Source: Congeria kusceri (taxonomy: Eukaryota > Mollusca > Bivalvia > Myida > Dreissenidae). From it: 64,000 nucleotides of DNA. How positions within the stretch are numbered: position 1 is the stretch's first letter; every line of letters starts with the position of its first letter. Below the pieces are notes generated by a model. It did no database searches and was not told the DNA's origin. It saw only the letters and a list, made by a program, of their open reading frames with translations. This document shows positions 1-64,000 of the stretch, piece by piece. The stretch lies in assembly GCA_027627225.1 (NCBI GenBank), contig CM051025.1, forward strand, positions 71,897,069 through 71,961,068. Reading direction: 5' to 3'. Both the position numbers and the translations under genes were made by a program.

Positions 1-1018
1 TAGGTTTCTTATGTTGCATAACTGCACAATTAATTGATTTCAATGATGACAAAGGGTCAAATTAAAATGTATGTCCAGACGGTATATATATTCATATAGT
101 TTACTTACAACGTATTTATTAAAGAACCTGTCAAACACTATGTACAACATGTACACAGTATTGACACATATTTACATTTACCACGTTCAGCCAAAGATTG
201 TATTTAAAACATTTGGCGATTTGTCGAGTAGATTAAATGTATAATACATGTTAAATACGTTTATTTGGCACAACATTTGTTAAACTGTTTATACATTCGA
301 TAGACAGTGTGTTGAAAATGAAGTTTTTACCTCCGCCATTCATACAGGTTATATATATATATACAGTAAATGCCGCATACGTTAGGCTGTATCTTCATGG
401 GTTAAAACATAACTGACACATTATAATGCATGCAAACATGTATGTGCAAACATGTTTCGACAATTATAATCCACCATGCCACTAATGTTGAACTATTTAA
501 AACATAATTTGACCAAACACTCCCAAAAAACCGTGTGTTTCAGGCAAATTGAAACACTAATGAATACAGTATTTTATCGTTGTGAGAATATATAACGAGA
601 CTGTAAAAGTATTGGGTGTAGTAAGCTATGTAAGCAGTGTTTCTTTCTTCCGGACTGATTGATTTAAAGCATAATAAGCTCTTCCTATATTTACACGATT
701 AGTTGTAGCATATATTAACAGTACAATGAAAAATTCATTCTCTTTTGTATTTTATTTCTAATGTTGCCATATAATTTCTGCGGATATAAATCACCGAACA
801 ATGCTAATAAAACACCCAAGAATGTCTTGCTATCGCCTACGCGTTCTTAACGTTGTAACATATGAGTTTTCCATTGCCAATCTTGGGAAAAATTAAGCTA
901 TCTCCAATTATCTGAGAATTGTGCAACAACGTTTACCACAGACAGTTATGAATATTATGTTGTCTGGGATGTGATGAATGCCTTTCCAGTAATACAATCA
1001 GGGTTTTGTCGTTTATAG
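1..1018. other. Intronic sequence upstream of gene A's first visible exon
   Basis: No coding exon is recognisable here. The stretch ends in a splice acceptor (TTTATAG at 1012-1018) feeding the 45-nt exon of gene A, so it is most simply the 3' part of that gene's preceding intron. The exons for the signal peptide and the N-terminal helix must lie upstream of the window. The sequence is AT-rich with a short TA run near 350-362. Confidence 0.6.
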
Positions 1019-4000
1019 GACGAGAAGAACCAGATCATGAAAACTAACGTCTGGCTACAAGTGGTATGTTTATACTGCTACATATCTGGCTTTGAATGGT
1101 ATAGCATGTTGTGCATGCGTAAAACGGGATTGTTTTCACATGCCTATTATGTCCGTTCTATTTTCTCCCAGAGAACAACAATATGCTAAGATATTAAATT
1201 AATTCAAACATTAAGTTGATATTTGCCACGAGATATAATTATTGCCATTTTATAACAAAACAAAATCCATGTCTGATTAACTCATATGTTTTGGCTAAAT
1301 GTATAGTATATATTATTTCAAACATTTCGAACGCAACAATATAGAACTATGAATTAATAAACGTCTTTTGTATATGGACGTTGCTTCAAATCAACTGATT
1401 GCAACCTGGACAGTAGTTTATCATAAATATATAGCCTATAATTACAGAAGTCAGGTCAATTTTGTAAATTGCCTTTTAGAGCACACTGTCTTACCATTTT
1501 ACTGTAGTACTGGATAGACTATCAGCTGACCTGGGATCCCAAGGATTACGGGGGAATACAAGCGCTACGAATCAGACCCGAGAAGGCATGGACCCCGGAC
1601 ATTGTACTCTTTAACAAGTAGGTCACACCAAAATCGCAACGTGGTCTTATGATGGTTGGTGTAACAACTCTAACCCATGCGCTTTGTACCAATGGCAATT
1701 AGGTGTTAGTTCTTTTTGAAGCCAGAGAATATGGTTTAATGACATGTTTTAACATCTGCTCGTTCCATTACTGTACGGATGCATGTTTTATTGACATGCT
1801 TTATTGACAAGAAGTAATAAAACTCTTTAAACATAAGCCGTATTTGAGTTTATTCGTAATAAACCCAATTGTTCTCAGAACTGTGTATTTATTTAAGATA
1901 TAGAAGGATACTGGATATACATTAAAACAGCATACTACTTTTATGTATAGTGCCGACGGCAATTACGAAGTGTCCTACAGATCAAATGTCATCGTCTACC
2001 ATAAAGGCGAGGTAAACTGGATACCACCAGCAATCTACAAGAGTTCATGCACAATAGATGTAGAGGTAGAATAAATTATTTACTAATTTACAAATGTATG
2101 AACCATGTCTTTCTTTGTCTTATTTGGCCCACTATGCAAATTTAAAACTGAACTGTTTTACTTATTTTACTATTAATGCGTAAAAGAATTAATTATCAAT
2201 AAGTTTTAATATGCAACTTATGCTGGTAAATCAGATTTGCGACGTCATATCTTTGTTGTATGTCTTATTGCTGTTGCAATAAGTGATTTTATGTACATAA
2301 CACTGCATTATTTTCAGTACTTTCCCTTTGACGAGCAGCACTGCGATATGAAGTTCGGTTCATGGACATTCCGTGAGGATCAGCTGAACTTCACTTTCTA
2401 CATGAACATGAATTCCCTTGACGTCACCGACTACTTGAAGAGCGGCACGTGGGACATTCTGGACAGCCCAGCAAAGATAGAGCGCGTGCCACATCCGGTG
2501 ACTGGCGAAATGAAGACGATTGTCATATTTACGTTTCGATTAAGACGTAAAACGTTGTTCTACACGGTGAATCTAATAATACCATGTGTATTGATAAGCT
2601 TTGTAACAATGTGTGTATTTGCCTTGCCGGCGGACGCAGGGGAGAAAATTACTCTCTGTATATCTATTCTTCTTGCATTGGTTGTGTTCCTTTTACTTAT
2701 CTCAAAAATTCTTCCACCGTCGTTGACTATACCGCTGGTGGCAAAATATCTGCTCTTCACGTTCATAATGAATATAGCAGCAATATCATTAACAGTCATC
2801 GTCATTAATAGAAACTATAGGACGCCGCGCACGCACCAGATGCCTTACTGGGTCAGACTGGTCTTCCTGAATTATTTGCCACGACTGTTGTGCATGGAGA
2901 GACCGGACCACAACACAAGATGGCGACCCCCAGCCGGTCTCAACGAGGGTCACTCGGATGATACCCAACAACTGACATCACGTGGTATCAATTCTAGGAC
3001 GCCAGACGTTACTCAGTATTTACCGCATTCGTTTGGAGGACAATATGAGAATCTAGTTGAAGCCGTTGAGTTACCGGAAATTCGCAGTCATTCTCCGTGT
3101 CGCTTGACAGTTTCTCCTGTGCGAGAGCCTCATCCGCGAGTGACCAACTACGACGACGTCGCCATTGCGCAGATATCGCCTGAAATTGTGAAGGCGGCGG
3201 AAGCGTTACGGTTCATAAGTTGCCATCTAAAAAACGAGGACGATTACAACACGGTATAGACATCTAATTCTTAAGAACACCTTTGGTTACTTGTCAGTCA
3301 TGAATTAATTAATTATAAAATGTATACCCACCGTTATCACTTGGTTAAAAGCATGACAATACTAGAATAGCAATACTAAAAATGACAGCTCCTGTGCTAG
3401 ACATGGAAGAAAACATTAGTAGCTGGTATTTCTTGAAAATTTTATTTTGTTGTGAACTAAATTTAAAACACTCTGGTATCAATATCATATTGTTTAAACT
3501 AACATATATACATATATTATAATAATTACAAGGATCTGACTTAAGAATCGGATTACCGGTAAACGTATCAAAATATATTTAGTAAGCATTAAGAAACATT
3601 AAAAAAATTATCATTAAATGGAATTTAACGATCTAAGCATATATATCAACACTAAAGCCTCAAAATACATGTAATGGCTGATATTAATGCGTGTACTTAC
3701 CATCTGTCGCTGACTGTTGAACAAACAAAAGCATTAGCAAAACAAACACAAACGAAAACAGATGTTTCGAGTACATCACATACTCTTTCGAAGTATTTCG
3801 CAATGGAAGACTAATGGAATGTCAGTTTCGGAATCCCCTGTTGTGTCTATCTCGTAGTTTCTCCCGTGTACTTTGAGACAACAGTCTTAAAGTTGCTGGG
3901 CATACATGAGGCGAAAATAACGTTATGTTCTATGATTTAAATGTACACTTTAATTTGTATCACTTTAGCATAAACTTTGTGTTTTAAATTATACGTGTAA

Positions 4001-4458
4001 CAATCCATTATGTAATGAACATGATGCTTATACGATGATTCCTACATTTTAAAATAAAACAATATTACATACATTTAAAAAGCTCTATGTATTTAAATCC
4101 AAATATATTAGCTACATTAATATTTTCAGCATTAATGCAGAACGTTTATATTATAGACCAGAACAGAAAAGAAACTTTACTAGCGACATGTACAAAGTAC
4201 ATCGTCAAAACAATTTCAATACAAATAAGCAAATGTCTTGTTTGTATGATAGACATATACAGCATATATTTCCAGGTTTTGGACGACTGGAAGTATGTAG
4301 CCCGCGTGATAGACCGACTCCTTCTCTATATCTTCCTATGTGTGACCGTACTTGGCACTGTGGGAATCCTCATGCAAGCACCGCACATCCTGGAGTACGT
4401 AGATCAGGATCAGATCATCCAGGACATCATCAGCAAGTGGCATCTGGGCGCCACTTGA
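1019..4458 (+). CDS. nAChR subunit, non-alpha type (gene A), 5' end outside window
   Basis: This encodes a plasma-membrane subunit of a pentameric acetylcholine-gated channel. Exons are 1019-1063 (45 nt), 1508-1617 (110 nt), 1951-2065, 2318-3253 and 4276-4458 (stop TGA). The 45- and 110-nt exons have the sizes typical of nAChR exons 2 and 3. All junctions are GT/AG and the frame stays open across them. Visible marks are loop-D Trp (TNVWLQ), loop A DIVLFN, a Cys-loop with 13 residues between cysteines ([15 protein letters not shown]), loop-B Trp (KFGSWTF), four hydrophobic segments, and a cytoplasmic loop between M3 and M4. Loop C has no Cys-Cys pair, so it should not supply the principal agonist face. 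M2 keeps the cation-selectivity Glu (GEKITL) but carries Lys at the outer 20' position (LLISKI). The intron between DVE and YFPF is needed, because reading through meets TAA at once. The signal peptide and N-terminal exon are not in the window. Confidence 0.93.
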
Positions 4459-4584
4459 CCGGAAGTATGCTGCCATAGTGGTGCACGGATGTATGTGACC
4501 GTATATGATAAAACGCAATCGATAACGATATGTGAGATGTCATAGAACGCAATAACTGTATATGATAAGACTTAAACGATAATG

Positions 4585-4590
4585 AATAAA
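4585..4590 (+). terminator. Candidate polyadenylation signal of gene A
   Basis: A canonical AATAAA lies about 127 bases after the gene A stop codon. It is the first such hexamer in a plausible position. The assignment rests on position only. Confidence 0.4.
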
Positions 4591-7141
4591 CAGCTGCAAA
4601 GTGTTGTTATAAGTTATTGGCGCTGTTATTAACAGACATGAACAGTAATGGAAGGAGACACGTGGCAATTACTTCCAGAGTATTCACGCCATGGACACGA
4701 GTATGGTGTTTTCGGAAAGTTATAAACCATAGATGCAATATAAAAAGGCTGACGTTAAGATGACATATAATTACCTGTATATAACTTGCAAATATCTGTA
4801 AATATATATTGGCAAAGTTCGTTATGAGTATTTGAATGTGTTAAAGAATGGTGAAACAGTCCTTTTATATACAATGCGATACGACAGGTGTTTTCACCTT
4901 GACCGTTGTATGATTTTACATGGATATGGCCTTGTGCATATTTCAGAGTTAAAAGTCATGTAGTGATAAATATTGTGTAAAAGAAATCATGTGTGAGTTC
5001 ATACAGGTTTGACCATGTTGAATAAATTTCAAAATTTGTTGGTGGCTTCTCAAAAGCAAATAATATTAACTGTTGACCCTTCAAACGAGTTTCAAAAGGG
5101 GTATTTCCCTTCAGAATTATAATTAAATTCAAAAATAAGATCGTTACTTATACGCATTACCTTTATTGCAAATTCTAATTTTTGAATGACTTGCTAATTA
5201 TGTTGTATTATATGTGTCTAACAATGTCTTGTTTTGTTTTTTTGCAGTACAGATCTTAGTTCACAGAATACTATATTATTAATATATAGTATTAGTATTA
5301 TTAATTTCTTTGCGGGTTCACGCGTTGTTGAAGTGTTAATGAGTTCTATTTTTAGTAAACAATAGGCATCCATAGGTATGTCAACTGTACTCAAATTAAT
5401 AAAAGTGCATTGTCTGTGTATCTTATTAACCATTTATCTAGTTTATATTAAAAGTCACCTATTCAGGTTATTATTTCTAATGTTGTCATTTACGTGTTTT
5501 ATTATCACGTTTTACTTTATTTGTTCGAACGTGTATCCGAAATTTAATAATAAGGCAGCTACACTGCAACATATCAGAAATCATTCTTATTTCTAAACAG
5601 CCAAACAGGCAATATACGTTACGCAATGTATAATGCTATCTGTATATTTTATAATGTTGTATATTTATTCATAGGGTATCGTATGTATTACCACTATTAG
5701 GGCTCTTAATCTTTTAAAGATGTTTTTCAACATGTTGGTGCTGATGAGGTCAGAAACCTACAGCTAATTATTTTCTTCTAATTGCCCACTTTTCACATGC
5801 CAAAGATTACATCAATGCGTCTAGATATACTTGTAAAACATAAAACATATGGTGAAACCAGGTATGCTAATAACATGAAGTTTGTTGATGTTGAGAACTT
5901 ATTATTATCTTATCTGGTAACGTATCTCATCCAAATACCGTATTCAGTTTCAAAATAACTTACTAACGGATCTCAGATTATAAACCATTTCAGCCGATCA
6001 CAATACAGAAAAAAATCATATCGTCGGACTTTTTTCCATTTATCACCGGTCACAGTCTAGTAATTAGTAAAGCATATTATGTATTTTATAATGCTTCTAT
6101 TTCCTTGTCTCGTTTATTGTATTGTATGACGACTTCTGAAAGGACCCATTCAAAATTAACAGTTTTCCGTTTAGTCAATGTTTTGTATAATTGCACAGAT
6201 GCATGCATTTGATGGAAGATTTACCTAGCGATGCATTCATCATTATTATTACAAGTTTAAATCGAAGTTTGAATTCTATGATCAAACAGTCGTTGCCTTG
6301 CTAACGTGGCTTACAAGACGTCGAATACGTTGTCCTAGATATTGGCTGTCTTCTATGTCTCTTGCGCTGTCGCAGTCGTCTTGCTTACATGTTTTCAAAA
6401 CGAGTGTTCTGCAACGTTTATATTGACGTTAAATACTTATAACGGTTCATCAATGACGCTTACGGCGTGTGTGATAACAATTATCGGTATATCACAGCAT
6501 GACGTAAGGTGGTTGTTCACAGGAATGCCAATTACTTATGCGTAATTGTAGATATACAGGAGGCTAAATACCTTAAATATCTTGGATTAGAGTGGATTAG
6601 AATGCGGTTGTTGTATATATGGCCAAAAACATAGTACTTGTCTATAAAAATACAAATACAATTATATAATATATGTATAATTACATGCTACTGCTCAGAA
6701 TGATTTAATTGCGATATACCGCACCGACGTATTTGAGACAAACACTGTAAAACTGTCAATGGATTAACTACATTACAAGAGACTATTGCACAGACATGAA
6801 CATAAACTATAATTATTATATTTTCCCTTCGTATTAGATTAGGATGTATTAATATTCTTATTATTAAGGGAATATGGTACTTTCATTACATTTGCATTGG
6901 TTTCTAGCAATCAGTAAAACTCATTTAATTCACCAGAGCTAGGTCTAATCTGAAAAGGTAAACATATAGGTATGTAAATTTATAATAACGTTTGTGAATA
7001 TGTTTTGATTACCCGAACAACATACTTTTATTTTACGTGAGTACCAATGTGTAATCTTTATTACAGTGCATATTTTCTTACAATTCAGTGTATTTTAACA
7101 AATGTACAACTTGTAACGAACATCCTGCTGAAATATAATTG

Positions 7142-7277
7142 AGGCTTGTTATGGGAAAATCGGGCTTATTGCATGTGCGCAAAGTGTCGTCCCTAATCAG
7201 CCCGTGCAGTCCGCATAAGCTGATCCGAGACGACACTTTCCGCACATGCATTAAGCCCGGTTTACCCACGACACGCC
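7142..7277. repeat. Palindromic dispersed repeat, copy 1
   Basis: The short element reads as an inverted repeat. AGTGTCGTCC on the left is mirrored by GACGACACTTTCCGC on the right, and GCATGTGCGCAAAGTG by CGCACATGCATTAAGCCC. The outer ends are related (aggcttgttatggg / cccacgacacgcc). The same family recurs at 38605-38836, 39538-39738 and 57533-57770. There is no coding capacity, so it fits a non-autonomous, MITE-like element. I recall this family as very common in dreissenid-type bivalve sequence, but have not verified that. Confidence 0.75.
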
Positions 7278-9347
7278 CTATCTTTATTTCCATTCTAGAA
7301 TAACTATGCTTGATGTAATGGATGCAGAATATATTCATTTGACAATTGATTAAGAAACGGAAGGGCTAAAATCTCTAACTGTTTCAACTAGACTAAACTA
7401 GAATCCAGGCTTTGTCGACGATCTTGTAGGGCAAATGCGTTTTTTATGGCAATGATGATGGCCTATTTCGATAAAGTAATACATTCTTTCACAAATACAA
7501 AGAGTACATATAGCTTTAGCAGCACGATGTCATTACATTATTTAAATCGAGTATCATTGTTCCATACACTACTTGGATTTGTAAAAATAAAAATAATCGA
7601 AGTGTATAATACCATACACATATTATTCAAATGAAATCCCCTATATTCATACTATTATTTAAGAAATACACCACAACGGCTTTTAGAATGTTGCTTTTGC
7701 CTGTTGCTTTTAATCATACGCATTTGATATTCATTTTTGATATACAAGTCATCTGTTGCTAGTAAAAAGTATCGATTCCCTAGCTGCTTATATTTTAAGA
7801 TGTGTTTTTCACTTCAATATGAGCGACAGCTGACAACCACTTTCACATGTAAAACAAATACACGGTAGATCACACAGAATCTACCGTATTAACCATAAGT
7901 ATTAGGACTGTTTTTTTTTGTGTCCCAATATTTGCAACGGATACGGCTTTTTTATTTTGGATATTAATGGCTAACTATTTTAAAATTAGGATATGAAAAC
8001 ATATACCAGTATACTGCCATATATAAGATCAATTATTTTGTTGCTGGAACGTTCATGGTAATTATTTCAGAAGTTTAATTGAGAAGACCATGCTCCAGCA
8101 GAGTTCACAGTTCGCACCTTGTTTCAATTAAACAGGTCCATAATAAATGTCAATTATGGTGTTTAGATCAGCAATCGCAATAAACCGTGTCACAAGTCGC
8201 TACGCAACAGGCGTATTTTCAGGGTATGGAAGGCTTATACACTAACAAAATAGATAATATTTTGGTGTCCCAATATTAACTGACACATAAAATTCAATTT
8301 CCAATGTGTCCCGATATAAAGGCACGCGAAAAATAATTCATTTTCCAAAATATTATGGTTGTCCCAATATTTAGGGAAATTACGGTAATCTCCAACGTCA
8401 ATGACGATCCAAAAACTATCTGCAGAAATTCGTAATTGTGTTGCTTTTTGATCTCGTTTAATACGGAACAAAAAACCGTAAAGTAGGCGAATAGCTAAGA
8501 CTTCATATCGAAGTATATGCTCATGAGGCAGACTAATAGTCAGGATAACAACACTACCACATTACCTATGCTCAATGTGTAAACTACTGAGAGAGAACGC
8601 GTAGATCACTGTACCTGATGGTTACGGACTCTAAGAAACAAACTGTTGTATCTTACACACTATCTATGTGCGGGTACGTCAGTCTTTTTACGCATGTTGC
8701 TACCTATAAGACTTGTAATTTTTGCAATTCGCAGAGCGTTGTACGGGTGGATTGAGGATTATTATGATGAAAAATAACCCTTGTTTGATCTAGAAAAATT
8801 TACTGCTTCTTTTGTTTCTTTTCTGTTACGCTTTATGTCTTTAAAGTGTTTTGTTTAGGATGAAGAGAGTGTATACATAGGAATAAATGTACATTGGATA
8901 GAACGTTCTCAACTATGAGTCAGTACACAGGCGTATTGAGGTAACATTTGTTAATCAGTCGAGGATTTATTTGTATAAACGTATTTCTCAATTGCAGCAT
9001 GTTGTGAAAATAGCATGTCGAGCCAGATGGTAGAAGGAAGTGTTGCAACGGACTGTGTTTTCTGACTGAGATGGGTTTACAATGATTGAATAATATGCAG
9101 TTGTTCATGGTTTAATTGGGTATCGATTTTTAATATTCACAAACGAAACGGAATGGAGTTTCATTTCTATTATATTTGTTAAGGTTTGGAGGAAAGATTG
9201 TGACAATACAGTCATTCAGCATATATAAGTACTGGATTTTGAAATTAAGTCAATACTCGATCAAATAATTGTTTGCGATCGAAGAAAATAAATGTGTGGG
9301 TGAAAAATTAGAATCACGTCACAACTAAGTGACAACAGAAGGGGACC

Positions 9348-9467
9348 ATGTACTATGATTTCGATGAAAACTCGAGGACGAGGCGTGTACAGGATGTTCG
9401 TACAATCATGTTGCTGGGTAATGTTTCTGCTGATCCAACTGACTCATTCGTTGTCATCCAAATGTGA
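9348..9467 (+). promoter_or_regulatory. Possible overlapping upstream ORF at gene B start
   Basis: An ATG at 9348 precedes the gene B start by 7 nt in another frame and runs 39 codons to a TGA inside exon 1. If the mRNA leader includes it, it would reduce initiation at 9355 and act as a translational brake. The transcription start is unknown, so it may not be transcribed. Confidence 0.3.
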
Positions 9468-12400
9468 TCCAAGTCTGAACGGTGAGTAATTTAAATAAAA
9501 CATTGGTTTGTGTATTATTAATATTCAAGTAAAGCCATCAAATCATATGTGGTCGTTGGTCTAAAGATGATATGGAATTCTTAATTTATTAATCGCTTAT
9601 CTGATATTAAATAAATTCGAAATCTGTACAAATGTATTGCCTTCATAATAAATAATCCGTATCATGTTTTTAATTTTCATCAGCCAATTGTTATGTATAT
9701 TATATCTAGAGATAAATGCATGTATAGTAAAGATGAGAAACGTCGAATATTAATCGACTAGTGCTATTTTGTATTACAGCCTTAATCCTTAAGGTAACTA
9801 AAACGATTTCTGTACAATATGTTCAGTGTACATAGTCGGTTCATTTCATGCAAACATGCCGACAAAGAAATACAAGCATGTAATAAGCATCACTGATTGT
9901 CCATTTAGGTCACAATTAATATACACATTTATGGCATTCATGAAGTGTACTGAAATATTATATCATGGTCGTCTGTTGAAAGTTTGACCATTGATAAATC
10001 AAGAAAGAAATGGCATAAGCATAATTTATATCTCTGCTAAATTGTGTCCGGACTCTTGATGCAAACTTATCCAAGAGAAAAGCTTAGTGCCTTGACAGGT
10101 GTTATCTGTAGGCTAGCATTGCATGCAGATCATTGGTTTGTTCCACTTAACGTTGGTAAATAAACGCCTGTCTACTATACTAATACAAGTAATTGGCTAC
10201 ATGTACCAAATGTTCCAAATGTACCAAATGTTCTAAAGTAAATCTACCTACAGCCAGTGCGATTGGGGCAGGTTTTCTTTCGGCAGATCTTTCTATTACA
10301 GATAATCTTTTTTATTTGATTAATTCATTCGATTCATCGTTAACATCACATTTGCCAATTTGTTCACAAAGTCAGTTATTGTTATTATTTCTTCGGCATA
10401 TAACCTCAGACTTACGTATAACATCTACACATAAATCAAGGTGTCTTTGATAAGCATTGAATTTCTAAACGCAGCTCGTGCCCTTTACATACATTTTTCC
10501 ACATGTGATTAACTATTGCGTTGATGTATAAAACTACTACAGCACATTGTTCCAATTAATTTCTTATAATACTGAATTGAATGTTAATGTTTTGGGGTTT
10601 AAAAGGTTATTGATGTTTCCTTTTAGAGCTAGATACTTGCGTAAACCAGTGTTCATTTTACACATACAACCAAATAACATTGCTACCGTTCGATTATGCT
10701 TCTCCACTGAACCTATTCGTTGTTAATCTTAAACTCAGACCTTTTCTATTGATTGGCAAAACAGATGTTCACATGAAGGATAATTACAGTTGCTACATTA
10801 TCTCTACTATATCTTCGCTTCATCTCCCTGGGTTATGCCTTTTCCATGGTCAATAGGTGTGAAAACACTTGGAAACTATAACAAACATTATAGGTCAATT
10901 GACTGGAGTTACTATCGCACCACATTTATAACTTTGAAGTTGTTCCCATTTGTCATCGTTTGTTAAAGTGATGCGATATGTCCATACTTATTAACCAGCC
11001 CGATAGTTCAAACACATATTTTCGCTTTCAATACTCGTTTTAAATTCTTTGAATATTGTATTCGCAATCGTATCAGATTGCACGTACATGTATTTGTATT
11101 CTTCTAGTTTATGCTGTCCATAAACTGTGTGTTCGATAAACATTATGTTTGATTTGAACTTGGATTTAACGATTCCCAGTTGAATTTAAACGTGTGTATA
11201 TGTAGCAATGGCAACACATTACAAAATAGTAACACTACAGTGTATTCTGTAGATTTTTATAAATCTGCGCATGGAAATAATGTAGCATTTAAAGATTGCA
11301 CTGGTATCTAAGCATTATGCTAGATATGAAATTTAAATTAATTATCCGCGAATGAGCGTGTTTATTTTGCCCTGTTTTTTAGTACAAATACCATGGTTTC
11401 TTGTTTTACAGTCTTTTCTCCCGTTATTGTGTATTTGTACAGAAAGTACAGCAGGTACTCAATATGATACATAATTAGCACGTAAATGCGGTTAATGGAT
11501 CAACAAGAGCAAAATGAAAATTGGTTTCATAATTGTTAAATAACACGACAACATACTTTTTTCTACACATTTGGTACCGGAACATGTATGTGTCTGACTA
11601 GAGTTAAATATATGTAAGACTAATTCATACACAACATATGCTAGTACTGTGATATATTTTAATACACAATTCAACATTTGTTGTCTGAAATTAAAAAAAG
11701 AGATTGCACCAAAGTATTGCATGAACAACCAAGCACGTTTCATCTCCCTGGATGCACACACAATCCATTAAAACCGTAAAAATGGCCGTCCAATATTTGT
11801 GCACTTGTTAGCTGCACATTTCAAACAGCTACACCACCTGCAAGAGATTATGCGCTAAACGAACTAGGCAGATGTACTTCAATTTGATACGTTGTTTTGA
11901 CAGCACCATCCTGTCTCATAATTAACAATTCAATGTTTCGTTATACATTTGTAGAATATGTTTCCAAAGGCCTTACTATTAAATGGATATTGCAATGTAT
12001 ATGCATTTGGCAGGTGATAACGAAACCAAGTACAAGTTGTTTGCTTGGTATGTTAAAAGACAACAATCATTCACTTTGTTCACGGCAAGCAAGCCTTGGA
12101 TACTGTATTACTGTAAGACATATCGTTAATTAATATAAAAGTGTAATACCATTAATTGTATAAAATGTCTACCACGAACATATGTTCCGGACAGCATTGC
12201 CGAACTGGAATGCCAAAACTTTGGTAAACTATAAATATGTTGCTTAACATGTCAAGTAATGTTTACCTAAATATGAAAACCGTGTTGATAAAAGTACATA
12301 ATAGCACACGCAGTTAAGCAAGTCATTGTTGTGTTTTAATTATATTCGGCTAAAAATACATACTAATGTTCAGCATGTCTATGCATGTGTCGTTTATAAA

Positions 12401-15400
12401 TTGTTTGGTTGCTTGTATCTTCTTCGAAATTGTTGGTTACTATAGCTGTGCCTGAGAGTCGGAAGAATAATATTTGATTATAAATGATCTACAATGAATG
12501 GTACTTTCAGGGGCGTAGCTTCCTTTAGGCACTATTAGCACGTGCCTGTATTTTTTTTTCAGAAATGAAAAATTTAAATATGCCAAAAATGCAATAAAAA
12601 GAAGAGGGGGGGGGGGGGGGATGGGGGTGAGGGGATCTTTCTTGGCTGAGTTGAAACTTCATTATTTAACGAGTCCATTAAGTCAATATGAAATAAATTT
12701 TATGAAAGACATGCTTATTTTACAACTATTTTGTAGAATCGGGGTTAAGCTGAAGTTAGTTGTTTGTAGCCAAATAGGAGTATAAACACTCCTGGGCTGG
12801 TATTTATAAAGAATCTTAGTCGAAAATTAAGAAAAATCTTAAAATTCTTAAATTTAATGATTGGATTTTCTGGCAAAGTAATGTATTTTTGAAAGATTTC
12901 GACAGATAATTTGCAATATAATTCAACATGTATTAATATCTAGCATTTGTCATGCACATGTTTCAAATCATAGTGTTTTAAACACAAATTATAATTTTGA
13001 CTTATGTTCAACTTAAGTCAAGAATGGCTTAAGAATCTTAAAAATATGGACCCTGGCCGAAATTATCGCTTACAGCGTCATTTCGTAGATTCCGCCTATT
13101 GTGCCTATACATTTTTGAACCCCGGCTATGCCCCTGATGGGGGTGAGGGGATATTCCTTGGCTGTGTTCATACTTCATTGTTTAGCGAGTCGATTACGTC
13201 AATATGAAAAAAAATTCATGAAACACACGCATATTTTACAATTATTTTGTCGAATCGGGGTTTAGCTGAAGTTAGTTGATTATAGCCACATACGAATATA
13301 AACTCTCCTGGCCAAAATTATCGCTTACAGCGTCATTTTGTAGATTCCGCCTATTGTGTTTATACATTTTTTGAACCCAAGCTACGCCCCTGACTTTGAT
13401 ATACAATTTGAAGAAATCACAGTAAGCAATACTTTAACTCGTTCTTCTCTTTATAAGACGCAATTAATGAGATAAGTTTAACAGGTTAAGATTGAAAATC
13501 AATATTGACAAACCATTTCATACAGTTTGCATTGACTCTCATTTGAAATGGCAATGGCAACATTTTGTTTGCTTTATTTGTATGAGCACAATCATCTTTG
13601 CAAAAACAAGCCTGGCACTTTCTGAATGACAACGCAAATCTAATATATAATATTAAAGGGTTTTCAATGTCTGATTTATTACTACTTAATGAAATGTTAT
13701 TTGATTAATATTATCCATTGAAATAACTCACTGTCTATTTTTTCACTTATAAAATCCCAAATAACACAAAAGAAACTATTGACCTAAATAAATATCCATA
13801 GCAAACATTGATTAAATTGATCAAATATGAAAAAGTTCAAGGTGATGAATTATTTCGTCTAAACATGTACGTGCAAAGTCCTTTGTCAGGATTCATGCGT
13901 AAATATTGAAGCAAAATATATCTGTGACACATCAATAATCATCACTACCTATATACAATTCGTAATTTGATTTAAACCTACTCAGATGCAGTTTTTGTTT
14001 AGATTATACCAACGGGAACGGACAAATCAAGCAATACTTTCTGCACCGCGTTGGAACAATTAGTGCTGATACAAATCTTCTTCTTGGCACACACCACAGA
14101 AACAGACAACTGCTAATTCTTACGATAATGTACCTCGAATTCCCCACATTCATTCATCTTATTGGTTCCTATTTTTGTACGTCTTGGGCATTTTTATACA
14201 ATTGAATGTAAAACAGACCATCTTCTTATGCTTATTCATTAGTATAGTTGAAGAGTAAACTCATTTGGTATAAATCCCTTTATGTAAACAAGAAATTAAA
14301 TTCTGCATATTTTATAAAACAAATGCATGCATTATGTATACATCCTTACATAACTGTGTAGTATTTCTGTCATTTAATCACGCAAATGCCGTCAAGATAT
14401 CACATAAACAGCTACGGGGACAATTTACATTAATACATAATCGCTACATTTTTCTGTCAGTAATTATTGATATATTTTAAAGTTTTATAATTCAGTAAAC
14501 AAAGTGTTACACACTTAATATTAATTATGTTACAATTTGATCAAACGGCAAAAAAATCCGCAATTGTAAAATTATTGTCTTTAAAATAAAAACATTTTTA
14601 AATAACACACATTTAAAGAATCCAGCAAGATTATTTTGCATATATATCATTTATATTTAAAAGACATAATTACCGATGAAAATAAGTATACATTTAATAC
14701 ATGTGATACGATACGATACGACGATACGATACGATATTACGATACGACCCGACACAACACGATGTGATTCAATACAAAATGGTTTAACACGTAGTACTTT
14801 AACAAATTATATTTTTATTTATTTGGTGTTGTGAACTATTATTTTCAAAGTTGTTCAGCCCAAACCGTGGACTCCTTGTGTGACTAAAATAATAGCTTAA
14901 AATAATATTAACAAGTTTCTCCAATTTAATTCAACACTTTGACAAACTACTAATGCAATGTCCTATAACATACCACTTTGGATGATTTGAAATATGATTT
15001 TATGACAAGTTTGATAGTACACTTCTTGCACTATGTCCTTTCTGGAGCTCACAGACATTTAGCGTTGTTAAGTTTTGACCTATTTTTTAAGCTCGATTGT
15101 GTCGAAAGCCTGGTCCGAAGACAACGAAAGATTGCAATATCAAACTTAGTGTTTATATCTTAATATTGCATTCTTTGAGGGCGATTGTGCGTTTGTCAAC
15201 CCGAGGAAATACTGTTGCCCAAGGCGAAGCCGCGGGCAACAGTATTTTCGAGGGTTGACAAAATACACTATCGCTCTCGAAGAATGAAATATTTCTTTTA
15301 TTATACCGAAACAGGGCTTCCCACATTATTGATGGCTTCGTTTTTATATGAACAAAGAAGGAAAACAAAAGGGTGAGGTATAATAACTTAAAAGATTAAC

Positions 15401-17015
15401 CAATGGACATGATTGTTACAAACCAGTTTTAGATTTCATCTGCTAATATTTCAAGTTAAGGCTTATTTTGAGATTTAGATCTTTTGTAGGCGTGAGGCCA
15501 GAGAATTAGTGAGATATGTGCAAACAGGTACACCGCCTGCAAGAGATTATGCGCTAAACGAACGTAGGCAGATGTACAATTTGATACGTAGTTTTGACAG
15601 CACCATTCTGTATCCAGAATAGAATTAGTAGCTGTTGTCTTTTGATAAAAATCACTCGAGTAGGATTCGAACTCATTATCCGCCGATCGCAAGGCGGACA
15701 TGACATCAATTAAGATTTGAGATTTGGTTCCCATTTTCAGTCCGCCTGAGCAAGCAGGAGAAGTACGAATGCCTGGTGGACAAGCTGTTTGATCCCGAGC
15801 GGTACAGCCCGCTGGTGAGGCCTGTGAGGGACATGAACGAGACCATCGACGTACAGTTCAGCGTGCAGCTCTCGCAAATTGTCAACTTGGTAATGCCGGT
15901 TGCTTTCAAATTATACAAGATACCCGATTCACGATTTGAATGCATCGGTTGCTTTGACATTATGCAAGATACCAGATACACGATCCGAATGCATCGGTTG
16001 CTTAGAAATTATAAAAGAGACCAGATACAGGATCGGAATGATTGCTTTAAAATTATAAAAGATACCAGATTCATGATTTGAATGCATCGGATGCTTGAAA
16101 GTATTAAATATACTAGATACAAGATCTAAATTGATCGGTTGCATTGAAATTATACAAATACCAGATACACGATGCGAATGCATCAGTTGCTTTGAAATTA
16201 TAAAAGGTACCAGATACACGATCCGAATGCATCGGTTGCTTTTGAATTAAACAAGATACCAGATACACGATCCGAATGCCTCGGTTGCTCTGAAATTAAA
16301 CAAGATACCAGATACACGATCCGAATGCATTGGTTGCTTTGAAATGATAAAGATACAACATTATTAATTAGAACAGTCGTGTATGAACTGTAAAGTATAT
16401 ATATGTCTTGCATAAAATGCAACAGTATCAAACAACAAACCTATAGATACTGTCAATGAACTGTCTTGAAACCTAATTCTCATTTTGATGTAATTGACCC
16501 CCAAGGAAGGTTAATTATAGACTGATGCACTTGTTTTTGTCAAATATCGAATTCATCATATACACGTATAATATTACATTTCTCCTACTTTGCTCCTTGT
16601 ATAACCTGCTTGCCATTTTGATCTTTCTCAAGACAGTAACGGAAGACTGGAAACTGTTCCAATTAAATGTAACTTAGTAAGATAAAACAAGAAACAGGAT
16701 TTGTCGACCTTTACATTTCATACTAAGTTTCAGCATTTTTTTGCAGGGACTAAAATCGAACAAATAACAGACAGTATCCTTGTGTCAGAATATAGGTTAC
16801 ACTGAAGTATGTATGCGCAGAATGAACATATAGCATAAACTAAAATGAAAAATACAATGACGGAAACTTATAAAACATAACATTATGTACAAAACGTTGT
16901 CAGAATAGACTTATGAGAGACAAACTTTCTAAAATGCATTTAAATTCAGGAATGATAATAAAATATTAACGGAAAGAACGTGTTAAATATATAATAAAAA
17001 ATTCAAAATTGTAAT

Positions 17016-17058
<43 letters not shown>

Positions 17059-20000
17059 GACGTTAATGACGTTTACTCGACTGAAAACCGTTTCTTATTA
17101 TCGAAAGGCATTCGATAATGTCTATGGTCCAAAACGCTTGGTACGTACGGAATACACGTAATGTACATGCTGATTTACTCCAGAGGCACCACCAGCCTTC
17201 GCATACAGAAACTATACGATTAAAAGTTACGAAAACGTTATAACCTTATCTATTACAATACGGTTTTTGTATTTTGATCGGTAAGATTTCCATTAGAAAC
17301 GATTTTTGCAAAGTTTTATTTTAATCACAGATTTCTTGACTGCTGCTTTAATATTTTACTTAAGATGTTTCTGGAATGCAGCCCTTTACCTTACACATAC
17401 ATTTCAGGACGAGAAGAATCAGATCATGAAAACCAACGTCTGGCTTCAACTTGTAAGTTTATTATGTTTAATATTATTGCTGTCAATTCAGGTACATTTT
17501 CAAGTTCATGTATACTTATTTTCTAAGGTATAATTTATGTATAATTATCAGATTCCTGTTTAGTGTTAATGCAAAACTCATTAAATAAATTTAAAAGACT
17601 ATAGTTTTACTCAAATATTGATATGCACGTTTGGGTTTATTGTGCAATTATTCGATATCACCTGTTATATTGGAATGTATGTTATAACGTCTTTCTATGT
17701 GTCTGTCTGTCTGTCCGTCCGTCATAGCTATACACTTATCTCGAGGAGGTGAACTATGCTTAGACGGTGCGTATTAGGAATTAAGGTTTTGATAAATAAC
17801 AGTGAGGGTAATCTATACAATTTCTCTATACCTGAATTTTGCATATCGTCAATATTTTTATTCCTGATTGCAAACGTTTGAAAATCGTGAATAACACCAT
17901 ATTTCACTCACGTTAACTGATATTTTTAGCTCACTGGTCTAGACACTTTTGTCAAGATAGTCCTTAAAGTGTGTATGTACGATCTTTAATATCAATTATT
18001 TTCAAAATAAGCAGATAAAAGTGACAGTACAACATGAAAACAAACAGAAAAAAAACAACATAAAAATGACGAAGGAAACACTTTCATATGAAATGATTCA
18101 ACAAGTCGTAGTGTCGACTTTTGCATCGTTTATAAGTGCTGTGTAACCTGACCAACTGTCAAGTCAACGTAGACACATGCATTTGAGTTTCCGCCAGTAC
18201 AGATGAAAACTATTTGGTGATAAAAACTAGCTTATTGTGCATTTAAAAGCAATGGGTGTTCTTAACTTTTATTCCATTTCAAAAATAAATATATATTAAT
18301 AAACTTTATTTTGCTAATTGTATTTATGCCAGTAGATATGTTGTAAGAGCGAGCATGCACACTTCAAGTAATTATGGCGATGCACATGGAATGTAAGACA
18401 TTGATGTCTTCGATTTTCTTTGGTGTAAACATTGACAAACAAATCTAATAACCATATTATTAAATAAAATATTGATTAATAATGCTGTAAAAAACGAAAC
18501 GGGAATTATATGTTAAAGAACATAAACACCATTGTTTTCACATTAAACAATTGCACAAACTCTATATTATATGGTGGCTGATTTCTGCCATTTCGTTTTG
18601 GCGTGTTGGCGCCTTTGAAGGGCGCCAAAACGACAACACGCCAGAACGACAAATACCTAATTTGTCGTATCGGCGCGCATATTTATCGTTCTGACGTGAC
18701 GGCGTGTTGGCTGCCTTCTAACGCGCCAACGCGCCACAACGATAAAATAAGGGCGACAATACGACAAATTTGTACGCGCCAGAACGACAACACGACACTT
18801 AAATAGCTCGTTATGGCGGTCCTTATTTGGCGTGTTGGCGCCTCAGATTTGTCGTTCTGGCGGGTTTGAAGGGCGCCAAAACGACAACACGCCAGAACGA
18901 TAAATAAGCACCGATACGACAATTAAGATATTTGTCGTCCTTTCGTTTTGGCGTGTTGGCTCCTTCCGCTAAGCATGCACGCCAAAACGAAAGGACGACA
19001 AATAATTTATTTCTCGTATCGGCGAGCTTTTTGTCGTTCTGGCGTGTCGGCGCGTTGGCGTCCTTCAAACCAGCCAGAACGCCAGAACGACCAACCCGAG
19101 GCGCCAACATGCCAAATAATGGGCACCAGAACGAGAGATTTATGTGTCTTGTTGTCGTTCTGGCGGGAACAAACTTGTCGTATTGGCGCTCTTACTTTGT
19201 CGTTCTGGGGTGTTGGCGCGTTTGAAGGGCGCCAACACGCCGACACGCCAAAACGACAAGTACCTTTATTTGTCGTATCGGCGCGTATATTTGTCGTTCT
19301 GGCGTGTCGGCAGAACGATATGGCAGAAATCAGCCACCATAATATTAAGTTTATTAAGCGGGCCATCATTTTACGAAGATTGAACAGATATTTTGATTTT
19401 TTCTTTGCGTTCTGCATAGTACTGGATAGACTTCCAGTTGAAATGGGATGATGACCCGTTCTATGGAGACATCGGAGAAATTCGTATCAATCCTGAGTAT
19501 GCATGGCGACCGGACGTGGTGCTTTTTAACAAGTAAGCTGTAGTGTATACTGTGTGTAAACTTGGGGAAAATCGGGGATAAAAACGATACAGGGTGCTGC
19601 TAAAAAAGAGCAGGATGGAAAGCCGTATTTTTTTACTGTTTCTAAAAACATAGTGAGGTTTTTATAAATAAAATGCTGCTAAGGAAGGTTTTTAATCATT
19701 CGCTATTATATATTTGCAAAGGTGTATTGAAGGTTAAACTATATCGAACATTCTGTGTTGAAGAACCCATAGGAACTGCAGAGGGGTGGTGTGGGCAAAA
19801 GTAGCAATCAATGTGCAGCACTCTGCTATTTCGCTTTGGATCGTTCCTTATTAAACACCCTTTATAAAAAATGCTGCAGCTTGATACTAAATATATTTTA
19901 CATCTGGTTTAAAACATTAGTCAAGAGTATGACATTATATTTAAAATATAGAAAAATATAAAGTATGGAGACTTCAACATTGACAATGACAAACATATCA

Positions 20001-22860
20001 ACTGCAGAAACATGTAACTGCATAAGTTTAACTTAATCTATGAGAAATTAACTTTAAATTGTTTTTCTTCCTTGTATTTGTTGTATCGGGATCGATCGAC
20101 ACGCATGTAGCATATTTTTTCAAATACATACGATACATTAATGTTTAATTGATCTAAATCGTCTTTAAAATTTAGCATTGCCGTTCACGTACATGTAGGC
20201 TGTGCGAAAATGACAACGATGTCAATCAACTAGGAGGTTGTTTGTTAGTTAATGCATTATAGTGTTCAACTTTTATCCACTAAAACGTATGTTTTTTGCA
20301 AGTAGATGCATAATTTCAGTGCTGATGGCAAATACGAAGTTTCCTTCATGTCCAACGTGGTAGTGTACTCCACAGGAGATATCAGCTGGGTACCTCCCGC
20401 CATCTATAAGAGTTCGTGCTTTATCGATGTTCAGTACTTCCCTTTTGACGAACAGGTGTGCGACATGAAGTTTGGGTCATGGACATTCATGGTAAGTGCA
20501 AATCAGGGTATTAGACATTAAACAAAGTGCTAAGTAAGGTCATGGACATTCATGGTAAGTGCAAATCAGGGTATTGGACATTAAAAAAAGTGCTAAGTAA
20601 GGTCATGGACATTCATGGTAAGTGCAAAGTAAGGTCATGGGCATTCATAATGAGTGTAAAATAAGGTCATGGGCATACATGGTAAGTGCAAAGTAAGGTC
20701 ATTGACATTCATAGTAAGCGCAAAGTGTAAGGTCATGGATATTCATGGTATATGCAAAGCAAGGTCATAGAAATTCATGGTAAGTGCAAAGTAATGTCAA
20801 TGATATAATCATGGTACAAGCAAATTTAATTCATGAATAGTCATGGTATAAACAAAGTAGGCCAATGACATTCATAGCAAATGCAACGGAGGGTCATGTA
20901 CATTCAAGGTGAGTGCAAATTAAGGTAATGGATGCTCATTGCAAGTACAAAGTAATGTAACGGAAACTCATAGTAAGTGAAAAGTAACGTCATGGAAATT
21001 CATGATAAGTGCAAAGTAAGGTCATAGACATTCATGGCAAGTGCAACGTTAACCTCAAAATTGGTCATATTTATTTATAAATAATTAAAATATATACACA
21101 AAATGTAACTTTTACTATTTTTTTTTATATAAACGTTAAAATATACAATTGTTTACTTATTTGTTACAAAAAACAACGACATTTTTACAAGGTAATTCCA
21201 AATATGCGAAAATATTATAAAATAATAAAAGTATTGGTGGCAGTTAATAAACATTTGAATTTCAAAACAAGTTATTTGTCTATTAATATTTTTCAGGAAC
21301 ACCAAGTGAACTTCAGCTTTTACCTCGACATTCCCCATTTTGATGTAAGCGACTACTTAGAAAACGGTGCCTGGGACATAGTAGAAGGTGAAGCAAGAAT
21401 TCAAAGGACCCCAGTCGGAAACAACTTTAAGTCAATGGTCACTTTTGTTTTACGACTGAGAAGAAAACGCTTGTTCTATACGGTGAACCTTATAATTCCG
21501 TGCGTACTTATTTCATTTGTCACAATATCGGTATTCATTTTACCAGCTGATGCTGGAGAGAAGATAACATTGTGTATATCAATTCTACTTGCTTTGGTTG
21601 TGTTTCTCTTGCTTATATCAAAAATACTTCCACCATCGTTGACTATTCCACTTATTTCACAGTATCTTTTATTTACATTCATAATGAATATACTAGCTAT
21701 TATCAGCACCGTAGTTGTGATAAATCGCAATTACCGTACTCCAAGAACACACCAAATGCCTATGTGGGTACGATACGTGTTTCTGAATATTCTACCAAGA
21801 CTGCTAAGGATGAAACGGCCTGATCACGAAAGACGCTGGCGAGGGAAACCGGCAGCCAAACCAGATCAGGTCGTGGCTTCAGAAGTGACAAAGAAGCAGA
21901 ATTTTCGAAGGGACCCAGATTTGACTCATAGTACATTGGCTTCATCTGTGCCTAATACTACACTTAGTGATATAGCTCAATCAGTTGCAAGCGGACAGAT
22001 TCAGAATCTGATTGAAACCCACCAGCCTAACTGTAGACTCAATGATAATGAGGACAACAGCCAGCAGGACGTGTCTTTCGCTCAGGAACCTCGTTTCCAA
22101 TTCTCGCCTGAAATATACAAAGCTGCAGATTCGGTCTGTTTTATACACAGACACCAGAAGAAAGCTGACGAGTATCATACTGTAAGTATTAGATGCCAAC
22201 AGTTTTATGTTAACTAAACACAGCATAAATACTATTTCAGTACACTAAAGGCAGATGCACACGGTAGGTTTAATCTCACAGGAGGTCTGGACCGTCTGCT
22301 CAATGCTTTAGCGGAGTATAAAGTAATAGGTAATTAAAAAGTTACATAGGACCTAAAAATGACAGGAAATTACACGATACATTCTGTTTAATAATACGAA
22401 TTATACACGTCCAGACCATTTGTGTAGACCGCCGCAATCAAACATATTTTATTTATTGTTATATTGTACGAAGTGATTCTTTGAAGATTGGGTCATATTT
22501 AAATGTTTACATTTCTTTGACTATACTTCGGCCTGTGATTGTAAATGTGTAATCAAAGTGTATTAACATTTGATAGACCCAGGTCGGTTGAAGTTCTTCT
22601 CACTGCTTTAAGTTCTTCTCACTGCTGTGCATATTCATTACAATCGGTTCAGACTCGGTGATTTCTTTCAGGTGATTGATGATTGGCGTTACGTTGCCAG
22701 GGTGATTGACAGGCTCCTCCTTATAATATTCTTCTTAGTGACGGCTGTGGGGACTCTCGGTATATTTCTAAAGACACCGCATGTCTTTGAGCAGATGAAC
22801 CAGTCTGAGATTCTTGCTAAGTATAATATGAACTGGGATAGAGCGAAGGCTAATGCTTAG
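9355..22860 (+). CDS. nAChR subunit, non-alpha type (gene B), complete
   Basis: This gene encodes a complete 559-residue subunit of a pentameric acetylcholine-gated channel. Exons are 9355-9481, 15741-15889, 17408-17452, 19420-19532, 20320-20491, 21297-22181 and 22672-22860, and all phases agree (1680 nt). Residues about 14-33 form a signal peptide (hydrophobic [15 protein letters not shown]). The ligand-binding domain has loop-D Trp (TNVWLQ), loop A VVLFN, Cys178-Cys192 Cys-loop and loop-B Trp199. There is no vicinal Cys pair in loop C. M1 is about 263-285, M2 290-312, M3 324-345 and M4 509-531, with a cytoplasmic loop between M3 and M4. M2 has GEKITL (cation selective) and Lys311 at the 20' position. 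It is the closest relative of gene A in the window. Exon 1 was chosen for its ATG, signal peptide and matching phase to 15741. An overlapping upstream ATG lies at 9348. Confidence 0.93.
12600..13400. repeat. Duplicated degenerate repeat with poly-G run
   Basis: About 170 bases beginning GGGGGTGAGGGGAT occur at 12624-12795 and again at 13138-13310. Both copies share blocks such as AATCGGGGTT.AGCTGAAGTTAGTTG. A second module containing TTATCGCTTACAGCGTCATTT occurs at about 13060 and 13318. A run of some 15 G lies at 12605-12620. The copies are separated by an AT-rich stretch with CTTAAG-type inverted motifs, which may be a later insertion. No coding capacity. Confidence 0.6.
14705..14760. repeat. 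GATAC microsatellite
   Basis: Imperfect repeats of GATAC/CGATAC, degrading into GACACAACACGATG at the right end. Confidence 0.8.
15169..15286. repeat. Palindromic MITE-like element
   Basis: The 118-bp element is almost wholly an inverted repeat. CATTCTTTGAGGGCGAT on the left is mirrored by ATCGCTCTCGAAGAATG on the right, and TTGTCAACCCGAGGAAATAC by the block ending GGGTTGACAA. A short GC-rich loop (AAGGCGAAGCCGC) separates the arms. It lies in intron 1 of gene B. Confidence 0.8.
15897..16350. repeat. About 50-bp minisatellite starting just after gene B exon 2
   Basis: About nine units of roughly 50 bp share the core AGATACCAGATACACGATCC followed by GAATGCATCGGTTGC. The array begins within 10 nt of the exon 2 splice donor at 15890. 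Units on the right are more alike than those on the left. Open frames across it on either strand are products of the repeat and are not genes. Confidence 0.9.
17015..17056. repeat. TA dinucleotide microsatellite
   Basis: An uninterrupted TA tract of about 40 bases in intron 2 of gene B. It directly abuts the left end of a dispersed element starting near 17060. Confidence 0.85.
17060..17355 (+). repeat. Dispersed about 290-bp element, copy 1
   Basis: This is related over its length to 46704-46990 (+) and to the reverse complement of 31433-31725. Shared blocks include CATGCTGATTTACTCCAGAG, ATCGGTAAGAT, GAAACGATTT and GACTGCTGCTTTAAT. It sits immediately upstream of gene B exon 3 (17408), within the same intron. 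No coding capacity or clear terminal repeats are visible. The family is not one I recognise. Confidence 0.75.
18570..19342. mobile_element. Foldback-type element with terminal inverted repeats
   Basis: The element begins ATGGTGGCTGATTTCTG and ends with its exact inverse, CAGAAATCAGCCACCAT (21-bp perfect terminal repeats, total about 770 bp). The interior is GC-richer than its surroundings. It is built from many short repeats in both orientations, such as TGTCGTTCTGGCGTGTTGG and CGCCAAAACGACAACACGCC. Flanks are AT-rich (tatta on both sides), so a target duplication is possible but unclear. Open frames inside come from the repeats. No transposase is present. It lies in intron 3 of gene B. Confidence 0.85.
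20492..21050 (+). repeat. Minisatellite made of gene B's own splice-donor region
   Basis: Directly after the exon 5 donor, degenerate units of about 32-64 bp repeat the exon/intron junction itself: GGTCATGGACATTCATG|GTAAGTGCAAA. The motif CATGGTAAGTGCAAA recurs with donors at 20555, 20618, 20682 and 20780, besides the genuine one at 20492, and more diverged units run to about 21050. Use of the second donor would add an in-frame TAA at 20519. Confidence 0.9.
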
Positions 22861-23049
22861 TAAACTAAACAAGTGTTAGGTACATTTCTCGTCCATCCAA
22901 TCAGTGCCAGAACAACATATGAAAAAGGTAGATAACTACATCAGCTGACTTATGGAAAACACGGAAAAAGAACAATGAAAATTAGGAGGACATCTCATTT
23001 GATCACGTTTGTGCAAAAATGTTTGTGGTGTAGCAGTTTCTAACGTGTT

Positions 23050-23245
23050 AAAATCACTAAGTCACGTACTTATACCATTAAAAATCGTGAAGTCACGTAC
23101 TTATACCATAAAGAAAATCTTGAAGTCACGTACTTATATCATCAATAAAAGCGTGAAGTCACGTATTTATACCATTAAAAAATCGTGAAGTCATGTACTT
23201 ATACCATACAGAAAAGCGTGAAGTTACGTACGTATTCTATAAAGA
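23050..23245. repeat. About 39-bp minisatellite in the gene B 3' flank
   Basis: About five to six units have the core GTGAAGTCACGTACTTATACC. It starts about 190 bases after the gene B stop and probably overlaps the 3' UTR. An AATAAA at 23144-23149 lies inside it and is a possible polyadenylation signal. Confidence 0.85.
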
Positions 23246-23734
23246 ATATCATGATACAAGATAGGTGTGCCAACAAGCTGGGTATTTAATTTCACAAGAG
23301 ACATATCAATTCAAATGGAATAAGCAGCGTCAAGGGTCGCATGGCTCATCGTCCTCCAAACAGAGTAGATGACTCCGCATAGTGAAATGTCAGATTCCAA
23401 AACCAAACGCATCCTATAACTCGCACAAACTCCCATCTGTTGGTAAGAAGATGCATAATCAGAACTGAAAATATAAATACTCGTTAGAACTCGTACAGGT
23501 TTGTTGAAATTATATACCATGAACTACCACCTCTTTACCATTTTTGCTGACAAAATTATTTTATCATTTCCTATTATACTAGTTTCTTTTCTGTTAACCC
23601 CTTTAAGTGTGAAGTCAGCTACATTATAAATATTCTTAGTCGCATTATATTACATTAAGCAGTTGATTTCTCCGTCCACAACTTTTTGGTTATATTGCCT
23701 TAGAGATTGTTTGACTAGTAAATCGGTCGCTTTA

Positions 23735-24712
23735 CCAATCAGTAACAGATTTCCTGGTTCTTTACTGGGCAGCGTTTTTCAACATAATAATTTCCCTCCC
23801 GGTATCTATAAATAAATGGTCTGTTAATGTATGACGGTTCATTGTGACAAAGATTATGTAAATTTCCAGGAACCGTGTGAGGGCTTGAATTTTCATATGA
23901 ATTAACTGTATATCTCATGTGATCATGGACAGGTATATGAAATTTAGGTCTGTAATTTCTCTCAAAACTAGCCTGCTGATATGGTCTTGGATTTCAAATA
24001 TCATGACGCATAGGACCATTGTACCTATTTTGGTAGTTTTCAATGTCATTTATTAGCATTCTATCCTCAAATATATTACCTCTTGGATTTTGAGAATAAT
24101 AACCATACATAGCAGTATCTGTTACTAAAGCATGAATTAGTGTTACTGTGGTTCTGCTGTACGATTCTCTTTATGCCTGAACGTTGCTGTTAATACATCT
24201 TTGATTGAGGTTCAATTAAAGTTTTTGCAATCTCTCTTCCAAAATAGAACTAAACATTTCTTGCAGGTCCTTTACTGAACATATGTACGCATAACAGATA
24301 ATCAGAGGGATGCAACTGAGTCACTAAAGAGAGTGGCCTAACTCTGGGACACGTACGTCTTTACGTTAGCAATATAACGAACCTTGGAATCCACATTATT
24401 CCACTGCTGCACTGATCGCAGCATCAATAATAAAAGGGGAATAAATTGGACAAATTCCTGTAAATCAAAATTGCCAGAAGTCCTGAATATATTGGTCAAT
24501 TATACAAGTCTCTAAAGCCCGGGGCCCCATCCATGGAAAAGCATTGTTTCCCAAGTTCCTGATAGCTTTGCCAAAAGCTATAACTGAATCATTTCTACAT
24601 CTTTTCCACGTTCCAAATTCACATCTGTATGCTAAAACCCGCTTTCTAGGTGTATAACTCTGGTTTAAGATGTCCCCTAATATAGTCCCCATAGACCCAT
24701 TCTTGCAATCAC
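23735..24712 (-). pseudogene. Degenerate LTR-retrotransposon Gag-like relic
   Basis: The reverse strand shows a Gag-like reading frame interrupted by stops and frameshifts. The best segment (24465-24692) has the spacing of a Gypsy-type capsid C-terminal part: FGKAIRNLGNNAFP, then IIDQYIQDF. Further along the same strand (about 23735-24120) is a low-complexity Asn/Tyr/Arg-rich stretch, for example ENYQNRYNGPMRHD, interrupted by one TGA. I see no clear zinc knuckle, protease, reverse transcriptase or long terminal repeats. It is a decayed fragment. The family assignment is by resemblance only. Confidence 0.45.
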
Positions 24713-25194
24713 TCCACCCATTTTAATTATAAATTTGCTCAAATTAAACCGCATAATCAGACCATCCTCCTGCTTGGCAATCGTTTTCTGGCTCCTTAGT
24801 ACATGGACCTCTCCCCTTTACTTTAGTTAAAAGTTTGAATTGCCAACAATAGCCCTGCCAGTCCTTGATTCCTGTTCATAACCTCTGCCTAATGGGTGAT
24901 ATGTCCTATCATCTTAAGGGTCACTATAAAATGCTCTATTGAGTACATTCATGTGAACGTTTCTATCATGAAATTGGGCCCCAAAAGCTTCAGTACTGGG
25001 AGAAAAATGTCCTTCACTGACACCACTTAGTGCTCCATTTGTTCCTGGTGTCTGCTACATGGAATATAAGAGCTGACATCACGCCTACTACTGGTCATAG
25101 TTTTACCTTGTGTACCTTTCTATTTGAGTCATCAGCTAAAAAGTTAGACGTTTAAAACATGGTCAATAGACTCCCTAATCCCACATTAATATGA

Positions 25195-25514
25195 GCGTAA
25201 AAAAGATGTTTGTTTCAGGTAACCCGACCTACCCTAAAAAAATGCCCCGACCCTATAACATTTTATTGGGTTTGTCAGATTGATTTTTGGTTTATTTACC
25301 TTTTTAAATAATTAAATGTGTTTTTGGATAAATAAGTGTTTGTTTTGGTAGTATCCACTTATAAACATTGTTTAAGGATATTACTGATACGTTTTGAATA
25401 ATTATTCAGTTTTAGAATCTTCATGTTAACCATTACAAAAAAAAAAAATCCCGACCTACCTACCCTAATTTTTTTTGGGCATGTTACCTGAAACAAACAT
25501 ATTTGTTTTTACGC
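25195..25514. repeat. Short element with terminal inverted repeats
   Basis: The left end, GCGTAAAAAAGATGTTTG then TTTCAGGTAAC and GACCTACCCTAAAAAAATG, is mirrored by the right end (CATTTTTTTT-like tract, GTTACCTGAAACAAACAT, TTTTTACGC). The roughly 320-bp unit is AT-rich and non-coding in its middle, consistent with a MITE. Confidence 0.7.
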
Positions 25515-26377
25515 CTAAGTAAGGACTGATTATCCACTTTTTTGAATGCAGTATGTTTCCTTTCAAATTTGCACTCGAATGTTCTATCCCAATGACAAAT
25601 CTATCACCCAAATGTCAATACACTTTTTGTGTAAACTATTACCTTCACGCACAGTCTGCCATAGCTAAAGAAACTTCAGCGAACAGTTTATATAGTACTG
25701 ACTAGACCTGTTCGCTAAAGCCATCCCCGTATCGAAAGTCAACCAGAGTCGTAACATATTTATGTCAAGCTATAAATCCATAAATTTGCAATTTCTGGAG
25801 GAAATCATTACATATACAAGCAAGTAAATATAAACTTTTGACTTGTGGCGTGTTTTGAGAATCGAAATCGTCAAAGCATCGAATAATACCTGAAAATAAC
25901 TCTGATTAGCACTCAGTGTACAATTAAGCCGCCATTGTTGTTTTATCACGTGACTATGAGATTTTCATTTGGATATTTTCGGATCGAACTTGACCTTTTC
26001 GCGTGCTCAAATTGTAAACATGGTTTTTGTTTTCCGTAATGCATTATATCCATTCAATTACTCATGTCTGATCAGCAAACATATTGTATTAATATTGATG
26101 TGAGTGGTGTTTAATATATTATTCTTTTGCTAGATATTAAAATTATACTGTGTTAACAAAACAATCACCAGTGAAGTAAAAATCCATTAAATGTCAGTTT
26201 CGTTTCAGGCTGTGTTTGACAACAGTCACAGCACATGTTCTGTTACTAAAATATATAAAAAGTCACATGACCGTGCCATCCCGTGAGATTCTCATTTGAC
26301 AAATGTCTTCTATGTGACTGATTTCGTCCACATTTTAGTAACGAAACGGTAATTTAGAAGTGTTTTAGATCTTATTA

Positions 26378-27432
26378 ATCCCCCGCCGCAATTAGGGAGG
26401 AGGGTTATAGGAATGCCCTTCGTCCGTCCGTTTGTCCGTCTGTCTGTCCGTCTGTCCGTCCGTCTGTCCGTCCGTCTGTCCGTCTGTCCGTACTATTTTC
26501 GTGTCCGCTCCATATCTCCGATACCCTTTGAAGAATTTTCATGAAACTTGGCTCAAATGTTTAGGTCATTGAGACGATGTGCAGAAGGCCTGAGTCAGTC
26601 ATGCCGGCTCAAAGGTCAAGGTCACACCTGAAGGTCAAATATTCGAGCCTCCATTTTCGTGTCCGCTCCATATCTTCTATACCCTTTGAAGGATTTTCAT
26701 GAAACTTGGCTTAAATGTTAAGGTCATTGAGTCGATGTGCAGAAGGGATGAGTCAGTCACGTCGGCTCAAGGTCAAGGTCACACTTGAAGGTGAAATATT
26801 TAAGCCTCTATTTCGTGTCCGCTCCATATCTCCGATGCCTTTTGAATGATTTTCATGAAACTTGGCTCAAATGTTTAGGTCATTGAGACGATGTGCAGAA
26901 GGCATGGGCCTTTCACGCCAGCTCAAGGTCAAGGTCACACTTGAAGGTTACATTTTTGAGCCTCCATTTTCGTGTCCGTTTTTTGTGACCGCTCCATATC
27001 CCCTATACCCTTTGAAGGATTTTCATGAAACTTGGCTCAGATGTTTTGCCCATTGAGACCATGTGCAGAAGGCATAAGCCAGTCATGCCATCTCAAGGTA
27101 AAGGTCACACTTGAAGGTTGAATGTTTGAGCCTGTATTTTCATATCCGTTCTATATCTCCTGTGCCCTTTAAAGGATTTTCATGAAACTTACCTCAAATG
27201 TTTATTACATTGAGGCAATGTGCAGAAGGCATGGTGCAGTCTTGCCACCTCAAGGTCAGACTTGAAGGTCAAATGTTTGAGCCTCCATTTGCATGCCAGC
27301 TTCATATCTCATATGCCCTTTAAGGAATTTTTATGAAACTGATCAAGGTCAGTGTGATACTTCAAAGTCACCTTTAAAATCTAATGAAGGATCACGGCGG
27401 GGGATATAGCTGTCCTTTGGACTGCCTTGTTT
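26378..27432. mobile_element. Non-autonomous element with internal tandem core
   Basis: The element is bounded by ATCCCCCGCCG on the left and CGGCGGGGGAT near the right end. It starts with a TCCGTCTGTCCG-rich leader. It then has about six degenerate units of roughly 160 bp, each opening with a form of TGTCCGCTCCATATCTCC and containing TTTTCATGAAACTTGGCTCA, CATTGAGACGATGTGCAGAAGG and CAAGGTCACACTTGAAGG. I recall closely similar tandem-core repeats from other bivalve genomes. The open frame at 26862-27056 is a by-product of the repeat. Confidence 0.75.
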
Positions 27433-27794
27433 TGTCATAAGTATAATAACTAGATGTAAACAGTATCCATCTATCTTATATTGCTGCCTATTTGGTTCAG
27501 TAGTGCATGTAAAAGCTGTTTCGCGCAGTTTTTTTGGTGACTGTTGATAAACTGTTAAATTCTTGAGAAATGCTGGTAGACTTTACTATGGGGGTTGCTC
27601 CATAACTTGTATGTCACGCAAAGTCAAAAAATATAAAAAGCGACATTTTAAGTTATGGAAGCCAGAACTAAGTCTGTCATAATGGAATGCAAGTTTACAA
27701 TCACATAAAGGTATTTGTATGAATGCATCCATAAAACAACACTCCTAAATATTAAATTGCTGATTTAAGACCCTAATTTCCCATATACAATTGC

Positions 27795-28668
27795 CCGACT
27801 CAAAACAATACAAATCTCAAACAGTCCTGTTTTTCAATCTCAAGTAGTTATAAATTTCACTCTCAAACAACCCTAAATCTCCATCTCATACAACCCTTAA
27901 TCTCATTTTCAAGTAACTTTAATCTCAACCACAAGCAGCCTTTAATCTCAATCTCAAGCAACATTTAATCTCATCTCAAGCAACCTTAATGTTCAATCTT
28001 AATCAACATTAAATCTCAATCTCAAGCAGTCTTTAATCTCAATCTCAATCAGCCTTTAATCTCAATCTCAAGCAGCTTTAAATGTCAATCTTAGTCAACC
28101 TTAAATCTCGATATCATGCAGCTTTACATCTCAAGCAATCTTAAGTCTCAATCTTAACCAGACTTAAATCTCAATCTCAAGCAGCTTTAAATCTCAATCT
28201 CGAGCACCTTTAAATCTCAATCTCAATCAACCTTTTAATCTTAATCTCAAGCAGCTTTAAATGTCAGTCTCAATCAGCCTTTAATTTCAGTCTAAAGCAG
28301 CTTTCAATATCAATCTCAACCAGCCTTTATGCTCAATCTAAAGCAGCTTAAGTCTCAATCTTAATCAACCTTCAATCTCGATCTCAAGCAACCTTAATAC
28401 TCAGTAATTCTCAATCGTATGCCACCTTAAATATCGGTATCAAGCAGCTTTAAATCTCAATCTCAATTAACCTTATATCTCAATCTCAATTAACCTTAGA
28501 TCTTAATTTCAAATAATCCTAGATCTCAATCAACCCTAAATCACAAGCACTCTTAAATTAAAATCTCAATCCTAAATCTCAATCTTCGTCAACCCTAAAT
28601 CTTTATCTCCGAAATTTCTAAATCTCAATCTCAATCTCAATCAACATTAAATTTCAACCTCAATCAAT
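27795..28668. repeat. About 24-bp minisatellite, ATCTCAATCTCAAGCA type
   Basis: Roughly 870 bases of degenerate units built on AATCTCAATCTCAAGCAGC followed by TTTAA, with many single-base variants. It is strongly pyrimidine/A biased on the plus strand. No coding potential. Confidence 0.9.
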
Positions 28669-29299
28669 AATTTGCATATAAATGCCTTTCAAATATTTCC
28701 GCACACAATAACTGTAATGACTATTATTGTTTATATTTATATGTACCTTTTTATCAGGATTCTTCACAAATGTACTTGTTCGGGTTTTAGCGATATTACA
28801 ACATTTGCAGAACTTTACAGTAATAATTCGATTGAAGATATTATATATACTAAGTTAACATGATTAACAATATAAATAATTTAAAAAAAAAAGATGGTTT
28901 TAATTCATAGAGAGTTAATTCAAACACGGGAGAAAACCAGTTCTACTACATTTCATTTCTTGTATGGGAAACTAGGAGACACTGTAAGCTGCATAAACAT
29001 CTCATAAAAAATGAAATAAGTTGACACGCTGTAAATTCAGTCCGCACTACAGCCCGCTTGTTAGTCGGATGATTTCTCAAACCAGTTAGTTTCAAATATT
29101 CAATACTTCCACGAGGAAATTTAGGAAATTTCAGCGGGCAAATTACCGTATAACCTAAAAACACATACCGTATAAACCATATTAAACTACGATAATAGAT
29201 GTATTTATTGTAAATTAATGTAAATGCATACTTAATTGTAACGCAGTCGATACAGAGTCGCATATTGTTCATGGGATCACTGGATCCATTATTGTTAGA

Positions 29300-30205
29300 C
29301 TATATCTATATACATGAATTTACTTTTGATTCTTAGTCTAGATCTACATAAATGAATTTACTTTTGATTCTTAGTCTAGATCTATATAAATGAATTTACT
29401 TTTGATTCTTAGAATCTATATAAATGAATTTACTTTTGATTCTTAGTCTAGATATATATAAATGAATTTACTTTTGATTCTTAGTCTAGATCTACATAAA
29501 TGAATTTACTTTTGATTCTTAGTCTAGATCTATATAAATGAATTTACTTTTGATTCTTAGTCTAGATCTATATAAATGAATTTACTTTTGATTCTTAGTC
29601 TAGATCTATATACATGAATTTACTTTTGATTCTTAGTCTAGATCTACATAAATGAATTTACTTTTGATTCTTAGTCTAGATCTACATAAATGAATTTACT
29701 TTTGATTCTTAGTCTAGATCTATATAAATGAATTTACTTTTGATTCTTAGTCTAGATCTATATAAATGAATTTACTTTTGATTCTTAGTCTAGATCTATA
29801 TAAATGAATTTACTTTTGATTCTTAATCTAGATCTACATAAATGAATTTACTTTTGATTCTTAGTCTAGATCTACATAAATGAATTTACTTTTGATTCTT
29901 AGTCTAGATCTATATAAATGAATTTACTTTTGATTCTTAGTCTAGATCTATATAAATGAATTTACTTTTGATTCTTAGTCTAGATCTATATAAATGAATT
30001 TACTTTTGATTCTTAGTCTAGATCTATATAAATGAATTTACTTTTGATTCTTAGTCTAGATCTATATAAATGAATTTACTTTTGATTCTTAGTCTAGATC
30101 TATATAAATGAATTTACTTTTGATTCTTAGTCTAGATCTATATACATGAATTTACTTTTGATTCTTAGTCTAGATCTATATAAATGAATTTACTTTGATT
30201 TTCAG
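29300..30205. repeat. 38-bp satellite array, very homogeneous
   Basis: About 24 head-to-tail units read TAAATGAATTTACTTTTGAT then TCTTAGTCTAGATCTATA. Units differ mainly at one or two positions (TATATAAATG, TACATAAATG, TATACATG), and one unit lacks the central TCTAGATC block. Each unit contains the palindrome TCTAGA. High uniformity implies recent expansion or homogenisation. Confidence 0.95.
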
Positions 30206-33200
30206 TTATACGAGTATATTTTATTTAAGTACATCTGAAATGGAACGTTCTGTGGTACATTGTTTGTGTGTATTTTAGTATAATGTTAAAATTACTACAA
30301 TATTAAAGCAAACAGAAAGTGGAAATCTTTTTTTGTAACTAGAATGCCATGTTTACATTAATATTATTTTCTTAGTATATCTTATAGTACTTATATATGC
30401 AAACACATGTTGTGTTTAAAATTTGTTTCTCTGAATGTAACTTGGATATTTGAATATTAAATATTTGGTTCGTGCTTTTACATCGACGTAAACAGGGGGT
30501 ATTGTTAAAATAAATCTAGTAATGATACTGTGTGAACTATTATGATGCCCATGTAATATATTGTTCTACTGTGCTGTTTTGTAAATATATGTATGCAGAT
30601 TTATATTTATATCACGTATCTTGTTTGTTGTTTTTCAATGACACAATCATGCATAGTTTTCAGAAATTCTCAAATAAAGCCAGCGTATGACTGCTACACG
30701 CCACTATAAATAGTGTTAAAGTCCCGTTATGTTATTATAATATGTCCTTAGCCAGTATTCGTAAAGCTCTTAAGAAATATTTTAAAATAAGTTGTATTCA
30801 AGTGCAAATTTCAAATAAAATTTTCTTTGTAAAATCCAATGATTTCTGTGTACAAACGAGTAAAATACAAGCACAAATATTTACAAGTTTCAAATATTTT
30901 AATGTTAAAAAATTACTTATACATGAAACAGCCACAGACTTAAGGAATGTTATTAAGTTAAGAAGTTTACCCTTCGTTTTCATAAGGACCTTGATAAAAA
31001 TGGGTCCTGTGATTGAGGAAATAGCTTTAAACAAACTGGTTTTCCCATTTTCTCACACTACAACAAAAATACATAAAATAGACAATGGTACACCATAGCA
31101 CATATATGTAGAACTTCTCCGAAAATGCTTGAGTAATGTGATACCTCTTATGATGTTTTTCAACGCAAACAAAATTCTACTAATATATCAATTACATTAT
31201 GGGACTTTAATGAATATTCGATATATTATTTTCCATATTATCGGAATTTGCATTTTCAGCTACTAAATCTAGATCTTGGAAAGTTAAACGTATAAAAATA
31301 GGTTGCGAGTTTAACACCGAACCGTTATTGCAGTTCTGGGAATATATTTATAAATGTTATTTCATGGTAATAAAAGGGAGATTATCGATTGCCTTGTGTG
31401 TGCATAACTGATCGTTGAATAAGACGCTTAATGCAGCAGTCCAGAAATATGTAAATAAAATAAAACGTTGCAGAAATCGTTTCTAATGGACATCTTACCG
31501 ATCACAATACAAAAACCCGCATTGAAATCGGTAAAATAATAACGCATTGGAAACGTTTTATCGTAAAATTATATGTATGCGATAGCTGGTGATACCTCTG
31601 TAGTAAATCAACATCGACAATAGTGTGTATGCCGTTCGTACTAAGCGTTTTCGAACATAGACATTATACAATGTCTTTCGTATATAAGAAACAGTTTTCA
31701 ATCGAATAAACGTTATTAACGTTCATTTCAATAAATGCTGATATAAGATGTATTAAATTATATTCTATAGACTGCGGCTTGAATACTTAATGCTTAATGC
31801 TATAATCGCAAGTACGAGTTGAATATTTTCACGTTAAATCGTCGTATATGTTCATCCGTGACTAATTGTAATAATGGCATTCGAAATTAAACAAATGCAC
31901 GTGAAACTATTGTATTATAGATACATGTAGAAAAGAAATGGTAGCATACAAAGTAATATAAATTTTATTGCAATAATGCTACACTATTGAAAACAACAAA
32001 CACATGTCACTACAGTTGTTAATGTCTTAACACCGACGATAACAGCACTGTTGTTGATACTTGAAATGCCACTACTCCGAACATGCATATTGATCTTCAT
32101 TAATAACAAAACTTATCCAAATCGAAGAACGCGTCACTACGCTAAATAGCTTGCTCTCCAAATTACGCTAGGCCAAGGGCCCAACTTTCCATTCGCTCCC
32201 TTCGGTTCCATAGCTACGCCGGTGGTCACCTCGTCAACTTGCTCATCGGAAGCGACCTTGGACGTGTGTATTACGTCTACACGACTGTATGATTCCAACC
32301 AAATAACGTAACGTAACTGTGTAACCTGTCAATTTAATACATTTCTATTCTTAAATAATTACAATTTCCTGTGGTTTCATCATTTTACAGTGTTCTGATT
32401 GGCTGAAATGTATCACGTGACAGGCTTTTATTTTTCGATGAAGCCGGTTGCCTCTATTAATATTCATGAGGGACTACTTTTTATTGTTGTTTACATGCAG
32501 TGCTGACGTCACACACAAAAAACACACAAAGGAATGCAGTAACAGATTTATTCACATGTATACATGGCATTGTAAAAAAAAAAATCTCAATCTTTATTTC
32601 TTTTTGCCTATTTCTGATGTGCATTATGCATGAAAGAAAAGAAATAACATAGAGAGAAAATTCAACACAAACATTAAAAAAAATACTTTTTGGATAAAAA
32701 TATTTAAAGGGGGTATGTACGATTTCCATACAAACATTTTCTCATAATTTGAACAACACAAATGAGAGGACGAATATAATCAAGGGAAGTTAAAATAAAA
32801 AGAAATAAACAGATATTTGTACCATACTTCATATGTTGTTGTTTTTAAATGAACTTCATGATAACGACAAATTTATTTCTAGTGCTGTGCCGATACGACA
32901 CCTTCAATCGTTTTTGTGAGAGAAACAAAAAAAACGTCTCCGTGATGTGTCGTATGAACAATCTGCACAGAACTTAAGTCAACACGCAACAAATATTGGG
33001 GATTTCCCAAAATTGTACATGTCTGATGCACATGAATGAGTTTTCAACTGGCAGACGAAAAGTATTTTAATGTATTTCGAGGATTTTCAAATATAAATTC
33101 TTCTGAACTTTTATTCTAGTTTGTTATTAATCAGTGTTTTATAGGTTTTATTTTACTATCATATTTTTCTATGAAATTTTGATGAGATCGTACATACCCT

Positions 33201-33440
33201 CTTTAATATTTATATTTAAATTTATATTTATCAAAAGAGGAAAACAAATGAAATTTAACAAACACAAAAATAAAAATACACAATTTTACAGATAAGGGCA
33301 AATAACGGTTTAGAAACAAGAGGTTTCAGTCAAATAAAATACATCCAGTTGAACAAACGTCTCACATTTTTTTTTACAAGGAAGCCACCGGAAAACCAAG
33401 CGAGCATGGTATCCAGTCATCCCATGGAGCTTGCAAAAGA
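30206..33440. other. Intergenic AT-rich stretch
   Basis: No supported gene is seen. It includes an inverted copy of the dispersed 290-bp element (31433-31725) and a stretch near 30740-31095. That stretch is open on the plus strand for 118 codons but looks like a CTTAAG-rich repeat, with no recognisable domain. Simple A/T runs are common. Confidence 0.5.
31433..31725 (-). repeat. Dispersed about 290-bp element, copy 2 (inverted)
   Basis: The reverse complement matches 17060-17355 and 46704-46990 over nearly the whole length. Shared blocks include TGTTGATTTACTACAGAGGT, GATCGGTAAGATGTCCATTA, GAAACGATTTCTGCAACG and TTTCTGGACTGCTGCATTAA. It lies outside any nAChR gene, which shows the family is dispersed and not merely shared intron ancestry. 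Confidence 0.75.
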
Positions 33441-33717
33441 ATGCCACAAGAACACCTCGAAAATTGTGCGGGCTCCATCCAATTGTCACCTCTGAGAGCT
33501 GAATATCCCATTTATCATTGTAAAAATCCCATTTTCAAGTACGCGAATGACTCCCCAGCTGCGAAGCTCAAAACACTCCTCGAAGTAAGCTCACGTTGGT
33601 CAATTAAGCATAAGCCAAGGATGATTTGCACAAAATTCACCTGTTCATTAAGATTTTTTCGATCATTTATTCATTCACATTGCACGACAGGGCGAAATAT
33701 ATCTTGAACATCCAGTT

Positions 33718-33845
33718 TGTGGCGAATCGTTATAACACACAGTGGCGAATCGTTATCACCCTCTGGCGAATCGTCATTAAACTGTGGCGAATCGTTATGT
33801 GTCGAATCGTTATGTGGCGAATCGTTATGTGTCGAATCGTTACTA
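33718..33845. repeat. Short array of GGCGAATCGTTAT units
   Basis: About seven copies of GTGGCGAATCGTTATG or GTGTCGAATCGTTATG, some with a 10-15-base spacer. The open frames across both strands are repeat artefacts. Confidence 0.85.
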
Positions 33846-34694
33846 ATGCTATTACTCGGGGCCAGGAATTTCATCAGCAGCTGAAACAAAAGTTTGAAAA
33901 AAAATGAAAGAATTTTCATTTACTAGTAGCTTTGACTAAAACAATTAAACTTTTATTCTTGTTCATAGTTCTGTGCAAATAAGATGCATAACAATTGACC
34001 TTCCCAATTTATGTTACACAGGTAAAGAAACTGTAGACAGTAGATATTTTCGGCCGATGACACACAATTCCTTATATTTGATATTTTGATCAGTAGTAAA
34101 ATAATAAAAGTCGTTTACCTTTTTTTCGACTTGATTTTGTATCCACACTGTTAGTTGTATTTAAAATTATTTTGCCAATTTCATACACAAACCGTTTTAA
34201 CACGACGTGCAAAAATGTGGTGTTGAACGCGTTTAAATATTTGCAATATGTATATTATGGATACAAAACACCTTGTTCAAAATTGCCGAAATATCAACCA
34301 AAACAAAAGTAAATCAAAAGTAAATGTTTTCACTAGAGCTTCTGTATTATTTAAGATACCGCTGTGTTGCGGCATGTACACAACGCTACTGCAGTGCAAG
34401 GGGCGGAGCCTACGTATCATACTTCAATGTGTTGATGCGCGAATTGCAAAAAATAATCCCAAATTAATTTACTCTTTTAAGGTGAAAATTTAAAGTATAC
34501 ACACAATTGTAATTATAATTGTAGTTATAAGAATTGAAACGCTCTTTTCGGCGCTTCATCGATGTATGAAGTTCAGTTTTTTGGTATCTAATTTGTACAT
34601 AAAGCCTTCGGCTACAAAATTTAATAAATTAAGCTTATATCACAATAAAGTACATAATGAGTACGAATGAAATACTAACTATTATCAGAAAAAA

Positions 34695-37540
34695 ATAATA
34701 CAACAGAACAGAACAGAACAGAAAGTTTATTGATATAACTTGAACAATTACAGTTCATCGTTACATATACAAAATAAAAATAAAGAGGCACATGCATGGC
34801 AATGCGAAAGTGAACATTACACAAGTTGTTAAATACAGGCCATTTTCAAATTAAACGTGTGCATTTAAAGGACCAAATCTCATTTTAAATGCATTTTTAC
34901 AGTATAACACAAGTTTCAAAAGAACTTTATAAATTGTACTTGTTAATACAAGTATAAATTTATATATACTAGGTCGGTTATATAAATATCTTTTAATATA
35001 TTTTTTCTGATATTTATATAAAGAGGACATACTAACACAAAGTGATACTCGTCTTCTATATCATTTGTGTTGCATATAATACATTAACGTTCATTTTTAG
35101 GAATATTTGCACGTCTACCAGATTCAATTTTTAACATACGAGATGAAAGTCTTAATTTTGATATATAAATCCTTAACTTATAGCTTTTAACTATGTCTAG
35201 ATTAGCAGATAAATCAAATCTTTGTTTCAATTTTTTACATAATATTAATGAACTCTTTATATTGAAATAATTTCGCCACAAACCTATGTACATGTCAATA
35301 AGTCTGGTTTTAAAAATGGGAATAAATACATTAATATTTACTGATTCCGGATACATCCATACATCATAAAACCCAGTATTCTGAAGCAAGTCTCGCTCCT
35401 TTGATAACCAATTGTTACATCGAATTACATTTTCTGCATCGCATCTCAAAGATCATATTTGTACTATACAATATTCAATGTGTTTGTTTAACAGTATACA
35501 ACTTTAAAAATTATTTTAAGATTCTTACATAACGAGTTATATTTTATGGGTAGCTTCCAAGCTCCCCATACACCGCAGAATTAGAAGTACTCATTTAAAC
35601 ACCAAATATTCTTTTCAAAAATCTTCTATGAACTCTTTCAATATCATCAGCATCCGAAAATCCACAAACCTCACAAGCATAACATATTATAGACGTGACA
35701 TAAAAATCAAACAGATTCTACATTACTTTAACTGGAACATACATTCCTTTTGTAATGGAAAAAAGTGACCCCATAGCCTTTAAACCCTTATTTTATAGAG
35801 TTTGAGTAGTTTTATAAACGATCCACCACTTGATAATACAATTATAAGATAATTAAATGATTGGACGTTTCCAAGTGGATCACTATTATAATATAATGAC
35901 TCATTATGTGAATTATTTCCGCCCTTTTTATATATAACTACTTTAGTTTTGTATACGTTGACTTTTAGCTTCCATCGCACACAGTATTCGTATAAATTAT
36001 CTAACGAGTTCTGCAGACCTTTCGGTGTTTCTGAAAAAATTACAGCATCATCTGCAAACAGTAATAAGTAAATAGACAACTGGTCTAAGGTTATCGTTGC
36101 TTTATTATTATTTCTCAAAAAGTATTCAATATCATTAACGAACAATGAAAATAGTATGGGTGAGATTTTCTCCCCTTGCAACAAACCGACGTCACATTAA
36201 AGAAATCTGAAAACGAGCCCATATGTTTAACACATAATTTAACTTCATCGTACATCGATTGAATAATTTTTAACAATCTACTGTTTCTTCCACTCTTAAT
36301 CAGCTTATACCATAATCCGTTTCTATATATTGAGTCAAATCATTTCATTAGTTCAATATAGCAACAATATAATTTCTTTTTACAACATAGTTGTTTATCT
36401 ATAAATGCTTTTAGTAGAAAAATTGCATCTACCGTGCTATAATTAGATTTAAACCGAAACTGAACGTCCGTGAGCGTATCGTTTGTAGTAGCCCATTTTA
36501 AGCCTTTCGTTTATAACAACAGTAAACAATTTTGCGAATCAGCTCACCAATGTTATGCCTCGATTATTACGTATTAAAATCCTCTTCTTCGACAATGATA
36601 TTTGACGAGGTCAACTGTTTAAAATGGTAAAAAAAATAAATAAATAAATAAATAAATAAATAAATCAATGTCAACATTATCGCCTGTATTATTCACTGAT
36701 TTTTTCTTAAATAGTTTCCAAAATTCTTTTTTTTTTTTCAATCGCATATCATTCATTTTAAGATATTGGTTCCTGTTATAATTGTCTACATTGATACTTG
36801 TAATCCTTTTCCACTATTAACATCATATTTCTATTTTCATTATCTGTATACAAATTTTATTTGTTCTACTTATCAATATATATACTGCGTTTTTGTTTTC
36901 ATGTATTATCAAACCATTTATTATGTGCGTTTGAAAATTGTGCACATTTATTTTGTTTATAATACTTTTAAAAATACTTATTGCCATTATTATTTAGAGA
37001 CAATGTAAATCGGTTGACCATTTCATCAGTATCCAAATTATTCTCTTTACAATGATATAAGTCTTGACATAGCTGATTAACTACTGCGGTGATATCTAAT
37101 AAGAACTGATCACCATAATTGTTATCCCATTTAACGTAATTGCTATCTGTGTTGAAATGGGAAACAAATAACGTCGTTTTTATTTTCATATCAAACGTTA
37201 ACGGTGCGTGATTGGAAAATAGAGTAAAATCGTGTACGCAGAAATTCATTATATTGTCAAAGTTATTGTAACTGGTTAACAAATAATCAACAACGCTCTC
37301 GCCGTTATGCGTAAATGACGTAAATTTGCCTATGCTCGCATCGCTGCCTATTCGACCGTTACAAATTCGTAAATCACGGGCTTTACATAATTGTAATAAT
37401 CTGTCACCAAAAGCATTTGTGCGATAGTCACTGGAAACCCGAGGAAGGCGAACATCAATGTCGTCATCGTTTAACTGAATTATATTGCGATCATTTCGCA
37501 CAAAATCCGACTTCTGCCCGACCCTCAATATTTTCCCCAG
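34695..37540 (-). pseudogene. Degenerate non-LTR retrotransposon (LINE), 5' truncated
   Basis: On the reverse strand the order is endonuclease, reverse transcriptase, C-terminal region, then tail. The segment 37535-36968 keeps the end of an APE-type endonuclease (GRIGSDASIGKFTSFTH, VDYLLTS, FSNHAPLTF). Between about 36600 and 36190 the reverse transcriptase is readable only across frameshifts. The segment 36184-35780 has GEKISPILFSLFVNDIEYFL and the catalytic FADDAV. The segment 35449-35084 resembles the LINE C-terminal region, ending GRRANIPKNER. The 3' end is a short GTTCT repeat (AGAAC on the plus strand at 34705-34720). Multiple stops and frameshifts mean it is not active. The clade is not assigned. 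Confidence 0.8.
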
Positions 37541-38604
37541 TGGGGGAGCAGGGCTGACCCGGGGGAATTTGACTAATTGACTATTTCCCCACCCTAGAGC
37601 CAAGCATTTTGTCTAAATACCATCAGTGGGAGATTCTATAGTGGTATCAAATGGCCCGGGGGCAAATGTTACCGGATTCTAAAATCCGACCAAATTCTTT
37701 TTCCCGGGACTCGGAATCAATCGGCCTCTGGGGAATCGTTGTCAGTCTAAAGTCCCGTTTATGCCCGCCGCAGCCCCAGGGGAGGGGGCATATTGATAGG
37801 TACATTAACACCGTTTTCCTAATCAGAAAAACAAGTCAACCATGTAAAAAGTTCATACAACAGAGTCTGGTTACATATATGAATAGTGTTTTACTATGAT
37901 GAACTGTCTGTAAATGTTTAATAGGTCCTAAATATTGAACAAACATATTTTGACATTTTCCTCTAAATGGAAATTTGAACTATGTATCCCTGTCAATCAC
38001 ACAAATAAAACAGTTTCCGAAAATGTGCAAAACGTAGTAAAATGTCCTACAATATAATTAGGCGTGTAATATTATATTTGTATATTTGTGTCAATACACT
38101 TTAGTTCTGAATACGATTAAAGTTTATTATTTTAGAAATGGTGTTAAAATCAAAATGTACCCTGTGCCGTTCACATTAGCCAAATTGACAAACCGAATCA
38201 ATATCATCGTGAAAGTGTTAGCACGTGGCCAAAACGTACAGGTGTAATTTTTAGCTTAAATAAATAAATAAACGTCACTCTAGTTTTAAATCAGTTTGTT
38301 TTGTACTTTATGCTGCAATCCAGTATGTTTGCAGTTTGTTCACGTTTCATACGCGTTTACATTAGCCCGAAACTTGTGAAAAATGCAAACGAAATTAGCG
38401 CGTGCTTTCTAAAATATGCAAATTAAATTAAGTGGTTAATTACTAGAAATCCCCTATTGAATATCATAGTATTCATTTGTGACTGAGATACCGTTGCAAA
38501 GGTCAGTAATGTTCGTTAACAATGCATGACATGACGCAGCTACTTTATTAATACCAATCAACAGAACTTACGGTTGGAAAATAATGCTCCTTCAATAGTA
38601 CACA

Positions 38605-38836
38605 TAAAACCCGGGCTTAATGCATGTGTGTAAAGTGTCGCCCAGGCTTAGCCTGTGCAGTCCGCACAGGCTGATCCGGGACGACACTTTCCGCTTTTAT
38701 GGTATTTTCTGTTTCAAGGCAGTCTCTTCTAAACATAAATCCATTGTAGCCGGATTAGAAAGTACGGACTGCACAGGCTGATCCGGGACGACACTTTACG
38801 CACTTGTATTGAGCCCGGTTTTCCCACAACACGCCT
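38605..38836. repeat. Palindromic dispersed repeat, copy 2
   Basis: Same family as 7142-7277, but with a larger internal segment between two halves. Both halves carry CTGATCCGGGACGACACTTT. Ends are CCCGGGCTTAATGCATGTG and GGTTTTCCCACAACACGCCT. Confidence 0.8.
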
Positions 38837-39537
38837 AGGACACAGGTATACTTATATTATTTATATGGTAATTGCCTCTTGAAACTTCGCATTCGATCGC
38901 GACACATACTGATGCTATCGCACACACTTGTCATTCTAGTTAAGGCCTGTGGTTGATGTTCCGACTCGCAGTTAATTTAGTCAGAAATTGACAGATAATG
39001 AACTGCAACAGAACAACTCTCGGATGTGCATACGTAAATGTAATACAACTGAAACCATTGTTAAACTACTTTTTGCTGTTAATTTGGCTATGTAGCTAAC
39101 AATTTTCAGACGACCAAATAAAAAGCGTACAACGGCGTATTTTACGCACACAAAATCACACGTTACGCATGCAAAGAAAACAAAAATTAGGGTGTACTGT
39201 TACGCACAGTTTTTCGAATGTTTGTTTACATATGGAAATGGGAAACAACTTATATCCAATTGATGAAGGTGGTAACTAGAAAATACCTTTTTTAAAACAT
39301 GTTTAACATCCTCTTGAAACAGCAACTATTTTATATAGAGCTACTCCATTGCATTTCTGGCACATATGAGCAAGCCTTGCAAGTGCATTTACCGCTAGTT
39401 ACTTTGGATTAAGTGTACATTTTTCCCCACATTCTGAATTGAGCGTACCTTTAACATATACCAAAACTTCTCTGGAACACTGCAGTTTCGTCAAACAGTA
39501 AATCAGTGCTCCTTTTCAACGTGAAATAAATGTATTT

Positions 39538-39738
39538 GAGACGTGTTGTAGGAAAACCTGGCTTAATGCATATTCGTAAACTGTCCTTGCGGATTAGCCT
39601 GGTATTTTCTGTTTCAAGGACATCTTTTCTAAACATAAATCCACTGTATGCGGAAAGTGCCGTCCTGGATAAGCCCAGGCTAATCCAGGACGGCACTTTA
39701 CGCACATGCATTAAGCCCGGTTTTCCCACGACACGCCT
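39538..39738. repeat. Palindromic dispersed repeat, copy 3
   Basis: Same family as 7142-7277. Ends are GACGTGTTGTAGGAAAACC and CCCACGACACGCCT. The interior shares the TGGTATTTTCTGTTTCAAGG and CTAAACATAAATCCA blocks with the copies at 38605 and 57533. Confidence 0.8.
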
Positions 39739-39825
39739 CTCTATTGTAAATTTAAACGCATCCAACATTACTCGCAAATAAATAACTGGTTTCTTATCAA
39801 TTGCTGGTTGTTGTTTTCACTAACT

Positions 39826-40096
39826 TTAAAACAGTCCGCTTTTTGACACCCGGGCTTTTTGGGAGGTGGGGAACCACTGCGCTTCCAGACAGACTGCATA
39901 CTGCGCCTTCGTCACGGGGTCATGGAAGCAAAGCCACATGTCATCGGTGGTAATGATGCGCTGCAGGAATAAATCGCCCTCGCGCTCAGCCATCCTGATC
40001 AAGGCACGAGAATCCCACACGCGACGTTCCTATTCGTCCTCCATTTCTTCCTGCTTTAGAAGGCGCTGTACCCAGCGCGCATGTACCTGTAAAATA
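39826..40096 (-). pseudogene. mariner/Tc1-like transposase fragment
   Basis: Reverse-strand translation resembles the middle of a mariner-family transposase: HARWVQRLLKQEEMEDE, a stop, then WDSRALIRMAE, ITTDDMWLCFHDPVTKAQ and SQKARVSKS. TTDDMW fits the position of the first or second catalytic Asp motif (usually TGDETW or TTDETW). Only about 90 residues are present and one stop interrupts them. The rest of the transposase and any terminal repeats were not found. Confidence 0.7.
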
Positions 40097-40099
40097 ATA

Positions 40100-42816
40100 T
40101 AATACTGTTTATGTTTACAAAAAGGAAATATACATACGTTTTTTTTCGGCGGAGCTGTCTAAGATCACTTTTGACCTAGATTTTTTTGCGATAATTTTAT
40201 GCAGCGGGAAAACTGAATGCCAATAGAATTGGGCAAATTTTCTAATTTTAGGGAATGCAAACTTACAACAATGGTTTGATGTTTACAAATAACTGTTGCC
40301 TATTTTTGGGGATTAAAATTTAAATAATTGTTTACATAAGCGGTTAAAATAAAGTTATAAACATATCTTCTACATACACTCAAGAACTGAACATAATTAT
40401 CAACACTTTTACTCATTGTATGTCATGAACAGAATGTAATATTCATTCAAATAATGAAATAATTATTTTGTTTAGCTCACATCAGCGACACGCTCTATTT
40501 AATTTAAACATATTTTATTTTCATATTGAAGTACAAGTACAAATGACATTTATACATACATAAATTATTTATCGATACATTCATATGAAAAAAGGGTAGG
40601 ACCTAAAGTTCTAACAACATTATATGTAGTCTATAAATAGTAATTACAATGATCCCATTGGCTGACCGATATCTGTGCTCTGAAACGTACGAATTTATTA
40701 ATTCGGCGAATATTGGTATGAAATGGTTTATTCTAGCGTAATCAAAACACTCCAGAGAAAGGGTGCATCATTTTACAAATAGCGCGCGGTATAGCTGTGC
40801 TAATACACATTCATCAATTAGCGTCCGGAAAATCATAAACCCGATAATTTCAATAGATGGGGATTTATATTTATAAACTTACTGTGGATGTTATTTTATA
40901 TTTGAATTGCGGTTGCGTTTGATTAAGAATTATTTATAATTGCACTTTCTATCAACTTCTCCAGTAGATGTTATTTAATCTCTAAAAATAGTTAACATAA
41001 GTCTCGTATTACGTCGAAATGCTGTTCAAGTTACTTTACTTCATTTGTGTAGCAAAACTAATGATACTTAAAGTATATTATTTAACATAACTATGTACAC
41101 TCGTCTGATATATAATAATTTTCATTCATTCCAGGAATTATTTTCTGACAATGCTATTTTGTTAAATTTGCCTGACAAATTCATGTAACAGTTATAGTAA
41201 TGTAAATTACTGGCATTTATGTTATTCGTTTATCACCGGTAAAAACATAGACGTTATAATCGTTTTTTTTTACGGTACACATATTTATAATGTTTGAGCT
41301 TATCTCGAATTAATATTGGGTCCGATAAGTTTATTTATGGTGTCCGAAAAATCTACCGTCTGAGAAGTACCCTTGGTGGGGACCAACAAAGCTGTGTTCC
41401 GAAAAGTCACGTTACCGATCATCTTGTCCCTCTTGTATTATGTTTCGGGTTAAAAATGACATCTCAATATTAATTTCAACGCCGATTGTCTTTTTTAAAG
41501 ACATTTTTTGTTTCTACCTTAAATTTCTTTAGCGATGTTGATTTAATGCTATTAGGTCTAGTCACCTAGATCTTCTTTCTGGTCCCGCACGTAACACAGC
41601 ACGGGTGCGGAAAGACCTCATAACTTACGAAACATGCAGTATAAGCATGTCTACGTGACAACCCGCAATATTGATAACATTTTGCGCTCCCATGGCCATG
41701 ATGTCTGTTGGTTCATAATCGATTTTACTACTATTAATAATTAATCCGCTCCCGCGAAAAGTGTAACGGTGACAACGTTTTATAATTATAAAATACATAT
41801 TTTACTGTTTGTGTATACAGATGAGACCTATGTTTTTAGCAATCACTTAATGAATACTTCTTAAAATATAATTTTATTTTTGAAAATATTGTACCGTATT
41901 TGCCGTCGGTACTCCCCTTTAAAGTGACAGTTGGAGTATACAGCAAATTAAATATACAAGTACATGCTGTATTAATACTTTTTCGATGTCGCTAAGCCAG
42001 ATAAAAACTAAAACTAAAACAGCATATTTAATAATATAGTTATTGTGATTTTCCAATTGAATTTATGAAATTAATATTTGTTTAAAATAAGTTTGTTAAC
42101 GACCACATTACTAGTCTAATGCAGAATCTCCAGCAATGACTGTGGAATCAAAATAACGTTTATTTTAGCTGGCAGACAATCACACACTCTACGTAATGAC
42201 ATTGATACTTATTAATCAATATTAAAGTAAGTAACAGTTAATATATATATAATAAACACTATCTTTCAGGAATGCATTAAATATTTAAAAAAACACACAT
42301 TTAAGATGCTAATGGTATGTAGAGATGCTAAGGGTGTAAATGCTTTGAATGCCTTAATAACTACGAACATTGGCTATATGCCGAATTTCAGAAAGCAAAG
42401 GTATAGGTAGCTACATGTGCTTAAGTATTTACAATAGTAGGCAAAGCTAATAACCTAAAGCTACAGGTTTTATTCTGCTATACGCTGCAGTCCGCCATGT
42501 ATTACAACTCCGGCGTTCTCCAATATGACTGAACGCATGCTCGTATCGGAGAAGTAGGCCTAGGTACGAAAATCAAAGATCGCAGGCGCTTGACGCTTTG
42601 ATACACACTTCGCTCGTTAATCATTATTTGGCTCAAGCTGAACATTTCCTAACTGCTGATCGACATATTTACAATTAGTAATCGCTGAACGAAAATAGGA
42701 TCGTGTTATTCAAATGGACAGTTTTGTTGGTGCATCTTAACGGACTGAATAGATAGTGGAGGAGGGTATCTTCAACGCAGGTATTGAATGACAAACAAGA
42801 ACAAATTGTATCGAGA
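40100..42816. other. Upstream region of gene C
   Basis: About 2.7 kb without recognisable exons or transposons. It should include the promoter and 5' UTR of gene C. I see no clear TATA box at a defined distance, and no neuronal silencer motif. Confidence 0.4.
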
Positions 42817-42850
42817 ATGCAGTGGATCGGTCGTGCGTGCTTTGTACTAG
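42788..42850 (+). promoter_or_regulatory. Possible overlapping upstream ORF at gene C start
   Basis: An ATG at 42788 opens a 21-codon frame ending in TAG at 42848-42850. It overlaps the gene C start at 42817 in another frame, mirroring the arrangement at gene B. Whether it lies in the mRNA is unknown. Confidence 0.3.
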
Positions 42851-43020
42851 TCGTACTCGCGTGTTTCGAACCTGCGCTGCCCAACGATGACGCCAAGAGA
42901 CTCTACCATGACCTCCTGGTGCAGAATAAGTACAACAAGCTGATCAGACCAGTAGGAAATAACACGAAGGACCCTCTGACGGTCAAGATGGGCATCCGGC
43001 TATCACAGATCATTGACGTG
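42817..43020 (+). CDS. Gene C first coding exon (signal peptide and N-terminal helix)
   Basis: ATG at 42817, hydrophobic signal segment, then [12 protein letters not shown] and IRLSQIIDV, ending at donor GTATGT. In gene B the equivalent sequence is split over two exons (9355-9481 and 15741-15889). The exon ends in phase 0. It is the only such exon found for both gene C modules. Confidence 0.9.
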
Positions 43021-46000
43021 GTATGTATGGATAACTTTCTCTTGTTCTGAATACAGTATTGTAATATATCGTGTATTGTACATGTTTTGTCGTTGTAGTT
43101 ACGCTCTGATTGCTTTTTTATATACATGTGCATGTACATTTGACCATTTTTAATCAAAATAATAAAATAATGTAATGATGACGCATGTTACTGGATCAGA
43201 GTATTAAATACGCTGTGTTAACACGTACACATTACAAAAGATCTCGTACAGGTAAAGTTGAAACTTATTTAAGTTTTATATCTAGTAGAGTTGTACATGG
43301 TTGACGTATTAAAAAAAATATTAATGTACTATTCTTTTGCTACATATTTTGATTTAGTAATTGTTATATCGCTTACATGCGTCGATGACACGTGCTGTAT
43401 AGTAATTGTTTATCTACGAACATGTATTTTGCATACAAGTTATTCACCTACACTGTCGAAGTATTTTTAGTAAAGTAGATATAAATTTAGGCATGCATAC
43501 AATAGTTGTTTAGTGATTTTATTGAGATACATTAAGAATAACCACGTTGTTGAGCTACACAGTGATTAATACACGTACGTACATGTATATTAAAGGCACA
43601 CACAAGGTGCTGAAAGTTAAGACAACCACCAATATTTAACCAAGATTTTATTCAACACATAAAATAAAACATTATGACCAAACACTAGTTTACAATTTCT
43701 TAAAATAAATTTGACTCGTTTTATTTCCACTTGATTGTTTACAATCCCGTTATTGTGGTCAGTGAAGTGTTTCAATTTTGAGGGTCGTCTAATAAACCTA
43801 TACTAGTATCAGAATTGAATAAAGACATTGGTACAACACATTGAAAAAACAAAGGTAATTATACACAAAGCAAAATGGTTTTTCTATGCAAGTTTACTTA
43901 TTATAGTGGTCAGAAACTTACCAAGTGATTTTTAGTTCGTAAATTGTTGCATGTATTGTATATTTTGAACTTCAAATACTGTACAAACCGTTTCAGAGAC
44001 GGCCCTCAAAAGGACTTGTCCAGTTTATGACTTTCTGATAGCAGTACAGTTATTTATAAAAAGCATGGAACTTGTGAAAATCACCTCAATAGCAAATAAA
44101 CAGAGCAAGTGTTTATAAACCGTTTACTCGGAGGATCGGTGTTTTTATTATAAACGGTATTCAGAAATCATATGTTTTTCTTACGCTGGATATAATAGAT
44201 ATAATACACAAACAATAATACAATTTTTCCAGACATTTAAATGTCTGTTTTAATTGTTTTATATTGGGCCGGCTAGCTCAGTTGGTAGAGCGCTGGACTA
44301 CAAATCCGTGGATCGCGGGTTCGATTCCCAGGCCCGGCACCATAACTTGTGTGGGATTATTCTACGGCCAAGAAACTACGGCCAATTATTTCCCAACCTT
44401 TGATTCAAGTAGGGCAGTTGTCAGTTACTGGCATGAGTATGTGCACTTAGTACTGGTAAACCAGCTTAACCAGGAAAAGTGTGAGTAGGTTAACTGACCG
44501 CCGTTATATGACTGAAATACTCTTGAAAATCCAGGGCGAAAATCCAAATAAACAAACAAAACTTTCACCTTAAGTGAGGCTTTATAGAGATATATAAAGA
44601 AATAACTTAGTTTGAGAATTACAGATATGTGGCATAACGTTCTTGTTATTGATACGTTTTAATTTTACTTGTATGCTCCAACAACAAAATAAAGTATAAT
44701 GACCGGCGTTCAGGTCCATGTATAAGTTCCCTTCACTCCAGCTGTTGCAGAGAGAGTGTTACTATACATCAAGGTAATGATTTATACGAACGACAGAGAG
44801 GTGTGTAAAGGTAGTCAACACGTTCCTGGTTAATATGCGGATTGCGGAAGCTGGGTGCATATTTTTTACAAAACCCGATAATAGCAAGTCATTTTGCTGT
44901 AAACACACACAGAGTACAGCTTCGTTAGATTATAGTGTTTACGTTGTTACCGCTGTTATATCGTTTACTAAATCCGTGCCATGTTGAAAACAACGGTAGC
45001 TGATAAGAATTTTATTTTGGATGATTATAGCAATCAAAGCCGTTGAATGACAGAGGTGTCACTACATATATATTACTAAAGTATAGACGTCACATTCGAT
45101 TACACACACATCTATGCAATAAAAACGTAGAAAACACTCACATCCGTTTGACAGTGGACTAATCAGATATTAATTCAGTACCATTAATTCAATAACAATA
45201 TTTCAAAAACTTTTGTTTTACATATCTTGCGACCTATATTTTGCTTGGGCTTAATATTGTTTAAGGTCAGTAAACTGTGCGATGTCTACCTGTTAACTGT
45301 ATTCAATCAATTTTAAAAACATACAGGTCGGCTTGCATGTCTTTGAATAAGAATTTCTATTACACTTTACACTGTAATGTATTTCATTTTGAGTTTTCGA
45401 CTGAATAAAATGCAATATTGGAAGATTTAAGACACAAAGTAGAAAACTCTGACACCTGATTAATTGTGTGCAGTGGATTAATAAGTACTTGTACCTTAAA
45501 CAGTGTATAAAGTAACCAATGTATAACATGTAATTGAATATTTAGTATTTCGAGTTCATTTTTTGATTTCTATAAGGAATTTTGTCTGTATTATAAAGAC
45601 ACGTGCATGCGCAGTTCTTTCTGTTTTTCAAATGAACACTGATAATGAAAAGGAAATAATACAGGTGCATCCCCAGTAGGTATTCATAGTCCGGTTTTTT
45701 AGGCAAGTAAAATTAGCCGAAAAGATAACGCACTGAAACAACAACAAGCAACAATAATTAAAACAAAAACAAAAGACAACAACAATAACAACAGAAACAC
45801 AAACATTTCGTATATCGAACTGATCAAAACTGTTGTCTCAGCATTGGAACACTAGCATGTACGGCTAGTAAAAGCAGTGTTATAAAGTACAAAATGTGTA
45901 AGCAAATTAATGGCCGCGTCTCTCACAATAAACGTCATAATAAAAACTTAAATATTCTTTTCTAGGTGCTGGGAGCTTTACAGCAAACATAATGTTTCCA

Positions 46001-49000
46001 AAGAGTGTTCTATTGCAGATATGTTCTTGTTGTGCAACGCTTATAAGACATGCAAATAGTTATAAAATGTCGGCATAAATAATCGTTTGCCATCAAACAA
46101 AGGCATTAATACCATGAACTGTGACATTGCGGAACGTAGTTTACAGTCAAAACCCTGTTTAAGATGAAAGACAAGTACAGAATAAGAAAATACGACATAT
46201 GACAATCTTTGTTGGGCACCTTTGGAAACAGAGCAATATTTATCCTGAAATGGTTTTAAATGCGTTTTCGGATAGTTTTCCTGATGTTGTTTTTTCTTTG
46301 TTTTCAGGATGAACTGAATCAAGTGATGACAACCAATGTCTGGCTTCGTCAGGTAATTTATTTATTTTAATTTCATGAATACCTTTCCCCAGTTGGTTGT
46401 CATAAGGTTTGTAAGTTAGTTAAATAACGTATGTTTATATGCAAATGTTCTGCATTATTTCTTGCTTTACTGTGTATTAGTCCCCCGTTATTTATATATA
46501 ATATTCAATGTGTATGTGTTATTTACATTAATATGACGTACACATCAGTCTGTATGAAATACAGGAGTAAACTTTGCTTTCAGTGAAAAATTATATATAT
46601 ATTCTAGTCGAATTCTATTCACATCTTTCGAAAACAAATTGTATTTAAAGCTTCAATCCATAGAAGTTCATATAATACATTTTACATTGGCATTAGTTCT
46701 AATGAACGGTTATGACGTTTATTCCACTGAAAACTGTTTCTTATTTACGAAAGGCATTTTATAATGTTCGAAAACTCTTGGTACGAACGGAATATACACT
46801 AATGTACATGCTGATTTACTCCAGAGGCATCACCAGCTATCTCATGCAGATAATTGTACCATAAACAGTTACCAATACGATATTATTTTTCCAATTCCAA
46901 TGAGGGGTTTTCGTATTTTTATCGGTAAGATGTCCAAAAGAAACGATTTCTGCAATGTTATATTTTTAATAACAGATTTCTAGACTGCTGCTTTAATAGG
47001 TTAGATATATTATGTCGTTTATCCACCAAACTGCAAAGTTATATTTTTATTAACATGTTTCTAGACTGCTTCTTCAATAGGTTCGATATATAATGTTGTT
47101 TATCCATCGAACTGCAAAGTTATATTTTTATTAACATATCTTTAGACTGCTTCTTCAATAGGTTCGATATATTCTGTCGTTTATCCACCAAACTGCAAAG
47201 TTACATTTTTATTACAGATTTCTGGAATGCTGCTTTAATAGGATCGATATAAAATATGTCGTTTATCCACCAAACTGCAAAGTTATATTTTTATTAACAG
47301 TTGTCTGGACTGCTGCATTAATATGTTCGATATATTCTGTCGTTTATCCACCAAACTCTTTAATAGATTTGGAATCATTCGCACGTCTATGGCTAAGTTA
47401 CTCGTCCATTACAACGTTCTACAGTTTTAGTTATATAATGTTATTATAACAGTAACATTCTTTTGTTTTCTAATTAAGTAAATCAATTAAAATCGCTTAT
47501 TTAAAATGGTTTAGATTTAGTTCAATTAAATGGCAAAACCGTAAGTTTGAAACTATTTTCAATAACTGACGTACACGTGACACACATACTGCGGCATTTT
47601 ACATCTTTTGTATCTGAATATCGTTATATACATCATTCACATAGTCCTGAGTGTATGTATGTAAATACATGTATTTATGAAACATACACGTTCGCATACA
47701 CGTTCACATTAAACATCAAATTAACTATATATAATGTATTAATAATATATTTAACAACTCATTTCTTCAATACCAGTGCTAATTCATGGTGAAATTAAGA
47801 TTTTTGGTTTGTTTTTTTTATAGTTTGACCTTGATTGTGACTTTGACCTTGACTCATGATTATTCAGAAATCATCACACTTTGATTATTAACTTATTATT
47901 TATGGAAATTTTTGAGTGAAGTAAGTTGATAGCACGAATTACATCAATAATCCAGGTCATCCTGATGGCAAATAAATGGCGGCCATCTTGGATTTTTAAC
48001 GGACCCCTTGATCTGTCGCTCGGGGTCTGGCTTTCAAAATATCCACAATACTTCATACTATCACCATGCAAAGTGGTTCAATTCTTGAATTAATAGTGCA
48101 ATTCTATGAAATATCCCCCAAAAGATCATCACTATATGTTTAATTATATTGTAATAACTTGTTAAATATTGATGAAAATAAAATACCAACAACATTCAGC
48201 AGAACACACCATTATTCATTCTACTGATTCCTGAATTCAGCATCATTTCGCTAGCGTCGTTGCTGCTTTAGTAGGTAACTGTCAATAATATTGATTAGGT
48301 AAATGAATATGACATAAGAGATGAATTAATTTTCGATGTTAATTATATAACATACCACACTTACATAGGAAAAAGTTAACAGATAAACACTGTCAGTTAT
48401 GTAGGGGTGACTGGTTATCATAAAACATTTTTCCTTTTTCACAAATTGACGCATTGGCAACATTGCAAGTTAATACGCAAACTATATGATAGATCTACAC
48501 AGAAAGTAAATGGTCTGTATGAAATTTATATCTTTTGTATATAATTTGTTTGTTATGATAAGAGCAAATGATCCCTACAATAACTACAATATAAACTCTC
48601 GGGAAAACGTTTTATTGAAATAATATGAAACATTGTTCTCCTCAAAATTCTATTAAGAAATTAAACCTTTTGGGTATAGAAAGTAATGCAACATGTCAAA
48701 ATATTTCGTATTGAAAATGTTCAAATTTGATAGTCAATCCTATTATTTCATTTAATAATTATGTAGTTAAGATGAAAACATACAAAACAGCATATAATTT
48801 ATACTGAACATTACTAATTCTCGCCTTTATTGTGAATGTTAGACTGATAATCGAATAATTTAAAGACAACGCATTTGTAACGTTATTAAATTGTTATTGC
48901 TTACCGTATGTCAGGCGTATGCAATAAGTTATATCAGCAAATCCAACTAGCACAAACTAGCAGACGGAGATAAAACAAGGTTGGTTCATTAAAATTAATA

Positions 49001-52000
49001 ATAAATTGCACTTTGCAAATAAGGTAATTGTTTAAGTTATACCAATACATGATGTAATGTTAAACTGATAAGCTAAATAATTTATGTTTTGTCTTCGAAT
49101 TTGTAGTGATGTGCCACGACAAGTAATTGGAAATTTCGAGAACTTTTCGCCTATGTTTATTTCTTCATATTTGATTGATGTTCTGTTGAACCAAGACAAA
49201 TGAAGCGCATTGATTAGCGAGAAAGCCCTGAAACTATCAATAAACTATTTGGTTAGCACGTTCCGATATTGCCAAATGTTTCTGCATTGTAACATCACGC
49301 CCAAATCGCATAGACATTGTTGATTATTAAAACCAACAACGCTTCGGTTAAACATAGGACTTTTTGGATAGCGCAAATGGCTCGTACATCGTTTTCATTT
49401 AGTAATCTTAACGTCATGTACGAGTAATTATGTAGTCATTTAAACCATTCAAAAGGCAACAAAGTATGGTGTTCAATATGCACAACAGCTAGCACCGATT
49501 GCAAAACATACTGTGATTTATTATAGGATATTATATAAACTTTACTGAACTTTACTGATTTTATAATAAATATAACCCTACTGTTTGAAGTAATCAACTA
49601 TAATTGCTAGTATTAACATCGAATACACTTGTCTTGACAATTTGTTTATTTGTTTGCCAAAGAAAAAGCACAGAAAAAAGATGAATTCAACAGTACATTG
49701 ACGAGAAATAAACCAACCGATTGAATGCATCAAAGATTTATATCTTAATTTTAAATATGATAAAGTTCATATCTGTATAAACTTCATATTTAAATCATTT
49801 ATCAGCTCCGATATACATACAATGCCGCTGTTGTTGACGGATTTGGCTTTATTAAGATGCTTACAGTGTTACATGTATTAATATTGTCACACGTCCGCGC
49901 TAACCTTATTCTACAATACATATCTAAATAGCATGTACTACATTAACTGTTGTTACGTTACTTGAAAAGATGCAATTTGTGCACACGTTTTGCACATGTT
50001 TTGAGTATTTTACTTCTCTATATTCGCTGCACCTTCAGGAATGGTATGACTCTAACCTTAGATGGTACCCAAATGAATACGGAGGAGTAGATAGGCTTTA
50101 TGTCCCTTCCGAGCAAATTTGGCTACCAGATATTGTATTGTATAACAAGTATGACAACAAGTATTTTTCTGCGTCTAGTTTATTGTTCCCCGCATGTTTA
50201 TAAGGTATTTGACCAATTAGATGCATGCGTTTAGATAGATGTTTGCTAAATTAGATTCAGAATCACGATTTGTTTGTGCTATAAGATTGAACGCCAAGTG
50301 CATTGCAGTAGTGTCCTGCTTTGTTGTGGCATGGAAGAACAAAACTTAGACACTCTGATTTAGTTGGCATGTTATCGGTTTATCATTGCCACGACGAGCA
50401 TAAGGCTTAATTTGAAATGTGAAGCCCTTTATCTACAGGAATGGCGTGACGTCAGTCTGCAGTGGGACCCAGATGAATATGGAAAAATCACGACCCTTGA
50501 ATTACCATCGAAAAACATTTGGCTGCCAGATATAGTCCTCTTCAACAAGTACGTTCTTTGTTACCAATAGTTTCATTCCATAAGTATGCGTTTACCTAGA
50601 AGTAAATGAAGTTGCTAACAATATTAATACTCGACTTCCTTCCAAAACACTTGATGTATACATGCATATGATGCATTTACTATATAAATATTCTGTTATC
50701 AGCCTTTACCATGTTATAGTTATATATTAATACATGCAATTAAACCTTGTTATTTTTAAACCATGTACGTTTCTTGGGACGTGGTCTGTGCCTTTTTCCT
50801 CTTTTATTTCAGGTACGTATTTATCTAAAAAACAGAATAGAAGCAATGAATAAATAATATAATCAATATGAATGACCTGGTACCCCCGGGTATAAAGCAC
50901 TATCCCACCGAGTCTCATTGGCTCATTATAATGGGATAGGGTGAGAGCAATTGTAGAGTGTACACCGCAGTCCCAGCAGCCGTTTGTTCTACCCAAAATA
51001 TACGATATGTCTCCCCTGTCCTTGATTTGACTTTATGTTTGTTACGTTTGTTTCTATTTATCGCGGTGGTGTATGTTTGAGTTAGCTCACCTAAGCACGA
51101 AGTGCTTAAGAGTGAGCTCTTGTGGTCAGTGGTCGTCCGTCGCACGTCGTCGTTGTCCGTAGTCAACAAAAAAATCCTCTCCTCTGATATCGCTTGTTGA
51201 AAATTGATCAGACTTGGTCAGCCTTCAAATTATTTTGATTCGTTATAAAACATGGTCGTCTAGATTTGAAATGTTCTACCGAAGTTTGTCCATTTTTTTA
51301 AACATGTCTGATACTTGTTCGTCGTTTTACTTCAGATATCTCTTATCTATTAATTGTACAAGCCATTATGATGCGTTAAATTCACTCAGGTGAGCGACCC
51401 AGAGCCATCTTGGCCCACTTGTATAAACTTATTTTTTAGAGTGTACACGCCTAGATTTGTAATCAGCTATATTAACACAAGTACTATTTTAGTTTATCAT
51501 TCAAGTCTTTTTTCAATTTTTCGACATTCTTAATTGCGTGTTACACTGTGCTAAAAGGACTGATTTTCAGTGCCGATGGCCATTATGAAGTGACGTTAAT
51601 GACAAAAGCAACGCTGGACTACAAAGGCTGTGTCGTGTGGGAACCTCCAGCCATTTACAAAAGTTCGTGTACGATCGAAGTGGAATTCTTCCCTTTTGAT
51701 ATACAATTATGCTCAATGAGATTTGCATCGTGGACGTATGCTGGTGATCAGGTTGACCTAATTCATGAATGTTCTACTAGCAAGCATGCACGGGAAGTCA
51801 TTTACAATGGTATTGATTTGAGGGACTTTTACGAATCTGGTGAATGGGACATTTTACAAGTGACTGCCGAAAAGAACGTTAATAACAACACCGATTATCC
51901 GGACATTACATTCAATGTCACAATGAGGCGTAAAACTTTGTTTCATACTGTTAATTTGATTATTCCTTCTGTGGCGATATCCTGCTTAACTATCCTGGTA

Positions 52001-52865
52001 TTTTATCTGCCCTCTGATAGCGGCGAAAAGATTACTTTGTGCATCTCTATTTTGCTCTCACTGAATTTCTTTTTCTTGCTTCTTGCGGAGATTATTCCAC
52101 CGACCTCCATTGTTGTACCGTTGATTGGAAAGTATCTGCTTTTCACAATGATTCTCATAACATTGTCAATTATTGTGACCGTCATCACGCTAAATGTCCA
52201 CTTCCGTTCGCCGTCAACGCACACAATGTCTCCCTGGGTAAGAAGAGTGTTTCTGAATATTCTTCCCAAAATGCTTTTAATGAGACGTCCGAATCTTGAG
52301 AATGAAAAGGTGGCTCGAACAATAGTTCGCACGCGAAACGGGGTAGAGATGAGGGACCAGTATGTAAATAGGCGGGACCTGGAGTACGAAACCATGCGGC
52401 TGACTGCCTCGGATGACATTGACGAGAGGGCTACAGGACTTTCCGATGAGGTACAAGAAGCCATTGACAGTATATGCTTCATAGCAGAACATCTCAAGAA
52501 GGGTGACAACACTGCGTCCGTAAGTGTTACTCTTTTTATATTTATGCGCTCTAGTGTATTTCGACCTGCATTTATACATTCGCAACTACCTATATGTCAT
52601 ATAAATACTGTGCATACAACATTATTTCACATGTATTAACTTATTTATTAATATAACTTGTCATTACCAGGTTAGAGAAGACTGGAAATACGTTGCCATG
52701 GTGATGGACCGACTGTTTCTATGGATATTTACAGTGGCATGCGTGGTAGGAACCTTTGGCATTATCTTACAGGCACCGACTCTGTATGACAACCGGCAGC
52801 GGCTCACCCCCGTGGATAGTACTTACAGATGTCTGCCTCCAGAGGGAAGCACTGAAGGTTCATAA
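42817..52865 (+). CDS. nAChR subunit gene C, isoform ending in module A (non-alpha)
   Basis: Proposed exons are 42817-43020 (signal peptide plus N-terminal helix, 204 nt), 46308-46352 (45 nt), one of 50039-50148 or 50439-50548 (110 nt), 51571-52519 and 52671-52865 (stop TAA). The product has 500 residues and phases agree. Residues 1-22 are a signal peptide ([10 protein letters not shown]). Marks are loop-D Trp (TNVWLRQ), Cys153-Cys167 Cys-loop, loop-B Trp (RFASWTY) and four membrane segments. M2 reads [12 protein letters not shown] and ends LLLAEI, with the usual outer Glu. Loop C ([13 protein letters not shown]) has no Cys pair, so it is non-alpha. Two extra cysteines occur, at KGCVVW and IHECST. 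Module A is one exon from loop E through M3 and the cytoplasmic loop, without the introns seen in A and B. Pairing with the second 110-nt exon is my preferred model. Confidence 0.85.
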
Positions 52866-55800
52866 TGACATAGACGTAATTCAGAAAGTAAAGTGTTTAG
52901 AAGTTCTATACCTCCCATCCAATGTATGTAGAAGTTGCACACTGTCTTGAAATCAATTACATAGTCATAAGAGACTTTATGCATTCATTTACGTGTCATC
53001 ACAAATACACGCTCAAAGAACAAATGCTTACATGAGTTAAATTTACTAAGAATAACACTTCTTTGAAACGTATCTATTGATTAAGATGCCAAATTATATT
53101 CTTATAAACAAGTCAAGATGTGCTTGATTAAAACAATTGTGGCAGGCAGAAAAATCCAGCTAACAGTGGTTACTGTGTTCCATAATTTGTATAAAGTTGC
53201 TCAGTTTCATTTTTACCAAGACAGTAAAGTTGTTTGCGAAGTTAACTAATACAATCATGTTTGTATATTATATTTCATAAATAATCGATTCAAAAAAGAT
53301 GCGTAGTGATAACATTTAAAATGAATTCGATGTAATATTATGTTTAAGGTTAGTTTGATATGAACCTTTGTATTAACTCTAAAATAATTTACAGGTGATT
53401 GTTTGCTGTTCCTGAATACAAGTTGCAAAGAAAGTATATGCAATGACTCGATTAAAAAAAAGATTAAAGTATATATTTCCTACTGCTCATTGTAAAATGA
53501 CATGCATCTTCGCCATAACGAAGCCACCTGTTGCAGTTGGCTATCACAGACAAGGAACCGCTTTCTCATAGGTTTCAGACGGAATAATAGAGCTTCATTT
53601 CAGAGTGAAGTAGAACTAAACAAAGAAAGTAGGGAAATTAATTACATACGATTGATACAGACGTAAGGTACATTGCAAATTCGCGGTTAGTTTAGTTTGA
53701 AAAACGAATGTTAACTTGATTCAATGAATTCTTCAATGCTAATTGGATTCAAAGAATTCGTCAAGACTTAGAAGAAATAATTATTTTGAAGGCTTAGAAA
53801 CTCAATTTGTCAGGATTATCACTGTTCACAGCGAAGGATTCATGCTAATCTAGTCCAATGATTGAATCCGACAAACGAATGAGATCGCACGATCCTAATT
53901 AAAGAAGGCTTATTATCGCAGTCCAGGATGGGCTGAAATTTAAAGGATGTATCTAAATGAAACAGACACTCCTCGTATATTGCTTTAGGTCACCGAAATA
54001 GATTTTCTCGTATAGTGTCTTTGAATTGCTCGTATAACTCTAATTATGAGCTCGATTTTTTTTTTTTTACTACGACATTAATGTGTTATTAGTTTTTCAT
54101 GTTTTATATCTTTTGTAAATTTTGACCTCACTTAGTTTAACGTCAATTTTGAATATCATTCCGACATGAAGTCATGCCGGAAGCTCAACATGTTCATCCT
54201 TTACCACTTAATAATTTATGTAATTATGTTTCAGTATGAAAAACTATTTATTTACCTGCCAACAAATTTAAAGTTCTCAGATTCCACTCAGTAAGCATTA
54301 CTTATTTGAAACTAGCATGCTGCTATTTCATTGGTCAGTAAAATGCATCTTTAGAATTGGACTTTAAACGAACATATTTTACTATATATGCGCAATAGAC
54401 AGCGGTCTCCCCTAATAGTATATTTCGTCCAAACCATTTTTTCTACTTTCAGTATAGCAATGTATAAACACGAGTGACGTTTATTACATATCATTTGGAA
54501 GTAATGCGGAATTTCTTTAATTGAATGAGGTTTTCTTTTAAAATATGGATTGATAACATTATAATATGCAGGATACGTTTGCTATTTGGATGTTTGACAC
54601 ACGTTTATTTGAAATATAATTTTGCTACAGGACATCGGCATTTACTATTCAGGCGTGTTGATTCAGCCACACACAAAACTAGCTTAGAATCCGTCGATTA
54701 CGTCTGATTATTGGGACTAGAATTTCGTTTAGACATTATCAAATGCATTAGTATGTCTTACTTATGAACATGTATACACACTGTTGTGTTACACATTGTT
54801 GAGTCTTTTTGCAGGACTATACACAGCTAGCAGATCGGAGCAAACGATGTGTTATACCCCTAGACAGTGATAGGGTAGGTCTGAATATTGGTATACACGA
54901 TGGGTGCACAACAAAAGTGATATAACGTGTGTTCGTATGTCATTTTCACAAGTAATCTACTTACATGTGATTTATGATACATTGTATAATGATTTTAGCT
55001 TTCGTTGTACTGTATGTTGTACTTTATAAGAATTTAGAAGAATTGTGAATCGTCTTTATAAATATCAAGGACATACAATTATTAACAGTCAATGAATACC
55101 AGTCGTAAGTGCTCGAAACCAATGACAGTTACTGAACATCCTCTTTAAGCTTAAACACTATAACATGCTATCGAACACCTATGTACGTTTTTTCTTAGTT
55201 TATGCTAGCTGCGAATGGCTTGATGTTGTACTCTGTGTTAAACTTACACGTCGGCATGCTTTTATTTAGTTGCATGGGAAACTTTTTTACAACATTTATA
55301 GGTATAATGCCTAAGTGTTTGCGTCATGTATTAAACCTGAACGTTAAGTATGAGTAAATACAATTAATAATATATATTAAATAAATTACATAATGGCTTT
55401 TCCTAACAGAGTACCAAAATTGATGTTAAAGAACAAACTTTTGAAAATCTCGTGCTGACAGAATAGAACACAATCAAGTTATCTCGCGGTTTTATACAAT
55501 ACTGGTACATGTCTATTTTGTTGTTTCCGTTCTATATAACTATAAAATGAACGTTTATAATCAAGAATATATATAAAGTTTATTTACCTAAACATGTTAT
55601 TGAATGCTATGCATATTTCAGCGCCGACGGCCATTTCGAAGTCAAGATGTTAACCAAAGCAACCCTATTGTATACAGGACTTGTCATATGGGAACCACCA
55701 GCTATATATAAAAGCGCGTGCATTATGAACGTCGAATTCTTCCCATTCGATGTACAAAACTGTTCATTAAAATTCGGATCGTGGACATACGATGGGTTCG

Positions 55801-57088
55801 AGGTTGACTTGGTGCATATGTGCGCCATGGACTCAGAGTCGACCTCCGTCATTAAGAATGGCATGGACCTGAGTGAGTTCTACCAGAACGTGGAATGGGA
55901 CATCGTTTCCGTCACTGCTCAGAAACATATTAAAGTTTACATTTGCTGTATTGAACCTTATATCGACGTAACCTTTTATGTGATACTACGACGAAAAACG
56001 TTGTTTCACACTGTGAATTTGATTCTTCCCTGTGTTGTTATTTCATTTTTAACAGTACTCGTGTTTTATCTCCCTTCTGACAGCGAAGAGAAAATAACTC
56101 TATGCATATCAGTGCTTCTCTCCCTTACGGTATTCTTCTTGTTGCTCACGGAGATCATTCCGCCGACATCAATCGTCATTCCTCTGATTGGCAAATATTT
56201 ACTGTTCACAATGATCCTCGTCACCCTGTCAATCATCGTAACAGTATTGATTTTGACAATCCACTTCCGCTCACCGGCGACTCATAAAATGTCAAGATGG
56301 ACAAGAGTTGCATTTCTTGTCATACTGCCACGGATGCTGCTGATGCAGCGCCCGCTCATGCGCAAATACAGCCACCTGAGATGCAATGGCGTCAGGCAAC
56401 GGCACCATGTCATCGAGCCAGCCTTTGTTCAGTCAAATGATAGGCAACTGGCAGAAGAAGATTCCCAAGAAGACATTCCAACATGGCGACGGAATTCAAG
56501 TCGTGCAGCGCATAGAAAGGGCTCCATCATACTGACACAGATCCAAAATGCTCTTGATGATGTCACGTTTATATCTGACCACTTGAAAGATGAAGATGAA
56601 TATTCGTCTGTAAATAATACCGTTATATCTTTTGAAATGTCTGCTATTAATATTTCAGTAATTTTCTAGGAATTTAATCAGGCGAAATTTGCATAATATA
56701 GCATGTCAGCGATTGAGTGAGACATTGTCGGCTATGCTCTACCGTAAAGTGAATTTGAAAAGCACGTCATATTTTCATGACAAAATGCGATTGATGACTC
56801 ATTACCGCCTTATTCATTGAAATATAATCGTTATGAAATAATACGCCTTCTGAATCTTGTATTTTGCACTCGTTAATATATTAGTTGATGCATTCTCTGT
56901 ATCAATTTCAGAATATCCAAGACTGGAAGTTTGTTGCCATGGTGTTGGACAGGGTGTTCTTTTGGGTGTTTACTCTTGCTTCAGTAATAGGGACATTCGG
57001 CATACTTTTGCAAGCGCCAACAATATACGATGATAGGATGGCACTCACTGCTGACAATGCAGCGAAAGATGGCTTCTGCTTCACTTGA
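42817..57088 (+). CDS. nAChR subunit gene C, isoform ending in module B (alpha type)
   Basis: The proposed product shares 42817-43020 and 46308-46352 with the module A isoform, uses one 110-nt exon, then 55622-56609 and 56912-57088 (stop TGA). It would have 507 residues, in frame throughout. Module B has the Cys-loop ([15 protein letters not shown]), loop-B Trp (KFGSWTY) and an alpha-type loop C with Tyr, Cys-Cys and Tyr (VYICCIEPY). It could therefore supply the principal acetylcholine face. M2 is unusual in having Glu at -2' (DSEEKITL, where relatives have DSGEK). Its outer end LLLTEI is normal. I found no separate 5' exons between 52866 and 55621, so module B must be spliced from the shared 5' exons, or be a partial duplicate that is not expressed. 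The intact frame and conserved residues favour function. Confidence 0.7.
43021..46307 (+). other. Intron 1 of gene C
   Basis: GTATGT donor and TTTTCAG acceptor. It contains a tRNA-derived SINE at 44266-44565. No further exon is recognised. Confidence 0.7.
44266..44565 (+). mobile_element. tRNA-derived SINE
   Basis: The head looks like a tRNA. It has a box A region TAGCTCAGTTGGTAGAGCGC and a box B GGTTCGATTCCC, but the acceptor and T stems pair poorly, so a working tRNA is unlikely. The body continues with ACTGGTAAACCAGCTTAACC and a 3' part GACCGCCGTTATATGACTG, then AAATACTCTTGAAAATC, and ends in an AAACAAACAAA tail. I recall this 3' part as a conserved domain of molluscan SINEs. Confidence 0.75.
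46308..46352 (+). CDS. Gene C 45-nt exon (loop D)
   Basis: Encodes [15 protein letters not shown]. The Trp is the conserved loop-D residue of the complementary acetylcholine face. The 45-nt length and phase 0/0 match genes A (1019-1063) and B (17408-17452). Confidence 0.93.
46704..46990 (+). repeat. Dispersed about 290-bp element, copy 3
   Basis: Matches 17060-17355 in the same orientation, and the reverse complement of 31433-31725. It lies about 350 bases downstream of gene C's 45-nt exon, whereas copy 1 lies just upstream of gene B's 45-nt exon. It runs directly into an array of an 81-bp unit. Confidence 0.75.
46960..47360. repeat. 81-bp tandem repeat
   Basis: About five units of roughly 81 bp, with cores AACTGCAAAGTTATATTTTT, TCTAGACTGCTTCTTCAATA and GGTTCGATATAT. 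The unit continues the right end of the dispersed element, since single related units follow the other two copies. The array therefore probably arose by local amplification of that end. Confidence 0.8.
50039..50148 (+). CDS. Gene C alternative exon 4A (110 nt, loop A Tyr)
   Basis: Encodes [18 protein letters not shown], then [17 protein letters not shown] plus two bases of the next codon. Acceptor CTTCAG, donor GTATGA. It is a tandem duplicate of 50439-50548 with the same length and phases. It keeps Tyr in loop A (VLYN), the residue expected on an acetylcholine-binding principal face. Including both copies would shift the frame. Confidence 0.9.
50439..50548 (+). CDS. Gene C alternative exon 4B (110 nt, loop A Phe)
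   Basis: Encodes [19 protein letters not shown], then [17 protein letters not shown] plus two bases of the next codon. Acceptor CTACAG, donor GTACGT. Loop A has Phe (VLFN), as in the non-alpha genes A and B. Only 290 nt separate it from exon 4A. Confidence 0.9.
51083..51430. repeat. Dispersed element between exon 4B and module A
   Basis: Opens GAGTTAGCTCACCTAAGCAC and GAAGTGCTTAAGAGTGAGCT, continues with a CGTCCGTCG-rich part and the TTGAAAATTGATCAGACTTGG block, and closes CTCAGGTGAGCGACCCAGAG then CCATCTTGGCCC. The ends are partly inverted (AGCTCACCT / AGGTGAGCG). I recall similar elements as frequent in bivalve genomes. It is non-coding. Confidence 0.65.
51571..52865 (+). CDS. Gene C 3' module A exons (non-alpha)
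   Basis: Two exons (51571-52519 and 52671-52865) encode everything from loop E to the C-terminus. The first starts TGCCGATGGC, completing the AACAA codon of either 110-nt exon to Asn. The last encodes M4 ([18 protein letters not shown]) and a short tail ending [11 protein letters not shown]. Confidence 0.92.
52866..55621 (+). other. Spacer between the two 3' modules of gene C
   Basis: About 2.75 kb. No signal peptide, 45-nt or 110-nt type exon is visible, so module B has no 5' exons of its own here. One splice-flanked open segment of 60 nt occurs at 54815-54874 (see findings). The 3' UTR of module A should occupy the first part. Confidence 0.6.
55622..57088 (+). CDS. Gene C 3' module B exons (alpha type)
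   Basis: Exons 55622-56609 and 56912-57088. The first begins CGCCGACGGC after TTTCAG, in the phase that completes the AACAA codon of exon 4A or 4B. It holds the Cys-loop, the vicinal Cys pair in loop C (YICCIEPY), M1 to M3 and the cytoplasmic loop. The last exon begins [18 protein letters not shown] (M4) and ends DGFCFT. The arrangement is the same as module A, indicating tandem duplication of the 3' half. Confidence 0.92.
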
Positions 57089-57346
57089 GTGATCAGTGAA
57101 ATATTGTACTGATACTGAAACTGAAAAACGTTTAAATACGTTTAATAATTTGCCATTGGCATGTATTCTACCTTATCTTTATGACAAAAGCAATGTAAAT
57201 GAAGACGTTTGTCTTTTTTACACTTGTAATAATTGTCATTAATATGTGTTCCACCCTATCATAATTACAGTGTATAAAGAGATTTTATGTTCACGTTTAC
57301 AATTTACCCTGAATGCGGATACTACAATGATCATTACGACACTGTA

Positions 57347-57352
57347 AATAAA
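57347..57352 (+). terminator. Candidate polyadenylation signal of gene C module B
   Basis: AATAAA about 260 bases after the module B stop. A second AATAAA-type motif follows near 57370. Assigned by position only. Confidence 0.4.
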
Positions 57353-57532
57353 GATTTATTCTTAACTTTAAATAAATGGCCATGAATTTGGTTTCTAACG
57401 TATCATTATGGCGATTTGAATAAAAGGAGTGTATTCACTTGTAATAGTTTGCAATAAAATTGTATTCTACCATTATATGCTATATCATTATAATCATGTG
57501 AAAGAAGAGTTTATTTGATCGAAAATTAATTG

Positions 57533-57770
57533 AGGCGTGTTGTGGAGAAACCGGGCTTAATGCATGTGCGTATCGTGTCGTCCCTGATTGGCATGTGCAG
57601 TCCGCACAGGCTAATCCAGGACGACACATTTCTCTTTGTGGTATTTTCTGTTTCAATGAAGTCTCTTTTAAACATAAATCAACTATAAGCGGAAAGTGTC
57701 GTCCCGGATTAGCCTGTGCGGACGACACTATACGTACATGCATTAAGCCCGGGTTTCCCACGACACGCCT
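57533..57770. repeat. Palindromic dispersed repeat, copy 4
   Basis: The cleanest copy of the family. The ends AATTGAGGCGTGTTGTGG and CCACGACACGCCTCAATT are near-perfect inverses. The interior repeats CAGGACGACAC-type arms in both orientations. It lies downstream of gene C. Confidence 0.85.
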
Positions 57771-60700
57771 CAATTATTTGTGTATATGTGAGAAATCGTT
57801 TAACTAATATCGTATGTTAGTTCTTGTTATGATCAGTATTAAAATTAATATACTAGTACACGTGTTTCAATTTTCTCCGTTTATGTTACACGTTTATGAG
57901 CAGACAAAAACTTCAGATAAAATCAACATAACAATAAATGTAATGTTGCAAATGTGGACAAGGAATAAAAATAAAGCGGAGTAAAAACCGTAACAGACCG
58001 AAGTGATCCCTGATGTGTTGAATCACAATATTACAAATGTAATATACACCCATCATTTTAAAGAAATGCTACCAACGTGTTTGTCCAAATCCACATTGGG
58101 TACAGACTATTTTTCTTGAATAAAACAATGTTACTCATTGTTACACCAATAATACTGCCAAATATTTTACCGACAACCAAATATTTTATAAAGCTTTCTA
58201 AATCTGAAAAAGTCAACTATTTTTATTAACCCGTGTATCAACACAGAGTCTCATTAAATATCTGAACAATGTTAAGTCGTGCTAAACTGTACGATTCGAA
58301 ACCACGTGCATTGCGTGTTGTGTTTAATAGCATGTACAGTTAAATAAGCCTCCAATCATGCACACCGACGATACACCAACGAAATATTCGGGTATTATCA
58401 AAAAAAAAACAACTGGAGGAGTATGCGTCAATGGCATTCACAGTATCAACACATATACATTTTCAGACGATATGAACTACATATAAAAGGTTTTATGTTA
58501 CGATAATTCTTCATTTGAATATATGTAATACTATGGGTGTTTTTAATTACTGCAATTCTCAATACAAATAAACTTTAATTCGCAATACAAATATACATTT
58601 CTTTTTATTTTTGAAACAGAGTTCATTCAAAGAGGACCCTGTGTTTTTAAGAAAAAAGAACAACATAGAAACTGCCTGAAAAAATATTCGGCATGGATAT
58701 TACGATAATTCGCATAACCTCATAACGACTTTGCTTCAGTTTTAGCCCTTTGTAACGTTTCAATACTAGTACATCGTTGAAGACGCCCCACGATTAAATA
58801 CTATTCAAACGCTAAAGCTAAATGAATTGGTCTCGTAAATACAGAAGACGTATGTATACACTAAGATTCAGATGATATTTATCATTGTTCTGTTTGTCTA
58901 CACCTCATTAGAGGTTGTTACATCTCAATCCGTGCCCGGCGATATAACCGTCATGACGGTATCGGCGTATTCTTTACTCTGAGGTTGGGTCGACACGTTC
59001 CATTACCGGAAAACAAAACAAATGATAAGGCGATCTAGAACATCTAGTTGTGCTTCGGTTTTATTGGCTAATTGTGTGTATTTGTATTTATAAAACATAC
59101 GGTAGGCGTCATGTACAGTTTGATAAGACACACTTGGAGGCTTCACATTCTTAGAGAATACATTCTCAACACTGGGTCGTTATCCTCGTTCTAGTGAAAC
59201 GAGAGACGATAAATTCTGTCATGCAAAATCCCATCTTAGGGCGTGGTGGCTTATTGGATTATGTGATTGCCTTTCACCCGAATAGGCAAAAGGTTGAACC
59301 CTTTGCTTCGTATTTTAGGCTTATTTCAATAAAACTCATAAGTTATTTACAATAGCCTTTATTGAAAATGCTTGTACAAATACCTATTGTAGAGGCAGTT
59401 GAACTGGCAAATAAATAGTGTTTTATAAACAAACTTAATGTCTGATAGCCAAAAGCCTTTACACAATTGTCGCGTTGTCGTTGCGATATACTTTTTTAAA
59501 ATAACAAATATACATTCAGTTAAATCTCTAGTTTCTTTATTGGGTATTTCACATCGTATTACCACATGTTAAGCTTTACAAATCAAAGACTTCAACAATT
59601 CGTGTGGTAATTATATATTCTGTAGAAGACCTTTTTCCATGTACAATATATTTAAATCTTCAAATTGTCAAATACGATTTTAAATCAAATATTAGGCGTG
59701 AGAAATTCACCTGGTTTGAATACTTGTATATCCATACTAGACTTTTAAAAACGTGAATGTGACACTCTCAATTATAGCAATTCTTAATAGTCGTTTTAAC
59801 AGTGGGCTATAATTTGCTGTGCTTTCATGTCGGAAAAAAAGCAATTAGCACTTGACAAAGGTTCTGTAATTGTAAATATCACGTTATTATACACCAGTAC
59901 AACAGCACGGAGCTACTGTGTCCTAAGTACACTCGAATGTTTTTTTGTTGGATTGAGTATTAAATTCTTTCAAAATAAGAATGTAATTCGATGAGTTATA
60001 CCGTTTTGATTGATAATACGCCAAACATTGTTAGAAATGAATCGTGATTGCATGCGGCTTAGACCATTTAATGACAGCATTACATCTCAAATCGAATAAA
60101 TTTAACCATTATCACTACTATACATTATACGTTTACAAAAAGATCTGACAAGGGCATTGTCTTTTATGCGATATTAATGCATATCTATTTGAGCACTAAA
60201 CCTCCTCTATTTATGCCACGCATGATCGTGCGCGTCTAGCAAGAAGGCTTCCCAACGATTTCTCTCTGACAATGACGAATGGCGATTCCTGAATAACGAT
60301 GCAATTAATTGTGGAAGATCGGCAGACAGGAATCAAGAAGCACTATATGAACCGAATTATCGCGATCAGTCATTGTTTTAGGAAATCCAGGAAGGGTGAT
60401 TGAATAGCTTCGATTGATAAACGGCCAACCTGCTTCCAACGCAATGATGATTTGTGTCGACCTCTATCATTGTTTGTTAAACACGAAGCACGGCTTACTT
60501 TTGAGTAATTCGGTACATATTTTTATCCCCGAGATTTAAATTGCTTTTTATTCCTGTGTTTTATTGGTTTTATTGCTGTAAACAGATTGAACAACTCGTT
60601 ACAACTGTTATTCTTAATGGAGTGGCTTTGAGTCCGTATAATTAGGGTTTGAATGCGAACGGTATTATAAAACTACAATATCGAGAGTGAAAAGATGCGT

Positions 60701-60894
60701 ATTGTACGATTTCAAATGTTCAGACATAGTAAATTCGCAATAATTTACTGAAAAAAAGTTTCGAACACTGTAAACATGTTGTTCTGCTTTGATCAATCTA
60801 AATGCGTGCGGTAGCAAACATTACCAGCTGTTACTGTCGGTTTGTTTGCGATACTGCAACAGAAGGTAATATACATTGTAAAAACTAACAAGGA
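57771..60894. other. Intergenic region between genes C and D, left part
   Basis: AT-rich sequence with many short A/T runs. I see no coding exon, RNA gene or repeat with clear boundaries in about 3.1 kb. Confidence 0.45.
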
Positions 60895-61881
60895 TACTGG
60901 CTGGCGAGTAGTATCCGTGATTTTTTAGTATTTTTTCTTTATTTTCAATAGCGTTAGTAATACTTCTAAAGAAAAGCTTGTTGCAGTAGAAAGTTGGGCT
61001 CCTGTTTACGAGGATGTAAATATCTTGTCATGACGTTATATGGTTTTTTCCATAAAAGGGGCTCCAAAGGGGTAATCAATAAACATTACTTGAAACAATA
61101 AAACTAGAAGTAACCGTGATTTTTCTTTTCAATTCAAAGTGCGAATTTTGTGCTACACACCGCAAGATTTTAGTTGCTCTATATTATTCTACATTATATT
61201 ACCTACATCATAATGATGTAATATTATTAAATTCTATGCCAGATGAGCGGTGATAATGCGACTACTAATATAAGTGTATGCCGAAAAATTGTCTATTGGT
61301 TACCCCTTTGGCGCCCCTTAAAAGCGGGAGATAAACATGTTATTATATAAGTAGACGCCTCCTCTGCGTTTAAATTTTGTTAAAATCGTCCGGATACCAG
61401 CCGTATAATCAAGTAAACATTTTAAAATTGCAATTATTTTTTAAATATATTTTTTAGGAAACACTTTGCAATTGCGATTCTTGATTTTTTAGAAAATCTA
61501 TTTCACGAAAAATGCGTGTTGAATATATGGATGGTGGTGCTTGGATACTAAAATTGCTGCTTTATGTGAATAACCTAGCGATGACCCTTGGTAAACCGAA
61601 AATAGGGAAGTAGAAGATAAAAATACGGATCCAATAATAGATTTATGAGCATGAGCAAAGACGTGCGCGTGAATGCCCCGCGATGAGTTAAGTTGTTTTC
61701 AGATTATTTTTAACAAACATTTAAATATCTTGAAAAATATGAAGTTTTGGAGACTTCACCTAATTCTGCGTTTGCTAGGTAATGTGTGTACACTCAACAT
61801 TCAATGCTGGAGAGCTTTTACACCTTTTAATATACAAATCACGGATACTGCTAGTTCACGGATACTACTCGCCAACCAGTA
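60895..61881. mobile_element. About 990-bp element with terminal inverted repeats
   Basis: The left end TACTGGCTGGCGAGTAGTAT then CCGTGA is mirrored by the right end TCACGG and ATACTACTCGCCAACCAGTA, 26 bp with one mismatch. A second inverted pair lies inside: GGGGCTCCAAAGGGGTAATC near 61059 and the inverse of GGTTACCCCTTTGGCGCCCC near 61299. The CACGGATACT motif also recurs at the right end. No transposase frame is present, so it looks like a non-autonomous DNA transposon. Confidence 0.7.
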
Positions 61882-62385
61882 CGCGTTTTAAATTCAGCTT
61901 AAGAGAGCTATGATGCTGCTGATTAAGAAGAGGAAGAATTAAAAGAAGAAGAAAACGGAAGAAGAAGTTGTTGTTGATGGTCATGTCGATGATTAAAGTA
62001 CACTTTTTTTTTATTGTTTTTGTTCGCACATTGTTATGGTATAAGAACAAAAACGAAGCATTTATTAGAAAAAAAGTCAGGAAAAAAGTCAATAACTGTT
62101 CACACAATATTAATATATGTATTTGCATAATAAACCATACATGTTCTAAATTCGCATAATAACAGAAATATATTGGAAATAACGTCTCTTTGATGAGTAA
62201 TCATCAGTTGAAATACATGGATAAAATTATAAAGCGTTTATAACGCTAAATAATTGAATATTTTTGACGCTAAAAGATTGAGTACTTCTGTAGTTTTCGT
62301 TGAAATTTGTTGAAAACAGGTGAATCACTAACATAAAGTAAAACATACACGGACATGTATATACATCAGAATGACAGAGCGGTTT

Positions 62386-62460
62386 GCGAATCAGACTTTT
62401 GATTCTGAGGTCGTAGGCTCGATCCCCGTTGGCGGCATTTTTTTTCTTTTGTATGGATGC
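62386..62460 (+). repeat. tRNA-like fragment with T-run
   Basis: CAGAGCGGTTTGCGAATCAG and GGCTCGATCCCCG resemble tRNA A- and B-box regions, with TCAGA/TCTGA arms between them and a T8 run following. The 5' acceptor half is poor and the anticodon loop does not fold cleanly. It is more likely a SINE remnant or tRNA pseudogene than a working tRNA. Confidence 0.35.
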
Positions 62461-62608
62461 TTTTTTGTTATAATACTTTAGTTCTTTTAGTTTAAATGCT
62501 TTAGTTTTTTTCAGGTTTAGACATTTAATGGCATATTTTAAAAATTTCAACAATCTGTGAACAAGTGTCTTAAACGGCACATGAAAAGACACACTCCTAA
62601 TTACAAAG

Positions 62609-63753
62609 TTATTGAAACTGACTGCAGTTAAAATCCCGGTATGAAAGATGCACCTTTGGATCATGAATGGACGGAGCGTTCAGAAAGATAGCAATCGACC
62701 CAACTGCACAAGCGGACGTGAAGATCATAAGAAAGAGTCGATCCATGACCATTGCAATATAGATCCAGTCCAGCATTTCCTGCAAATAAACGTTTTTTTT
62801 TTATACTTGCATATGAAATCAGTGACGTTCGACGTGTTTAACATACTAAAAGTTAATACAAATTGAGTATTAAGAAGGTTATTCAATTATGTCATATATT
62901 GTTTTTGAAATGACATCAAATGTATGTTAAACATGATGATTAATACCTTTTTTTCTTTGTCCGTTTTCTTAAGATGATCAGCGATAAGTCTCACAGCTTT
63001 GAGTGATGCCTTGATATTTTCAGGATATATTGTTAGTGCTGAGTTAGGACCCTGGATGACAACCTTTCTGTCGGGCGTTGTAGCCGGAGTCTTTGGCGAA
63101 ATCATTTCTATCTGTCTCTTTTTCTCTCTGCTCTCTTTTAGAATTTCATCCATTAAATCAGATATGTTTTTATCTTGATGATTTGGCCTCTTTATACACA
63201 GTACTTGAGGAAGAATTTCGGTAAACACCCTTTGCTGCCATGGTGTTATCTTATGGGTAGAAGGCGACCGGAAGTATATGCTCAATGTAGTGACCGTAAG
63301 AACGATTGACAACGTCACGACGATCATTGTGAACAGTAGGTATTTGCCTAGCAACGGTATCACCAAGGAAGTTGGTGGGTTCATATCAGACAGCAAAAGG
63401 AAAAATATAGTCAATGTTAGAAATATTGATATAGACAGTGTTATCTTTTCCCCAGATTCACTTGGTAAGTAAAATACAAGAACGGTCAGCAAAGAGATGG
63501 CAATAATAGGCATTATGAGATTGATCGTATAAAATAAGGTCCTCCGTCTAATTGTAATGTAGAATGTAATATCTGGGTATAGATCATCGGGACAACAAGG
63601 GTAGAACTTAAATTTTCTCTTGGCCGTGACATTTATGATGTCCCATTCCACGTGTTGGCTGTACTCGCACAGGTCAACTCCGAGTGAAATGAAAGACTGA
63701 TTATTTTCTAAAATCACACCTCTCTCTTTTTCAGCAATATGCCGTAGATCAAT
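62609..63753 (-). CDS. nAChR subunit, alpha type (gene D), 3' part
   Basis: Encoded on the reverse strand, with the 5' exons beyond 63753 and probably outside the window. Exons are 63753-62947 (807 nt) and 62779-62609 (171 nt, stop TAA). The first starts IDLRHIAEKERG after a TTTTCAG acceptor. It has an alpha-type loop C (FYPCCPDDLYPDITFY), M1 (TINLIMPIIAIS), M2 (GEKITLSISIFLTLTIFF, outer end LLLSDM with Asp at 20') and M3, then a Lys/Glu-rich cytoplasmic loop. The last exon encodes [16 protein letters not shown] (M4) and ends FNCSQFQ. It is convergent with gene C and the only minus-strand receptor gene here. The open frame upstream of 63753 is intron, since it does not match the family. Confidence 0.92.
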
Positions 63754-64000
63754 CTGAAAATTACCAAAAAGAAACTTTTTGAAATAATTTGCAAACTCAT
63801 TCATTTGAAAACATACCTTAACGAATCTAAATCGTTGTTTGATTGTTCCATGTTTCACAGCATGAACTGTATGTTTGATTAACATGTATTATATTAGCAT
63901 AAAACGTTTGACATTTACATTTGTATGAATAACTTCAATTCTCGCGATATATTTTAGACAACAGGTAAGTCACGTGACTCATTCTCCTTGCATTACACAC

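Follow-up and report, generated by a model that had tools for sequence, protein, structure and literature searches.

Can one gene encode two classes of nAChR subunit, and by what route would its transcripts reach the second 3' half? The question is raised by a locus in the 64,000-nucleotide stretch of Congeria kusceri DNA analysed here (the window). The outline drawn in the first-pass annotation, a single E1 and a single E3 followed by two 110-nt exons and two intact 3' modules (A and B), was borne out: all exons that it named are present in the letters of the window, in position and on the plus strand, and every intron of the locus is GT-AG. The exons, with a further terminal exon of module A (A7), and the putative long intron are as follows.

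42817-43020 (204 nt), plus strand: E1, with the start codon, the signal peptide and the N-terminal part of the LBD; phase 0; we take it to be exons 1 and 2 of the usual nAChR plan, fused
46308-46352 (45 nt), plus strand: E3, phase 0, presumably carrying the loop D Trp
50039-50148 (110 nt), plus strand: E4a, with Tyr in loop A (VLYNN); Mya P0001 has this type before module B
50439-50548 (110 nt), plus strand: E4b, with Phe in loop A (VLFNN); the 6 relatives with a readable exon 4 have this type before module A
51571-52519, plus strand: A5, main exon of module A, covering what remains of the LBD, M1-M3 and the greater part of the M3-M4 loop, without a vicinal Cys pair
52671-52865, plus strand: A6, M4 exon of module A; left unspliced it runs to a stop at 52865, otherwise it uses a donor after 52857
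54815-54870, plus strand: A7, additional last exon of module A, with a stop; matches the C-termini of Dreissena polymorpha P0005 and Mya P0007
50149-55621 (5473 nt), plus strand: putative intron from E4a to B5, drawn from the exon order and the E4a-B pairing in Mya P0001; it would hold E4b, A5, A6 and A7
55622-56609, plus strand: B5, main exon of module B, with the rest of the LBD including YICCIEPY, M1-M3 and the loop
56912-57088, plus strand: B6, M4 exon of module B, with a stop

The A product is 500 aa long and the B product 507 aa. A chance origin of the modules was ruled out by the long open frames of A5 (316 codons) and B5 (329 codons), by the TM segments that both carry and by their conservation in other species. 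The intron between E1 and E3 contains a tRNA-Cys-like sequence (44268-44342, anticodon aca), perhaps a tRNA-derived repeat, and just downstream of B6 lies an inverted repeat (57530-57775) which by eye resembles a miniature transposon.

The two products are Cys-loop nAChR subunits with both domains at full length. The scores, far over the cut-off, were 249.1 bits for Neur_chan_LBD and 232 bits for Neur_chan_memb in the E4a-B product, and 239.7 and 244.2 bits in the E4b-A product. Loop C reads YICCIEPY in module B and has no vicinal Cys pair in module A, and the contrast in the Cys pair that had been noted for this locus extends to the relatives: the pair is lacking in all 8 rows of the A clade and present in all 7 rows of the B clade. 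The LYNN, FGSWTYD and YICCIEPY of the E4a-B product align to LYNN, FGSWTYD and YNCCEEIY of the solved alpha-6 chain 8zrn_A, and we take its residues to have the corresponding roles (loop A Tyr, loop B Trp, loop C Cys pair). With the Cys pair, the loop A Tyr and the loop B Trp, the E4a-B product is an alpha subunit as judged from its motifs; the E4b-A product, with LFNN in E4b and no Cys pair in A5, is by the same motifs not one. E4a is the source of the loop A Tyr by which the aromatic box of the Cys-pair module is made complete, so exon 4 and module appear to be chosen together; with E4a coupled to B and E4b to A, one principal face would be complete and the other incomplete.

The reading we favour, with a probability of roughly 70%, is that of one transcription unit in which common 5' exons serve two subunit classes by alternative splicing. 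Both transcripts would begin with E1 and E3. The non-alpha transcript would be E1-E3-E4b-A5-A6-A7, while the alpha transcript would run E1-E3-E4a, skip E4b and the whole of module A, and join B5-B6. Exactly one E4 would be needed per transcript to keep the frame.

Module A was first thought to end at 52865, and the interval 52866-55621 before module B to be empty. The end was placed too early, and the interval holds A7. The exon at 54815-54870 is joined from a donor after 52857 (AAG/gttcat) that departs widely from the usual consensus. The C-terminus of the D. polymorpha A protein matches the A7 product and that of the Mya A protein is like it (GLFSASKSENSFCFSSRNL), which suggests that module A probably does not as a rule terminate at the 52865 stop, or at least does not always do so. 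The gap from A7 to B5 is 751 bases.

A separate start for module B was sought in three ways. HMMs of E1, E3 and E4, made from the fetched homologues, were run over 144 kb (the window and 40 kb on each side) and gave seven E1-like (E<0.01), six E3-like (E<0.001) and seven E4-like (E<1e-8) matches, which sort by place and strand into this locus and five other nAChR genes. None of the best 22 matches of each HMM over the 144 kb is an E1-, E3- or E4-like exon in 52866-55621. Stop-to-stop reading of this interval on the plus strand, with frames of at least 35 codons, revealed A7 and no nAChR-like start. In the 1.55-Gb assembly of 1071 contigs an E1+E3 query found this E1 at E=1.3e-40 and next a neighbouring gene at E=2.9e-5, with no second such E1 among the 18 candidates scored; module B was likewise single, the second match being module A (66% over positions 36-286 of the 299 in the query). 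These searches score the best candidates only and read them without splicing, so that very diverged exons could escape. The claim that module B has no N-terminal exon of its own before it thus holds as far as the scan of the 144 kb and the genome search with E1+E3 extend.

The locus lies in a cluster with the five other nAChR genes, two upstream on the plus strand and three downstream on the minus strand, each with one E3 and one E4. The first of them, which extends to 4458 of the window, has two E1-like exons before its single E3 and E4, and these were also two matches in the genome search; it may be another instance of alternative 5' exons. The neighbouring features are the following.

1019-4458 and 15776-22791, plus strand: upstream nAChR neighbours (HMM scan)
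9422-9544 and 9681-9797 of flanking segment L012, just upstream of the window: E1-like exons of the first neighbour (HMM scan)
35780-37612, minus strand: frames that by eye resemble the reverse transcriptase and endonuclease of a retroelement
62642-66179, 72056-74919 and 86962-91797, minus strand: downstream nAChR neighbours (HMM scan); positions above 64000 lie beyond the window

The closest named proteins among the matches listed are those of D. polymorpha, 91% for module A and 88% for module B. The A protein, P0005 (DPMN_103350), has E1-E3-E4b. The B protein, P0003 (DPMN_103349, the adjacent number, on a contig of equal length), is 373 aa long and begins inside B5 without the 5' part, and the annotation of that species counts A and B as two genes. 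Module B of the window and of D. polymorpha have 90 of 91 residues identical in TM1-3, 97 of 107 in the LBD and 93 of 119 in the M3-M4 loop, a pattern like that left by selection. In a further B protein, P0041 (396 aa, B5-B6 joined), ADG follows MIIGILLHPWNIIR, NIIR, which is not exon 4 sequence; a relative may thus have some B transcripts that begin ahead of B5 or keep sequence lying there. The Mercenaria A model P0240 (isoform X2) starts in the upstream intron. P0211, P0231 and P0232 were rejected as truncated B transcripts: the first two run into other sequence after B5, the third stops there, and all three look like unspliced genomic frames.

Module B could on these data be a stranded duplicate that lost its own 5' exons and is silent, or N-terminally truncated from a start of its own, with E4a just an alternative exon 4 of gene A. 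The separate D. polymorpha record beginning inside B5 (P0003) and the joined B5-B6 reached from sequence other than an exon 4 in P0041 fit such a history, as does the intron start of the Mercenaria isoform P0240, by which starts of this kind are modelled in the group. Against it, module B is intact and conserved with the selection-like pattern seen against D. polymorpha, the Mya B protein P0001 has E1-E3-E4a, and a protein without E1-E4 would miss the signal peptide and loops D and A. We regard the stranding of module B as unlikely.

A tree of 49 modules recovered an A clade (8 rows) and a B clade (7 rows), each with support of 100/100. Dreissena and Mya are found in both, so the A/B split predates the separation of these genera. 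The two clades are not sisters: B (stem 0.94) groups with P0006 from Potamilus (90/85) and A stands on an open fork. In Mya arenaria the B protein P0001 and the A protein P0007 differ at 2 of 60 E1-E3 sites (96.7% identical), whereas the LBD of their modules is 57.4% identical; in 75 other pairs whose LBDs are 54-62% identical, identity of the 5' part has a mean of 70.9% and a maximum of 80.7%. When a fit is made to 528 other pairs, the P0001/P0007 pair has a residual of z=7.1, and the largest z among the 528 is 3.1, the pairs not being independent and z being descriptive. The fit used 34 rows; the window-B row was dropped, and P0009, P0014 and P0028 were skipped by the pattern. P0001 differs from the window at 6 of the 60 sites and is thus further from it than from Mya A.

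Fast evolution of module B alone was rejected as the source of the Mya pattern. Set against the 25 proteins that are not in the A clade, P0001 shows a normal relation of 5' to 3' part (z -1.1 to 1.5), and it has in common with A a motif, RPIGNN, that occurs in only the three Mya proteins of the 284 fetched. The contigs listed for these three proteins have one length, 93,038,574. The 5' exons thus follow species and the 3' modules follow class, as sharing predicts whether or not Mya still shares them, and for a long time after the modules had separated the 5' exons were either shared or homogenised. The signal-peptide part also differs between the Mya A and B products, and together with the two differing sites this means that Mya now has at least two E1 copies, either recently duplicated or homogenised. 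That the 5' exons are common to both modules is well supported as a reading of the sequences, by the single E1, the intact and conserved module B and the contrast between the 5' part and the modules in Mya. Weighing against the favoured reading are the differing E1 copies of Mya, the P0041 and P0240 models, the two-gene annotation of D. polymorpha and the separate positions of A and B in the tree.

The way in which the exons may be combined was followed through 16 exon paths. A full ORF was obtained in 8, which are all the paths with exactly one E4, and all 8 paths with neither or both were truncated. E4a and E4b, both of 110 nt, are 59% identical; as homologous neighbours of which exactly one keeps the frame, they are candidate mutually exclusive exons. 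All four combinations of E4 and module keep the frame and give full ORFs, and chimeras of A5 and B6 are also in frame. The splice phases, as had been claimed, let either E4 join either module; the actual joining of either to either is not supported by the relatives, which pair by type.

Among the matches listed, all six A proteins with a readable exon 4 have the E4b type (P0005, P0007, P0012, P0013, P0021 and P0025), a count that is weaker than it looks since the homologues were clustered at 90% identity and isoforms of one gene may hide. The exon 4 of the A protein P0103 is shortened, and P0240, P0246, P0249 and P0250 have none. The one B protein with an exon 4 among these matches, P0001 from Mya (one gene model), has the E4a type; P0003, P0041, P0211, P0231 and P0232 lack an exon 4. 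Neither an E4a-A nor an E4b-B protein was found among the heterodont-type proteins recognised in the matches listed. From the exon order (E4a, E4b, A, B) and this pairing we infer an E4a-B5 junction in this animal, and the non-alpha unit, E4b-A, would then be nested in the intron from E4a to B.

Exon 4 also differs between proteins with nearly the same module. P0241 from Crassostrea (isoform X1) and a further protein, P0018, have modules that are 99.2% identical over 398 residues and different exon 4s, of which that of P0241 is clearly E4a-like (score 179 vs 137) and that of P0018 weakly E4b-like (128 vs 115). This indicates, on the evidence of two proteins, an alternation of exon 4 on a single module in a bivalve gene. 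The same contrast in exon 4 is found between P0016 from Octopus and another protein, P0015, with modules 89.8% identical, a figure which may include species difference. Several exon 4s of gastropods and others are near ties by the simple score.

If both E4s were joined freely to both modules there would be four products. The four in-frame pairings with their full ORFs would allow this, and in the P0241/P0018 pair two exon 4s are indeed joined to one module; the lack of E4a-A and E4b-B proteins among the matches listed speaks against it, weakly, as 90% clusters can hide isoforms. We consider free combination quite improbable. That a separate 5' set for module B exists in the animal and is absent from the assembly is highly improbable, for in spite of the more than one E1 copy of Mya and the general difficulty of assembling tandem arrays, the window and its flanks (144 kb) contain no N, no second E1 was found over all 1071 contigs, and the D. 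polymorpha B record, from a separate assembly, likewise has no 5' part.

For the favoured reading, one unit with linked choices of exon 4 and module, the history would have begun with a molluscan alpha gene in which a choice of two exon 4s preceded a single 3' end. The 3' end would then have been duplicated before Mya and Dreissena separated. Last, copy A would have lost the Cys pair and become tied to E4b, while copy B would have stayed alpha, tied to E4a. More tentatively, a single promoter and one coupled splicing decision (E4a-B or E4b-A) might supply an alpha and a non-alpha subunit that meet in one channel, with splicing setting the stoichiometry of the receptor.

In the Drosophila genes lola and mod(mdg4), which encode transcription factors and have many 3' ends, alternative 3' modules follow a common set of 5' exons; we know of no linked exon choice of such kind in them. 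The insect nAChR alpha4 gene has, to our knowledge, one 3' end and an unchanged subunit class. Unlike in that gene, each exon 4 here has its own 3' module. The likeness lies in the two alternative exon 4s of an nAChR alpha gene: in Drosophila, Apis, Anopheles and Bombyx the published account describes an alternative exon 4/4' near the Cys-loop, for which a very ancient duplication is postulated (PMC2045683). The cholinergic gene locus (ChAT/VAChT), as described for ticks, has a common first exon of 82 bp and yields by alternative splicing two functionally linked products, and there too a coding exon of one product lies within an intron of the unit that encodes the other (PMC7524744). Its products are unrelated proteins, whereas here homologous subunits would have in common the exons for their signal peptide and for a part of their binding domain. 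In the deg-3/des-2 operon of C. elegans two cooperating nAChR subunits stand under one regulatory unit; unlike the present locus, it consists of two genes in an operon, with no common coding exons (PMC4258610). Five bivalves have 99-217 nAChR genes, many in tandem arrays, and the window likewise lies in an nAChR cluster; the array genes are described as separate, and in the text of that paper the stem 'splic' occurs once, in the title of a reference (PMC6896357). A search of the open-licence literature, by titles and the openings of abstracts among the papers listed, found no nAChR locus with common 5' exons and two 3' modules. The four cited systems each resemble the locus in a single respect, and the combination appears to be undescribed in the literature searched, to the extent of those titles and openings.

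Counts of genes in the nAChR expansions of bivalves may score a single locus as two, and the D. polymorpha annotation may be such a case. On the more tentative reading, with one promoter and one coupled splicing decision, the locus would be a frozen half-way stage, an old pair of exon-4 isoforms that has acquired dedicated 3' halves and is not yet two genes. The comparison also suggests a path from isoform pair to dedicated paralogues, with the 5' half in common and the binding domains of the 3' halves diverged to about 57% identity, a stage seldom caught. The class of a receptor subunit is normally thought to be fixed by the identity of its gene; here class would be an outcome of splicing, and the composition of the channel would come under splicing control.
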